Under the pieces are notes generated by a model, which saw only the letters and a program-made list of their open reading frames with translations, was not told where the DNA came from and ran no database searches. Source: Diplonema papillatum (taxonomy: Eukaryota > Euglenozoa > Diplonemea > Diplonemida > Diplonemidae). From it: a stretch of 64,000 nucleotides of DNA. Shown here piece by piece: positions 1 to 64,000 of this stretch; the stretch's first letter is position 1, and each line of letters opens with the position of its first letter. The stretch lies in assembly GCA_030068145.1 (NCBI GenBank), contig JAPJBO010000002.1, positions 682,001-746,000 on the forward strand, written 5' to 3'. A program made the translations under genes and the position numbers.

Positions 1-339
1 ATGCGATCGATTTCTTGATCGGTGACACGAGACGGGTAGCAGAAGATCACTAGGTAGCAAGTGGCTGTGAACGTTTAATCACGTCAGGCGGACAAGGACG
101 AATGTCCTGCTAGACCAAGCTTCTCGTTGGAAGGCGTTTGTGGGAAGATCGGTGTGTGTGTGTGTGTGTGTGAAAATACGAATCACGAAATAGCGTTGTC
201 CTGCCTGACTGACAGAGCCAACTTTGCGTAGTAGTTGTTGCATGAACGGTTGACTGCTGCTCTGTTGTGCGGTTTTAGCCTGCCACAGTCGTTTTCAGTT
301 ATCAAGGATCAGCTACCCCCGTTTGCAGCGGTCAAGAAG

Positions 340-2059
340 TACACTTCTTGGAGTCTGGCTTCGAGAACTTCGGCATCGCGCCGGCTTCGCACTCCGGCTT
401 CGCACCCCACCGGGGTCGTCCTTTAAGATCTTCGGCTGCAGCGCCGGGGCCGGCGGCGAGGAAGTCGGCTTCTTCGCGCTCTGCGACCGCCGCACCATCG
501 ACGGGTGCCGCCGCGTGTCCCTCCCCGACCGGGCCATGATCGCGCCGAACGACGCGGCGCCGACTGCGCCAAGGTGCCCGACGCCTGCGCCGCCATCGGC
601 AGCGTGCGGCTGCTCAGCGAGTTGCTCGCGCTGAGGCCAGACGCCTCCACCCCACTCGGCGCGGACGACTGCTGGTGGTGCTGTGGTGCTGTGGTGCTGT
701 GGTGCTGTGGTGCTGGCGGCTGCAGCCCGAAAGGTCCCCTTCCTGCTTCCTTCGTCTTTGAGCAAATTTTACTCCTCACCGGTCGGACTGGCGTTCAGCC
801 TCTGAGGTGCAGGCATCGCCTGGCCCAAGTCCCAGTGTGTTACCCGCGAACCGGCAACCATTTGCACTCCTAAACTCCGTCGGTGCAGGTGGACGTCGTG
901 GAAGGGTGGCGCTTGAGCTTCGTCTTCTTCACAACCTTCTTGGCCTTCTTGGAGCCCGGCTTAGAGAACTTCGGCTTCGCGCCTCCGGGCTTCGTGCCCG
1001 GATCGTCCTTCTTCTTGCTCTTGGCGGTGCTGTTGAGGATGCTGTTGCTGTTGTTGGCCGCACGACGAGCCCGAAGGCCGGCGGCGGCGCCGCCGGCGCG
1101 GCGCCGCCGGCGCGGCGTGGGCAATGCTGGCCGAGCGGCCGGGCGCCCGGCTGTTCGTGGCTGTACGTGGAGCAGCTGTTCGCGCCGCGGTCGTCGTAAG
1201 AGTTGCGCTCGAGTGTCGTCTATTTGCCCGCGGCCATCTTCGCCTACGTGGAAGTCCGCTTCTTCCGGCTTCCAGAACTTCGGGGCCGACCAATGCGCCC
1301 TGGCCGGTGCTGTTGAGAAAGGTCATCTTCCTGCTTCCTTCGTCGTTGAGCAAAATTTTGCTCCTTGCTGGTCGGGACTGGCGTCCAGCCTTCAAAGTGC
1401 AGGCATCGCCTGGCCCAAGTCCCAGCGTGTAACCCACGAACCGGCAGCCACTTGCACTTCTAAACTCCATCGGTGCAGGTGGAGGTGGTGGAAGGGTGGC
1501 GCTTGAGCTTCGTTTTCTTCACGACCTTCTTCGCCTTCTTGGAGTCCGGCTTCGAGAACTTCGGCTTCGCGCCTCCGGGCTTCGTGCCCGGATCGTCCTT
1601 CTTCTTGCTCTTGGCGGTGCTGTTGAGGATGCTGTTGCTGTTGTTGGCCGCACGACGAGCCCGAAGGCCGGCGGCGGCGCCGCCGGCGCGGCGCCGCCGG
1701 CGCGGCGCCGCCGGCGCGGCGTGGGCAATGCTGGCCGAGCGGCAATGCTGGCCGAGCGGCCGGGCGCCCGGCTGTTCGTGGCTGTACGTGGAGCAGCTGT
1801 TCGCGCCGCGGTCGTCGTAAGAGTTGCGCTCGAGTGTCGTCTATTTGCCCGCGGCCATCTTCGCCTACGTGGAAGTCCGCTTCTTCCGGCTTCCAGAACT
1901 TCGGGGCCCTGGCCGGTGCTGTTGAGAAAGGTCATCTTCCTGCTTCCTTCGTCGTTGAGCAAAATTTTGCTCCTTGCTGGTCGGGCAGCCTTCAAAGTGC
2001 AGGCATCGCCTGGCCCAAGTCCCAGCGTGTTACCCACGAACCGGCAGCCACTTGCACTT
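340..2059 (-). repeat. Tandem partial copies of the PP2C terminal exon
   Basis: Three further copies of the 3' part of the PP2C last exon follow it in gene order. Two nearly complete units run 1472-2059 and 882-1471 (period about 600 and 590 bp). A more rearranged one runs 340-881 and joins sequence matching 2141 to sequence matching 2474. Each unit repeats the Lys/Ser/Pro-rich end of the protein and keeps the same terminal TAG context. Units are joined by about 250 bp that the functional exon lacks (for example 1195-1440). A GCC/GGC run at 1675-1720 differs in length between units. They could be dead copies or alternative last exons; the sequence alone does not decide. Confidence 0.75.
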
Positions 2060-5000
2060 CTAAACTCCATCGGTGCAGGTGGAGGTGGTGGAAGGGTGGC
2101 GCTTGAGCTTCGTTTTCTTCACGACCTTCTTCGCCTTCTTGGAGTCCGGCTTCGAGAACTTCGGCTTCGCACCTCCGGGCTTCGCGCCCGGGTCGTCTTT
2201 TTTCTTGCTCTTGGCGGTGCTGTTGAGGATGCTGTTGCTGCTGTTGTTGGCCGCGGTGTCGCGCACGACGAGCCCGAAGGCCGGCGGCGGCGCCGCCGGC
2301 GCGGCGTGGGAAATGCTGGCCGAGCGGCCGGGCGCCCGGCTGTACGTGGAGCAGCTGTTTGCGAAGCTGTTCGCGCCGCCGGCCGCCCGCTCGGGGCGGG
2401 CGGCCGCGGTGGTCGGCTTCCGGATGGCGGAGCTCACCCGCTTCAGGCCGAGGGCGGGACCCGGGGGTGGCGAGATCTTCGGCTGCAGCGCCGGGGCCGG
2501 CGGCGAGGACGTCGGCTTCTTCGCGCTCTGCGACCGCCGCACCATCGACGGATGCCGCCGCGTGTTCCTCCCCGACCGGGCCATGATCGCCCCGAACGAC
2601 GTCGGCGGCGCCGACTGCGTGAAGGTGCCCGACGCCTGCGCGGCGCCCGGCGGCTGCGCCGCCATCGGCACCGTGCGGCTGTTCAGCGAGTTGCTCGTGC
2701 TGAGGCCAGACGCTTCCATCTCACTCGGGGCGGACAACTGCTGGTGCGCGGAGTCCTGCATCGGGTCCACCAGCTCGATGGCCAGCTCCCCGGATAGCCC
2801 GTTGACGTGCTCCGCGGAGCCACCCGGATCGATGCTGTCTCCGGACGCGTTCGCGAAGGTTTTCCCGCGAGCGCCGCGCTTGGGGTTGTCCAAGGCATGC
2901 GGCAGCAGGGTTCGCTTGTGGAACACGGGCGAAGTGACCGGGGCGTGCTTGCCCTTCTTGTCCTTCCGGCTGACCTGCTCGCGCCGGATGCGCGCCCAGG
3001 CGGGCGCGTTGGCGCGGATGAGGACGGCCATCGTCTTCTCCTCTGCGTCGAGCTTCTTGAACATCCGCGAGAACGAGCTCCGGCAGGTGACCTGCTTCCC
3101 GGCGATCGCCACGAGCGACATGCCGGGGCGCATCCACGCCCGCCACGCAGGGCTGCTCGGCGTGACGTGGCCGATGCGGCTCCACGACCAGTCGCACTCC
3201 TTCTCCTTCTCCTTCTGCTCCGCCTCAGTCAGCAGCCGGAACCCGAACGACGCTTCCGTCGCCTTCTTGTGCAGGAGCAGGAGGTGCAGCATGGTCTCCG
3301 CGCCCCGCTTGTGCGCTGAGCCCTTCGACGTCGGACTCTTGCACACCTTCACGCTGCCAGCCAGCGACGCTCTCCCCGTTGCCCGGTCGAAGTGCGCGGT
3401 GCCCGACGGCGAGTTCGGAGACGCTGGAGAGCCCAGGGATCCCTCGCCCCTGCTGCGCTCGCGGTCCAGCTTGTTCCCGGAGTCGCGGCGCGAAGACGCG
3501 GGCGGGATGGTCAGCACCTCGGCTGGGTACGCGGTGAGCGTGCCGCTCGACCGGAACGGGCTGTTGCCCGCGTGCGACAGCGGGGGGGAAGAGGTGATCG
3601 GCGGGTGCACGTCGGGGTCCTTCACCCTCGCCACGATCGCCGTGCAATTGTCCGACGATCCGCTTTCGAGGGCCTGTTTTTGTTTAGAGGTGAGATGCAG
3701 ATTCGTTTGAGATTCCGGGGGGTTATGGCCTCCGTGCGCCGGCTCTTCCCACTTCTATTTGCCCTGTGGCATTTCAGGTAAGGAACTCTGATCTGCCACC
3801 AAAACGCGTGTTACTGGTGTCCAAGGAAGAAGGCCGCAACGGAAACCGCGTTTGCGTCTTCTTTGGCAGTTCTGAGATGGCGGTCTCCTCAAGAACCGTC
3901 AGATCACGCTACCTTCTCTTCTTTGCACTTCCTGGTCGACGACCTCGTGCCGCCCGGTGTATTCGATGTTCACCTGGGTCGATTGTCTTCAGCAACGTCG
4001 TGCCTCTGCTTCGGTCGTGATGATCTTGTCACCAGCTTCTTTAACGATGACGTCTGCTTGGGTTCACAGTCTCGCAATTTTGCATGCCTCCAGACAGTGT
4101 GGGGGCTGGCACCACAGCACCGGTGCTGGCACCGGAGAGCACCGGCCGGTGCTCTCCGGTGCTCCGGTGCTGGGTCTGGCATTTTACTTCAACCACCCCG
4201 TAGCAGACCTTTTTCAACGAGTTTTTGCTCGCGAGCAGCTCCGATGAAGAGAGCCGTGAGAAATGGATCCGGCGACCAAATAGTATGTGCGCGTTTCTTG
4301 GGTTCGTACGAGGTAAAGAGCACCGGGTTACAGCGGATAAGGAACCCGCCAGTTTTGCAATGATAAATCCCCTGTTTTGTGACATTCTTTTGCAGGCCCG
4401 TAGAGCAGACCTTTCTCGTCGACTTTATGCTCACGTTCAGCTCCGATGAGGAGATTTGTGCAAGATGGACCCAGGGAACCCATAGTATGTGCGTGGTTCG
4501 TTGACATGAAAACTACACCGCGGAATGCAAAACTTTGCATCACAGAATCACGCCAAAACGGTCAAAGCTACCAGCGCAATAGTGTTGTTTCGTCGGGGTC
4601 AAATGTCAAAAAAACGCGCCCTGCGGGAATTGATAATTTCACGTGCACAGGCATTTGAACCAGGAAATCTGAAATGGAAACTTCGATTTCCACGATTTCC
4701 GTTTTCACGCGGATCCACGTCCCGGTCCCTGGCTCGACGAACCACGTACCAACTCTTTGGCCCCCGGGTCTATTATCCACCGATCTCTTCATCGGAGCTG
4801 ATCTCGAGCAAAAAGTCGTCGAAAAAGGTCTGGTGCTGTGGACCGGCTTCCAGGAGCCAGGATCAGGCCCACAGTCGTAATGGGGAAGCACCCACTGCGA
4901 CCCAGACTCAATGGGGGAGCGTGGGGGGGGTGCGACTCAAAAAAATTCTGCTCAAAACCCCGAGAACGAGGCCCAAACGATGCTTTCAACGCTTTTTTTT

Positions 5001-7009
5001 TCGTTTTTTTTGAGCTTTTTGAGGTGTTAAAACCAAAATTATTTTTCCAGCACCGGAGAGCACCGCCAGCACCGCGGTGCCCGGTGCTGGTGCTCAGCAC
5101 CGGGCACCGGCCAGCACCGGTGCCAGCCCCCACACTGCTCCAGAAGTCCCAGAACGTCGTCATCACGACGAGGGTGTTATATGACACCCAGCAGTACTGC
5201 ACCCCCACAACTTTTCCACAAAATGTGGTAGAATAGCTGCAACATTTACTTGTGGTTAGAAACACAATTTTGGGGCAGGCATACAACTTCGTACTCTAAA
5301 CGAAGTTCTATCGAATTTACTTGTGGTTAGAAACACAATTTTGGGGTAGGCATACAACTTCGTACTCTAAACGAAGTTCTATCGAATTGCCTGCAGTCAC
5401 AGCAAGCCCCATGTGTTCACTTTTGGGTAACATTCAGTAGAGTTAAAGTTCGCTTGAGAAGCCCATTTACGGTGAGTACAAGAAATCGGGGCGGTACCTT
5501 GTCGCACAAGATGCGGGCTGCTTCGCCGAGACTCTGCGCGGTTTCGGGGCTGGCGTTGAGCACCTCTTTGACGATATCTATCACTTCGTCGTCTTTGAAC
5601 CCGGTCTGTGTGTTGTGGACGTATTGGTGATGCAAAATGGTAACTCGTTCTGTTTAAGAAGTGTGAGAGTGCGCCATCAGCAGGCTGATGTGTGTGCTAC
5701 GCTACATGCCAGCCTTTCTGCCTTCGTGATTTCGCAACTGGCAGAATTTATTTGCGCTCTCTCGGAACTCGCCTGCTTTGGTAAGTTGCATGCAGTACGC
5801 TGCCAACTACTAATTTTTAGTACCGACATTGCATTGTCTACACAAAAGAATAGGCGCGATGTTTGTTTGTACGTGCTGGGGAGGAAGTCGAGTGAACATG
5901 ATCGTACTATCCTCCCACGGCGCTTCTAGCGTTATTTGTACTTTCTCGTATCAACCTGGCTGGGCGCTCCAGGTCTGCAAGAGTCCGCTGTCAACGCATC
6001 GAGACCAGAGAAGCCAACAACGCATCCTCTGTGGACGCATCTCCTTCCGGGAGTGCTTGGACGTACCCATATCAAAGTGGACGGATGCTAACTTCACCCA
6101 CCTCTGCAACGATTGCTACGTCCCTTGCTGATGATATCCGTCCTCAGTAAGGGCGGCCTTTTTAATTTTTTTTTTTCTTCTTCTTCTCGATCCATCATCC
6201 ACGCACACCTCAAATATGCCGTCGCACGTAATGACGATGATGTCACCCGGTTCAAGGATTGTGTCCGTAATCGTGGGCACCGCGATGATCTTGTGGGTGT
6301 AGTCGCAGGTGCCTTGTTTGAAGTACGTGTCGCCGAACGCCCGGGACACGGCCAGCTTGCCGTCTACGCGGTTCCGGATCACCCAGCCGCCGGCGCTCTT
6401 GATGCGCTCTACCTCCTCCGGGATGTCCGGCTTGTGATCGGTCGTCATCGACTTCGTCAGCTTCCCTTTTCTATGCACCAGCACTCTCGAGTCGCCGACC
6501 GACCCCACTTTGAAGCTGTATTTCTGCTTGTCCTGAGCATGAGCCCCCACGCGCTCTAAAGGGCGCAAGAACCCGAAAGCGCCTGTGCTGCCGGAGGCGT
6601 CGAGCACTCTGCCGTTGATGCCGCCGTTCACCTTCAGAAAGTCTCCGTCCATGCGCAGGCATAACTTTTCGACCTGCTCGTCTGTCTGCGGGGGGCCCTC
6701 CGGCGCTTGTTCGATGGCTTGCTTCAGGCTTTGCGATATGAAAGCGCTGCATCCCTTGCCGCCGTGTCCGTCGAACACTCCGAAACTGCTGCACTCCGGC
6801 CGCTTCGACAGGCTGAGCATGAACGCATCTTCCATGCTGTCCCTCGCCCCGGTACTGTCAGCAACTCCTACCCAGCACATGGCGTTCTCCCCCACCTCTC
6901 TCACGGTCGCGTCCTCGAAGTCCATGTCGACGCTGCTGTCGTCGAACTGCAGATTGCCGTCTTCGTCGAGGTGCGGGAGGACCCCTCCAAACTTCATCAT
7001 GTCGCCCAT
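2060..7009 (-). CDS. PP2C-family Ser/Thr phosphatase, long C-terminal tail (3 exons)
   Basis: Metal-dependent protein Ser/Thr phosphatase (PPM/PP2C). Proposed exons are 6209-7009, 5498-5605 and 2060-3673, giving 840 residues with GT-AG borders and intact frame. Visible PP2C motifs are RDSMED (56-61), DGHGG (80-84), GDSR (172-175), DHKPD, SRAFGD, ITCDGIFE at the end of exon 1, and GSSDNCTAIV at the start of exon 3 (309-318), so the core is complete only after splicing. The start at 7009 (MGDMMKF) was chosen because sequence upstream does not look like PP2C. About 520 residues follow the core. They are rich in Ser, Pro and Lys, with one folded-looking stretch near 460-520 that resembles a PDZ domain (RIGHVTPSSPAW, then LVAIAGKQV). 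Usual PP2Cs are 300-400 residues. The phosphatase call is firm, the joins good, the PDZ idea tentative. Confidence 0.85.
3736..3815 (-). repeat. Truncated family I intron repeat
   Basis: Partial copy of the repeat seen complete near 11.3, 49.2 and 53.8 kb. It shares the stretch around TTTCAGGTAAGGAACTCTG and CACCAAAACGCG. It lies in PP2C intron 2, close to the acceptor at 3674. The short element described in the findings (around 3683-3725) separates it from the acceptor. Confidence 0.55.
4095..5137. mobile_element. Non-autonomous TIR element inside PP2C intron 2
   Basis: The ends are inverted: it begins CAGTGTGGGGGCTGGCACC and ends with the exact reverse complement, GGTGCCAGCCCCCACACTG. The flanks carry a perfect 7-bp direct repeat CTCCAGA (4088-4094 and 5138-5144), as expected for a target-site duplication. 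The interior has no transposase-like frame. It holds several degenerate copies of a module around CTCTTCATCGGAGCTGATC and GTCGAAAAAGGTCTG, in both orientations (about 4190-4260, 4395-4520, 4730-4860). The same module fills the element at 20450-21153. The CAGTG ends recall hAT elements, but hAT normally gives 8-bp duplications, so I leave the superfamily open. Confidence 0.8.
5780..5860 (-). repeat. Family II intron repeat in PP2C intron 1
   Basis: Read on the minus strand it contains GGTACTAAAAATTAGTAG, then TTGGCAGCGTACTGCATG and CTTACCAAAGCAGG. A close copy lies at 57070-57175, just past the proposed donor of the zinc-ribbon gene. Both copies are in the sense of the host gene. Confidence 0.65.
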
Positions 7010-7917
7010 CTTTTTGCTTTCCTGCTTACTCCCGGCCGCGTGCGCGTGGCGCTGAGCACAGCCCCACACACTCCCCCTCCCCCACAACCCACCCACACAC
7101 GCGCCCCTCAGCACTGCTCTGGGATTTTGTGAAAGCAACGACTCGGGTAGCAGAGACCTGTTAAATTAACCGTGCCCGCATGGTCAGGGTTTTATACGGA
7201 ATGGCCCCAGGCTGTCCAGGCATGTTACTGTTTAAATACAGGGGGGGAAATGTTTCTTCTCAGGGGGGGGGGGGGGGGGGGGGTTTGTTTGGCTGCCGTG
7301 GCCTATTCCTGGATCATTCGCCGAGGATCCCCTACACAGTGTACACCAGCACCGGGTGGATTGCAAGAACGTGCTTGGAATGGGTATGTGCTCAACACCG
7401 CACTGGTCCCGTCTGCGCCGTGTTTCGGTCCTATAAGCCACGGACACATAAGGCAGACCGTCATCAGCGCGGAACCTGAGTGTCTGCAGACAGGACAGCG
7501 GTGTGAGTCTGGTTTGTCAGGCGGCTGTTCGTAGCTCGTCGCAGCCAGGACCACCTGTGCGACTAAAGCACAGGCGAATCCGTCACGGGGAGAAGGCCCC
7601 TACAACCGTGCCTGAGCAATCAGTTAAAAAACTCAGGGCACTCGCCCTGATTGTGACCGCGACTCGCTAAGGCAGCACCGGGTGGGGAGTTAAACTGTGC
7701 GGTCCATTTTTTGCGGGTGTGGCCAGTGTGCGCGCGCTTGCCGGCTGATTAATTTCAAGCCTTTTTTTTTGTATAAGCACCTGCTTTGTAGGAAATACTT
7801 GAGGAGACTGCCAGCTGCAAATGATCAAAGGAGGTAAATGTGCTGTAGCCCACACGAAACACAGGTGAATCTGGGTTCAGTGGCGGGCGTAAGCGTTCAA
7901 CAAAAAAAACCCACTTT
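7010..7917. other. Upstream region of the PP2C gene, no gene seen
   Basis: This sequence lies between the PP2C start and the TIR array. It holds a run of about 19 G at 7264-7282 and CT/AC-rich stretches near 7060-7120. I find no convincing reading frame, RNA gene or core promoter motif. Confidence 0.4.
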
Positions 7918-10338
7918 GGGACGACGTTTTTGGAATACCGACGGACCGGTTTGGTGGTGTGACCTCCTGGGCTAGCCTGGTTCTCTCACCATTCAGCGGC
8001 TATCTCGGGGGGTTACCCCCATCGAAAGTGCAATTCATGTTGTTTTCTTCCTTTGGCGTTCAATTCATTGTCAGTCAAGATCGTCACCGAGTGAAGCGCA
8101 CAAAGTATTCTTTGGGCTGTTCCGCATACTTTCGGGTCGTTCCACATACTTGCGCTTAGTCTTTTGGGCTGTTCCGCATACTTTCGGGTCGTTCCGCATA
8201 CTTGCGCATAGTTGCGCATAGTTGTTTTGGGCTGTTCCGCATACTTTCGGGTCGTTCCGCATACTTGCGCATAGTTGCGCATAGTTGTTTTGGGCTGTTC
8301 CGCATACTTTCGGGTCGTTCCGCATACTTGCGCATAGTTGTTTTGGGCTGTTCCGCATACTTTCGGGTCGTTCCGCATACTTGCGCATAGTTGCGCATAG
8401 TTGTTTTGGGCTGTTCCGCATACGTTCGGGTCGTTCCGTATACTTGCGCATAGTTGCGCATAGTTGCGCATAGTTGTTTTGGGCTGTTCCGCATACTTTC
8501 GGGTCGTTCCGCATAGTTGCGCATAGTTTTCTGGGCTGTTCCGCATACTTTCGGGTCGTTCCGCATAGTTGCGCATAGTTGCGCATAGTTGCGCATTTGT
8601 GTTGGCTGTTCCGCATACTTTCGGGTCGTTCCGCATACTTGCGCATAGTTGCGCATAGTTGTTTTGGGCTGTTCCGCATACTTTCGGGTCGTTCCGCATA
8701 CTTGCGCATAGTTGCGCATAGTTGCGCATAGTTGTTTTGGGCTGTTCCGCATACTTTCGGGTCGTTCCGCATACTTGCGCATAGTTGCGCATAGTTGTTT
8801 TGGGCTGTTCCGCATACTTTCGGGTCGTTCCGCATACTTGCGCATAGTTGCGCATAGTTGTTTTGGGCTGTTCCGCATACTTTCGGGTCGTTCCGCATAC
8901 TTGCGCATAGTTGCGCATAGTTGCGCATAGTTGCGCATAGTTGTTTTGGGCTGTTCCGCATACTTTCGGGTCGTTCCGCATACTTGCGCATAGTTGCGCA
9001 TAGTTGTTTTGGGCTGTTCCGCATACTTTCGGGTCGTTCCGCATACTTGCGCATAGTTGCGCATAGTTGTTTTGGGCTGTTCCGCATACTTTCGGGTCGT
9101 TCCGCATACTTGCGCATAGTTGCGCATAGTTGCGCATAGTTGCGCATAGTTGCGCATAGTTGCGCATAGTTGCGCATAGTTGCGCATAGTTGTTTTGGGC
9201 TGTTCCGCATACTTTCGGGTCGTTCCGTATACTTGCGCATAGTTGCGCATAGTTGCGCATAGTTGTTTTGGGCTGTTCCGCATACTTTCGGGTCGTTCCG
9301 CATAGTTGCGCATAGTTGCGCATAGTTGTTTTGGGCTGTTCCGCATACTTTCGGGTCGTTCCGCATACTTGCGCATAGTTGCGCATAGTTGTTTTGGGCT
9401 GTTCCGCATACTTTCGGGTCGTTCCGCATACTTGCGCATAGTTGCGCATAGTTGCGCATAGTTGCGCATAGTTGCGCATAGTTGTTTTGGGCTGTTCCGC
9501 ATACTTTCGGGTCGTTCCGTATACTTGCGCATAGTTGCGCATAGTTGCGCATAGTTGTTTTGGGCTGTTCCGCATACTTTCGGGTCGTTCCGCATAGTTG
9601 CGCATAGTTTTCTGGGCTGTTCCGCATACTTTCGGGTCGTTGCGCATAGTTGTTTTGGGCTGTTCCGCATACTTTCGGGTCGTTCCGCATACTTGCGCAT
9701 AGTTGCGCATAGTTGCGCATAGTTGCGCATAGTTGCGCATAGTTGCGCATAGTTGTTTTGGGCTGTTCCGCATACTTTCGGGTCGTTCCGCATAGTTGCG
9801 CATAGTTTTCTGGGCTGTTCCGCATACTTTCGGGTCGTTCCGCATACTTGCGCATAGTTGCGCATAGTTGTTTTGGGCTGTTCCGCATACTTTCGGGTCG
9901 TTCCGCATACTTGCGCATAGTTGCGCATAGTTGTTTTGGGCTGTTCCGCATAATTTCGGGTCAGTTGCGCATAGTTCTTTGGGCTGTTCCGCATACTTTC
10001 GGGTCGTTCCGCATAGTTGCGCATAGTTGTTTTGGGCTGTTCCGCATACTTTCGGGTCGTTCCGTATACTTGCGCATAGTTGCGCATAGTTCTTTGGGCT
10101 GTTGCGCATAGTTGCGCATGGTTGCGCCCACCACAAAAACCTCAAAAAAAAATCCGCTGCGCGGGGCCAAGAAAAACTACAGTATAAAAGCCCCCAAAAA
10201 AATCTCCCCCGCTGCGCGGGGAAAAATTGGTAGGTTAGAAAAAAAAAATCTCTGGATTTCTGGGGGGTGGGTGGGTACCCCCCCCCCTCCCCCATTTTCG
10301 ACGGACAATGTCCGTCGGTATTCCAAAAACGTCGTCCC
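7918..10338. mobile_element. TIR-bounded element enclosing a tandem array
   Basis: Perfect 28-bp inverted repeats lie at 7918-7945 and 10311-10338. The left arm reads GGGACGACGTTTTTGG followed by AATACCGACGGA, and the right arm is its exact reverse complement. The outer flanks share only TTT (7915-7917 and 10339-10341), a possible 3-bp target-site duplication. The interior is almost wholly the array at 8103-10120 plus about 170 bp with two CCGCTGCGCGGGG copies (10153-10220). No transposase is present, so it would be non-autonomous. A G-starting TIR with a 3-bp duplication would suit PIF/Harbinger- or CACTA-like elements, but this is a guess. Confidence 0.7.
8103..10120. repeat. Two-level tandem array, about 60-bp and 11-bp units
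   Basis: The larger unit contains GGGCTGTTCCGCATACTTTC and GGGTCGTTCCGCATACTT. It alternates with one to eight copies of an 11-bp unit, TTGCGCATAGT. The minus strand stays open in all three frames over most of the array, giving spurious ORFs of 626-760 codons rich in Asn, Ala, Gln and Met. The openness comes from unit composition, so I do not call these genes. Confidence 0.9.
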
Positions 10339-11985
10339 TTTGTAGTTGTATTGTTTTTCTCCCCCTCTATTACCGACAGACTCGCGCCAAATCAGCCGAT
10401 TTTCAACAGTGGAAGCTTTGGCTATGCCGCCCATGTAGCGGAGTCAGCTTGACGCACAAACCGGGCAAGAGGTGGATGAAGATGTTGTCGCAAACCCCGT
10501 CTGATCGGCAGACGGGGTTCCGGGAGGGGGGGCGGGGTTCGTTTGCACAGCTGGAGGCCATATTCTGCTGAATCAGTTTGAAATGGTGTAAGACGTAGCT
10601 AGAGGAGCACAGCAGCACGGGCCCGTGTATTGCTCGTGGTCGCCAGTTCTCGGATACTCGCCGATTCACGACTACCGCTCGGCAACACCCTCAATGCGGG
10701 TAACCCTCGTCAATTTCCATCAGTCTTTCGGCTATGGGGCTTCCCAGTCCGCTCACGACGAGCATATTGATGCTCTGTTTTTTTGAGCTCCGACGATTCC
10801 GTATGGGCGTACTGATTTGTGTCTTTCGACGTGAAGGTTCAACTTCGTGGTGCTTGCGGTAGGTTCGCCCGAGAGCCGCGGTGTTTGTTTGGACGCCGGG
10901 GGGAGGACTAGCCTGTTTGGGGTTAATCTGCTCTCAGTTTCACTGAGGGAGTTGATGCACCACGAAAGTCGATAAGAATTTTGGGTTAGACTGCAAAGAA
11001 TCTGCAGCGATAATCTGCATCGATAAGAGAACTTCACACACCCTTCAGGGTGTGGTTGGTTCAACCAGAAACAGTCAAGTTTTATTATACTATTAAGTGG
11101 ATGGAAGGTGACCTCGCCCAAGCTCGTTTCGCGGCTAGTGATATCAGTTACAAAGACGTGTTCTTACTTCTCCCTTTCTGCATGGCAGTTCTCGACAGAC
11201 AATACGAAGAGCAGAAACTCCCAAACACGTTGTCCGCGTTCTGTTTTGAGTATATCATTCATTGCTGCGAAAAAAGACAGGTGCTTCGTTTTGTTTGTGC
11301 GTGCCGGGTGATCGTTTTCCCACTTGTATTTACCTTGTGTATATTCAGGTAAGGAATCTGATCAACCACCAAAACACGCTGCCTACGTCTTTTTAGCTTG
11401 CACAATACATTGAAGGGCAACCCGCAAGATTGTTAGTATACTATACTATTGTACTAAAAAGGGGCTCGCTCTGACACAATGATTGTCTACAAGTGTGGAG
11501 TGGGTGCCGGTCGACCGGTTTCCCCTGTGTGCGGCTGCCTCAGGCTCGAGATCAAATGAGAAACGGATGCAGAGAACGGCTCACACGAAGACATGCAAGT
11601 ACTACGACTAGACGTCGCCACAGTGAGTGCAAACCAAGCTCGTGTTGGAAATTGCGCTGCTTGCGCATAGTTCCCGCCGGGGTGTTCCCAAGCTCGGGGC
11701 GCATGCTGGATATCTTAGTGATGGGAGCCAAAGCTAAAGGCGGCGAGTAACACGATCTTTGTGCTAGATCGAACGGTGTTCGTTGTCCACTGCAGGAAAC
11801 CGAAAACTCCGGACGCGATCCTCTCCCGCTTACTACTTTGCTTTCTAATTCGCGTGTTTCATCGACCGTCTAGAGGGCAGCTCGCGCATAAACGCAAAGC
11901 ATTCGGTCTCTCTTTTTCATCTATAATCTGACGGAGACGCTCGGCCGCAGCCGAGTTATGTTGTGATTCGTTCAGAACCAAGACG
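10339..11985. other. Intergenic or intronic stretch downstream of the 1427-residue gene
   Basis: No gene is recognisable. It holds a short inverted pair around a CTGATCGGCAG-type hairpin (10497-10518) and a segment at 10785-10840 (TTGAGCTCCGACGATTCC) that recurs diverged near 22600-22680. It also holds a family I repeat at 11300-11440. Confidence 0.4.
11300..11440 (-). repeat. Family I intron repeat, complete copy
   Basis: On the minus strand it runs TACTAACAATCTTGCGGGTT, TTCAATGTATTGTGCAAG, GCTAAAAAGACGTAGGCAGC, GATTCCTTACCTGAATATAC. It is nearly identical to the copy at 49205-49356. TACTAAC matches the classical branch-point sequence. No flanking exon is identified here. Confidence 0.7.
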
Positions 11986-14900
11986 CTACCGCCTGAAATC
12001 TGAAGGAGGCGGGTCACCTTGTGACTCGCCGGTCGGTTGCAACAGGTTGAGTCTTCTGATGAATTCGTTCAGCAGCAAGACGCCGATCTTCGAAGGAGGA
12101 GGCGGCGTGTTCCTCGGGTCGCCGTGGTCGAATTCGGGGCACAGAGCGGCCGCCGCGTGGCGGATGTCGCCCATGCCTATCCGCTGGACGACCTCCTTGC
12201 AAGACAGCCGCTGAAACGCCCAATCGGCCACGCCAGGTGTCACGAGCCTTGCCACTTGCAAGCTGTAGATCACTCTGCAAGGGTTCACGACCCCGCTATC
12301 TGTTTCGCTCCCGTGCTGCTGCTCGGTTCTCGAACGGGACTGTGCCAAGCTGTGGGCGTGTTCGACGTGCTCTCGGAGCAGGAAGTGCAGCGTGTGGCCG
12401 GCGTTTCGGAACCGCGCCAGGGCGAACGACGCGTTGGCGACGGTGACGGCCCGCGGGCGGAGCTGCCGCCAGTACCCGGCGGCGGCCGGCCGCCGCGCCG
12501 AGAAGAGCGGGGCGGCCAGGAAACGGACGGGTCGGTGGCTTGCCGTCGCGAACGCGTGCAGCAGCTCCGCCGCGTCCGCCGCCGCCACCGACGGCGGCCC
12601 GCCGGCTGGGGCCCCCCGCCGCCGCTCGGCGGCATCGGAAGGTGGGTCCTGCTGCGGGGTTCGCTGCGTCGCGGCTAACTCCGCAGCTCTCCGGTCGAAG
12701 AGTTGCACGAGGCTCTCGTTGTCTTCGTGGTTCGTCCACAGGATGGCCTCCAGGGCCTTCAAGGTCTCGCTGGCCGACAGCTCGGACAGCCCGCGGGCCA
12801 GGATGCCCTCCACCACCGCTCGCTTCGCCGCTTCCCTCTCCCGGGGGCTGAAGTCCCCGATACACGACGGATCCGGTGAATCCTCCATTTTCTCCCCCGC
12901 CGCCCCCCCCCACGCGGCGCCCGTGGCGGCCCCCCGCCCGACCACGCGGAGCACCGAGGACAGCCCGCCCCCGGCGGCCGTGCGCCGCGCGAAGTCGTCG
13001 CCGAACGGGTACGGCGGCAGGGAGGCGGATGGCCCGCGGCTCTCTACTCCGTCGCCGCCGAAAGGGTGTGGCGGCTGGGAAGCGGATAGCCTGCGGCTCT
13101 CCACTGCGTCGCGGCCGGATGGGGACGGCGGCTGGGAGGCGGATGGCCCGCGGCTCTCTACTCCGTCGCCGCCGAAAGGGTGTGGCGGCTGGGAAGCGGA
13201 TAGCCTGCGGCTCTCTACTGCGTCGCGGCCGGACGGGGACGGCGGCTGGGAGGCGGATGGCCCGCGGCTCTCTACTCCGTCGCCGCCGAAAGGGTGTGGC
13301 GGCTGGGAAGCGGATAGCCTGCGGCTCTCTACTGCGTCGCGGCCGGACGGGGACGGCGGCTGGGAGGCGGATGGCCCGCGGCTCTTTACTGCGTCGCCGC
13401 CGAATGGGTACGGCGGCTGGGAAGCGGATGGCCCGCGGCTCTCTGCAGCGTCGCCGCCGGACGGATTCGGCGGCCGGGAGGCGGGTAGTCCGCGGCTCTC
13501 TGCAGCGGCGCCGCGAGACCTTTCCGATTGCTCGGAATTTTCGATTTCCTTCATGGTCATGTTCGAATCCTCGGTTTCCAACTTGTTTGAAAGCCGTTTC
13601 CGCGTTGCATCCAGAGTATACGGCGGCAGAAACGCGGACAGCCCGCGGCTCTCCTCCACGGGGCGGGACACGCTGGCGACGAGTCGGCCCACTTCGGGCG
13701 CGGCTCCGGTCGACTGGGCGGCGGGCGGCTTGTCCTCTTCAACGGGCGGCGGGTGGAAGTGGATCGACCGCAAGGCCAGGGTCAGCGCGTAGTAATCGCC
13801 GCGGCTCAACCCACGCACGACGCCGTCCACCCGATCGGCTTCGATGTACCCTGACGTGAGCCCGCAGAACAGCAGGGCCCGCGCAAACCCCTCGATCGCG
13901 CAGGAGCCACCCTGCAGAAGCTCGACCCCGGGGGCTTCGGTTCCCCCACCGCCAGCCGCGTCGCCACGCAGCGCGTGGACGGCCGTGTGCAGGACGCCTG
14001 CGAAGCGCACCGCGGCCGGGAGAATCGGGGCCTCGCCGAAGGTCACGCTCGCTTCGAGCATGTCGTGCACGAAAACGGCGGACGGCGCCAGACACTCCGC
14101 CAGGCGCCAGCGCTCGCGCGCAAGCGCCTCAGGCAGGCGGCCGGCCCGGGTGCCGGAAGCCCCCGCGGGGCTGCGGGGGAAGGCCTTCGCTATCATTTGC
14201 GCCAGCGTCGCCGTTTCGCCCGCGATGCGGAGGGCGTAGATCCGGTTGATGGGGCGCGTGAGGTGGTTGTCGCTCCGCCGGTTGTGCCCGTTGAGGTCGA
14301 TCGCGACTGGGTGGGTCACCAGGCGGACGAGCGCGGGGTCGAGGAAAAGGTCGAGCAACCTGCGCGCCCTCGGCAAGTCGTGCAGAATGGCCAGCCGGCC
14401 CACCGCCTCGACGAGCTGCGCCGCGGTGAAGGACGACACGTTGCGGAAGAGGGTATCGACCACAGCTTCGAGCAACGCGTTGTGCGCCGCCGTCAACTCT
14501 TCGGTCCTGCTCAGCACGCCGAGCAGCGACATGACGGTGACCTGCAGTTCCCCGTCGAACGCGTTTCTGCGGACCATGTCCGTGACCGCCTTCGCGAGCG
14601 CGCCCCCGTAGCAAACGGACGAGACGCGGTAGCCGTGCACTACCTGGAAGGCCGCCTTCAGCGACATGCGCTCCATCTTCTGCCGGCCGTGGGCGTCGAG
14701 CGCGAGGCACACGCCCCGCAGGCCCGGGTGGCGGCACCGGGCGAGTGCGAGGACCGCGTTGGGCAGCTGTCGGTCGTCGAGCCCACCCGCAATCCCCGCG
14801 CGCGTGCCCAGGCAGGCGGCCACGAAGCGGTGCAGGCGCCCGTCTTCAACGCGCAGCTTCGCGTACGACGCCAGCAGCGTCGCGAACGGCGCCAGCGCGT

Positions 14901-16269
14901 GGCGGCCGGTCGACAGCAGGTCTCGCTTGCCCGGACTCGCGGCGTGCAGCGGGACCGCAGTTGCCCGGTCCAGGGGTGCGCGGCCCTCGCTCTTCGGCAG
15001 CGCCTGCCGGTGGCGAGAGGGGGCGCTTTCCGAGCCCGGTGCCGCCGGGGGAGGCCCCTCCGCCTGATTGATACCAGGGGTCACACGGCTCGTTGGTGAC
15101 GAGCCATCAGAAGGAGGCGCCTCTGCTTTGTCATCAGGGGTGTCCCTGCTTGTTGGCGAGCCATCAGGAGGAGACGCCGCTGCCTTCTTGGCAGGGGTCT
15201 CCCTGCTTGTTGACGAACTAACAGGAGGAGGCACCACTGCCTTGTTAGCATGGGTATCCCTGCTTGTTGACGAGCCATCAGAAGGAGACACCGCTGCCTT
15301 GTTAGCAGGGGTATCTTTGCTTGTTGACGAGCCGTCAGAAAGAGACACCGCTGCCTTGTTAGCAGGGGTATCTTTGCTTGTTGACGAGCCGTCAGAAGGA
15401 GACGCCGTGTCTTCGGCGATGGAAGCTGTTCGGTGGCCATTGCGCCCCAGGTGCGTGCAGTCGCCAGTGGGCGGTTCGTTCTGCAGGTCGAAGAGTGAGA
15501 GGAGAAGAGCGGCCGCGCTGTCGTGCAGAGCCTGGTCCGTGCAGTGCAGCAGCATCAGGCCGGTGAACAGGGAGCCAACGTTGCCGGCGAGCCGTGGATT
15601 GGCCCGCAGGGGGTCCTTGGACAGGGCGGAAAGCGAGAGAAAGTCGGACGCCATGCGTTCGCAGAGAGGAAGGGAGGCCGCGGCCCGGAGGAAGCCCAGG
15701 TTCAGGACTAAGAGCTGCAGGTGCTCCGGAGAGAGAAGATTCTTCGCGTGCAAGATGGCCGAGGCTTCAGCGACCTGCTCGCAAAGACCCAACGGTGTTT
15801 TGAACTGGGACAGAGCGCAGACTACCAGGGTAAGTCCGTGCGGCTCTGTAAAGGACACCCGACGCCACTGCGAAGCGACGACCGATGACATGGTGTCGCT
15901 GACGAACCGGATCGTGCTGAAATGGTGGAACAAGCGCACGGAGTCGTGCACCCAGCCGTCTGCGGCCGGCGGGGTGGACAGAAAGCAGCCGCAGGCCTCT
16001 TTTGCCAGTGGCTTCAGCCGCGGGTCCCACGTGTTCGCCGCCCTCATCTTCCCGATCATCCGCACATACTCGCCCAGCCGCCCCGGGGGCCGGCGGTGCA
16101 TTCCTGCGCAGCGCCCACCGGCAGGTTCTTTCTGCCCCGTCAGCCGCGGCCGCCCGGCATGATGACTCTTCTTCGTGTGTGTGTTTGAGTGTTCTCCGTC
16201 CAGTTCAGGGCTGTTAGCCACAAATTGTGGTGGCCTGTGTGTATGGTGTGGGTGTGACTCACAGTTCAC
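11986..16269 (-). CDS. Large helical-repeat-like protein with low-complexity inserts, function unknown
   Basis: A single open frame of 1427 codons, very GC-rich. Two Leu/Ala-rich, helix-forming stretches (about residues 80-270 and 430-880) resemble the helical repeats of organellar RNA-binding proteins of the FASTK/RAP or OPR type. I see no RAP domain, so that is only a suggestion. Between them (about 286-396) lie six imperfect 18-residue repeats around SDGSSTSKDTPANKAAVS. Residues about 920-1090 hold nine 19-residue units such as DAVESRRLSASQPPHPFGG. A third Ala/Leu-rich region (1150-1400) follows. The start is uncertain: the first 50 residues look unlike protein, and Met near residue 57 (MHRRPPGRLGEYVR) is a likely alternative. 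The frame ends at a stop, but CAAG|GTGACC near 12018 could be a donor leading to unseen exons. Confidence 0.6.
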   Translation of the reverse strand: MNCESHPHHTHRPPQFVANSPELDGEHSNTHTKKSHHAGRPRLTGQKEPAGGRCAGMHRRPPGRLGEYVRMIGKMRAANTWDPRLKPLAKEACGCFLSTPPAADGWVHDSVRLFHHFSTIRFVSDTMSSVVASQWRRVSFTEPHGLTLVVCALSQFKTPLGLCEQVAEASAILHAKNLLSPEHLQLLVLNLGFLRAAASLPLCERMASDFLSLSALSKDPLRANPRLAGNVGSLFTGLMLLHCTDQALHDSAAALLLSLFDLQNEPPTGDCTHLGRNGHRTASIAEDTASPSDGSSTSKDTPANKAAVSLSDGSSTSKDTPANKAAVSPSDGSSTSRDTHANKAVVPPPVSSSTSRETPAKKAAASPPDGSPTSRDTPDDKAEAPPSDGSSPTSRVTPGINQAEGPPPAAPGSESAPSRHRQALPKSEGRAPLDRATAVPLHAASPGKRDLLSTGRHALAPFATLLASYAKLRVEDGRLHRFVAACLGTRAGIAGGLDDRQLPNAVLALARCRHPGLRGVCLALDAHGRQKMERMSLKAAFQVVHGYRVSSVCYGGALAKAVTDMVRRNAFDGELQVTVMSLLGVLSRTEELTAAHNALLEAVVDTLFRNVSSFTAAQLVEAVGRLAILHDLPRARRLLDLFLDPALVRLVTHPVAIDLNGHNRRSDNHLTRPINRIYALRIAGETATLAQMIAKAFPRSPAGASGTRAGRLPEALARERWRLAECLAPSAVFVHDMLEASVTFGEAPILPAAVRFAGVLHTAVHALRGDAAGGGGTEAPGVELLQGGSCAIEGFARALLFCGLTSGYIEADRVDGVVRGLSRGDYYALTLALRSIHFHPPPVEEDKPPAAQSTGAAPEVGRLVASVSRPVEESRGLSAFLPPYTLDATRKRLSNKLETEDSNMTMKEIENSEQSERSRGAAAESRGLPASRPPNPSGGDAAESRGPSASQPPYPFGGDAVKSRGPSASQPPSPSGRDAVESRRLSASQPPHPFGGDGVESRGPSASQPPSPSGRDAVESRRLSASQPPHPFGGDGVESRGPSASQPPSPSGRDAVESRRLSASQPPHPFGGDGVESRGPSASLPPYPFGDDFARRTAAGGGLSSVLRVVGRGAATGAAWGGAAGEKMEDSPDPSCIGDFSPREREAAKRAVVEGILARGLSELSASETLKALEAILWTNHEDNESLVQLFDRRAAELAATQRTPQQDPPSDAAERRRGAPAGGPPSVAAADAAELLHAFATASHRPVRFLAAPLFSARRPAAAGYWRQLRPRAVTVANASFALARFRNAGHTLHFLLREHVEHAHSLAQSRSRTEQQHGSETDSGVVNPCRVIYSLQVARLVTPGVADWAFQRLSCKEVVQRIGMGDIRHAAAALCPEFDHGDPRNTPPPPSKIGVLLLNEFIRRLNLLQPTGESQGDPPPSDFRR
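12990..13515. repeat. 57/114-bp in-frame minisatellite in the 1427-codon gene
   Basis: Nine half-units of 57 bp are organised as 114-bp higher-order units (repeat starts near 13041, 13155 and 13269). They encode alternating SRGPSASQPP and SRRLSASQPP blocks. The central units are almost identical, so they were homogenised recently. Confidence 0.85.
15085..15415. repeat. 54-bp in-frame repeat in the 1427-codon gene
   Basis: Six imperfect 54-bp units around CTTGTTGACGAGCC and GCCTTGTTAGCAGGGGTATC encode 18-residue Ser/Thr/Lys repeats. Copies nearer 15400 are most alike. Confidence 0.8.
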
Positions 16270-16619
16270 GGCTTTTCGTGGCTGTGTGTGTGTGTGTCAC
16301 AGTTCATGGTTTTGCGACCAAAACAGTACGATTTCCTGCGTTGTTCCCCGTTATCACCAACATTGGCAACAAGGTCTCCTTTGCCCAGGTTCGTGGGCGG
16401 TCCGCCTGTAAAGTACTCCGCATGGAGTTCGCCTGCACACACTTGGCCAGCCGATCGCCCATCTCCACGGTCCAAAAGGTTCTGACTACGCAGTGGTTGA
16501 TCCCTCTCGTTCTCTTTGCAAGCAGGGAGCGCGTCGGGTTAAAATCGCGTGACAAGTCCGATTTTGGATCTCTGAACAGCAAGCATCGAGGAGATGGCCA
16601 GGGAGAACACGGTGTTGAC

Positions 16620-17022
16620 CTCGCACACCAGCAAAGACCGCACGAACGTCGATCAATCCAAGGCAGTGGCTGCCTCGTAGAGAACCGACCGAACTGCGTC
16701 TCTCCCTCTCTGCCAGCTTTCGATCGCGGCAGGATGATGCCTTGATGGGCACGCAGCCATCGTCGAAAGCAGAGAAGCGACGAAGGGACGAAAGAACCCG
16801 CATACGTTTGGCGGAACCTCGCACACCAGCAAAGACCGCACGAACGTCGATCAATCCAAGGCAGTGGCTGCCTCGTAGAGAACCGACCGAACTGCGTCTC
16901 TCCCTCCCTCTGCCAGCTTTCGCTCGCGGCAGGATGATGCCGTGATGGGCACGCAGCCATCGTCGAAAGCAGAGAAGCGACGAAGGGACGAAAGAACCCG
17001 CATACGTTTGGCGGAACTGAGG
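16620..17022. repeat. Tandem duplication, about 197-bp unit
   Basis: Two copies (16620-16815 and 16816-17022) share CCTCGCACACCAGCAAAGAC and CGCATACGTTTGGCGGAAC with few differences. It lies upstream of the 1427-codon gene, so it may be 5' UTR, intron or promoter sequence. The open minus frames here look like by-products. Confidence 0.75.
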
Positions 17023-18311
17023 AAAACACTGAGTGGAACAGGATAGCTTTTTTTTTGACATACAAGTATGATACAACACAATTTTGTGGTGAAGTCGGAT
17101 CGTGAGGGGTGGAGGGAAGGACGTGTGTGCCTATCATGAATGCGTGCCGGTGAACCCGCGGACAGGACATGACAGGACAGACAGAGACGATGTGCCCGAC
17201 ACTGAGCAACCCAGAGATTCTGAGCTGGAACAGTCTTGGCCAGTGTGATGGGTCTTTCTGCGGAAGTAAGGCGCATGCACTCCGGGATGTGAGAACGAGC
17301 AGGCAGCTCGTGAAGGTTGTCCTGGTATTTCCGTCTGAGACACTCCGACACGGCTGCCCTACTGCACACCTCTGGATGCGTAATCAGGAGCACGAGCGTC
17401 GGAGATAACACGAGCCCTCGCCTTACGCGATATTGCTGCGTGTTAAGACTTTCCCCAGTACAGTTTTAACCGCACACTGGGGGGAGGGTAACGATGTCGC
17501 CTGCAACAATCCGTTGTGAATGGAGGGCCGCAGTATATTGATAGCTTCGTCGTGTCGCCTGAGGGGGGTAATCTCAAGGCCGCCCACGTGATAGGCCGTT
17601 GACCAGCAGCTGCGGCCGGCTTACCCCGTGACACCTTTTTAGAGGCAGTTGGACTTCGTGATTTGACTCCTGCCAGGTTCAGAAGTGCGGCCACGCTCGA
17701 TCACGAGCGGGTAAGCAGATCTTCAACGACGTGAGCTTGATCCCTCGCTACAATGAGTGCAAATGACAGGATGTGCGGGCAGGATTTCGTCTCCGTCGAC
17801 GCCACCAAACCGGGGGCTCCAGACAGGAAGACTCCCGCAGAACAAGCTGCGCACAACACGGCGGTGAAAAAGACGATACGGACGATGTCGTCCTCATTCC
17901 CATGTTGAATTAGCGAAACGAACGCACGGGTCTCTTTGCTGGCCTTCGTGCACCCACACGACCATTCCACCGAGCGCAAACCGGAAGAAGTGTGAAAACG
18001 GGTGATCGCATGACGCCGAAGGCGGGCGCACGTGCAGGGCTGGTACGCGGTCAAGAATGGGCCTATTCGGAATTTGGATGCCATGCGGGGTGTCAACCTA
18101 TTCTGCCTTCCCACACCCCCTGTCTTTCCAGAGCCACTGAAAAACAAGCTTTTTCCAGGGGATCGGTCCCCTGCAAGCAGCCTTTTTGGACCGGTTTGGA
18201 CGTGTGCACCATGGTAATCCATGGTACCCTGCGGCAATGAAAGGCCGACGAACCACAAGTATCCACTTACGGTTCAGAACGGAAGGGTTTCTTTGTGCCC
18301 TAGACACGCAC
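17023..18311. other. Intergenic stretch with a possible membrane-segment exon
   Basis: The minus frame around 17702-17960 contains a hydrophobic run (IVRIVFFTAVLCAACSAGVF). It could be a later exon of the small gene starting at 18470, but no acceptor convinces. Sequence at 17560-17640 (GGGGGGTAATCTCA.GGCCGC) recurs near 59775-59900 with a shared ACACCTTTT end, so it is a dispersed repeat. Confidence 0.3.
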
Positions 18312-18470
18312 GCTGCTCACGGAGTCTGATCTCCTGCATCATGGTCTGGGCAACCAGGCGGACATCCGCAGTGTCTGTGCTACGAGACTACGTCACGCAC
18401 CGTTGTCCGCCGCAAGCAAAGCCGCCTCGGTCAGGATCTGCAGGCGAGAAGCCTTGCTGTTGATATCCAT
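18312..18470 (-). CDS. Small spliced gene, 5' exons only, function unknown
   Basis: Two short exons read well on the minus strand: 18401-18470 (start MDINSKASRLQILTEAALL) and 18312-18374 (TADVRLVAQTMMQEIRLREQ). The borders are ACG|GTGCGTG, CACAG|ACACTG and CAGC|GTGCGTG. Phase is kept and there is no internal stop over 44 codons. The peptide is a charged amphipathic helix. A SNARE- or tether-like coiled coil followed by a membrane anchor is conceivable, given the hydrophobic frame downstream at 17702-17960, but I cannot name the family. The matching donor sequences and the initiator Met are the main evidence. Confidence 0.4.
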
Positions 18471-18535
18471 TTCAAGCAGGTCAGCATCGGTCTGTGTGGA
18501 AAATTTCATTTTTTTTTTTTTTTTTACGAAACAAC

Positions 18536-19248
18536 CAGGGTATTAGTTTGAAGGCTTCCAGGGCTTGCAGATTTAGACCGTTACTATGGGGTGGTTTTGG
18601 GCGGTGTTTCGGTGCCGTTTTCGCCGATGTACGGCGTCTTGGGGCGGAGCCGACACATCTCCCCAACTTCGTTCGGCAAAAGAGGGGTCTTCATGGGTCC
18701 TTTATGGGTCAATTATGGTCACCCCGTCAGTTTGGCGACACATTCCGCGGGCGTTTTTTCAACCTACACCAGTCTGTTTTCGGGGGTTTCCGAATGCTTC
18801 TGGGTTCCCTGTGGGGTTGGGTGCCATATGGTGCTCCAAAAACAGTCGAAATCGTACACAGACAGTCTCGTCAGGCAGCTAACTATGATAATAGGTCCAC
18901 GGTTTTGGTGTATCTGCACCTGCACCGCTGTGCTTACAACAACATTTTTAGCAACATCGCGCCGAAGGCGCGACGGAAAATTTGGGCAAAAATAATTCTG
19001 CCGCCCCTTTATCATGTGGGCCACTCTTAGCTCGTGTGGAAGCTGAACACAATTGAACGGCGGCGGCTGGGTCTCAGCAGCAGAGGCTCAGCAGCCTCCC
19101 AGCACCAGCACACTGCTACAAACACCACACCCCCCGCCTATATTTACTTTGAACACGGTTTTTTGAACTTTTTTTTTTTTTTCCCGGCCAAGTCCGGTTT
19201 GCAGATTTAGACCGTCGGTCTAAATCTGCAACGGAAACTAATCCCCTG
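18536..19248. mobile_element. Non-autonomous TIR element with 7-bp target duplication
   Basis: The left end is CAGGGTATTAGTTT (18536-18549) and the right end AAACTAATCCCCTG (19235-19248), inverted with one mismatch. A second inverted pair lies inside: GCAGATTTAGACCG at 18567-18580 and its reverse complement at 19216-19229. The flanks carry a perfect 7-bp direct repeat AAACAAC (18529-18535 and 19249-19255). Ends and duplication length match the elements at 4095-5137 and 20450-21153, although the internal sequence differs. No transposase is visible. Confidence 0.75.
19201..19229. repeat. Near-perfect palindrome at the inner right TIR
   Basis: GCAGATTTAGACC, a 3-base loop GTC, and GGTCTAAATCTGC form a 13-bp hairpin stem. 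It is made by a direct copy of the left inner arm abutting the right inner arm of the surrounding TIR element. Confidence 0.8.
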
Positions 19249-19731
19249 AAACAACTCTGGAAGGGTCCCCCCCTGGTGGCTAAGGCAACCGCTTCGATAT
19301 AGCAAATCTCTTTTTGGCTGGTGCGTCCGAGCGCTGATGGTCGGTTTTCGGGAACGTACAACCCGAGAAGCGCTCGGCCCTAGACTTTACCACAGCTGGC
19401 GGACTAGCACTGCAACAAGCTTTCTTCGTTCTTGTCCCGGAAGCACGCGGCAAATAACGTCAGATGGTTTCGCGCTAAGGTTCCTACCACTACCAGGAGG
19501 ACAATAGAACCCAGCAACTCCCATTGGGTGGCACTGGGTGTTGTGCGCGCATGCGTACTCCGGTTTTCAAAGAACTGTTACGCATACACAGCCTGCCCCC
19601 ATGCCGGACAGTGTCCGCCCAAAGTACGACGACGCATCCGCTAAGCAACTACGCACAGGAATGGGCACACGCTGGCGGCGGCCTTTGTTTGTGCGATTCA
19701 AGCTGCATGTGTTCTGGTTACCGTATGCGGG

Positions 19732-19810
19732 TTTAATACGAAACGTGTAAATGTTTCTTAGCTACTTTTTTGGCCAAAGTGTTTCTTAATTAACACGTTT
19801 CGTACTAAAA
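19732..19810. mobile_element. MITE-like element, about 79 bp
   Basis: The ends are inverted: TTTAATACGAAACGTGTAA at left and TTAACACGTTTCGTACTAAA at right. A second copy with better-matched ends lies at 21440-21516. A family III intron-repeat fragment (CATGTGTTCTGGTTACCG) touches the left side. Confidence 0.65.
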
Positions 19811-19812
19811 AC

Positions 19813-20440
19813 ATGGGGTCTGACGTACTTAGTGAAATTTGAAAACTGTTGAAACCCCATGATGATCCCCCATTTTTGTTTGAGCTGGAAAAACGTATCA
19901 GCTCCAATCGTCTTGTTGACATCCTCGAGCGTCCGTTTCTATGAACCAAGAGTCGGTGTCGGCGGAAAAGACCGTTGCAAGGTGGCTGACTATCTTGCTT
20001 CCACAAAAGTCAGAAAGCGAGCAAGATACAACGCATCTTCGGAGCGACCGGTCAGTTGTTACAAGCATCCAGTGCCAACCACGAGTTCCTGACACGCTAG
20101 TGTTCACGAAGGTGTTCATTAGGCGGGCACGCGTCAGTGACGGCAGGGTAAGCCGGTCGTATGGAAGGGCAGCAAGCAAAGGCGGAGTTGCCCTTTTTTA
20201 AAGAAGGAGTAAAGCCTCTCCAGGTGATTACCATACAGCTTCTTCTCGTGCTCGCCAGCCCCAAGACTAGCATGAACCGCATCCACCTCCACAGCAACGC
20301 ATTCATCGTTTGCCAGTTCTTCAAGCTCTTGGTCAAAATCAGCGAAGTCAGAACGTTGATGCAACTGCGCATTCACTCAGTACGAGACATTCGTTGAAGT
20401 TGCGATGGAGTTCGGCGAGAACGTTGTCCCCGCAACCGGT
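19813..20440. other. Stretch with possible exon fragments on the minus strand
   Basis: The minus frame at about 20190-20376 reads well (FDQELEELANDECVAVEVDA, then EKKLYGNHLERLYSFFKKG). The minus frame at about 21190-21300, beyond the TIR element, reads TIRASFVVTGLSDANLLEEK. These could be exons of one unknown gene interrupted by the element at 20450-21153. Frames do not join simply, so I do not call a CDS. Confidence 0.25.
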
Positions 20441-20449
20441 GGCCTGGGG

Positions 20450-21153
20450 CAGTGTTGGCGGTGGCTCTCGGAGCTGGAGCCAGCTCGGGAGCTGGAAAGA
20501 GCCAGCGGGAGCCAGCAGGGCACAATAAAAAGCCATCTCAAAATTCCCCCAAAATGCGAGAAACCCTTTGCACATTTTTTTTGGATATCCGGGTCTACTT
20601 TTTGCGGATCTCTTCATCGGAGCTGATCACGCAAAAAATCGCCGAAAAAGGTCTGCTACGTGGACCAGCAAAAATATGTCACCACTCGGGGGATTGATTC
20701 CCGTCCTTCTCGATGCACACCGGTGGTTTCCGCGCCGGGGCCCTGTCTCTTCCAAAGACCCACAAACCACGCACATGTTTTGTGATCCCCGGGTCTAATT
20801 TTCACGGATCTCTTCATCGGAGCTGATCGCGAGCGTAAATTCGTCGAAAAAGGTCTGTTCCGTGGACAGCGAAAAAAACGGCACCACCCAGGGGATCGAT
20901 TCCCGTCCTTCCCGTCAAAACCCTGGTGGTTTCCATGTCCGGTGCCCTGCATCTCGTAAAGACCCGCGAACCACGCATACTTCTTGGTCCCGGGTCTATT
21001 CTTCACGGTTCTCTTCATCGGAGCTTATCGCGAGCTAAAAATCGTCAAAAAAGGTCTGCTGCACGCACGAGCAAAATTTTCACCAGAACCCCAGCTCCCG
21101 CTGGCTCCCAAAGAGCCAGAAGAACCAGCTCCCAAGAGCCACCGCCAACACTG
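20450..21153. mobile_element. Non-autonomous TIR element, relative of 4095-5137
   Basis: It begins CAGTGTTGGCGGTGGCTC and ends GAGCCACCGCCAACACTG, exactly inverted. The flanks carry a 7-bp direct repeat CCTGGGG (20443-20449 and 21154-21160). Inside are three copies of the module CTCTTCATCGGAGCTGATC with a following GTCGAAAAAGGTCTG-like stretch (near 20610, 20815 and 21015). The same module fills the element in PP2C intron 2. No transposase is visible. Confidence 0.8.
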
Positions 21154-21439
21154 CCTGGGGGCTGTCTTCAACGAAGACCTTGGTCGGCCTCCTCTCCTGT
21201 TGGATCGGAAACTTTCTCTTCCAGTAAATTTGCGTCACTCAACCCGGTCACCACGAAACTCGCCCGGATTGTCGAATCTGCTTCGCTGGGGTGAAGGGCT
21301 GACGCGGGCGAAGAAATTGGTGCCTATTTCTTTTTGGACGGGTTCAGATTTTCTGTCAATTTTCCTGCGTCCTTTTTTTAGTGTCGAGCCCCAGTTTACT
21401 CTAAGTACAAAACCCCTCAAAACCCCTATGGAAGTGCAG

Positions 21440-21516
21440 TTTTTAATACGAAACGTGTTAATGTTTCATAGCTTCAGATCCGGGGTGTTTCTTAAATAAC
21501 ACGTTTCGTATTAAAA
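21440..21516. mobile_element. MITE-like element, 77 bp
   Basis: A perfect 20-bp inverted repeat: TTTTAATACGAAACGTGTTA at left and its reverse complement ending at 21516. A further inverted half-copy follows (21517-21547). It is the same family as 19732-19810. Confidence 0.75.
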
Positions 21517-21544
21517 CCGTTTCGTACGAAACACGTTTCATATT

Positions 21545-21640
21545 AAACCCGCATACGGTAAACCGCTGCCAACGTTCTTTTTAGCTGTAACAAATACTGT
21601 CTCCAGGGAAGCAGAAATTGGTTGTCGCAAAGAACTGAAT
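21545..21640 (-). repeat. Family III intron repeat next to a proposed donor
   Basis: On the minus strand it runs GCGACAACCAATTTCTGC, CCCTGGAGACAGTATTTG, GCTAAAAAGAACGTTGGCAG, CGGTTTACC. It begins about 20 bases after the proposed donor CTG|GTATGG at 21655. A near-identical copy lies at 53580-53690. Confidence 0.7.
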
Positions 21641-21655
21641 GAACGGCTGCCATAC

Positions 21656-22252
21656 CAGAAACGGGATGTCGCGCATGGTCAGCCCCCGAGCGGAGAACGC
21701 CGGGCGCAGCTCCTGCAGGTCGAGGCGCGCCAACCACAGCTTTACCAACGGGTCCTCCTCCCGCTTCACGTCGAACGCCACGCGGGCGGCCAGCCGGTCC
21801 AGCCTGGTCTGCACGTCGACCATGCGCCGCGTGTCGTCGCGCAGGCGGTGCATCACGCCGGCGAGATCGTCGCCGCTCTCCGCGCGCCTCTGCTCGTGCT
21901 CCGGCCGTGCGGCGAGCGGGTCAATTGTCTGCAGGAGATGCTCCCCTTCGCCAGTCACCTTTTTCTTGCCCGGGTTCTCCTGGTCGGGGTCGCGTTGCTT
22001 CTTCTTCGGTCGGTCTTTCTTCTTCAACCCACGCCGGAACTCGTCCACGAGCCGATCCTCGCGCGCCTTCGACTCTTGGTTCATGCGCGTGATCCTGTTG
22101 TTGCGTGTGCATTCGAGCTGCAGCTTTGCCGCGGGGTCGAGGTGGATACAATTGACCGGGATAAGAACCAACGCTAGCAATAGCAGCGGTGTGTGGATGA
22201 AACAGGTCAATCGAGTGATAGCACACGACTTCAAGTCGGTGCAAGCCCGCAA
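21656..22252 (-). CDS. Exon of an unknown secretory-pathway or membrane protein
   Basis: About 199 codons are open from the Met at 22252 to a likely donor CTG|GTATGG at 21655. Beyond that the frame runs into a family III repeat shared with another gene's intron, so the true exon should end there. The N terminus has a hydrophobic run (TPLLLLALVLIPVN, about residues 21-34) that could be a signal peptide or anchor. A highly charged Lys/Arg/Glu stretch follows (about 60-110, with GLKKKDRPKKKQRDPDQ), then predicted helices (about 120-195). I recognise no family. The 5' end may be incomplete: the first residues could be upstream read-through. Confidence 0.45.
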
Positions 22253-22262
22253 GAGCTTCTGC

Positions 22263-22368
22263 CCTATCAGCTTTTGACGGTAGTGTAGTGGACTACCGTG
22301 GCTGTAACGGGTAACGGGGAATTAGGGTTCGATTCCGGAGAGGGAGCCTGAGAAACGGCTACCACACA
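22263..22368 (+). rRNA. Fragment of SSU (18S-type) rRNA, probably a pseudogene piece
   Basis: About 105 bp match a conserved 5'-third segment of eukaryotic SSU rRNA as I remember it: CCTATCAGCTTTTGACGG, GACTACCGTGGC, AACGGGTAACGGGGAATTAG, GGTTCGATTCCGGAGAGGG and CCTGAGAAACGGCTACCAC. Similarity stops on both sides, so it is an isolated piece with no neighbouring rDNA. It lies just upstream of the exon at 21656-22252 (which is on the opposite strand). Confidence 0.8.
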
Positions 22369-22699
22369 AGACGAAGAAGGTGTCGTGCAAAAAAGGAACT
22401 CAAAAATGGGAAAAGGGCGGCGTAGAACTCGCAAGCAGGGTCTGAAACCTTGGGAAACTGGCCCGTACGCCTCGTTTTTTTGTCTCGGGTATCGCTTTCG
22501 TTGAACGACGACCATTCCAAAGTTGAAGCTCATCAGTGGGTCTCACTGCTTTTTTAGTTGCAGCACCGTTTCTCCTTCCTTCCCGGGTGGGCAAGCGAGG
22601 GGTGCATATACGGTGTTTTTTGTGTTTCCGACGATCCCGAATGGACGTACAGATTGGTGTCTTTTGACCTTTTGTATGCTTGTGGAGTTCAGCTTAGTA

Positions 22700-22810
22700 C
22701 GTGCTTTTTTTTTTTTTTGCGATAACCAGTAGTGAGCATATTTGTTACAGCTAAAAAGGAACGTTGGCAGCGGTTTAACCTGAACGCGCACAGGTCAAAA
22801 TCGCACAAAC
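22700..22810 (+). repeat. Family III intron repeat in plus orientation
   Basis: Contains GTTACAGCTAAAAAGGAACG and TTGGCAGCGGTTTAACC followed by GAACGCGCAC. It is the same family as 21545-21640 but inverted relative to all identified genes. Confidence 0.65.
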
Positions 22811-22884
22811 AAAAAGCGACGGAGTAGTAACCTTCGTACAGGCGTTAGTTCTTAAATTTTCTAAGGTCTTCGATCTTCTAACGA

Positions 22885-25800
22885 CTAAAAAAACGTAGGA
22901 AGAAATCTTGAGTTCAGTGCGCACGCAGAGCCAGCACCAAGGAAAGGGAGAGATGCGCAAGAAGCATACAAGGTTTCGAACATATCGCCCATCTTCTGCA
23001 GCACGCCGCGCGCCGCGTCGGGGGGTCGGTCGCCCGGCCCGGCGGCGGAGGCTTCCGGCCGCGGGGCCGGCGCCACGGCGGGGCGCGACCACGACTCCTT
23101 TTCACGCCGCCGCCCGCCCGAGAAGAACGACGCCGCCTGTGCGAACGGGTCACCCGGCCGCGACCACAGCGACGCCGACAGCGACGACGCGGAGGAGGGC
23201 CCGGACCCCGACCGGCGCAGGGAGAACGAGAAGGACGGCCTGCCCTTCTTCCCCGGCCTCGTCCCGCCGCCGCCGTCGCCGTCCATTCCGCCAATTCGGC
23301 TCCCAGTCGCCGAGACAGGGCGGTTGCCCGGCGCCGCCGCGCCTTGGGAGCGGTGCTCCACGCCGGGGCGGCTGCTTCCGCAGGCGGACAAGGCGGATCG
23401 CCCGTCGAACTGCGTGGAACGGGCGTCCGCCTCGGGTGCAGACCTCGCCGCCGCGGCGGATGCGCCGGGGCCGCCGTTCCGGTCGTCGAAGGGGTAGTCC
23501 GACGCAGCGCCCGACGCACCGGGGGCGCTTCCGCGGGCGGATGCGGAGACTCCCGCGTCGAACTGCGTGGAACGGGCGTCCGCCTCGGCGCGGCGGCTGC
23601 TGCCGTGGGCGGATGCAGACCTCGCTGCGGCGCGGCTGTTCCGGTCGTCGAACGGCGTGGAATGGTAATCCGCCTCAACAACCGACGCACTGGGAGCACC
23701 AGGGCGGCTGCTGCCATGGGCGGATGCAGACTTCGCTGCGGCATGACTGTAATCCGCCTCAGCACCCGAAGCACTGGGAGCACCGGGGCGGCTGCTGCCG
23801 TGGGCGGATGCAGGCTTCACTGCGGCACGACTGTTCCGGCCGTCGATCTGCGTGGAATGGTGACCCGCCTCAACAACCGACGCACTGGGACCGGGGCGGC
23901 TGCTGCCATGGGCGGATGCAGGCTTCGCTCCGGCATGACTGTCGAACTGCGTGGAACGGTAATCCGCCTCAACACCCGACGCACTGGGAGCCGCGGGGCG
24001 GCTGCTGCCGTGGGCGGATGCAGACCTCGGTGCGCCGTGCGGCCCGGTCCAGCAGCCTGACTGCGTGGACGCGCCGCCCCGGCACTCCGCCTCAACACCG
24101 GGCACACCGTGGCTGCCGCTTCGGCGGGCCACAGACCCCGCCGCGGCGCGACTGTTCCGGGCGTCGAACTGCGTGGAATGGTAATCCGCCTTGCCAGATG
24201 CAGACCGACCGCTCGCACGGGCGGACGCGCCGGAGCCCGCGCGGGCCCGGGGGGAGAAGTACCGGTGCTCGCCGGCGTCCGCCGCCCACGACGACGCCCC
24301 GGACGGCCACGCCGCCGCGTGCTCCGCAGGAGAAGGCCCCGGGTCCCGCGCCGCCGCTGGCGGGTCGACGACCTGCAGAGGCGCAGCCCCCTCGCCCCCG
24401 GCGGCGCCGGAAGCCACTGGCCGGGCGGATGCAGACCTCGCAGCGGCAGCACGACCGCTTGCGTGGACGGACAACGCGCCCGAGCCCCGGCGGGGCCCTG
24501 GCTGCACCCCCCCTGGTGGTGCGGCCTGCACCCCTGCGGACCTGAGGCCCACCCCCGGCGCAGACCGAGCGGAAGGCGGCCCCGGCGCCGACGTTGCCGC
24601 GTGGGCGAACTCCGCGAACGCATGCGGCGGCAGCGCCGCCGCCTCCCCGGGCGCTTCCCCGCGGCGGGAGGCCGCGGACGCGTCCGCCCTCCGCGCGGCC
24701 GGCCGCCGGCGGGCGGGCGAGTGGCCGCGCTTCGCGCGGGGCGACGACTTGCGCGCGCGGCGGGCCTTCGCCGCCGCGCGCTTCGCCTTCCGGTCGCGGG
24801 TCGTCCGCGCAGCGCCCCCCTTCCCGTCCGCCGCCGCCGCCTTCTGCAGCATCGGCGCCACCGCGCCGACCAGCCACTGGATCCCGGTCTGCACCGCTAG
24901 CCGGATCGCGGCCTTCTCCCGTCCCCCGTCCCCCCTCGCCTGCGGATGCTCGTCGATCGCCGCCCGGTCGTACTCATGGTAGTACCCCGGCTCGTTTCCC
25001 CAGGCCGGGAGGTAGCCCGCCGACTCTTCCTGGCGGTAGTGCAGGGGGGAGTGGTGGTGCTGCGCGTGCAGCAGCACGGGCGGGGGTGGGTAAAACTGGC
25101 CAGTTTCGCCGGCGGGCCACTGCGGAGACGCCGCGGCGCGCCCCGGGTGGCGGGCGGTGTACTGCTGGTACTGCTGGGGCGGCGGCGGCGCGGCGGGCTG
25201 CGGCGGCGCCGCCGCGACGTGGACGACGGTGACCTGCCGCGGGGGCGAGAGGCACTCCTGGTGCGAGAACACCGGCGCGTGGGCCGGCGGGAGGTCCCGC
25301 AGGGGCGGCGCCGCCGGCAGCAGGCCGCGCGCCGCGGGGATCGACCCGTCCGGGTGCGCAAGCGGATACGGCGCCGCTCCTGGCTGGCGGCCGCCGCCCC
25401 ACAAACCGGCGCTGCACACCTCTTGGGGATCGCTCCTCTCGCGGGACTCCTCTCTCTGCATGTGCGGGTTGAACCCATTTTCGACCCGCAAGTCCCCGTG
25501 GTGCCAGGCGCCGTCCAGTGGCCGCTCGCTCGGTCGCTGCGTGGCAGACCGATTGTCCGTTGCCGCATTCGCACCGGAACCCCGCGTCGGTCCGCCCCGT
25601 GACGACGCAACGCCGTGCGAGGACGCCGGGCCGAGGGACAGATTGTTTCGCTGGGAAGCCGCTGCGGAGCTGGGCGCGTTGGCCACCCGGGTCTCCAACG
25701 ACGACGTGCGCGGCGGCACCGAGCTGCTCGTGAACTGCGGCGGGGAGCTCGCCCTGTTGCTCTGCAGGAGGCCGGCCAGCTGCGCGGACTGGCCGAGGGG

Positions 25801-28800
25801 CACCGTGGCCTCCCAGGGGTGGCCCATCCCCGAATGAGATGACCGGTCTGTCCGTGTGTCCATCGCGATGGAGGGGTCCTGATGCAGGGCCCCGCCGACC
25901 GAGCCTTCGTCGCTCGACGGGTACAGCGGCGGGCCGGCGGGCCCTCCCTCGGGCGAGAACTCGGCCGCCAACGCTCGCGGCGGCAGCGGGTTGCCGCCGG
26001 GCGCCTGCCGCAGCGAGCTGCGCCGCGGCTTCGCCACCGGGCTGGCCAGGAGGCCGGCGGCCGTCTGCGGCAGGCCGGTGCTCCGGGGCGGTCCCCGGCC
26101 GTGCTGTTTTGCGGGGTGTCTGCCGGTCGCCTCGCTGTTCCGGCGCTTCGGGGCTATCCCGTAGCCCAGCAGCTGGCGGGGGTCGAACCGGGCAGTCGGA
26201 CTCTGGTTGAACTCAGCCGACCCGAAGGCGCCGGAGGCGGAGCTGTTGTGGGTCTGCGGGATGGTCGACGACTTCGTTTTGCCCGCTTTGCTGGACGCGT
26301 CGCTCCGCGCTTCCATCCCCAAGGACGCGTGGGATGTCTCGCCGTGGAGGCGGTGCTCGGCGGTCGATTCATCGAACCCCGGCTGCCCGCCGCTGCCCCC
26401 GTGGCCCCCGCCGACCGAAGCAACCCCTGGCTGCGCCGCGCCCCCGCCGCTTTGTTGCGGGAAAGAGTACGAGTGGTAGTCGTTCGAGGAGAAGCTCGCC
26501 GGGCTCGCGTCGCCGCCACCGGCGGCGCGCGCTGCGCTGCCTTCGGCCGGCGGGTGGTACGTCGAGTAGGAAGTCTGCTGCTCGCTCAGATCCCCCGGCG
26601 CTCCTCCCGGCCTGGACACGGCGCTCAGGTACCTGGGGTTCGGGTTCGCACCGCCTCCGGACGGTGCGCCACTACTTTTCGGCGGGAAGTACATCGAGTA
26701 AGAAGTCTGCATGTCACTCGGCTCTCCCATCGCTTCCCCCGGTCTGGACACGGCGCTCAGGTACCTTGGGTTCGGGTTGGCACCGCCTCCGGAAGGTGCA
26801 TCACTACCTTTCGGCGGGAAGTACGTCGAGTAAGAAGTCTGCTTCTCGCTCGGATCACCCATCGCTTCCCCCGGCCTGGACACGGCGCTCAGGTACCTGG
26901 GGTTTGGGATCGCACCGCCTCCGGAAAAAGGTGCGTCAGTACCTTTCGGCGGGAAGTACGTCGAGTAGGAAGTCTGCTTCTCGCTCGGATCCCCCGTTGC
27001 CTCTCCCGGCCTGGACGCGGAGCTCGGAAGCTTGGGGTTCGGGCTCGGCCCGCCTCCGGAAGGCGCGTCGCCGCTTTTCGGCGGGAAGTACGTCGAGTAG
27101 GAAGTCTGCTTCGACGGCCCCTCGCTCGGCTTCGCGTGCCTTGCCTTCGCCGCGTGGCTGCTGGCGTTCGACGGGGTTCCTTCGGAGCGTGGATCGCCCG
27201 CCAGGAGCCGACGGTGCCCGCTCGCCATCGACATGCTGCTGTCCGAGAAAAAGTCGTTGGCGTTGTACTTGTTGTTGCTGGTGCCGCCGGCGTCGTCGCC
27301 GGGTGCCTGCGCCCGCGGGTCCCCCCGCCCGGTCTCGCCGGCTTCGGGGCGCAACGCGCCGCCGCCGGCGGACGCTAAGCTCCGGGGCGGGCGGGGCTTC
27401 GACGCGTGGCGGGAGGGCGCCGCCGCGCTGTCCTCGAGCCGCGGGGGTCCGCCGCCCGCCTCGTGCTCGGATTTGCCGCCGTCGGCGTGTTTTAACGACA
27501 ACGCGCCCGACGCGGCGCTGGCGTTGCTTTGCCTCCTGGGCTTGCTGGCTTGGGACGCTTGGGACGCCGGTTTTCTACGGGCGTCCTCCGCCTTGTGCTC
27601 GGATTTTCCGCCGTCGGAGTCTTTTAACGGCAACACGCCGGACGCGGCGCTGGCGTTGCTTTGCCTCCTGGGCTTGCTGTCTGGGGACGCCTGGGACGCC
27701 GGTTTTCTCCGGGCGTCCTCCGTCTTGTGCTCGGATTTGCCGCCGTCGGTGTCTTTTAACGACAACGCGCCGGACGCGGCGCTGGCGTTGCTTTGCCTCC
27801 TGGGCTTGCTGGCTTGGGACGCCCGCTTGCGGCGTGCCTCGCCGGGTTCGTCGTCGTGTTGGTCGCCGGCGCCGCCGTCCCGCGTGCTGGCGGCGTCGGC
27901 CGGCCGCTGGCGGTCGCCTTCTGCGTCGGTTCCCGCGCCGTCTTCGCTGCCGCGCCCGCGGCTGCTCTTGGCGGCGGTGTCCGCGCGGCTATCGCTCCTG
28001 CGCCGGCGGCTGCTTCGGGCGTCGCTTTGCGCGTCGTCTTCACCCTTGCGCCCGCGGCTGCTCTTGGCGTCGGTTTCCTCATCAAATTCACTCTTGTGTC
28101 GGCGGCTGCTCTTGGCGTCGTGTTCCACGTGGGCTTTGCTCTTATCATCTCCGGTTTTGCCGCGACTATCACCCTTGGTGTCTGACTTCTTCCCATTGCC
28201 GTCTCCGCTCGACGCGGAACTGTTCTTTGTGGCGGGATCAACGGTTTTGCCGCGACTTTCGCCCTTGGCGCCGGACTTCTTCTCCTCGCCATCTTCGCTG
28301 GACGCAGAACTGTCCACGCGGCGGCTCTCTGCGTCGGGATCCGCGGCCTCGTCTCGATCCCCGCCGTCCTCGGGTGCGTTCAACGTTTTGCCCGCGGCGC
28401 TGCCTTTGCTGCGGTGCTTCGCGCCGCCGACGTCCGGTGCCGCGTCGACGCCGGGCGTGCTCTGTTTCCCGGGGTCGTCCCCCCTGGCGCTCGTCCGGCT
28501 CGAGGTGGCACGACTTAGGGTCTTGGCAAGTGGTTCGTCGTTGCCCTTCTGAACGCCGGGAATGGACGGGGTGCTGCTCTGTACCGCCAGAAGCTCCCCC
28601 GAGGGATCCTCGGATTGCTTCCCTTTGCCTCCCGAACGACTTTCGGGTTTGCTTGGCTTCTTCGGCTTTTCGCTAGGCGGAGACGACGACGACGACGCGG
28701 CGGAGCCTTTCCGGTGCTGGTGGTCCTTGGCCGCGCCGCCCTTCTCACCTGATTCTCCCCCCGCAAGAACAGGGGGTGCGCTCTTCTTCGCCTCCTGCGC

Positions 28801-29879
28801 GGTTTCCGATACCCGCGGTTTCTCGCTTGCCGGGGGTGCCGACGACGACGATGACGACGCCGAGCCTTTCCGATCCGCGTGGTCTTTCGCGCCGCCTTTT
28901 GCAGAGACGGAAGGGGCGCTCTTCTTCGCTTCCCGCGCGGCCTCCGATCCTTGCGGCTTCTCGCTTGCCGGGGGTGCCGAAGACGATGACGACGACGCTG
29001 AGCTTTTCCGCTTTCGATGTTCGCCCGACTTGTGGTGAGTCGGGGCTTTCGTTTCAACGACGGAGGTGGATGGGGAGGTCGTCTTGGCTTCTTGCACGTT
29101 CGATTTGTTTGACTCTTGCGGGGGTTCGCTCGGAGGAGCCGATGATGACGACGAGCCCCGCTTTAGGAGTCCACCGGACTTGTGGCGAGTCGGGTCTTCT
29201 ATCGGTTCTTCGGCAGGGGTGGACGGCGGGACCGCCTTTGCATCTTGCACTTTCGGCGTGGGTTTGTCGGTCGAAGATGACGATGACGAAGATGCCTCCG
29301 ACGATGAGTCTTTCCGCTTTGGGTGCCCGCTCGTATTTGATGCTGCTTTGGTCGAAGTTTTGTCTTTTTGCGCGTGTTCCGACGAGGTGCTTTTTTTCGC
29401 ATCCGGCGATATCGCGTTGGCGCCCGGTTTCGGCTTACTGCGTGACGACGAGGAGGAGGACGACGACGACGAGCGCGAGGAGGCGGCCGACCGCTTTCCC
29501 CCCGGAGCAGGCTGCGCGCCTCCGACCGACGAACCCTGCTCACTCACCGCAGCGGGCCGGGTTTCGCCCGCCTCGCCGGGGCCCGTGTCCTCGGTTCCGC
29601 CGGCGCGGCCGCTCACGGCGCCGCCCTGGTCGTCGCCCGAGACGCCGCCGGTCGCGCCCTCTTTGTCCTTGCCGTCCTGGTCGTCGCTGGCGGCGGCTGG
29701 CTTCTCCTCCTCCTCTGCGTCGCTCTTCCCCCCGGGGCTCTTCTTGGGTGCGCCCTTCTTCGCTCTCGGCTTCTTGCCGCCGGGCTTCTTCCGGGCCGGC
29801 TTCGCGGCTGACTTCTTCTTCTTCGGCGACCGTTTCGCCTGCGAGCCGTACTGCTCGCGCAAAGCTTTCACCTGGATTG
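22885..29879 (-). CDS. Giant disordered Ser/Lys/Gly-rich repeat protein, function unknown
   Basis: One open exon of about 2330 codons. It probably starts at the acceptor AATCCAG|GTGAAAGC (exon base 29879), because the frame continues upstream of the first Met at 29871 (VKALREQYGSQAKR). An upstream exon is expected but not found. Regions in order: basic N terminus (SPKKKKSAAKPARKKPGG); Ser/Asp/Lys-rich stretch to about 680 with poly-Ser runs; three 42-residue repeats around KPRRQSNASAASG (about 679-792); five 43-residue repeats around QTSYSTYFPPK (about 919-1105); Pro/Gln-rich segment near 1500-1600; Lys/Arg/Ala block (about 1680-1720); about eight repeats around SAHGSSRPGAPSAS (1894-2162). 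It looks like a scaffold, nuclear or matrix-type disordered protein. The last 12 codons may be intron read-through (CTTG|GTGCTGG near 22926). Confidence 0.6.
23385..24190. repeat. About 111-bp in-frame repeats, C-terminal part of the giant protein
   Basis: Roughly eight imperfect units contain GGGGCGGCTGCTGCCGTGGG and GTGGAACGGTAATCCGCC. They encode SAHGSSRPG...EADYHSTQFD modules. Unit length varies by whole codons, so the frame is maintained. Confidence 0.75.
26555..27115. repeat. About 129-bp in-frame repeats in the giant protein
   Basis: Five units contain GGCGGGAAGTACGTCGAGTA and CACGGCGCTCAGGTACCT. They encode QTSYSTYFPPK...NPRYLSAVSRPGEA. The middle units are nearly identical. Confidence 0.8.
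27495..27835. repeat. About 126-bp in-frame repeats in the giant protein
   Basis: Three units contain GCGGCGCTGGCGTTGCTTTG and CTCCTGGGCTTGCTG. They encode KPRRQSNASAASG modules. Confidence 0.8.
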
Positions 29880-30047
29880 GTTACGTTGACCATTTTTCGA
29901 GACTGGAGGTCCTATGAACATGCAATGTGAATAGCCTCTATTCGAGCCAACCCCACTTTTCTCTACACTAAAAAGTGTATTGTTTTTGAACTAGATAATA
30001 GTTCGGAGCTGGCTTTTTCCGTTTTTCGGATTTCATGCCTGTACGGT

Positions 30048-30111
30048 CCACTTCAACAGTGCGACGGTCTCCGGACCCACAGGTCTGCGGTTCGATCCCC
30101 GCGCGAAGTGT
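30048..30111 (+). other. tRNA-like / box B-containing segment
   Basis: GGTTCGATCCCCGCG matches the T-arm (pol III box B) pattern, preceded by CCGGACCCACAGGTCTGC. CACTTC near 30049 could pair with GAAGTG near 30105 as an acceptor stem. A normal D-arm and a good anticodon stem are missing and the span is only about 64 nt. A degenerate tRNA or the head of a SINE is more likely than a working tRNA. Confidence 0.3.
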
Positions 30112-30185
30112 TTTTTTCGGTTTGAAGTTTCTGAGAATTTTTGCTGTCTTCGGTGGGTCACTCGGCGCCCCAAAGGGGCGCCGGT

Positions 30186-30197
30186 TGAGGGGGGGGG

Positions 30198-30246
<49 letters not shown>

Positions 30247-30345
30247 GGGAGGGGCGGGGGGGGCCGGCCGGGGGGGCCGGGTGGGGCGGCCCCGGGAGGG
30301 GCCGGGCCCCGGGAGGGGCCGGGCCCCGGGAGGGGGAGGGGAAAG
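30186..30345. repeat. Long G-tract followed by G/C-rich imperfect repeats
   Basis: An almost pure G run of about 55 bases (30189-30243) is followed by (GGGCCGGGCCCC)-type repeats. The minus-strand transcript would be C-rich and the plus strand could form quadruplexes. The base count in such a run may be unreliable. Confidence 0.85.
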
Positions 30346-30354
30346 GCCGCCTGA

Positions 30355-31262
30355 GCTTTGCTTCACCAGAACTTTGCTTCACCCGAACTTAGCTTCACCC
30401 GAACTTAGCTTCGCCCGAACTTTGTTTCGCCCGATCTTAGCTTCACCAGAACTTTGCTTCACCCGAACTTTGCTTCCCCCAGAACTTAGCTTCGCCCGAA
30501 CTTTGCTTCACCAGAACTTAGCTTCGCCCGAACTTTGCTTCGCCCGAACTTTGCTTCCCCCAGAGCTTTGTTTCGCCCGAACTTTGCTTCACCAGAACTT
30601 TGCTTCATCCGAACTTCGCTTCGCCCAGAACTTTGCTTCGCCCGAACTTTGTTTCGCCCGAACTTTGTTTCGCCCGAACTTAGCTTCACCAGAACTTTGC
30701 TTCACCCAAACTTAGCTTCGCCCGAACTTTGCTTCACCAGAACTTAGCTTCGCCCGAACTTTGCTTCACCCGAACTTAGCTTCGCCGAACTTTTTTCGCC
30801 CGATCTTAGCTTCACCAGAACGTCCGAACTTTGCTTCACCCAGAACTTAGCTTCACCCGAACTTAGCTTCGCCCGAACTTTGCTTCACCAGAACTTTGCT
30901 TCACCCGAACTTAGCTTCGCCCGAACTTTGCTTCACCAGAACTTAGCTTTGCCCGAACTTTGCTTCACCCGAACTTAGCTTCGCCGAACTTTGTTTCGCC
31001 CGATCTTAGCTTCACCAGAACGTCCGAACTTTGCTTCACCCAGAACTTAGCTTCGCCCGGACTTTGTTTCGCCCAAACTTAGCTTCACCTTCGCCCGAAC
31101 TTTGCTTCACCAGAACTTTGCTCACCCGAACTTAGCTTCGCCCGAACTTTGCTTCGCCCGAACTTTGTTTCGCCCGAACTTAGCTTCACCCGAACTTTGC
31201 TTCACCAGAACTTAGCATTGCCCGAACTTAGCTTCGCCCGAACTTTGCTGTTCCCCGAACTT
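30355..31262. repeat. Satellite of 16-18-bp units
   Basis: More than fifty degenerate copies of TTCGCCCGAACTTTGC and TTCACCAGAACTTAGC variants are mixed in irregular order. No gene is supported here; open frames come from the repeat. Confidence 0.9.
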
Positions 31263-31473
31263 TAACTGCTGCCTCCAGTCTCGCCACGCGCCGGCCTTAG
31301 CCGAGCGCACGTACTTTGTTGAAAACGCGGAGTCTAAGTCTGCCCACGGAAGGTTCTCATTCTCCGGACTGGTACTCACGAACGTACTTCTGGCGCATGG
31401 GTGCCTCCATACCCAAGCACAAGGTCTTGAGAGGGGGGTGAACCAAACATTGCTAAGGACGACAGCCCCAATA

Positions 31474-31506
31474 ATAAGATCTCCAAAAGCCCACGTAAAA
31501 TGGCCG
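31474..31506. repeat. Left direct repeat flanking the GA-run/ORF segment
   Basis: ATAAGATCTCCAAAAGCC and CACGTAAAATGGCCG recur as ATAAGATCACAAGAAGCC and TACGTAAAATGGCCG at 32679-32711, same orientation. Confidence 0.6.
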
Positions 31507-31525
31507 TGCTAAGAACGGCAGCCAA

Positions 31526-31730
<205 letters not shown>

Positions 31731-31734
31731 GAGT

Positions 31735-32653
31735 TAGAGTGCAGGGACCATCTCTCCGAGGAGTATCCGGTCGCCCCACTACTATCCCGTACTACTACGG
31801 CGGGCGCAAGTCGTTGCGCCGTGGGCGCGGAGCGAGCCGTGGCCCTGTCAAAGATGATTGTTGCACCGATGGTGGCGCAGCCGGGGGCGTTCTGACTGGC
31901 GGACGAGACCGCCTGGCAGGCGTGTGTTGGCACGTTGTTTCGCGGGCTCTCCTCAGCCCGCCCTATGGCGGCGGCTAGCATCTTGACAGAGAATCTCAAC
32001 TCCCACTGAACATAGGGTACGTCGTGCGGATATTCAGGCACGGCATCGTTCCAGCTGTTACGGGCGCAAATTGTTTCCAGCTTGCCCAACATCCACTCGG
32101 TCTTCCGTCCAGCCGCAAAGCGTGGGCGGTGGGTACAACCCGGCATAGCCGGCGCACCAAAACAGCGGAGGGAACAGACCCCCTGCCGCCACTTCCCAGG
32201 GAAGGAGGCGACTCCTGAGTCGGCGCAGCACAGGTCGTTGATAGCTCGCATAAGGTACCCAATTTGCAGCCCCTTCTCGGCGAAGGTTCTCCCTGGGAGC
32301 TTCGAACGCGTAAATGCCTCAAAATCAAGCGCGAGTTCCACGCCTGTCGTCGGGAGAGGGTTGGAGCTGACCCATGATAGACTCCGCAGCCAGAAGACCA
32401 ACGTCGCTGCGAAGCGGGTTCCGATGTTGGTCGTTAGCAACTTACGACTGTCCGTTGCTAAGTGTACGTCGTATTTCGTCGACGCACCTGAGGCGAGTTC
32501 CCAAGGGCGTGTTGCCGCAAGGCTCCGCTGCGCCTGCGCCATCTCGATTGAGTTCGTACCGATCAGCCTCTGGATCTTCTCCAGGAGGTCAGGAGGGGTC
32601 CCGTAGGGGGGTATCCCTCTAATGCACAAGCACTGGGGCATGTCCCGGACCAT
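31735..32653 (-). CDS. Unknown ORF between direct repeats, possibly retroelement-derived
   Basis: About 300 codons are open on the minus strand before the frame enters the GA run. The peptide has protein-like composition (for example PLPTTGVELALDFEAFTRSK, then GLQIGYLMRAINDLCC) and some Cys/His-bearing stretches. I do not recognise a domain. The WELALDFE-type phrase reminds me of C-terminal regions of protist retroelement polyproteins, which is a weak impression. The ORF and GA run together are bracketed by 33-bp direct repeats (31474-31506 and 32679-32711), which would fit an inserted or retrotransposed segment. Truncated at its 3' end by the microsatellite. Confidence 0.3.
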
Positions 32654-32678
32654 CGCCTCAGCAATGCAAAACCGGGGG

Positions 32679-32711
32679 ATAAGATCACAAGAAGCCTACG
32701 TAAAATGGCCG
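32679..32711. repeat. Right direct repeat flanking the ORF segment
   Basis: Partner of 31474-31506, about 28 of 33 positions identical. A more diverged relative (GGAGGCCTACGTAAGGC) occurs near 38716. Confidence 0.55.
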
Positions 32712-32997
32712 GAGTTGGGCACTTCAGGGGGCACACGGACACAGGTATCGTTTCCCTTGGTACATGATGCATACATAGCAGGCACTTGTACACAATGTGT
32801 GCTTTTTTAAAGTGCAAGTTCGCTTGAGGATCCGAATATTACGGGTTATAGTCTCCGGGTGACCATCCTCGAACGGGTTCCCCTTCTGGTACCATATATT
32901 GGTACGCACATCTAGCGGTTATTGTGGTTGAGAGGTTCGGTGTTCTTGGGTCTCCGGTTAACCACTGAGGCTGGGAGTCGGGTAGTATGCACATCTT

Positions 32998-34197
32998 TTA
33001 GCGTGTAGGTTCACTTAGAGATCCGGCGGTTAAAGTCTCCGGGTGACGATTGTGTGCATGTGCGCGTGTCTTAATTGCCTGTTGCCGGCTATTCGACATA
33101 CATAGAGGGGTAGGTTTTACACGCTGCGTGAATGGGAAGCCTTGCGATACCTGCGCGGGCGTCATCTTCGGCGCCGTCTCCCACTCCTTCACGCCACCGT
33201 AGTAGTCGATGAAGTCGTTCTGGGTGTACCAGCGCCCGTCGGTGTCCTGCCGCCTCTCCTCGGTGACGTCGACCTCGTCGGTCAGCGCATCCTTCTCGAG
33301 GAGCTGCGCGGGGCCGTCTGCGGAGGCGCGGATCTCGACCAGCAGGGCGCCGAAGCCTTTTTCCTTGTCGCCCGGCTTGCCGGCCATGTGCACCTTCATT
33401 TTTTTGGCCGTGCCCACTGACGCCTCGAGCGCGGCCGCCGACAGCGGGACTTCGCAGTGCCCGAGGAACGTGTGCGGCTTGGTAGCCGCGTCCCATACAG
33501 TCGCCGCGAGGACGAGCCGCTTGTCCGCCACCCGCCGCTTTGGCGGGATGGGGAAGAACAGGAACTTCTGCTCCCACCGCGGGTTCTTCGACGCGGCCGC
33601 GACCGTGGTCGTCAGCTCCCCTTGCACAGCAGGGGTTGCGTTGACGACCATCACTTTGCAGTATGGGCTTCCCGGCGAGCCCCGCAGGTCCTCTCCGCCG
33701 ATGAACGTCACCGAAAACGACGCAGGGTCCGCCGCCTCCCCGGGCACTGTATACGCCGCCATCGTCGGGCGGAACACGACTTCCAACACCCCCAGCGACC
33801 CGCCGGCGGCGGTGCTCAGCTTCTTGTCCTTCGACTTCCCCGGCCTCCCCGACAGCTGCAGGACGCACCGGGTGTCCCGGATCGCCATCTTCTCGAGCTG
33901 CTCCCTGTTGAACGAGCTCTCCGCGTAGCCCAAAAACCCGTTTTTCCCGATTTTGTCGTGCACCTCGAACGAGATGGTCGTCGGCTTGTCGACCTTCCCC
34001 GGGAGGCGCAGGAGGAACCGCTTGTCCCAGACCGGGTTCGGCGATGGGATCGCGCGGGTGTCGATCGCGAAGCCCGGCACGGTGCGCCCGCTGCCCTGCA
34101 CCGCGACGTAGAGCGCGCATTTTGCCTTGTCCGCCAGGTTCGCGAGGCCGCTCGCCTTCACGACGGTCACCTCGAGCACCTGCGCCTCGCCGTTCAT
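32998..34197 (-). CDS. Tandem C2-domain protein
   Basis: The open frame starts at MNGEAQVLEVTVVKASGL (34197), a typical C2 opening. A first C2 domain covers about residues 5-115 (NPVWDKRFLLRLPG, FEVHDKIGKNGFLG). A second covers about 150-265 (FSVTFIGGEDLRG, SKNPRWEQKFLFFP, VWDAATKPHTFLGHCEV). Few Asp residues sit in the expected loops, so calcium binding is doubtful. The C terminus carries RWYTQNDFIDYYGGVKEW, a short aromatic motif I associate loosely with protist C2 or calcium-related proteins. The last 50 codons probably are intron: a donor CAG|GTATCG lies at 33150, and the frame then runs into the short dispersed element near 33000-33050. A further exon is expected downstream but not identified. 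The 5' UTR is CT-rich. Confidence 0.7.
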   Translation of the reverse strand: MNGEAQVLEVTVVKASGLANLADKAKCALYVAVQGSGRTVPGFAIDTRAIPSPNPVWDKRFLLRLPGKVDKPTTISFEVHDKIGKNGFLGYAESSFNREQLEKMAIRDTRCVLQLSGRPGKSKDKKLSTAAGGSLGVLEVVFRPTMAAYTVPGEAADPASFSVTFIGGEDLRGSPGSPYCKVMVVNATPAVQGELTTTVAAASKNPRWEQKFLFFPIPPKRRVADKRLVLAATVWDAATKPHTFLGHCEVPLSAAALEASVGTAKKMKVHMAGKPGDKEKGFGALLVEIRASADGPAQLLEKDALTDEVDVTEERRQDTDGRWYTQNDFIDYYGGVKEWETAPKMTPAQVSQGFPFTQRVKPTPLCMSNSRQQAIKTRAHAHNRHPETLTAGSLSEPTR

Positions 34198-34469
34198 CGC
34201 CCCGCCGCGGAACCGCGGAGCGGAACCTCGCCTTCCTCCTGATCAAAGAAGCCCCGTGCCGTAGGGCATTGTGCGGGGGGAGGTGGGAGTGTAGGGGGGA
34301 GGACGACAGCTGGGGTGCCCCCCTTCCGTCTGGCTCTCCCCTTTTTCTTGAAGTGTCCTTTGTCTTTGGCTGCGGTGTTGGTGGCTGCTTTCTTTCGTTC
34401 TCTAGAAGAAAGGTACCCTGCGGCAAAGTGCCGACGGTGAGTGAACAACAACACTCGATCATTCTATAT

Positions 34470-35700
34470 CCTGCAAGCAAAGTACACCACACTACCTTTG
34501 ATTCCCCCTTCCATTTGTGCATGGTTTTCCGCAGAACGACGATTCCTACAACAAAAACAACAAAAACATGGAAAGTGGAAGGATGCTTGTAATTCGCTAG
34601 AGGGAGACCAGTTGGAATGTTTGGAATTACTATGGACCTGTACGCGTTATTCATTGCCATCGTGGTGATTGTGGGGTGAATAACACCTGAAGAAATTGCA
34701 CAAAACTACAACGAGGACAGAAGAGCAGTTAACGCGATGGATGTAGACGTATCACGACTCTTCCAGTTGGCAAATCCTATCCCTCCGGTTCAGAACGGAG
34801 CGACCCAGTCTCAAGATGGGACGGTGATCGCTCAGGAGATGGTCGACGTCGCCATTCTGGATGGTATAACGGCGAAGTATGCTACGAGGGAATCGCCGTT
34901 AAAGGATTTCCTTCTTCGTGGAAGTCCGAGAGTCCGGACTTCTTGAGGGTATCTGTACTTTATTGGTATACAACGGCGGAACTCCCACCCGCTAAAAGGA
35001 AACAAAGACACGCCTGGCTGTTCTAGCGATAGAGCAGTACAGGTCAATGGTTGCGCGCGCCCTGCGGCTAGCCGGCACGGCCGATGATCCTGGGGAGAGG
35101 GCCCTCTTCCTGGTGATCTCGGCCTTGTCCTGACCGCCCGCAGGGGAGGTACAAGCCTCGTCCGGGAAGACTAGATTCGATCACTCGGTATCCTGCAAGT
35201 AAAGTACACCACACAACCTTTGATTCCCCCTTCCATTTGTGCGGGGTTTTCCGCAGAACGACGATTCCAACAACAAAAACAACAAAAACAACAAAAACAT
35301 GGAAAGTGGAAGGATGTGCGCAGCTTCATCTAGCTTGTAATTCGCTAGAGGGAGATCGTATTTAACTATATGAGCGCAATAACTGCTGCGGTAGCAGGAT
35401 TAGATCCTGTATTTTTCGGCACCGCCTCTTCAGAGAGTCCGATGAAGCCAAACGCAACCAAACGCACCCACGACGGTCCTCGAGGGCATGCCACGCTAAC
35501 GAAACACCTTTTTCGTCACAATTTTTATCTCACCCCCCTCCCTCCTAACCCCTAACCTATGGACCTGTCACTACAGAGGCGCCAAAGAGAGGCCGAGCAG
35601 CGACAGGAACAGGTGTATTGTTCCCAGCGCAACACGCCATCGCCGCCGACGGTCACTGCTGCAAGCCTGAGGACAGAAGAACAGGGAACGCGATGGATGT
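34470..35700 (+). repeat. Imperfect tandem duplication of the leader of a plus-strand ORF
   Basis: Sequence 34470-34600 recurs at 35175-35345 (GATTCCCCCTTCCATTTGTG, then AACAACAAAAAC, GGAAAGTGGAAGGATG). The start region at 34737-34815 recurs at 35691-35772. The second copy is longer, with extra sequence between 35362 and 35570. Confidence 0.75.
34737..35060 (+). pseudogene. First copy of the MDVDV ORF, interrupted by a 211-bp insertion
   Basis: It begins MDVDVSRLFQLANPIPPVQN, like the ORF at 35694. After the shared CAGTCTCAAG a 211-bp segment (34816-35026) is present that the second copy lacks, and then homology resumes at CGATAGAGCAGTACAGG. Ending in AG but starting with AT, the segment is either an unusual intron or an insertion with a 2-base ambiguity (AG at both borders). 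Beyond it the copy decays. Confidence 0.45.
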
Positions 35701-37009
35701 GGACGTACCACGACTCTTCCAGTTGGCAAATCCTATCCCTCCGGTTCAGAACGGAGCGACCCAGTCTCAAGCGATGGAGCAGTACAGGTCAATGGTTGCG
35801 CGCGCCCGGCGGCTAGCCGGCGCGGCCTGGGGAGAGGCTCTTCCTGGAGACCTTGTCCTGACCGCCCTGGAGCAGGAAAGGGGTCTCGCCCCGGTGCAGT
35901 CGCAAGGACGGCCGGAGCCGACGCCGCAGCACGCCGACGTGCAGCGCCGCACGCCGACGTGCAGCGCCAGCCGCAGCAACAACAGAAAGGAGGAGGGCGT
36001 AGTTGTCGCCCCCAACGCCGACGCAGCCGTCGATGCGGCAGGTGCGGCAGCCGACGCCGCCGATCAGCTGGCAGGCTCGGAGAAGGCCGCGCAGTTCGCG
36101 GTGCTGTGCCGCGACGCGTTCGAAGGAAGCATGCTGCGGCACGTGCTGATGAAGGACGGGCAGGTGCGCGGGATGCACGCCTGGACGAAAGGCGAGGCAC
36201 GCCAACAGGGCAGGGTGACGGCCCGGGCGGAAAAAGCGGTCGCCGACGGAGGCGAACCCCGGGTGGCGGCTACCACCGTCCTCGCGTTTGCGGTGGCCCG
36301 CAAACACGCGCCCCCCGGCGTCTGGGAGTGCGTCGAACGTGACCCGGCGACGATGACGCGTCTCTGCCTCCGCGCTGTCACGACGGCGTACCCCAAGACG
36401 CGGCTCGAGGCCGGCGCGATGTGGGGCGTGACCTCGCAGCGAGGCCGCCGCGAGCTGCTGGTGCGCCTGTCGTGTGCCCACGGAAGGTGTCGTAGAAGGC
36501 TCCGGCAGAGACGGCGGGTTCTGGCGGCCTATCGAAAAGGCCGTCCGCGACGCGATGCCCGTGGTGGGGCTCAGCGAGGACGTCTCGCGAGAGGCCGCGA
36601 TGTGCGGGCTCGTGCTCGGCACGAAGCGCCTCCTCGTGCGTGTGCGCAGTGCCGGCGGGCTGGAACAGGTGCGCGCCGCGGCGGGGAAGCACGCCGCGGC
36701 GCCGCTCGTTCTGGCGCCTCGGTTCATGGTGACGGGGGCCAAGCCGCGCGAGCACGAGGCGGACGTCGTGGCGGACCTGAGACGGGCCGGTTGGGCTGTG
36801 GAGCCCGTCTCAGGTTCGTCCGCGGCGGAAGCAGGACGTGCGTGGTGGCGGCGACTGAGCCGCCGGCGTTCCGGGTGCTGGAGCGGGGGAACGCGCCGCC
36901 GCTCGTCGTGAACGACTACGACAGGAGCGAGCTGCCGCGGGATGCCCGCAAGAAGCTGGCTGGCGCCGGGGCCTATCAAGACGCGCCGCGTGAAGCTACC
37001 AGCGGCTGA
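35694..37009 (+). pseudogene. Plus-strand ORF of unknown function with apparent frameshifts
   Basis: Starts MDVDVPRLFQLANPIPPVQN and continues through an Ala/Gln-rich stretch to a better-looking region (AQFAVLCRDAFEGSMLRHVL, then GVWECVERDPATMTRLCLRA). Protein-like sequence moves to another frame near 36480 (FWRPIEKAVRDAMPVVGLSE, LVLAPRFMVTGAKPREHEAD). It returns to the first frame near 36830 (FRVLERGNAPPLVVNDYDRS). Two frameshifts, or very short introns, are needed to read through. It is the only sizeable coding-like unit on the plus strand, is GC-rich, and ends next to a 22-bp satellite. A decayed retroelement ORF1 is one possibility; I see no diagnostic domain. Confidence 0.4.
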
Positions 37010-37049
37010 AGCGGGCGCAGGCCCAGCGACTTCGCCCCCGGCTACACAA

Positions 37050-37742
37050 GCGCCATCGTGATGGAACAGTTGCGCCATCGTGATGGAACAGTTGCGCCAT
37101 CGTGATGGAACAGTTGCGCCATCGTGATGGAACAGTTGCGCCATCGTGATGGAACAGTTGCGCCATCGTGATGGAACAGTTGCGCCATCGTGATGGAACA
37201 GTTGCGCCATCGTGATGGAACAGTTGCGCCATCGTGATGGAACAGTTGCGCCATCGTGATGGAACAGTTGCGCCATCGTGATGGAACAGTTGCGCCATCG
37301 TGATGGAACAGTTGCGCCATCGTGATGGAACAGTTGCGCCATCGTGATGGAACAGTTGCGCCATCGTGATGGAACAGTTGCGCCATCGTGATGGAACAGT
37401 TGCGCCATCGTGATGGAACAGTTGCGCCATCGTGATGGAACAGTTGCGCCATCGTGATGGAACAGTTGCGCCATCGTGATGGAACAGTTGCGCCATCGTG
37501 ATGGAACAGTTGCGCCATCGTGATGGAACAGTTGCGCCATCGTGATGGAACAGTTGCGCCATCGTGATGGAACAGTTGCGCCATCGTGATGGAACAGTTG
37601 CGCCATCGTGATGGAACAGTTGCGCCATCGTGATGGAACAGTTGCGCCATCGTGATGGAACAGTTGCGCCATCGTGATGGAACAGTTGCGCCATCGTGAT
37701 GGAACAGCTGCGCCATCGTGATGGAACAGTTGCGCCATCGTG
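37050..37742. repeat. 22-bp tandem array, about 31 copies
   Basis: The unit is GCGCCATCGTGATGGAACAGTT and almost every copy is identical (one C variant near 37709). The core CCATC-GT-GATGG is self-complementary. The minus strand is open in several frames, giving spurious ORFs of over 200 codons. The short segment GAGGCGGCTGGAAGCGCCGG follows the array and recurs at 37859. Confidence 0.95.
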
Positions 37743-37836
37743 AGGCGGCTGGAAGCGCCGGGGCAGCGCCCGTTTAGAAGGCCCAGACGATGACAAATAC
37801 ACATCAAGCGGGACCTCACCCGCCTGATTTATGTTG

Positions 37837-37919
37837 AACCGGGTAAAACCTGGGAGTGAGGCGGCTGGAAGCGCCGGGGCAGCCCCATTTTCGGGGGGTG
37901 TCCCAGGTTTTACCCGGTT
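37837..37919. repeat. Inverted repeat, 19-bp arms
   Basis: AACCGGGTAAAACCTGGGA at 37837-37855 is matched exactly by its reverse complement at 37901-37919. The 45-bp loop contains a copy of the segment that borders the 22-bp array. A related arm (CAGGTTTTACCTGGTC) lies near 38068. It may be a small foldback element or a hairpin. Confidence 0.75.
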
Positions 37920-40080
37920 CGGCGTTTTATTTCGGGGTTTGCGACTTTGCGTACTTTGCAGAATATCGCGATCCTGGTGCTTGCCCGCACCTTGGGGCTG
38001 TCATAGGAGGCTGCAGGACCGCCACTGGTCACAGGTGACTACCTGGGATACCCCCCCCGCGTGTCTCAGGTTTTACCTGGTCTGTCATTTTCTCGTTCCA
38101 GCCTTAGTCCAGTTCAGCATTATGCCAATTACGGTACCACACACAACTATTTAAACATGAAATTATCGTGAAGAGAAAAACATAGAAGAAGTCCACGAAA
38201 CGATCGAGGAAGCTTTTGAGTTCGAAGAATCGCAAGGGAATCCCAACCGGCAGAGCGATGTTCGCCCCCCTGCTGCATGGCAGCATCCGTCGGAGGTTGC
38301 CGGGGTTGACGGCTGGCGGACATCAGACCTCGCGCACAGGCATTTCATAGCGGGCATTGCCCATCTTGCGAAGGGCAGCGCGTCAACAAGAGACTTTCGG
38401 TGCGGCTTCTACCAAGTGGAGATTCACAAAGAGGCGCGGCTCCATTTTAGGTTTTCCGACGAGACTGGAACAGACGGACCAAGCGTCGAAAGTAACATGG
38501 AAGCCGAATGATAGCAATGGCTCTTCCTCGTTCTACGAGTTCACCGGTGTAGAACTCAGCCACGTGACATCCCAGGTATCACCTGCCGTGCGGTTATGAC
38601 CAAAATGGATTAAACCGACTTCGAAAGAGCAACCGTCGGCGAGCTGGAATCATATGAGGGTCGCCCATATTGGTTTGCCAGAAGGTCCTCTTGCGGAGGT
38701 TGACCAACAATAATAGGGAGGCCTACGTAAGGCAAGCTACGGTGAGGCAATTTGGGACAGAAATATGAGGGTTTTACCGTGTTTCAGCTGGAAAACTCGT
38801 GCAAACCCCCGAATACCACTGTGGACTAGTTACGGTGGTATGACGGACGGTGCAGACTCTTCCTCATAGTTTCCCTGATTATTAGCGTTATTTGTGGATT
38901 AGAAGGCGGTATTTTAAAGTCTCCGGTTGACCGTAGAGTATGGAGGGGATTGAGAAAAGTGAGAGGGTGCCGCTCGTTTCGGGCGATGTGTCGTTCCGTT
39001 GTGAAACCTTGTGAAGCCCCCTAACGCGTTTAGGGGGTGTTTGGGATTGGGTAGGGTGTGGTCGTTCTGCTACGGCGTGAAAAGCCAGGAAGCTTCGACG
39101 CTAATCTTCGACTCTTGATTAAGTTCACCGGGTTGCGTGCTCGTCAGGAGGATCCCGGTGCCTGGCTTTTCTTCTGGGTGGTTTCGTGTTGCTCGGCGGC
39201 TGTGTGTTACGCGGCACGGATTAGGGGAGGAAGAAGAAGAAGAAAAAGGCCGCTCCTGGTCCAGGAACGTGACGGTCAACCACAGCTTGCAAAGCTTGAG
39301 TGCCACAACCCCGTCCGCTCTGCCCTGCGGCTGACCGCCTCGACGAGCTTGTGTTCAGCGCGAGCGCCAAGCCCCAAGGTGCGCCAAGCCTTGATGCTTT
39401 AGTTGGGAAATCGGTAGCCACTTGACCCGTAGGCCCGTGGCTCTGCAGTACCGCCGAACACGTGAAGCTTGGCTCCCGTGTAGCAGGCTTTCCCTGGTAC
39501 CATTTGGGGAGGAAAAAAGGAAAAAACTGGGAGAGGGGAAGTTGGGGTTTGAGGGGTGTCCTCGGGGTACGGGGGGGGTTGTTGGAGGGGTTGGGTGACA
39601 GACAGGTTACGCTTGCGCTGTTCGCATGGAGGCTCTTGGCTCGAAGAAGTGGAAGTAGCGTAGGCTATTGTTCGGTGTTACTCTTTTGATTATTATACAA
39701 TTACCATGAGAAAGGGGAATTTCACAGGAAAGTAGACTTAATCGCGCATTCGAGAGAGAATCTAGGCCAAATTCTCGCTAGGCTCACGCCATCACCTGGG
39801 ACAGCTATGAAAGAAGGCAGTCGAATTGGAAAGGATCGGCGGCAAGGTGTCGCGCGAAGTCAGTGTACGGGTACCGACCATGGATGTACCGAAGCTGTTG
39901 AGAACCTCAGAGATGATGAGGGACGATGCCGGCAGTGTGGGTGAAGACTGCACTCTACCCAGCCGTGCGCCGAACACGTTTGGCATCGTCGCCGGGGCAA
40001 GAACAGGAGTATATTTGGTGTGCGATGCCGTGAGATGGGGGTAGAACAGTACTACAGAACGAGGCAGGATAGTGCGCCTA
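37920..40080. other. Stretch without a supported gene
   Basis: No reading frame here looks like protein. It contains a diverged copy of the dispersed short element (38895-38935, ending TCTCCGGTTGACC) and a dispersed repeat at 39225-39425. Confidence 0.35.
39225..39425 (+). repeat. Dispersed repeat, inverted copy at 63605-63840
   Basis: Shares CGCTCCTGGTCCAGGAACGT, GTGCCACAACCCCGTCCGC and AAATCGGTAGCCACTTGAC with the reverse complement of 63605-63840. A shorter relative lies near 45415-45510. Confidence 0.75.
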
Positions 40081-42440
40081 TTCTACCGCTTGGGCCGGTT
40101 TGACTGAGGGATCCTCAAGAGACGTCGCCGTACAGGGGGAAAGCTTAGGCAGGGCACTCTCATGCAGCACAGGGCAAAGCGATGCTGCGAGGGAGCCCTG
40201 GCGAAATTCCGACAAACACCAGTGGTGTTCGGAAGATGGACTACAGGTGGCACGAGAGACGATTGAGAAGGCGAAGACATCACGGCGCGGCGCACGCCAA
40301 GAGGATCATGGGACTGGGAAGCGGGCTGGGGCAGGGAGGCCCTCGTCCAACAGGCCTTCCGCCGTGGCTTCCAAGGGCGCGGCACAAAGAAAAAGTCACA
40401 TGTATGTGAAAGCGCATGGCACGAGGCAAAACTTGTTGCCGGAAACGCTCGTCTTCAGGAGGTCCCGCTCACACCGCCTCCCGAATTCCAAGAGCGCAAC
40501 TGCTTTACCCTTTAATAAAGGGCAACCCTCCGGCAGGCGACGGTGGGTCGGGTAGAGGCAGAAGCTCTGAAACAAGGGCATTGCTTCCGGAATCACCTCG
40601 CGACGCCCTGGCCCGAGGCGATTTCACCATCCCTCCCGGCTGGCGCAAAGCGACTTCTCCGAAGCAAGCACGTCCCTCTCACGGTTGTGTCTTTGATTTC
40701 ATTTCATGCGTGGTTGACCATCATGTTACCAACAGGAGTGGTAGTGATCCTTCCGTCCTCCTGGAGCGCTTCCAGGAGGACCCCCTTTCCTATATTGAGC
40801 ATGGCCCCTTTTCCTGAACTGGGGGGGTCGGCGACGCGCACAGCGCAACCTCCAACGTCCCCGATTTTGACTGAGCTCATAGGGCGCAGTCCTGCCGCTG
40901 TACGCACGTCCACGGCAAAAGTCACAAAGTGTGTGATTGACGTCGAAAATCTGAGAGGTGCGGTGTGGTCGGCGTTGGCGTGTGTTGGATTGGAAATTCC
41001 AAGCACAGTGGCACTCTTAATGAGAGTTGGAAAGATCGTCGTTGTGCGCACTCACTTGGGTGGCTTTGGTGGAAGGCGAGCAGACGGCGATGTGTGTGGG
41101 GCGTCATCGCAACCCCAGGACGACGCGAATGTACACGCCGCATCACCTCTGGCAGCCGGTTCTGCACACAGCCTCGGGCACAGCTGCCCTGCAGAAAACC
41201 GACTGAAAGACGGCCCTGTCAAAGGCCCCTTGTGGCCGCGTCACCTCGACAAGATCCTGCAGGGGTACGACTACGCCAACGGCTGGCTCGACGCCAGCAG
41301 TGGAGAACGCGTGGCTTCCTACGAGGGGGAGATCGCTTCCACTGCTCCGCCATTTGACCACGAAGCGCTCCTGCAGGATTTCCCCGGCCTCCGCATCAAC
41401 ATCAATGCCGGATCCGGTGGGAGGGGACCCCCAACTCCTCTTGTAGGAAGTTGTTGTACGCCTGTCGTGACAGGTCGGGGAACACGAATGCCTTGGACCC
41501 CATGGGGGGGCGATGGATAGTGATCCATTTCCAAAAAGGCGTTAGAAAAGGACCGCTTCGAGGCAGTAAGAGACCCTGTCCTAGAGAGGTAGGGTCGGTC
41601 TTTCCGCCGACAAACAGGATCATGACCTGTTGGCGTTTCTCCCCCTAATGGCGTATGAGCTCGTCACTGGAAAAGAATCGAACGAGACCAACAAAACCCT
41701 GTGGCCACAACTGGAAGCCGCAGTCACAATGTGTGTGACTGACGTCAAAAATCTGAGAGGTACGGCGTTGGCGTGTGTTGGATTGGAATCTGTGCTGACG
41801 TTCATGGGGTTGATTGGCGCAGCCCCTCCGATCCAGCTGCCGTCTGAAATCACGCTCCGGGTGAACTCTTGGCCACGCAACGCGGGGAAAATCTCCGGAA
41901 ACAACCTTTGCAACCTGCGGCCCATGCTGGGTTGTTGCTGAGCTTGCAGCAGAAGAAGGGGGTTGTTACGTGCAACAAAGAAACACTCAGGCGTGATGTT
42001 ACAGTGATGTACAGGTACAAAAATAGAAAGACAAGATGGTCGGGAAGAACCACTGCCAATTATACTGCTCCTTCCGGAAGCAGATGGCTGGTGGCTGGAA
42101 GTGTGCGGACTACGTCCAGCACTCCTGCACCGACATCACACCTCTGGCAGTCAGGTGCATCACCCAGCTGTGGCGTCCGCTATCTTTGGACGGGCATCAC
42201 AAATCCTGCGATCAAGTTCGCTGCAGCACTCAAGCTTACGAAGTTCGCCATGCGAGGTGCCCAAATTTCCGTCAAGATTGCAGCCGTAGCCATTCAGCCC
42301 TACTACTTACCTGTCACGTCCCAGGTGCGAGGAGACAAGCTGGGCCAGTTCACGGCCAGCTGGCACGTCCCAGCGAGGGAAAGGTCCACACCCACACCTT
42401 GCCACCTGCTACGCCTTATGCAGCGTGAAGGTGTCGCGTG
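40081..42440. other. Region with coding-like remnants and an internal direct repeat
   Basis: About 95 bp at 40905-41002 recur at 41703-41792 (AATCTGAGAGGT, TTGGCGTGTGTTGGATTGGA). The plus frame near 41210-41420 (WPRHLDKILQGYDYANGWLD) and 42190-42370 (NPAIKFAAALKLTKFAMRGA) look protein-like. So does the minus frame near 41420-41515 (GSKAFVFPDLSRQAYNNFLQ). No domain is recognised and the frames do not connect. It may be a decayed mobile element. Confidence 0.3.
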
Positions 42441-42567
42441 ATGGAGAGCGGAAGAGATGATTGGTGTACTTTAGTTCAGAAAGTCAGTTAGTGGTAGTAG
42501 ATAGTGGCTCGTGTGTCAAGGTCAGACTTCTTCCGGAAGGCTTTTCCTTTTCCGAGGATATTTCAAG

Positions 42568-44048
42568 TACATACCCCCCCCGTGAACATGTCACCCCCCA
42601 AAAACCCCTTGAGTATGTCACCCCCCAAGGCCTGAGAGGGGGGGTGACATACTCAAGGTTTTGTCCTGTTGTCCCAGTGGGGAGTGGCCCCGCGCAGCGG
42701 AATTTTTTTTTGAACGTTTTTTTTTTTTGTGAGTTTTCCGCTTTCACCGCCGCCTACCGCACCACTGAGCATGCACAGCAGCAGACTACAATCGGAGCGG
42801 TCATCCTCGCCTCTTTGGTTGCTTGCGCGACCGCCAAAGTGACACGTGGTCTTGAAGCAGCCAACAACGTTGTAACATGCATTGTGTCTTTTTAAAACGC
42901 TGCCGCGGAGCCGATGGCCTCCAATTTTTTTTTTGGAAAAAAAGATTTTTGCTCAACTTCATCAAAAAATACTGCAGAGTTTGTTCCAAAATTTTAAAAT
43001 TCAAAAAACCCAGTTTTTTTCCGGAAAGGAATTGGTGGCCATGTACCAGAAAGACACAAGATTTTGACCCTGCATGGTAAATGAGAGGTTTCGCGGGATT
43101 CAAAACTTGGGCAACAGCTGCTAATTGGGGGCCATCCTAGAGTTCCTTCAATGCACAACATGGTCAACCGCATTGCGTCGGTTGCGAATGACGCTTGCAA
43201 CGACCTCACGACTTTTCTTCAGCAAGACGTCGAGACGGGAACACTGTCCGCCATATTGTCCCGAATCTGCAAGTGTATGCCTGAGAAATTTCAAGGAAAC
43301 GCCCGTCAGGATGCATCGGAACTTCTTGAGAGTGGATTGTTCGGCTTGTTGGTGGCTGCAACTGATGGAACGACCTGTAGACTTCGAAACACATCCAGAC
43401 CTCGCAATGTTATCATTCTGCCAACACGATTTGCTGAAGTGCACGGACTGTGAACAGGAGAAGGAAGTTTGTAAAATTGTTGCAAGTGCCTTGCACTTGC
43501 AACCTGAGGGGCGTTCAATGCAGAAGTTTGAGCAAATGCTGAGCCGGAAGCAGCGGCCTAGACACAGCGGCCATTATGTCTGCTGTGCGCGAGAAGGAGA
43601 GCAGTGGATGATGACAATCACGTATCACTTACGTCATTCATGCCACTGGTCTGCTTTGCGCAACGGTTCAATCATCACTCTCTTCACGTTCGTGCCTGGT
43701 CTGCTTTGTACGCGTCCGATCGTCAATGTGGCACATTGGTTCGGCTTGCGACGCGTTATGCCCAGTCGTTCGAGCTTGTTGCTGCTTGTTGCGTTGAGCG
43801 CGTCGGCAGGGTCTCCCTGCCGGCAGGGGGTCCTGAGGAACTGGGGTTGGAAGTCGGGCGGGTCTTGCCATGGGCCCAGCGTTCTGTCTCGGTCGTGTCC
43901 TAGAAGGGCTGCTAAGGACATTTCCCCCCAGCCGAGGCTCAGATGACCTCTGCAAACCCTTAAGTATGTCACCCCCCTTGAGTATGTCACCCCCCAGCGG
44001 ATTTTTGCACAAAAGGGGGTGACATGTTCACGGGGGCGGGTAGGTACC
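42568..44048. mobile_element. TIR element with subterminal repeats and a protease-like frame
   Basis: The left end has ATACCCCCCCCGTGAACATG followed by TCACCCCCC. The right end has the inverse, AGGGGGTGACATGTTCAC then GGGGGCGGGTAGGTAC, with about three differences over 33 bp. Subterminal copies of TTGAGTATGTCACCCCCC lie at 42609-42626 (inverted copy 42638-42657) and 43961-43995. The exact ends and any target-site duplication are unclear. The interior carries the USP-like pseudogene at 43090-43625 on the plus strand. Confidence 0.6.
43090..43625 (+). pseudogene. Ubiquitin-specific protease (USP)-like frame, broken
   Basis: Three USP landmarks appear in order. The Cys box reads GIQNLGNSC, then a TAA stop where USPs normally have Tyr or Trp, then LGAILEFLQC (43090-43150). 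In another frame comes MPEKFQGNARQDASELLESG (about 43275-43335), like the GxxQQDAxEFL helix. Back in the first frame comes CTDCEQEKEVC and then HSGHYVCCAREGEQW (about 43570-43615), like the His box. At least one stop and two frame changes break it, so it cannot make a full enzyme as it stands. USPs hydrolyse ubiquitin-isopeptide bonds. The identity rests on three short motifs with correct order and spacing, about 180 residues in all, shorter than a usual 300-residue USP domain. It sits between the inverted ends at 42568 and 44048. Confidence 0.55.
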
Positions 44049-44569
44049 ACAAAATTGCGGGTTCGAAGCGTCCGTCTTTTTACGGCCTTCGTGGCTCAAC
44101 ATCAGCGGCGGCTAGCAGAAAGCGGATGTCCTGCACCACCAAGTTCTCCTGCCACGCAACTTCAACCGCCCAGCGGCTGAAACGCTGCCCAAGGAGGTCC
44201 AACAGCGCCCCAGGCACACCCCGAATGAGAATTCCGCTTCCCATATGTGGCCGCCAGGCGACGGGCAACGCGCAAGAGTTCTCGTAAAACACTCGACGTA
44301 GCTGCTTTTGACTCCGAATGGAAGGGGGGAAATATAGGGGTAGAGGGGCAAATACAATACAAACACAATCTGTTTTGTGCTCTTCGCTAACACCGAAAAG
44401 AAATGCAGAAATTTGTAAAGTGACCCCCATCCCCCCCTATTTGGGGGGGGGGACAACAGGTGTCCGTGAAAAGTACTTGAGAGGACTTGGGAATGTTGAG
44501 TGACTGCCTTAACTCGGGGAAACGAGCTTAGACAACGTCACCTTTCGCCCACAGAGAAGGCGATAGCAA

Positions 44570-44645
44570 CTTTAGTACTAACGATGTTGCGGGTTGCCCT
44601 TCAATGTATTGTACAGGCTAAAAAGACGTAGGCAGCGTGTTGTGG
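44570..44645 (+). repeat. Family I intron repeat in plus orientation
   Basis: Reads TACTAACGATGTTGCGGG, TTGCCCTTCAATGTATTG, GGCTAAAAAGACGTAGGCAG, CGTGTTG. It is inverted relative to all identified genes. Confidence 0.65.
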
Positions 44646-44779
44646 CCGGGCTCTGTCCTCTTTCACACGCTGAGGCCTAGCTGGGCAAAACACCAAAAAT
44701 ACCACGTGTGCAATCGGCTGCTGTATGCGGACAGTGGCTCGAACCTGACACTATGAGGTCTTGTCATCGCAACTCACTT

Positions 44780-45120
44780 CTGGGTGCGCATCCGTGTAAC
44801 TTCGTGTTTTCTAGTCCGACACCAAGTCCACTTCCCCTTCGAAATGCGGAGAAATGGGTCGCGTTTGCTTTTTTTTTTTTTTTTTTTTTCTCTTTACTGT
44901 CGCTTGTGGGTGCGCATCCGTGTAGCCTCGTGTTTCGGCTCTTGTGTCCGACACCAGATCCACTTCTTCGAAGCGCGTAGCAAGGCGTCGAGAGCGCGAT
45001 AAATGGCCCGTTTTTCTTGCTTTTCTGTTTACTGTCACTTGTGGCTGCGCAGCCGTGTACCCTCGTGGCTGGCTCTTGTGTCCGACGCCAGGTCCACTTC
45101 TTCTTCGAAACGCGTAGCAA
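44780..45120. repeat. Three tandem units of about 129 bp
   Basis: Copies start near 44781, 44910 and 45040 and share GGGTGCGCATCCGTGTA, then GTCCGACACCA and CCACTTC. The first unit boundary contains a T-run of about 20 bases (44871-44889). Confidence 0.75.
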
Positions 45121-46309
45121 GCAGTGTCGAGAGCACGAGAAATGATGAATCGAGGACGAGAGGCAAGGTCGAAGGAAAACGAAAGGCGGAGGCTAGGCAA
45201 GAGTAGTCAGACAGATCGGGAGCCCCTCCTCTCCCCCCGCGGGAAGAATGATGTCCCTGAAACAACACGGCAAATGGAAAACCTGATGATGATGATAAGC
45301 TTGAGATTGCCCCCCTATTTTTCCTCTTATTCTCCGAGGACTGGCGGGAAACCCGCCGATACCTCTCCTTTTTGCGAGCACGCGTGTGCTGGGGAAAGCT
45401 GTGCTACTGATTACCAAGTCAAAGCATCAAGGCTTGGCGTACCTTGACAATACTACGGAGCTTGGGGCTCTGCACTGGATAAAAGCCCGCAGAGACGGTC
45501 AGCCACACACGCCAGATAACGTAGTCTACCCTACACGGTGAGGTCTCGAGTCGAAGAGGGTGCCCGAATCACACCTGAAAAGTGGGTGACACCCGCTTTT
45601 TCAACTCCAGCTTTAACCCCAGCTTTAACTCCAGCTTCTGGGGCTGGACTCAACCTAGGCCCGTCGTGCAGCAGCCAAAAGGCCGGGCTGGCCTCACACA
45701 GCCCCACAAATGCACGGTTGCGGTACCGACGCATGCCCCCCGGAGCGAACTTCTTCTTCTGCCCAGCTAGATATTGATGTTTGCTGCGCTGTCAGGCGGT
45801 ACTTGCCAAGAGCAGATACCTGCACGCTGCTGGCACGGGTACGCTTCTGGTGCATGTCCGGGCATATCATGCCTTGCTGAGTCCATGCGGGAGAGACGTA
45901 AAGATACATGCTATTCTGTGGGCTGCTGTAGCCGATGGGGGTGACATGCCATGATGAACGGCTTCGCAGCAACCTCTGCTCGGTAAAAGTACGGGCAAGG
46001 AAAGAGGTATTTTAGAGTATTGTGTTTGAGAATCGAGGGTGAACGGCAAGCGCGTGTGTCTGCTGGGTGCTCGGTGGCAGTGGTGCTGGCGCCTGGCTTC
46101 CGCTGCTGGCTGCCGCTGTCGTGTGCTGATTGCAGAACCTGATGTGGGTGTGTCAAGCGTAAGCACCCGATGTCTGGCGCGGTGTTGACGATGGAATGCG
46201 GTGCCTCTGGAACCATTCAAGTGGTCGGTTCAACGACGGCTCAGTTGGCAACCTAGCATGTACGTATCGCCCAATGCAATTGGACATCAGTGACGAGGTA
46301 TTGGACTAC
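45121..46309. other. Intergenic stretch, no supported gene
   Basis: No protein-like frame. It includes a relative of the dispersed repeat at 39225-39425 (45415-45510) and a short run of CTTTAACCCCAGCTTTAAC units (45606-45640). Confidence 0.35.
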
Positions 46310-46544
46310 CTACTTGGCCACTTCGACGATAACGTTTTGCTTGAGCGCTTCGTACTTGCTTGCAACCCAGCATCCCTGTGGGTCGTGTCGTGCCACCAAC
46401 GCAGTGCCGGTATACCCCTGGGGAACCAGCTACTTGGCCACTTCGACGATGACGTCTTGCTTGAGCGCTTTGTATTTGCTTGCAACTTAGCATCCCTGTG
46501 GGTCGTGTCGTGCATGCAACGCGGGTGTGCCCCTCGGGAACCAC
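46310..46544 (-). repeat. Two downstream copies of the end of the DCAF13 last exon
   Basis: Units at 46430-46544 (115 bp) and 46310-46429 (120 bp) begin with the same CTACTTGGCCACTTCGACGA as the gene's own end at 46545. In gene sense they repeat the last codons (KQDVIVEVAK then stop), then share a spacer containing GCATCCCTGTGGGTCGTGTC. The stop codon is kept in each. Confidence 0.85.
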
Positions 46545-49500
46545 CTACTTCGCCACTTCGACGATGACGTCTTGCTTGAGCGTTGGCGGCTCGAGGATAC
46601 GCTTCGTGTTTCCCTGTTGGTTCTGCAGTCGGCGGCGGGCGGCCTTCGCCATGGTACGCTTCTTCCGCTGAGCGGACTTGACGTGCTTCGGCACCAGTCG
46701 CTGCTTGTTGATGCGCTTCACCTCATCGAACTCACCGAATCTGCGCAGCGTGTGGAAGTATTAAAACGACGAGCACACTGACAAGCACATTCGAACACAA
46801 TGACAAGCATATCTACGAACACACTGTTAAGCACATTCGAACACAATGGCAAGCATATCTACGAACAGACTGTTCAGCACATTCGAACACAGTGACAAGC
46901 TCATTCGCTTTCTCCTTTCCTGTTCGCCTCGCTGGCTGCCAGCTGCGCTCTCCTGCTCCCTTCCCGTCACAGTGTGTGTTGGTCTAGGTTTCGTTGAACG
47001 CAGTGCCTGGGTTTATGTGTATATCCCACTCTCATCCCCGCAGATACAGGAGGAAACTTTTGAGCGCGGTGGCAGCAGAAACTGTCAAAACCGTGACCGC
47101 ATTCGGACGAGGTTTTCCCTGTCAAAACCGTGACCGCATTCGGACGAGGTTTTCCCTGTCAAAACCGTGACCGCATTCGGACGAGGTTTTCCCTGTCAAA
47201 ACCGTGACAGCATTCGGACGGGGTTTTCCCTTCGCAGAACGGAAAACGACAGCTGGCGCAGTGTTCTGCGCAGGCTTTGACACTACGCCACGGCGCTGAG
47301 CAGAACCACTTCACTCGATGGTGTGAGAAGGTCCGAACGCTAAATGTTGTAAGTGCAGACCGTTCGCGGAGCTTCTCGGCGTATTCAAGCTTCTTCTTCT
47401 CTCTGAGATAGAGCTGCTTCAGCGGGGCCGATGCCTGCGACTTCCAAAGGCGCACGTTCATGTCGTCGGAGCCGGAGAGCACGTATGTGTTGTCCAGCGA
47501 CCACAGCACGGACCAAACGTTGCGCATTCGCTTTGTGTGGTACACGTCACGCGACGAACCATTGCAGATGTCCGCCTTCCACAATCTGACGGTACGGTCG
47601 AACGACCCGGATACCAGCTCCTTGCCCGTCGGCGCGAAGTCCACGTCGAGCACCTGATTGGTTTGATTGACTTGCAGTTTATGCTACCGTCAACACCTGA
47701 CGGGTTTTGATTGACTTACAGTTTGCTTGTACTGCTATATTACCGTCAGCACTTGATTGGTTTCGACTGACGCCTGTAGTAAATTTGTTGCATTAGTGTG
47801 ATTCGATTGGTTTCGATAGACGCCTGTATTGTGGACACTTCCCTTCAAATTGGGTTGGATTCGCCTGTGCTGTGGATATTACCTTCGGCACTGAATTCGT
47901 TTGATTAACGTGCAGTTCGTAGTTCGTCTGTGTTGCTGATGTCACTACAACACTGACTCTTGCATACCGGGCCGACGTGGGATACGTAGACGAGCTGCGC
48001 CTTGTCCAGCTTCCGAGCATCGAACTGGTAGATGTTGTGGTCCTCGTTCGCGCAGATGAATGTCATCGGCTCCATTGGGTTCCAGCACACGGCATTCGTC
48101 TTACGGTTGAGGACCACCTTCTGCGCGGCCTGCTCAATGCGCGAGTCGTAGATGCACACCGAACGGTCGGACATCGCGCACAAAATCAAGTCGGGTTCTG
48201 TGTTATTAGAGTGGTTGGGTTATTAAAGGCTCTGTGTTATGAGAGTGGTTGAGGCTCTGTGTTCGGTGAGGTCCTGTGTTCATAGAGTGATTGAGGCTCT
48301 GTTATTAGAACGATTGAGAATCATGTTCACAAGGTGGTTGAGCCTTTGTCGTAGTAGAGGGGTTAAGGCTTACTTGAGGTTCTGTGTTCATAAAGTGGTT
48401 GAGGCTCTGTTATTAGAACGATTGAGAATCATGTTCACAAGGTGGTTGAGGCTTTGTCGTAGTAGAGGGGCTGAGGCTTACTTGAGGTCTGTGTTCACAG
48501 TTAGCGTGGTTGGGGCTTGTTTTCATAATTAGAGCGGTTGCGGCTTGCTTGGGGTTCTGTGTTCATAATTAGAGCGGCTGGGGCTTGCTTGAGTTTCTGT
48601 GTTTATAGAGTGGTTGGGGCTCTGCTATTAGAATGGTTGAGGATCGTGTTGATGACGTGGTTGAGGCTCTGTCGTAGTGCTTGAAGCTTGCTGTTCATAA
48701 TTTGAGCGGTTGGGGCTTGTTTTCATAATTAGAGTGGCTAGGGCTTGTTTGAGGTTCTATGACCGTAGGCTCTGCCTGTAGGCGCTGGGATCGAAGTCTC
48801 ATACTCCGCACGAGCAGATACTTTAGCGTTACTTTGTCAGAATGTTTCTGCTTAAACCCTCCCCCCTTTTGGTTGGAATCTCTTCTGTTTCTTCGCTATT
48901 CCTTAAAAGTCGATAGAACGCATGTAGCTCCGTTCTTATCTCCCAGCTGTTTATTGCGGCAAGCAAAAGGAGAGGCATCCGTCGAAGGAGGGGTACGAAA
49001 AGGGGGCAAACGGTGGGGCCTGCGTTTGCCAGGTTTTGCTTACCCCTCCAACCTCGCTTTTGGCGAGTGGATATGAGGAGATCGCTCAGAAACGTAAGGA
49101 TTTCAACTAGACGCGCCGAAGGCGCTTAAGTAAGCTTGCCAGGTGTGTCTCTCATGTCCACCCCATCCTGGCGAGACCGGTCATAGCCGAAGGCGCACGA
49201 AATTTGTTTGTGCGTGCCGGGTGATCGTTTTCCCACTTGTATTTACCCTGTGTATATTCAGGTAAGGAATTCTGATCAACCACCAAAAACACGCTGCCTA
49301 CGTCTTTTTAGCCTGCACGATACATTGAAGGGGCAGCCCGCAAGATTGTTAGTACATAAATAGCAGCAAAAAGCCGACGGGCGCACCTGACTTGTTGAAG
49401 CGGCACTTCGTGACCTGGTCGATGCCCCAGTTGAACGTCGAGATCGGCCGCTGCCGCGACACGTCCCACAGCTCGAGGTTGCTGCCGGCGGTGACGAACA

Positions 49501-50017
49501 TGCTCTTGACCCAATGGTGGTCGATGCTGCTGAAGGGGCGGTCTCCGAGGTATTCGGCCAGCGGGCGGGCTTCGCCGTGGGCGTCGACTTGGTTGTTGCC
49601 GTCCATGTCCCAAAGGCGCACGGCCTTGTCGGCGGAGCAGGACAGATAAGCGGAGCCGTCGGGTGCTACGACCAGACCGGAAACGGCGCCCCGGTGGGCC
49701 ACTACCTTGTGGCACATCTCGCGCTTCTGGATGTTCCACAGACGGACTTCGCCGTCGAACCCGCCGCTGACGACGTGCGACAGACTGCTCGGGTCCTTCG
49801 CGAGGGCGCACACCGTGTCGATGTGGCCGTCGAACGCGGCCACGAACGGCTTGGCAAACATCCGGTCCAACTTCGCGGCGGTCACCGCCCTCTTGTACTC
49901 GATCTGCCGGTCGAACGGGTGCAGCTTCGGGTCCAAGTTGCGGTGCACGCGCGACACGTCGCTCCCCCGGTCTTTCGTGTGGTCGCGCGACGCGCGCGAC
50001 AAGCATTTGATCTTCAT
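46545..50017 (-). CDS. DCAF13: DCAF13 / Sof1, WD40 ribosome-biogenesis protein (4 exons)
   Basis: Component of the small-subunit processome needed for 18S rRNA maturation in the nucleolus (family knowledge). Proposed exons are 49387-50017, 47968-48197, 47361-47653 and 46545-46740. All borders are GT-AG and phase is kept, giving 449 residues against about 445 in human. It opens MKIKCLSR, with HPFDRQIEYKRA and LDRMFAKPFVAAFDGH close to the human protein. WD40 phrases include SGGFDGEVRLWN, SADKAVRLWD, NAVCWNPMEP, ANEDHNIYQFD, LDVDFAPTGKE and GSDDMNVRLWK. The conserved basic tail is EVKRINKQRLVPKHVKSAQR and then RRTMAKAARRR-like residues across exon 4. The exon 3-4 join restores LRERFGEFDEVKRI. 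Intron 1 (1189 nt) carries a family I repeat about 30 nt after the donor and a tandem array. Introns 2 and 3 also carry tandem repeats. Confidence 0.93.
46775..46906. repeat. Tandem repeat in DCAF13 intron 3
   Basis: Repeated units of about 50 bp built from ACAAGCACATTCGAACACA and ACAAGCATATCTACGAACA. A similar ACAAGCAC-based cluster lies at 50636-50745, upstream of the gene. Confidence 0.8.
47083..47232. repeat. 39-bp tandem repeat in DCAF13 intron 3
   Basis: Four units contain GTCAAAACCGTGACCGCATT and CGGACGAGGTTTTCCCT, nearly identical. Confidence 0.9.
48205..48760. repeat. Degenerate tandem array in DCAF13 intron 1
   Basis: Units of roughly 40-120 bp around GGTTGAGGCTCTGTG, GAACGATTGAGAATCATG and TTCATAATTAGAGCGGTTG. 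Two adjacent 115-bp blocks (48295-48410 and 48410-48525) are nearly identical. Confidence 0.8.
49205..49356 (-). repeat. Family I intron repeat at the start of DCAF13 intron 1
   Basis: The sense strand reads TACTAACAATCTTGCGGGCT, TTCAATGTATCGTGCAGG, GCTAAAAAGACGTAGGCAGC and TTCCTTACCTGAATATACAC. It begins 30 nt after the donor CAG|GTGCGC (49386). It is nearly identical to 11300-11440. Confidence 0.8.
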
Positions 50018-50119
50018 CGCGGCTTACCCCTTCACCCCCCCTCCTCCTCACCCGGTGTGCGCTTGCGCTTCCTTTTCCTTTCTCCCTCTCTCGTTTGGAT
50101 GACCTTCGGGCGGGTGCGT

Positions 50120-50182
50120 GCAATTCGGTAAAGTTAAAGTTAGCTTGAGATTCCGGTGTGTTAGGGTCTCCAGTTGGCATTT
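50120..50182 (-). repeat. Short dispersed element upstream of DCAF13
   Basis: The plus strand reads AAAGTTAAAGTTAGCTTGAG, ATTCCGGTGTGTTAGGGTCT and CCAGTTGGCAT. It belongs to the short-element family listed in the findings; the family is possibly the 3' end of introns. Confidence 0.6.
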
Positions 50183-50251
50183 GCTAAAAATGGGTTCTCT
50201 TGGAGCAAGTAAGGGCTATGGGGGTGTTAGAGTGAAAATTCGCTTGACGAG

Positions 50252-50525
50252 TGCTCGGGTCCTTCGCGAGGGCGCACACCGTGTCGATGTGGCCGTCGAA
50301 CGCGGCCACGAACGGCTTGGCAAACATCCGGTCCAACTTCGCGGCGGTCACCGCCCTCTTGTACTCGATCTGCCGGTCGAACGGGTGCAGCTTCGGGTCC
50401 AAGTTGCGGTGCACGCGCGACACGTCGCTCCCCCGGTCTTTCGTGTGGTCGCGCGACGTGCGCGACAAGCATTTGATCTTCATCGCGGCTTACCCCCTCC
50501 TTCTAACCCGGTGTGCGCTTCCTTT
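50252..50525 (-). repeat. Upstream copy of the DCAF13 leader and first 87 codons
   Basis: Nearly identical to about 49788-50060. In sense direction it keeps the leader, the ATG (50483) and codons up to ALAKDPS, with an Ala-to-Thr change at residue 10. It then runs directly into a short dispersed element (GTCAAGCGAATTTTCACTC). It could be a dead copy or an alternative first exon. Confidence 0.85.
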
Positions 50526-51907
50526 TTAGCGTTATTTTTCTTTCTCCCCCCTCCCGTTCGGATGGCCTTCGGGCGGGTGCGGGCCTGGCGCCGTCGACTG
50601 TTTCGCAAAACCCTTCTCTCCCACGGCATGCAACAAGCACATCGACAAGCACACTGGCGAGCAGACTGACAAGCACGCTGATTGACAAGCACTGAAATGT
50701 GCATCGCCAAGCACGCTGACACACACATTGACAAGCACTGCTAGCTTGTCCGGTCCATACGTCCATGACAGGAATCCGTGTGCATACGGGTCCCCACCCC
50801 GCAGCCAGGCAGACGGAGCAGAAGAAGTGAAGCAAGGGGTAAAAAGAATCGCCGGCGAAAGCAACATGCGCACGCGTGGTGACGGTTTTGTCACACTTTC
50901 ACGACAATGTGAATACTGCCGACGGCCGCGTGCGGCGAAACGAGAAAAGGGACGGGACCTCCCGACCACCCTCTTCACCCAGCTCACCGCACTCGTCCTG
51001 TCGGATTGCTTCGGCACGTCGAAGCGCTGAAGCCCTACGCCGAGCCCAGATTTACATGGGTTGCGTGCCGGCCGAAGCACATCACCGCCTGTCAGACTTT
51101 TACAACAGGGCGGCCTCCTCCTTACAAATGCGGGCGCTTTTCCCGAACAAAGACAATTTCCCTTCAGCAGCGACCGTCGCCTGGCAAGGAGAACGTGGGT
51201 ATGTCTTGGGCGGCACACCAAATTCGTTTGCGCGGCAATACATATAGCTGCGTGCATTTTTTAGAGTTAAAGTTCGCTTGAAATTCCGGGGGTTTTAGGG
51301 TCTCCGGGTGACCGTTCTTCATTACCCGGAACCCGTTTCAAGAAGGAAAAGTAGAAGAGAAAGAAACAACAGCGGCAACTTCACTCAACGGGCCGTTCCA
51401 TTGCTATGCACAGGGTTTCGGCAACTCGTTCGACCGGAGAGGGGACGAGCGAGAAGAAGAAAGAACTCTAAAAGGACTGGTGAATACTGCTCTCGGCGGC
51501 GGGGGCGGTCTCCGTCGCAGCCACCTGTTAGGCAAAAAGCCCGGGCGTGCTCTACAAAGTGGGCCGGTTGGTTGGTGCGGTGGAAACTGAGGGAAGGTGG
51601 CGCCAACTCCAGGGCGGGGGGCCACGCACAAAACAAGAAAGGAGGAACCTCCCCCTGCGAACCCCGACCAGGTCAGACAGCCCGAAACATCGAGTACGTT
51701 TGATGGTTTGCGTCAGAATGCATACAGCACTCTGTGGCAGATTTGGCAGCGGCATTTATATTTTTGTTGGCTTCTTCCACCCCTTCGTTGTCTGCGCGGT
51801 GTCACGTTATGCCGCTTGATGCTGATCAAGCGCTGGAAACCCACGAACCCACGATTCGGTGTGAGCAGAACGATGACTTCCGCTTCCACGATCGGCCCAC
51901 GCTCGAT
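50526..51907. other. Stretch between DCAF13 and the Gln-rich gene, no gene supported
   Basis: Contains the ACAAGCAC-type repeat cluster (50636-50745) and a good copy of the short dispersed element (51262-51312: TTAGAGTTAAAGTTCGCTTG, then TCTCCGGGTGACCG). I see no convincing exon. Confidence 0.35.
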
Positions 51908-52788
51908 GACGGAAGTAGGGTTTGCTGGCGCCTGCAAGCATCTCTCACTTGCGGCATCGGGTACAGGGGGGGCGTACTAGCGCATGACCCACCTGTAGCC
52001 TGCGTCCGAACACGCAACGAGCGGGTTGGCAGGTGGTTGGCACGCACGAGAGTACACGACAGGAGGCAGGTGAGAGGGCCATGTCCAGAGGCCGTCCGGC
52101 CATTTTGGCTCGCGGTGAGGGCGAGCGTGCTGTGGGTGCTCGCTCCAGCCTGCCGAGGGAGGATCGTCTGGATCGCCCGTTTCTCTTTCAACAGCGAGGG
52201 CACGGCTGGACGGCCCCCCTGGAATGCGGAGCATTACTCGGACTCACGGACGGTCGTACTGCGCGAGACTTGTAGGAGCCCGTCCCGGTCATGCCGGCAG
52301 CTAGGTACGGATTTGCAGCCGAGGCTGCGGTGTCACCAGGGGCTGCCCGCGAGAGTACATGGCAGGCGCGGGTGCGTGCGTGGTCGTGCGCGGCGGCGGC
52401 GTGGCCCGACGGCTGCCGCGATGAGTGCGGATGCTTCTGGTCGGGCGGGAGGGGCGACGCGCTCCACGTGGCACTCGATGGCCGAAGTAGGGTTTGCTGG
52501 CGCCTGCATCGCGAGCATGTCTCACTTGCCGGCATCGGGTACAGCCTGGGTCCGAAGAGCGGGTTGGCAGGAAGTGCCATCGAGGGGCACGCACAAGAGT
52601 ACACGTCAAGAGGCAGGTGAGTGGGCCATGTCCAGAGGCCGTCCGGCCATTATGGCTCGCGGTAAGGGCGAGCATGCTTCGGTACTCGCTCCAGCCTGCC
52701 GAGGAAGGATCGTCTAGATCGCCCGTTTCTTTTTCAACAGCAAGCCGACCAGGCACGGCTGGGCAGCCCCCTGGAATGCGGAGCATCA
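51908..52788 (-). repeat. Downstream copies of the terminal exon of the Gln-rich gene
   Basis: Sequence 52247-52483 repeats the last exon's 3' end (ACGGTCGTACTGCGCGAGAC, CATGCCGGCAGCTAGGTACG, GAGTGCGGATGCTTCTGG) with small indels. Two linker segments (51908-52246 and 52484-52788) repeat each other: AGTAGGGTTTGCTGGCGCCT, GGCCGTCCGGCCATT, GAGGATCGTCT. The unit period is about 560 bp. Confidence 0.8.
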
Positions 52789-52804
52789 CTCGGAGATGAA
52801 GGCC

Positions 52805-55762
52805 TCACGGACGGTCGTACTGCGCGAGACTTGCGTATTTGTAGGAGCCCGTCCCGGTCATGCCGGCAGCTAGGTACGGGTTCGCAGCCGGCACAGGAGG
52901 AGGCTGCGGTGTCACCAGGGGCTGCCCGCGAGAGTACATGACAGGCGCGGGTGCGTGTGCGTGGTCGTGCGCGGCGGCGGCGTGGTGCCGCGATGAGTGC
53001 GGATGCTTCTGGTCGGGCGGGAGAGGCGACGCGCTCCACCGGGTCAGTCGACCCAGGATGTCCGACGGCTGCCGGCCGGCTGGGGCTGGGGGGTTGTGCC
53101 CAGCACTGGGTGCGGCGTCGCGCCGCGGCAGCCGGCTGCTGTGGTTGCGGCCGGAGTCCCCCAAGTCTGCACTCGACTGCAAGTCGGCGGTGGCGGTGGT
53201 AGTGGTGGTGCTGGCCAGCGAGAATCCCTTCGACCGGCGCCGCTCGCCGGGCGACATCACCCCGACGACGACCGCGAAGTCCGACGTGGCGCTGCTGCCG
53301 CGCCGCCCCCGCCGGCCCTTCTCAGCGGCGCGGACCTTGCCTTTGTCTCCTCCGCTGCTCCCGTCGTCGTTCCCCCGGCTGCGGCTGTCCTCCGATGCCA
53401 TCGACGACGGTGCATTGTCACCTCCGAGCACCGTCCCTGTGTTACAAGATAGCCGGGGTGATCTGCTTGTGCACGAGAACGAGAAAGAGTCTTAGAATAG
53501 AGCATCTATTTCTGGTATCGGAAAGTAGGCGCGACATGTTTCCGGAGGTGGAAAACATCCGGGCTCCGCCTCAGGTTTTGTTTGTGCGATTAAACCTACA
53601 TGTGTTCTGGTGAACCCGCTGCCATCGTTCCTTTTAGCTGTAACACAAACTGTCTCCAGGGAAGCAGAAATTGGTTGTCGCAAAAAACATTGTACTGTAC
53701 AGAATCAAACGTACAAAACCCCCACGTAGAATGGCTTTGAGGTTTCGTTTGTGCGCGCCGGTTGATCGTTTTCCCGCTGCGTCATTTTCAGGTGAGGAAT
53801 TCTGATCAGCCACCAAACACGCTGCCCAAACACGCTTTTTAGCCACAGCACATGACATTGAAGGGCAACCCGCAAGATTGTTAGTACTAAAAATACGAGC
53901 GAGCGGAAAGCCGAGATACCTTGCAGACTCTTGCTCCTCCTGAACTGCACGGACGCAGTTCGGCAGATCGCCGGCGCAGGCTCGGCCTCGTCTTGCACGG
54001 ACGAGCGGAGCTCTTTCTCGACGTTCTCCAGCAGCACCTGCCGGTCCGTCTTGGCCCGGTCGAGCCCCGGCGCCCAGTGGGAAGGGGGCGCGTCGTCGCG
54101 GACTGGCGACCGCCGGCGCTGCTTCGCGGCCTTCCCGCGGCTGGACGGTTCAGCGCTCGCCTGCTGCTGCTGCTGCTGCCGCCGGCGCTGCTCGTTGAGC
54201 AGCTGGCGGTCGGAGGCGGCGGCGAGCGACCAGCCGGCAGCCTCCGCGGGCGCGGCGGGCGACGGCTGGCTTTGAGGCGAAGGGTTGCTGCCTTCTTGCT
54301 GGCGGTGATGGCGGTATTGTTGGTGCTGTTGTTGTTGATGCTGCTGCTGCTGCTGCGGCTGGCTTTGGAGCGAAGGGTTGCTGCCTTCTTGCTGGCGACG
54401 GTGGGGGTATTGTTGGTGCTGGCGGTGTTGCTGCGGCTGGCTTTGGAGGGAAGGATTGCTGCCTTCTTGCTGGCGTTGTTGGTGTTGCTGCTGCTGCTGG
54501 TGGCGGTGAGGGGAAGGGTTGCCCCCATCTTGCTGGTAGAGGCGGCGTTGGTGGTGCTGCTGCTGCTGCTGCTGCTGCTGCTGCGGCTGCGGCTGCGGCT
54601 GCTGCAGCAGCTGCTGGCGGCCGTGCTGCTGCCCGCGAAGGTCGGCGTCTGCGCGGCCGTCGTGCTGCCAGCACTGCTCTGCCGCCAGCCGCTCCTGCTG
54701 CTCGGCGAGATCCTGCTGGCGCTGCGCCGAAGCGAGCTGCTCCTCTCGCAGCCTCCGCTGCTGCTGCTGGCTGTGCTGGTGCTGGCTGCGCCGGTCGCTG
54801 TGCGCCCCGGACGCTTCTGCCTTGCGGGCCGGCCGGGACTGCTGCTGGCCCGCCTCGCCGAACCTCGGCGGCGACAGCGTCCTGTTGTTGGCGGGCGAGC
54901 CAGCCCGCCGCGGCTCGCCGGTGCCGAACAACCCCAACCCCGCACCCAGGCTGTAGCCCTGCGGCCGGCGAGACCCCCCGGACGGACTCCTGTACGGCGG
55001 GAACCCATCATCGTCGTCGTCGTCTTCCTGCTCGCAAGACAGGCTCCGCGACCGCTGCTGTCGGTCGCTGCGAGTCGGCAAGCCGCCCGCGCCGTGTCGG
55101 GAAGTGCAGTCAGACCCGCCTTCCGTCTGCCGCCCGGCGTAGCTTTGAAGCGTGGGGTGGCCGCCTGGGACGTGCTTCGGGGGAGACGGCGGGGGCGGCT
55201 GGCCTTCGGACCCGAACCGGCTGCGGACAGGCTGCGGGGGGCCCAGCGGCAGCAGGGCGTCCTTCTCCGCTTTCGAGCCGTCGCGCGAGGCGGCGTCGTC
55301 CGCCTTGTCGTCCGGCGCCTTGCCTTCGGCGGGCTGCGAGGAGAAGCCGCGCCGTGCCTGCTGGTCGACCCACGCCCGCATTGTCTTCGTCCGGCCGCGT
55401 TCGTCCCTCCGCTTCCGCTTCGCCCACGCCCTGTACTTGATCACCTCCTTCTCCAACCCGCGCGCCCGCTTCTCCAGCCGCTCGATCAGCGACCCATCGG
55501 TCAGCTGCTTCGTGTATTCCCGGAGCGCAGCGAGCTCCTTCAGCTGCTCCTGATTGGCCGGAGCGCCTCCCCGCACGGAAGGCGGGCGGAGCAATTGGTC
55601 GGTCGACTGCTGCGCACGTTTTTTTTCAGAGTGAGAGGTGGGGTGGATGTTTTTTGTAGGGAAAACTCGGTTTTGCTGAAGGTGTAATTTCGCCCTTTCG
55701 CTACATCGTTTCCCAAAGAGATAATTTGGCGCATCCGCACTGTGTGGTGCTGTTTCGCTCAT
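52805..55762 (-). CDS. Gln-rich disordered protein with N-terminal coiled coil (2 exons)
   Basis: Proposed exons are 53920-55762 and 52805-53436 (donor CAAG|GTATCT, acceptor ACACAG|GGACGG), giving 824 residues in frame. After the start MSETAPHSADAPNYLFGKRC comes a charged helix (about residues 72-145) with DGSLIERLEKRARGLEKEV and RAWAKRKRRDERGRTK, probably a coiled coil or nucleic-acid-binding helix. The middle is Pro/Ser-rich with poly-Asp (EQEDDDDDDGF). Residues about 340-560 are Gln-rich with CAG-type runs and three or four repeats around QEGSNPSLQSQPQQ. Exon 2 adds a Ser/Gly/Thr-rich tail. Function is unknown; a regulatory or RNA-granule-type scaffold would suit the composition. The intron (483 nt) carries a family I and a family III repeat in sense orientation, and both gene ends are partly duplicated next door. 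Confidence 0.65.
53580..53690 (-). repeat. Family III intron repeat, inside the Gln-rich gene intron
   Basis: The sense strand has GCGACAACCAATTTCTGC, CCTGGAGACAGTTTGTGTTA and GGAACGATGGCAGCGGGTTC. It is a close copy of 21545-21640. Confidence 0.75.
53735..53890 (-). repeat. Family I intron repeat, start of the Gln-rich gene intron
   Basis: The sense strand begins TACTAACAATCTTGCGGGTT about 33 nt after the donor GTATCTC. It continues with GGCTAAAAAGCGTG, GGGCAGCGTGTTTGG and TTCCTCACCTG. Its position relative to the donor matches DCAF13 intron 1. Confidence 0.75.
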
Positions 55763-55794
55763 CTTGCGAGCTTATATTTTTGAAACGGCCTTCG

Positions 55795-56030
55795 ACGAAG
55801 CGCCTTGCCTGTTGGTCGACCCACGCCCGCATCGTCTTCGTCCGGCTGCGTTCGTCCCTCCGCTTCCGCTTCGCCCACGCCCGGTACTTGATCACCTCCT
55901 TCTCCAGCCCGCGCCCGCTTCTCCAGCCGCTCGATCAGTGACCCATCGGTCAGCTGCTTCGTGTCTGGCTGGGTCTCTCCGCACGGAAGGCAGGCGGAGC
56001 AATTGGTCGGTCGACTGCTGCGCACGTCAT
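55795..56030 (-). repeat. Upstream copy of part of exon 1 of the Gln-rich gene
   Basis: Corresponds to about 55350-55620 inside the gene (AAGCAGCTGACCGATGGGTC, CGAGCGGCTGGAGAAGCG). It has deletions that break the frame after EKRARA. It ends immediately upstream of the gene's start codon, so it would lie in the 5' UTR or promoter. Confidence 0.8.
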
Positions 56031-56879
56031 TGTTTAGAGTGAAAGTTCGTCGTTGAGAAATCCGGAATTTAAAGCCACGGGTGGCTTCTTTTTGGATGTT
56101 GAGAGAATCCGATTTTTTTAGAGTCTCCGGGCAGTGCTCCCGCTAACCTCACTTTTGGTGAGGAATTCAAAAACCTGTTTGGGCCTTGTTTTTTTTTGGT
56201 GCCCCCCCAATTTTTTTACCCCCGTGTTGTGCAGGTTATTAGCTTCGTTTTTGCCTTGGTTTCCGACCAGCTTTCTTTTGCCGCTCTGAGACCGAGAAGC
56301 TTTTCTCCAGGGAGGGTCCGGGGGGCTTTGCCCTCCGGCGAACGGTACGGTACAGGTGGAGAAAGTTTGCACTTCTCAGTCTGTTTGTCACAATAAACAC
56401 TGCACATTCCTGGAGGCAACAGCCGATTTCAAAATCAATCACCACTCGATACTGTGTGCTGGTAAATCATTGCCACGAGTAGACGCAGACCAGAGATCAC
56501 GTGGAACAAGGCAGTTGTGTCGACTGGGAGAGAATCTGTCAAGTAATCCGGGGCTGCTTCTGATCCTCGACTCTCTCTTTCTCGGTTCCAACTTCTGCCC
56601 GCCAGCCCACGAGACTGTGAGGCAGTGCTTTGGCTACACGATACCACCAACGGGAAAAAGGTGAGGAATTCCTCGTGAGGAATTCCTCACCCTCTCTTTT
56701 CGAGCGTCTTTTTTTGAGGAATTCCTCGCACTTTTTTCGTTAGCGGGAGCACTGTCTCCGGGTGACCTTCGTCGAATAGGTTATTTTCAAGCTAATACGT
56801 AATGGGGGGGTGATTTGAGGGACATGGCTTCTTTCGCATACACGTTATGTGCTTGCTTTGGTAAGCCCAGTTCGTAGCA
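56031..56879. other. Repeat-rich gap, no gene supported
   Basis: Holds fragments of the short dispersed element (56035-56065 and 56755-56775) and GAGGAATTCCT palindromes (56660-56730, GTGAGGAATTCCTCGTGAGG). No exon is recognisable. Downstream exons of the zinc-ribbon gene would be expected here or further left. Confidence 0.35.
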
Positions 56880-57020
56880 ATTGGTGTGTAGGACCCGTAG
56901 GTCCATGTCCTCACCTGATGGTACAGCCGGCATAGGTTTTGGTTGTACGTGTGTGCTATCACTTGTTTTGTTCCTGCCAACGGTCACTTTTTGATAATGA
57001 CAACCGCGGTTGTTATCGTA
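56880..57020 (-). repeat. Family IV dispersed repeat
   Basis: Shares with 62935-63070 the stretches GTGTGCTATCACTTGT, GTCACTTTTTGATAATGAC and AACCGCGGTTGTTA. The last is palindromic. The GGCAGCG core is mutated here (GGCAGGA). Confidence 0.7.
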
Positions 57021-57069
57021 AGAAAACTCTCCTGTGGAGTAGGTGCGCGATTATACGAACAAAAATTAG

Positions 57070-57175
57070 TATGGCGCTTTCTTTTGTGCACTAGCGGAAC
57101 TCACCTGCTTTGGTAAGTTTCATGTAGTACGCTGCCAACTACTAAATTTTAGTACCAACAAGGCATTGTTAACAC
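57070..57175 (-). repeat. Family II intron repeat after the zinc-ribbon exon
   Basis: The sense strand reads TTAACAATGCCTTGTTGG, TACTAAAATTTAGTAG, TTGGCAGCGTACTACATG and CTTACCAAAGCAGGTGAG. It is a close copy of 5780-5860. Confidence 0.7.
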
Positions 57176-57188
57176 AAAGAAAGCACAC

Positions 57189-58898
57189 GTTCGGTTGCCC
57201 GTGCGAATGCCTCCGGTCGACGACGCTGTTGGATTCGCTCCCGGAGCTGTTGTCGCCGAGGAACAGCGTCGTGTCGGAGACGCTCGACAGGTCGTCGGCG
57301 ATGGCGGCCTGCAGCTCGTCGAGGCGAATGGACTGCTCGACGGCGATTTTTGCCTGCGACTCTACGTACCGCCGGAGGGCCTCGATGGCCAGCCGCTGCC
57401 GCTTGATGAGCGCCTGCTGCTCCTCCCGCGAGAGCCCGAGCAAGGCTTCGTCTTCGTCGCCGCCCGCCGCCGGCTCGCCGGCGCCCGGCCCTGCGGCGAG
57501 CGCGAACGGGTTCGTCTTGTCCGCGATGCCCATCTCCCGCTTCAGGAACACCAGCCGCGCCAGCAGCGGCGCCCGGTTCGACACGACCCGCTGCTGGTCG
57601 CCGGTGAACGGCAGCCGGATCCCGCAGCGGGGGCAGAACAGCGCGTCCACGGGGAGGTCCGCGTGCTTGCAGTACGTGCACCGAGCGCCGCCTGCATTCA
57701 CCGGAGAAGCAGCGGACCGCCATGGGTCGCCGACAACAACGCCCCGGCCGGCTGCCGCGGGGGAAAACGGGTTCGTTGAGCTGGTCGGAGACGTCGGCCC
57801 GTCGTCGCTCTTCCGCGGGGACGGCGGCGTGAGCGCGGCAAGCCCTGCGACAGTGCGCCGGGCGCGGCTCCGGGCGCCGGCCGACACGGGGCTCGCCACG
57901 CGCTGCTTCTTCCGCCGGGGCGTCGACCGCTTGCCCTGCTTCGGCGGCGGCGGCGGCGGCGGCGGCGGCGGGTTCGTGGCCTCTGTCTGCACAGTCGTCG
58001 TCGACTCGGCCAGCGGCGACCGCAGCGACAGTTCCCAGGCTGGGTTGTTGTTGGTGGCGGCGGTGGTGGTGGCGTCGTTGTCGTCGTCGTCGGCGGGCGC
58101 TGCGCTGGACCCGATATTCGACGTCGCCTGGCTGCCGCCCAGCGTCGACGATTCCAACGGCGGACTAGGGCTCGGGCTCGACTGGACCGACCCAGAGCTC
58201 GCGGGCTTCGCCTTCGACGGGAAAAATGAAGCCAGCAACCCAAACCTACCACCTCCACCCCCCCCTGTGCTGGCCGCCGGAGACGCAGCCGCCGCCGCGT
58301 CCGCTCGCGGCGGAGGCGGCGGCTGCGACGGGTCGACGAAGGTGCCGACGGACTCTCCCAGGTTCGAGCTCTGCGTGCGGAGCCCGCCGTCCGGCCCCGG
58401 GAGGGTAGGAACGGTGGCGTCGGCGTCGTGGATGGGCAACACGTCGAAGCGGCGGCGCTGCAGGGCGGCTGCGGCCATGCAGAGCACCCTCGTGAAGTTC
58501 GGGACGCTCTCCGGCACCGTCAGCGACCACACCTCGGGCTGCCGGTCGTGCTCGGTCCGGAAGTGGACCAGCACGTCCTGCACCCCGCTTCCCGGAGGGC
58601 TCGCTGCCACCATGCTCACGTTCGTCAGCTCGGCGTTGCGGACGATGGCTCCCTTCGGACCGCACAGCATCAGCTCCCGTATCGTCAGCACCAGGTCCCG
58701 CCTGCCCCTGGGCACCGCGGGCTTCCCCTTCGCCGACACGCTCGCAAGCGCCCGCGACGCGTATTTCAAGTTCGGACTCCCATAGTACTTCGCCAGCTCG
58801 CTCTCCGGCGGCAGACTGACGCTGACCGGGATCGGGTACTCGTCTTCCGCACCCGCCCTGTTCAACGTCAGATCGGAATCTGTTTCTGCTTCCGACAT
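57189..58898 (-). CDS. Zinc-ribbon and coiled-coil protein, 5' exon (570 codons)
   Basis: The start is MSEAETDSDLTLNRAGAEDE at 58898. The exon probably ends at AAC|GTGTGC (57189), because beyond it the frame enters a family II repeat. Residues about 20-165 look folded (RRDLVLTIRELMLCGPKGAI, VWSLTVPESVPNFTRVLCMA), perhaps a PH- or C2-like beta domain. A long Pro/Ser/Ala-rich linker with poly-Pro follows (about 190-400). A CxxC...CxxC zinc ribbon, CTYCKHADLPVDALFCPRCG, is at about 403-422. A helical region follows (about 440-545, LSREEQQALIKRQRLAIEAL) with likely coiled coil. Zinc ribbon plus adjacent helices suggests a scaffold or trafficking adaptor, but no family is recognised. Later exons are not found. 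Confidence 0.6.
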
Positions 58899-59689
58899 TG
58901 CGCCTGACCCCTCTGCGCTTTAGAACGGCCCGGATACCGACCGGTCGGTACCCAGGCCGCCTCGCACTCCGCAAACGGAAGCACGGCTAAGCACACAGCT
59001 GGCCGCTCGTGGCGGGGCGACGGATATCGGGGGGCGACGCGGGTCAGGTGTTGGCTGTTTGAAGGGTGCCGGTTTAGTGACAGCCGACGATGCTCGAATC
59101 AAGACAGCAGCATTTCGTCTTTCTTTGTCTGCCGCTGGTCCCGCGGTTGTGTGAGTGTGTGCGCGGGTGTGCTTTGTGTTATGGACCCCTTTCCCTACAC
59201 GGAAGAACGATCACGTAGGTGTGTGTGTGTGTGTGTGTGTATGGGTGGGTGTGTGTCCTGGGGAATGCTTGTGTTTGTGATTGGAGCTAAAGTTGTGATA
59301 ATGCGGGCGTGCTTTGCATGGTTGTGGTTATGATGGTGTGCGCGAACGTGCTAGTTCGCGAACGTGCTAGTTCGCGAACGTGCTTGTGCTCGTGGTTTGG
59401 TTCGAGATTGTGCTCGTGGGTTCGTGTTGGTGGTGCTGTTTGTGTTAAGAGTGAATGCTCGCTTACGGATCCGGGGGTTTTGTTCGTGTTCGTGTCTCTG
59501 GGCGTTTGCTTCTTCTTGACTAGTAGTGCACTGCGAGGGAAGCAAGACTGTGGTCAAAGCAAGAGGCAAATGAGAAAACAGCATTGCATCCGGTCATCAC
59601 TAGATACCGTATTCGAGTGCCACAATGGCCGGGCCGTTGGCATCGATGAACGGCTGTTAGGTTTTGGTTGCTGAGTGAATGCCAGTTGC
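58899..59689. other. Upstream region of the zinc-ribbon gene with GT repeats
   Basis: Contains a (GT)n run at 59218-59240 and several GCGAACGTGCTAGTTC direct repeats (59341-59385). A short-element fragment lies at 59446-59500. Nothing else stands out. Confidence 0.4.
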
Positions 59690-59760
59690 CTGTTCTTGCG
59701 TCCATAGCGGGTACGGTTGCCTCGAGGTGAGCGAAGCTTGCCGCTTCAAAGGTGGTTAAA
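59690..59760 (-). pseudogene. Diverged fragment of the BRICK1-like coding region
   Basis: The minus frame reads FEAASFAHLEATVPAMDART, against FEKTTSDRLARLEATVGAME and AKT in the intact gene at 61159-61410. The fragment has no start and is followed by the dispersed GGGGGGTAATCTCA repeat. Confidence 0.55.
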
Positions 59761-60254
59761 GATAAACAGTGGTGAGCGGAGGGGGGTAATCTCAGGGCCG
59801 CCCACGTGATGAAGCCGTTATGCATTGGGAAATTTAAATACACGGACACACGGATCTGCATGCACTAGCCGTTAAGCAGCGGCTGCGGATTATCCGGACA
59901 CCTTTTATATGTGGAAGCGAATGACCGTCGCCGCGGTAGGCAAAAAGACGTGCTCTCGCGGTCCTCTCGCCGGGATCCCCAACGGCAGCCGCGAGCCTAT
60001 GGCGGTAGCAGTGAGTTGCGGGTAGTCGAAGGCCTGACGAACACACCAACGCAACAAATTCGGTGGTGGCCGACCCGTCCGAACACCCTCCCTGGCCCTG
60101 GCCCACGCCGGATGCCGCAACCCCTTAACCCGGGCGGCGGCGCTTTGATGAGCCAGGAACCTCAAGGGGAGCAGCGCGAGAGGCATCATCCACGCTTCAA
60201 AGGCCCACACACCACTGCAACAAACTTACAGCCGATGGCGGCCGGGTCCGCTGC

Positions 60255-60480
60255 TGCTGCAACTCCTCGCTTCCTTGCGCCTACTGTCGCGGACAAGAAA
60301 CCGGTCGCTGCTTCTTCTACCGTCGGACGCGAAACCTGTCTGCCTCAAGACGCGAAAGAGGAGGCATGCTTTCGCGCCACGAATCACCTCGACGGCTTGC
60401 TTGTCTTCGTCTTCGCGGAGGTGAAAAGCGAAGAGCGAAAGCAATGGTGACGCGCCGCTCATATTGACTGACAAGACCCA
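60255..60480. repeat. Distal copy of the BRICK1 3' duplication unit
   Basis: Shares CGGTCGCTGCTTCTTCTACC, GTCTGCCTCAAGACGCGAAA and GTCTTCGTCTTCGCGGAGGT with 60870-61010, which adjoins the BRICK1-like gene. Sequence between the two includes the LSU fragment. Confidence 0.8.
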
Positions 60481-60674
60481 CCTCCCTTCCCGCGTTCTAC
60501 TGACTCGAGCGCGAACACTGTCTTCAGAGCCAAGCAATGGTGGGTACTTTCGGGACGCTCCCTTTCCGGGTCTACTTGATTCGAGCGCGAACACTGTCTT
60601 CATGAAGACGACCACTCGCAGGCGAACGTCCTGATTTCTTCCAGGCCTTCTTGCATGTTGTGCCCGCAATGAAG

Positions 60675-60821
60675 TGTCAGCTTGGAACTGTTACGAACAA
60701 GAGGAATCCAACTGGTTAATTAAACCACAGCATTTCGCTTCATCACAGCGGTGGCGACATTGACTTCTGCCCAGTGCCCTGAATGTCAACGCTGAGAGAT
60801 CAGGTCAAGCGCGGGTAAACG
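60675..60821 (+). rRNA. Fragment of LSU (28S-type) rRNA, probably a pseudogene piece
   Basis: About 147 bp match a conserved LSU core segment as I remember it: GTCAGCTTGGAACTG, ACAAGAGGAATCCAACTG, GTTAATTAAACCACAGCATT, GACTTCTGCCCAGTGCCCTG, AATGTCAACG and CAAGCGCGGGTAAACG. Similarity ends abruptly at 60821, just where the next bases (from 60825) match the BRICK1-linked repeat. No other rDNA follows. Confidence 0.8.
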
Positions 60822-60824
60822 ACG

Positions 60825-61015
60825 TGCCGAAGGTGAAAAGGCGAACGAAGGACGAACCAACCGTGGCCGAGTCGGTCGCTGCTTCTTCTACCGTCGGACG
60901 CGAAACCTGTCTGCCTCAAGACGCGAAAAAGGAGGCATGTTTTCGCGCCACGAATCACCTCGACGGCTTGCTTGTCTTCGTCTTCGCGGAGGTGAAAAGC
61001 GAAGAGCGAAGCAAT
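60825..61015. repeat. Proximal copy of the BRICK1 3' duplication unit
   Basis: Its left part repeats the BRICK1-like 3' coding end and flank: AAAAGGCGAACGAAGG, CGAACCAACCGT, GCCGAGTCGGTCGCTGCTT (compare 61140-61195). Its right part matches 60290-60450. Confidence 0.8.
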
Positions 61016-61158
61016 GGTGGTACTTTCGGACGCGCCGCTCGTGTACTGACAAGACCCACCTTCCTTCCCGGGTTCTACTGACTCGAGCGCTAATACTGTC
61101 TTCCTGAAGACGACCACTCGCAGGTGAATGTGTCGAAGGTGAAAAAGGCGAACGAAGG

Positions 61159-61410
61159 CTACGAACCAACCGTAGCCGAGTCGGTTGCTGCTTTGAGACT
61201 TGCCACTTTTCGGCTGACGAGGTCGGTTTTCGCTTCCATCGCGCCTACTGTCGCTTCGAGGCGGGCAAGCCTGTCGGAAGTCGTTTTCTCGAACCCGTTG
61301 AGGAAGTCCGTCAGGGAAGAAAACTGCCGCTGCACCTCTTCCAGACCCTCCTTTTGCCTCCAATCCACGTTCGAGGCTCGCTGTAGACTCGTCGAGTCAC
61401 CTTGGGACAT
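61159..61410 (-). CDS. BRK1: BRICK1/HSPC300-like SCAR/WAVE complex subunit
   Basis: A small intact frame of 83 codons (human BRK1 has 75). The opening MSQGDSTSLQRASNVDW is followed by SSLTDFLNGFEKTTSDRLAR, LEATVGAMEAKTD and SRKVASLK. It mirrors the BRK1 pattern of a DW pair, a LxDFLNxF core, RLAxL, and a heptad helix. BRK1 is the short helical subunit of the WAVE regulatory complex that activates Arp2/3 actin nucleation (family knowledge). The last few residues (ATVGS) could be intron read-through, since TACG|GTTGGT is a possible donor, but a stop follows at once. Fragments of its 3' end are copied downstream at 60825-61015, 60255-60480 and, diverged, at 59690-59760. Confidence 0.75.
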   Translation of the reverse strand: MSQGDSTSLQRASNVDWRQKEGLEEVQRQFSSLTDFLNGFEKTTSDRLARLEATVGAMEAKTDLVSRKVASLKAATDSATVGS

Positions 61411-61559
61411 GTTGCGGCTCCCACTCCAACGACCTGACCTTGCTTTGCAGGCTTCCTATTGGTGGACAATAAACTGGCCGCGAACACGGCGAGCACCCCG
61501 CGTTTTCGGGTTCGCATTGCCACGTGTCCCACGTGGAGCCGGGTCGCTCCTTGTGCGCG

Positions 61560-61640
61560 CCCTTTTTAGCGCTTATTGTGGTTTAGGGGTTCGGTGTTGT
61601 AGGGTCTCCGGTTGACCATTGAGGGCTGGGTGTCGGGTAG
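61560..61640 (-). repeat. Short dispersed element upstream of the BRICK1-like gene
   Basis: The plus strand has TTAGGGGTTCGGTGTTGTAG, GGTCTCCGGTTGACCATTG and CTGGGTGTCGGGTAGT. It pairs with 32925-32990 (same second half). This is variant B of the short element. Confidence 0.65.
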
Positions 61641-61849
61641 TGAAAGGGATGTAGACATGAATACACACGTTAACGCGAGCGTTTAACGGCTAGCCAAGCT
61701 TGTAACTGATGCGACCGACACCAAGAAGCAACTCGCCTATCTTTGGCAATGAGCTAACTCCAGTTTTCTGAGGCTGCAGCCCGCCGTGCAGAGTGTGCAC
61801 GTACTGCCGCGCTGCTGCTGCCAATAGCATCACGCGCCAAGCTCGGCTT

Positions 61850-62065
61850 CTCTTCGCGTCTAGACCGGTGCTCTATGAACGGGCGGTACTGGCGCCTGAC
61901 AGCAAACTGGGGTTCCCTTCGCATCTAGACCGGTGCACTATGAAGCAATAACCGCAGCAACACACCTGTGCTCGATGAACGGGCGGTACCGGTGCCTGCA
62001 AGCAAACTGGGTTTCCCGTCGCAGTTAGACCGGTGCGCTATAAACGGACGACAATGTGTCTTCTG
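61850..62065. repeat. Tandem repeat, about 60-115-bp units
   Basis: Units contain TCTAGACCGGTGC, CTATGAACGGGCGGTAC, GGCGCCTG and CAAGCAAACTGGG-like stretches, in about three imperfect copies. Confidence 0.75.
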
Positions 62066-62268
62066 GGAGGGCGGCCCCGCATTGAGACCCGCTTGCTCGA
62101 TGAGCGGCTCCGATGTCGCATGGGGGATCGAGGACAGCCCCTTTTGAAAGCTGAAGAATGAATAGAATGATCATGCATCAACCTAGGCTTGACACGATAC
62201 AATCTCTGGTATCGGGGAATCTCTGATTCGTCAGATTTTCCTCGGTCCAGTCTGGTTTGAGTGACAAG

Positions 62269-62330
62269 AAACCTGGTTGATCCTGCCAGAAGTCATCCGT
62301 GCGGGTATCGGAAGCGAAACCTGCGCATAC
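62269..62330 (+). rRNA. 5'-end fragment of SSU rRNA
   Basis: AACCTGGTTGATCCTGCCAG (62270-62289) is the universal first 20 nt of eukaryotic SSU rRNA. The following AAGTCAT and, further on, GCGAAACCTGCGCAT are diverged relatives of the next SSU bases with a deletion. It points away from the 3' fragment at 62437-62640, so this is not an intact gene. Confidence 0.75.
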
Positions 62331-62436
62331 GATCCGAGGCTTGCACGTACACACCGGGCCGGCTGTCGGTGGTCTGCAAAACAGGCTCGGGCCTAGCGTG
62401 AACGAGCTTCCCTCTCCCAAGCTCTATTTTTCACAG

Positions 62437-62640
62437 CCCATCGGTAGCAACGACGGGCGGTGTGTACAAATGGCAGCGACGTAACCAGTGCAAACTGATG
62501 GCTTGCGCCTACTAGGGCATTCTTCATTCAAGGAGAATTATTGCAATCATCGATCCGCATTCACGACGCAAGTTCAAAAGATTTCCCATCCCCTTCACGA
62601 TAGGTGGCCGGAGGAAGGCGCTCAAACTCGTTTTATGCGC
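62437..62640 (-). rRNA. 3'-region fragment of SSU rRNA, inverted
   Basis: The minus strand reads through the SSU 3' domain: ACGAGTTTGAGCGCCTTCC, GGGATGGGAAATCTTTTGAA, GATGATTGCAATAATTCTCC, CCCTAGTAGGCGCAAGCCAT, ATTTGTACACACCGCCCGTC and GTTGCTACCGATGGG. The CCTAGTAGGCGCAAG-CATCAG phrase is like alveolate 18S. Several conserved positions are changed. Similarity stops after CCGATGGG, before the expected 3' terminus. Confidence 0.85.
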
Positions 62641-62934
62641 CAGTGGGCATTTCTTCGCAAGAAAGGGGAGAAGCAAGAAAATCGGGCCCTTTCTAGTGTT
62701 TCGTTCGCGGAGCTGCCACGTTCGGTGCGGGCTACGGGCCCATCTTGCGACAGGAAAAACAAAATGAAGCTAAGTCAACCGGAGCGGCCAACGGGCTTCC
62801 GCCAGCTCGACGCGAATCTGGCGTCGGAGGTGCGGTTTAATGCCGCAGGATCCTTCTTTTTTTACCGCGGACACGGAATGTTGGAGGGAATGAAAGCAAA
62901 CCGCAGCGTTGTCACATCGTCCTAGTTCCAACTT

Positions 62935-63070
62935 TTGATCAGGCACTGCGTGCATGGTGCAGCCGGCGTTTTTGTTTGTGCATATGTGCTATCACCTGTA
63001 TGGTAATTTCCACAGTACGCTGCCAACCGTCACTTTTTGATAATGACAACCGCGGTTGTTACCATAAAAA
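62935..63070 (-). repeat. Family IV dispersed repeat with GGCAGCG core
   Basis: The sense strand has AACAACCGCGGTTGTCATTA, TCAAAAAGTGACGG, TTGGCAGCGTACTGTGG and ACAGGTGATAGCAC. It is a partner of 56880-57020. Confidence 0.7.
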
Positions 63071-63604
63071 AAAAACCCCCCCTCTCTTCCCATCAGCATC
63101 TTCATCATCTTCACTAGTTGTATATCAGCCGCATTTCTTGTTGCCGGGCTCTTCACTATATTTGCAATGGAGTTACCATTGTCATCCAACTGGGCCCAAA
63201 AGGCACCTTCCCCGCGTAGATTGCCACCGATTTAATAAAAGCCGCCTGCAGACCCACTGTTAATCCATTTACTCTGAGACTTGCATGGCTATATTTGAAC
63301 AAGCCAGGATTGAGTTCGGAGTTTTTTTTCCCCAATTATATTCCCGGATCCCCCGATTCCTACCGTCAGAGCTATGTTAAGTGCAGCATAGGCGGTGCAG
63401 AGTAGCGGTGCACTGAGTGCAGAGAGCAGTGCAGTAAAGATGGACGAGCTCGCTCCGAGCTGCAGGAACCCCGCTTCTTTTCATTCTCCAAAACCGGTTC
63501 CTGTGCTTCCCCATAAATACATATCATGCTCAAGACCCAGGGACATTGCGGAGGGAGGCCACGATACTGGAAGTCTCGAAAGGCGCTTGTTCGCACTTCC
63601 CCAT
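63071..63604. other. Stretch without a supported gene
   Basis: Low-complexity CTT/CAT-rich sequence at 63075-63130 and short GTGCAG-type repeats (63385-63435). No exon is recognisable. Confidence 0.35.
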
Positions 63605-63840
63605 TGCTTCAGTTTTCTGTTTCGTCAAGTGGCTACCGATTTCCCAAACTAAAGCATCAAGGCGTGGCGCACCTTGAGGCTTGGCGCTCGCGCTGAACGC
63701 AAGCTCGTCGAGACGGTCAGCCGCAGGGCAGAGCGGACGGGGTTGTGGCACTGTGCTGCCTCCGACTCAAGCTTTGCAAGCAGTGGTTGACCGTCACGTT
63801 CCTGGACCAGGAGCGGCCTTTTTCTTCTTCTTCTTCTTCT
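63605..63840 (-). repeat. Dispersed repeat, inverted copy of 39225-39425
   Basis: Begins GTCAAGTGGCTACCGATTTC and ends with CACGTTCCTGGACCAGGAGC and a CTT run. It contains a segment of about 30 bp (GCACTGTGCTGCCTCCGACT) that the copy near 39 kb lacks. Confidence 0.75.
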
Positions 63841-64000
63841 CTGAACCCGATGGGGCAGGGCTCGAGCGAAGCCCGAAGAATATATATTCTGAGCAAGACG
63901 GCTGTTTGCCGAGGGGGGCCTTTCCGTTTTTTTGTGTTTCCTTTCGTTTTGTTTTGTTGCTGTTTTTCTTATTTACAAAGTGCCTCGCGGACCCCGAACG

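Follow-up and report, generated by a model that had tools for sequence, protein, structure and literature searches.

The window, that is the whole stretch of 64,000 nt of the genome of the marine flagellate Diplonema papillatum that was analysed, harbors the DCAF13 gene, a Gln-rich gene, a zinc-ribbon gene and a PP2C coding segment, together with copies of short repeats of four families (I to IV). The initial annotation had placed these families at a series of positions, and all of them were found to carry repeats. The copies and one coding remnant are as follows:

3746..3808, minus strand: internal piece of family I (query positions 70-132), with a coding-like segment (2102-3676, minus) ~70 nt downstream of it
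5744..5872, minus strand: family II solo repeat; coordinates as matched by the query, which includes flank
11271..11438, minus strand: family I solo repeat, A+B form, ending in GCACCTGTC and a T-run
19684..19720, minus strand: final 37 nt of the family III copy begun at 21559..21634
21559..21634, minus strand: family III, first 76 nt, broken off by an 1838-bp element
22739..22814, plus strand: family III core, stem-loop and tail, antisense to modelled genes
41047..41632, no single strand: YR/RT coding remnants left by a III-type element, at 41047-41402 and 41405-41632, the two oriented oppositely
44571..44645, plus strand: initial 75 nt of family I, comprising head and core, followed by unrelated sequence
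49203..49360, minus strand: family I solo repeat in the DCAF13 intron, sense
53576..53687, minus strand: family III solo repeat, coming after the family I copy 53742..53893 on the same strand
53742..53893, minus strand: diverged family I copy (80%), sense
56937..57025, minus strand: diverged family IV copy (76%), just downstream of the family II copy 57073..57191 on the same strand
57073..57191, minus strand: family II solo repeat, sense
62967..63071, minus strand: family IV solo repeat

Since the pieces at 21559-21634 and 19684-19720 represent one family III copy split by the 1838-bp insert, the window contains 12 copies. Most copies had been described as lying on the minus strand, which holds for 10 of the 12, the other two (22739 and 44571) being on the plus strand. 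The family II copy at 5744..5872, in gene sense, follows the PP2C coding segment (6200-7054, minus) at a distance of ~330 nt, and the head of the family III copy at 22739..22814 resembles, by eye, that of a 65%-identity subfamily.

Four families with a common stem-loop

Patterns of 19-20 bases spanning the core were searched across the genome, with the reversed patterns as control. The family I pattern, which runs through the core, gave 1537 matches (control: 0), followed by family II with 1352 (0), family III with 372 (2) and family IV with 240 (0). CGTTGGCAGCG matched 1283 times and its reversed pattern 224 times. The repeats are real and far above chance. GGCAGCG had been described as the core common to the four families; this was borne out, and the sharing goes further, including a stem-loop after the core and a GCACAAACAAA-type tail.

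The core supplies the 5' strand of a stem-loop that is conserved as an element GGCA-(stem-loop)-ACAAACAAA; pairs are predicted in families I to IV from G5 to the C ahead of ACAAACAAA. The z-score of the stem-loop was -1.8 for family I and between -3.8 and -5.5 for families II-IV, and a folding-energy shuffle test yielded P values of 0.008 or less for families II, III and IV and 0.064 for family I; the closing helix of family IV was no longer than in shuffles (P 0.324). In the long elements described below, the stem-loop occurs twice, directly ahead of the start codon of gag and a second time close to the 3' end; it therefore probably functions in the element's RNA, in translation, reverse transcription or packaging. 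Descent from retrotransposon ends would account for a core common to four families. Two other readings of the core were rejected: hairpin arms as recombinase crossover, because loop length varies and the insertion junctions lie outside the hairpin, and a likeness to the spliced leader, which covers ~6 nt and is missing from families I and II.

Long elements carrying the repeats at both ends

For each of the four lineages a long copy was found: a ~4 kb element with gag-like, YR and RT regions, bounded on either side by one and the same repeat. Families I, II and IV were each represented by one long element with the family's own repeat at both ends, and the RT frame of the family I element is broken. 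In family III, core, stem-loop and tail were present at both ends in 9/9 elements examined, of which two (L069, L070) were read whole and seven more, from other subfamilies, at their ends only; one element (C333) has a 5' repeat with a shortened head.

The ORF order is gag, YR, RT/RH, with YR ahead of RT in all four lineages. RT was matched in each lineage (RVT_1 match of 1.1e-8 for family III), many near-identical RT places were found, and the RNase H part was recognized by eye only, no RNase H model having matched. Compared with family III, the YRs of families I, II and IV show 36-40% identity, the RT matches 32-42% and the gag matches 27-30%. The YR residues R116, K144, R208, H230 and Y239 (P0006) are invariant in seven sequences of the four lineages, and the YRs of families II and IV are without the H of HxxR. 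The phrog_1 integrase profile matched four of five YRs (1.4e-5 to 1.2e-3), the YR of family I being the miss, and the match to Pfam Phage_integrase stayed below the curated cut-off. AlphaFold lent no support to a YR fold (pLDDT 47), a PDB search with one YR returned two spurious matches only, and one with a YR profile returned antibody noise only. Judged from sequence, a putative tyrosine recombinase is present in place of a DDE integrase.

A split plan, A1-ORFs-B1-A2-B2, was found in the long elements of family I (L086) and family II (L087), with B1-TTTTT-A2 as the inner junction in family I; most copies would thus be solo A or A-B repeats. The elements of families III and IV have A1, A2 and a B1-like stretch with no clear B2 in the copies seen, so that a simple A-B scheme is not valid for all lineages.

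The order gag, YR, RT/RH is also that of VIPER. According to PMC6681497, VIPER/TATE elements of kinetoplastids have gag-like, YR and RT/RH ORFs and split repeats (A1 and B1-A2-B2), and SIRE, an abundant short element of Trypanosoma cruzi, is A2-B2. The Diplonema elements are alike in their ORFs, split repeats and euglenozoan host, and their abundant short A2-B2-type solo repeats recall SIRE (PMC6681497), a likeness in the layout of ORFs and repeats. Protein searches returned Diplonema and unnamed proteins only, with no relative named VIPER/TATE, and an RT profile search unnamed proteins only. In contrast to VIPER/TATE, the host here is a diplonemid, four lineages are present with the stem-loop core in all four, insertion is into T-runs and copies lie in cis-spliced introns. 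Ngaro of Cafeteria burkhardae, as described in PMC8547959, has the structure A1-[ORFs]-B1A2B2 together with scattered isolated AB repeats, likened to solo LTRs by its authors. The repeat plan, solo AB repeats and several element types per host are common to both systems, but in Ngaro RT comes before YR (ORF2 RT/RH, ORF3 YR; PMC8547959). The order gag, RT, YR expected of Ngaro is absent, YR preceding RT in all four Diplonema lineages.

We consider it very probable (about 0.87) that each of families I to IV is the terminal direct repeat (A, or A+B) of one of four lineages of VIPER-like YR retrotransposons, whose activity left behind or moved nearly all copies as solo repeats.

Insertion into T-runs

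The site of one copy (L036) was found empty in another locus (L048), which has a plain T-run at this position (GGGTC-TTTTTT-GTTGAAC); among the matches listed, additional loci that align with L018 likewise have this site unoccupied. Insertion into a T-run is thus documented at this one site. Solo copies of family I are mostly A+B between T-runs. The recombinase would exchange strands inside a T-run common to a circular intermediate and the target, and T-runs would therefore flank the insertion at either end. If T-A1 recombined with the inner T-A2, the coding part would be lost and A2-B2 would remain; alternatively, A-B units may be mobilized in trans, as in SIRE. Introns are one landing place among several. 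T-runs a little past donors are hit repeatedly, and copies in sense persist best.

Repeats, introns and alternative origins

Copies had been reported to start 10-35 nt past the donor, in gene sense, in several genes of the window. The DCAF13 intron measures 1189 nt, from a donor GT at 49386 to an acceptor AG ending at 48198; in it the 158-nt copy indeed begins 26 nt after the donor, and the junction was proved by an alignment across it to DCAF13 in PDB. The donors of the Gln-rich and zinc-ribbon genes are plausible by a coding-segment model based on generic amino-acid composition and position frequencies, with the donor itself judged by eye only; the copy at 53742..53893 lies 88 nt past the modelled coding segment of the former and that at 57073..57191 25 nt past that of the latter. 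The donor proposed at the '21.7-kb exon' was not confirmed, as the first part of the copy concerned (taken to be that at 21634) is overlapped by a coding-like segment. Elsewhere, some copies start 9-37 nt past a donor, and a myosin intron of 617 nt, proved by homology, contains two sense copies.

One hundred loci were scanned and 87 were kept after flank duplicates were dropped; they include L009-L038, chosen as best BLAST matches and not at random (L009 lies in the window), 20 family II plus-strand entries taken without regard to context (L088-L107) and 12 family I loci in list order with one close neighbour skipped (L108-L119). The nearest coding segment was in sense in 27 of the 35 loci having one, or in 26/34 by a stricter count in which L019 and L020, the same insertion, are merged. 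Neighbouring copies 5-20 kb apart were on the same strand in 40 of 50 cases (37/47 without the family III array on C20), with weaker agreement at other distances (13/18, 35/59, 32/49 and 22/42), all among the matches listed, 259 points on early contigs (100 I, 100 II, 35 III, 24 IV). In the window, with copies masked, T-runs of at least 6 are commoner in antisense (41) than in sense (17); the sense bias is therefore not explained by target supply, and a surplus of sense T-runs was rejected as its general cause. Colonization of introns by mobile elements in gene sense is supported.

Introners are short, abundant repeats, some of which lie in introns near the donor with a gene-sense bias, traits that the Diplonema repeats have as well. 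As introners, the repeats would enter exons and be spliced out as new introns via a cryptic donor just upstream, with their right end providing the acceptor. The donor-like motif AGGTRYGY, searched before the left end TTTTWGTRYTAACAAT, occurs 5-35 nt ahead of the left end of families I and II at 46 places genome-wide, against ~12 expected from the motif frequency in the loci (~0.41% per copy, for an estimated 2889 copies), an expectation on which the enrichment depends because the reversed control (0) is uninformative for such a pattern. The T-run is no more than 22 nt away from 30 of the 46 donors, modelled exons end at most 16 nt from the donor at five of the 12 donor-plus-copy sites that were fetched, and family II has a right end, CATACTAAT plus T-run, that resembles a branch point and polypyrimidine tract. 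A local test of 48 copies, a sample too small, found 1 near a donor with 0.4 expected. Moreover, five of the 12 sites show no sign of an upstream exon, coding DNA resumes within ~400 bases after the copy at none of the 12, and the spacer from donor to T-run is 68% pyrimidine, intron-like rather than exon-like. Both proved introns far exceed their copies, whose boundaries differ from those of the introns, and none of the introns examined had the size of an element. Unlike introners, the repeats also lie outside genes and have a retrotransposon parent: two family III copies stand just upstream of apparent start codons, some copies lie inside other repeats, and in 52 of the 87 loci the 1.2-3 kb fetched are devoid of coding segments. 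One literature search found no paper joining introners and Diplonema. Of the initial proposal that the elements create or colonize introns, creation is not supported, and we regard an introner origin as very unlikely.

Very unlikely, too, are independent SINEs or structured-RNA genes that have only the core motif in common with the retrotransposons. These would fit a core that folds as a stem-loop, possible SIRE-like mobilization in trans, and the large excess of solo copies over pairs, as pairs 3.5-4.5 kb apart on the same strand numbered ~1 for family I, 1 for II, 2 for IV and 6 for III (by eye, first 100 listed places). Yet each family has its own long element with the same repeat at both ends, and in 27 of 38 unique family I solo copies the right end consists of the B repeat of the long element followed by a T-run (only 7 of 20 in family II). 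The window contains no tRNA and the copies at 43000-64000 had no Rfam match (E up to 2), on which grounds a tRNA- or 5S-derived SINE was rejected. A TIR element was discarded as the two ends of family I are, by eye, unlike each other, and a Helitron as family I, again by eye, is without typical Helitron ends.

For the Diplonema elements, a recombinase preference for T-runs ~10-35 nt past 5' splice sites, in gene sense, is conceivable but doubtful; landing might be linked to splicing, for example through single-stranded or R-loop DNA trailing the transcription and splicing machinery. As YR exchange would regenerate the T-run on both sides, introns would lengthen splice-neutrally, and family II, through its right end (TACTAAT plus T-run), may even provide a branch point and pyrimidine tract.

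The D. papillatum genome consists of 52% repeats, many of no obvious origin, according to PMC10161547. With the retrotransposon origin proposed here, thousands of unnamed Diplonema repeats would gain a parent and a mechanism. Many similar solo repeats together with long elements would make the target rule of a YR retrotransposon readable from empty sites, and repeats near donors in introns can mimic introners without creating introns.

Repeats and their parent elements

The four short-repeat families with a GGCAGCG core (I to IV) were recovered at every place in the window where the initial annotation had put them. The family III copy at 21.5 kb is present but not complete there, its remainder lying at 19.7 kb beyond a 1838-bp element. 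By its inverted ends, CCGTATGCGGGTTTAATAYGAAACGTG, and its TA duplication, this element (19721-21558) resembles a TIR DNA transposon; it is younger than the family III copy, since it was inserted inside it. In the 271-Mb genome, core patterns were counted 1537 (I), 1352 (II), 372 (III) and 240 (IV) times, as against 0, 0, 2 and 0 for reversed controls. The window, on contig C2, further contains:

60711-60856 (+) and 62469-62706 (-), LSU and SSU rRNA fragments
36896-37833, long minisatellite, a largely perfect 22-bp array
30302-31216, long minisatellite, a diverged 16-bp array

Thousands of scattered 28S pieces are reported in the genome (PMC10161547).

Among the matches listed, family III copies were partly paired on the same strand with a spacing of 3.5-3.8 kb. 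Two such pairs were read from end to end, and a gag-like ORF, a tyrosine recombinase (YR) ORF and a reverse transcriptase (RT) ORF were found between the repeats. RT identities, scored for 70 of 2733 candidates, fell into classes of about 100, 98, 86, 80 and 65%. In seven further elements of the 86, 80 and 65% classes whose ends were examined, both sides carried the III-type core, stem-loop and tail (7/7); the 65% class has a different head on its III-type repeat, and in an element on contig C333 the head of the 5' repeat is shortened. Pairs were also detected for IV, II and I (spacing 3.9-4.5 kb among the matches listed), and one paired place read for each of the three contained homologues of gag, YR and RT, with 36-39% (YR) and 32-42% (RT) identity to the family III proteins. 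As each family has its own gag/YR/RT element, there is one element lineage per family, and the GGCAGCG core is common to all four because their elements share ancestry.

For both an RT protein of this genome and its recombinase, identity to Diplonema papillatum entries reached 100%, and the host is accordingly this diplonemid flagellate. According to the genome paper, repeats make up 52% of the D. papillatum genome, introns too contain transposable elements, and >60 ORFs resemble TATE, MULE and Helitron; the terms 'DIRS' and 'tyrosine recombinase' are both absent from its main text (PMC10161547). A literature search for diplonemid retrotransposons with tyrosine recombinase turned up one paper, which concerns a cryptomonad.

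Split repeats and the core stem-loop

In one family I element the left end reads T-run - A1 and the right end B1 - TTTTT - A2 - B2 - TTTTT, where A and B denote the parts of split terminal direct repeats, and one family II element follows the identical plan. VIPER, Ngaro and PAT-like elements have the same split direct repeat plan, and SIRE, a short T. cruzi element, corresponds to A2-B2 (PMC6681497). Solo copies of family I, which lack the coding part, are mostly A+B: by a strict pattern, B was followed by a T-run in 27 of 38 unique copies and a left T-run was present in 26 of 38. Isolated AB repeats have likewise been reported in Cafeteria (PMC8547959). Solo copies of family II are mixed, with B and a T-run in 7/20 and the A tail as the end of others. 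The III and IV elements among the copies seen end with the A tail, and a clear B2 was not found. Similar CCGGAGACCCTAAAAC-type heads occur on III cores (L041, L051, L059) and on II cores (L088, L105), as if heads had been exchanged at the core.

In the predicted fold of all four families, pairing starts with the G that follows GGCA and ends with the C preceding ACAAACAAA, although the stem sequences differ. Compared with shuffles keeping the GCG/CGC ends, fold energy was better for II, III and IV (P 0.008 or less), with a weaker result for I (0.064); in IV the closing helix, judged by length only, was ordinary (P 0.324). The stem-loop lies directly upstream of the gag start codon of the element, and we infer that it acts in the element's RNA.

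Insertion into T-runs

The repeat that surrounds the family I copy at locus L036 also occurs in L048, where it lacks the copy, and additional loci that align with L018 have this site empty too. The empty site reads GGGTC-TTTTTT-GTTGAACGC and the filled one GGGTC-TTTTT-[copy]-TTTTTT-GTTGAACGC, without duplication other than that of the T-run. This is consistent with YR strand exchange within a T-run common to the target and the donor junction; a plain target-site duplication of the T-run would look the same. One family III element exactly adjoins a IV copy, and therefore copies also pile up.

Another common repeat, delimited by eye as T-run-GTATAAGCACCTGC to CTCGAGTAT-T-run in the flanks of L044, L048, L053, L031 and L104, lacks the GGCAGCG core and has T-runs at both ends. 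Copies of I, II and III lie within it or next to it, and it is perhaps a fifth family.

Position and orientation relative to genes

A coding model was based on the PP2C and DCAF13 exons (GC3 0.84) and generic amino-acid composition; shuffled sequence never scored above 13, and all 14 window segments scoring 40 or more lie on the minus strand. That copies are intron-borne and sense-oriented, as initially proposed, was upheld by through-junction alignments: the 1189-nt DCAF13 intron holds one I copy starting 26 nt past the donor, and the 617-nt intron of a myosin gene (L003) holds two, one a fragment, with a further modelled exon and then a III copy in the same gene. Copies were in sense with the nearest coding segment at 27/35 loci (p 0.002; 26/34 without the duplicate L020), and a coding segment was absent at 52/87. 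T-runs of 6 or more in the repeat-masked window are mostly antisense (41 vs 17 sense), though sense copies are preferred. The DCAF13 first-exon region is repeated at 49783-50033 and 50249-50499 (99% identical); such repeated 5' gene ends are described in the genome paper (PMC10161547).

Among the matches listed, adjacent copies 5-20 kb apart shared a strand in 40/50 cases (25/31 if families differ), three of the 40 pairs belonging to one III array on contig C20; the share was weaker at 1-5 kb (13/18), 20-50 kb (35/59), 50-100 kb (32/49) and 100-300 kb (22/42). Four III copies on C20 (L060-L063), about 10-13 kb apart, have nearly alike left and right flanks; they form either a tandemly duplicated segment or a repeat unit.

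Five of 20 listed II copies had a coding segment inside 1.2 kb, all in sense (5/5), and in four of these (L090, L091, L102, L106) only a short stretch, with a GT that by eye resembles a donor, separates the end of the segment from the copy. Among 12 I copies, two (L114, L118) had a coding segment, both in sense. At 46 places genome-wide, AGGTRYGY precedes the left end of I or II by 5-35 nt; the motif frequency in the loci predicts 0.41% of copies, which for 2889 copies would make about 12. GT and T-run are separated by a median of 17 nt, and by 22 nt or less in 30/46. At 12 such donor sites fetched, a modelled exon ended within 16 nt of the donor at five, open frames of about 100 aa occurred at two more, and five gave no exon sign. 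Landing shortly after donors appears to be common. The further proposal that the repeats are introners was not supported: an exon soon after the copy was seen at 0/12 of these sites, and the proved introns measure 1189 and 617 nt. The most economical account is that the repeats are solo copies of the ends of YR retrotransposons and land in T-runs.
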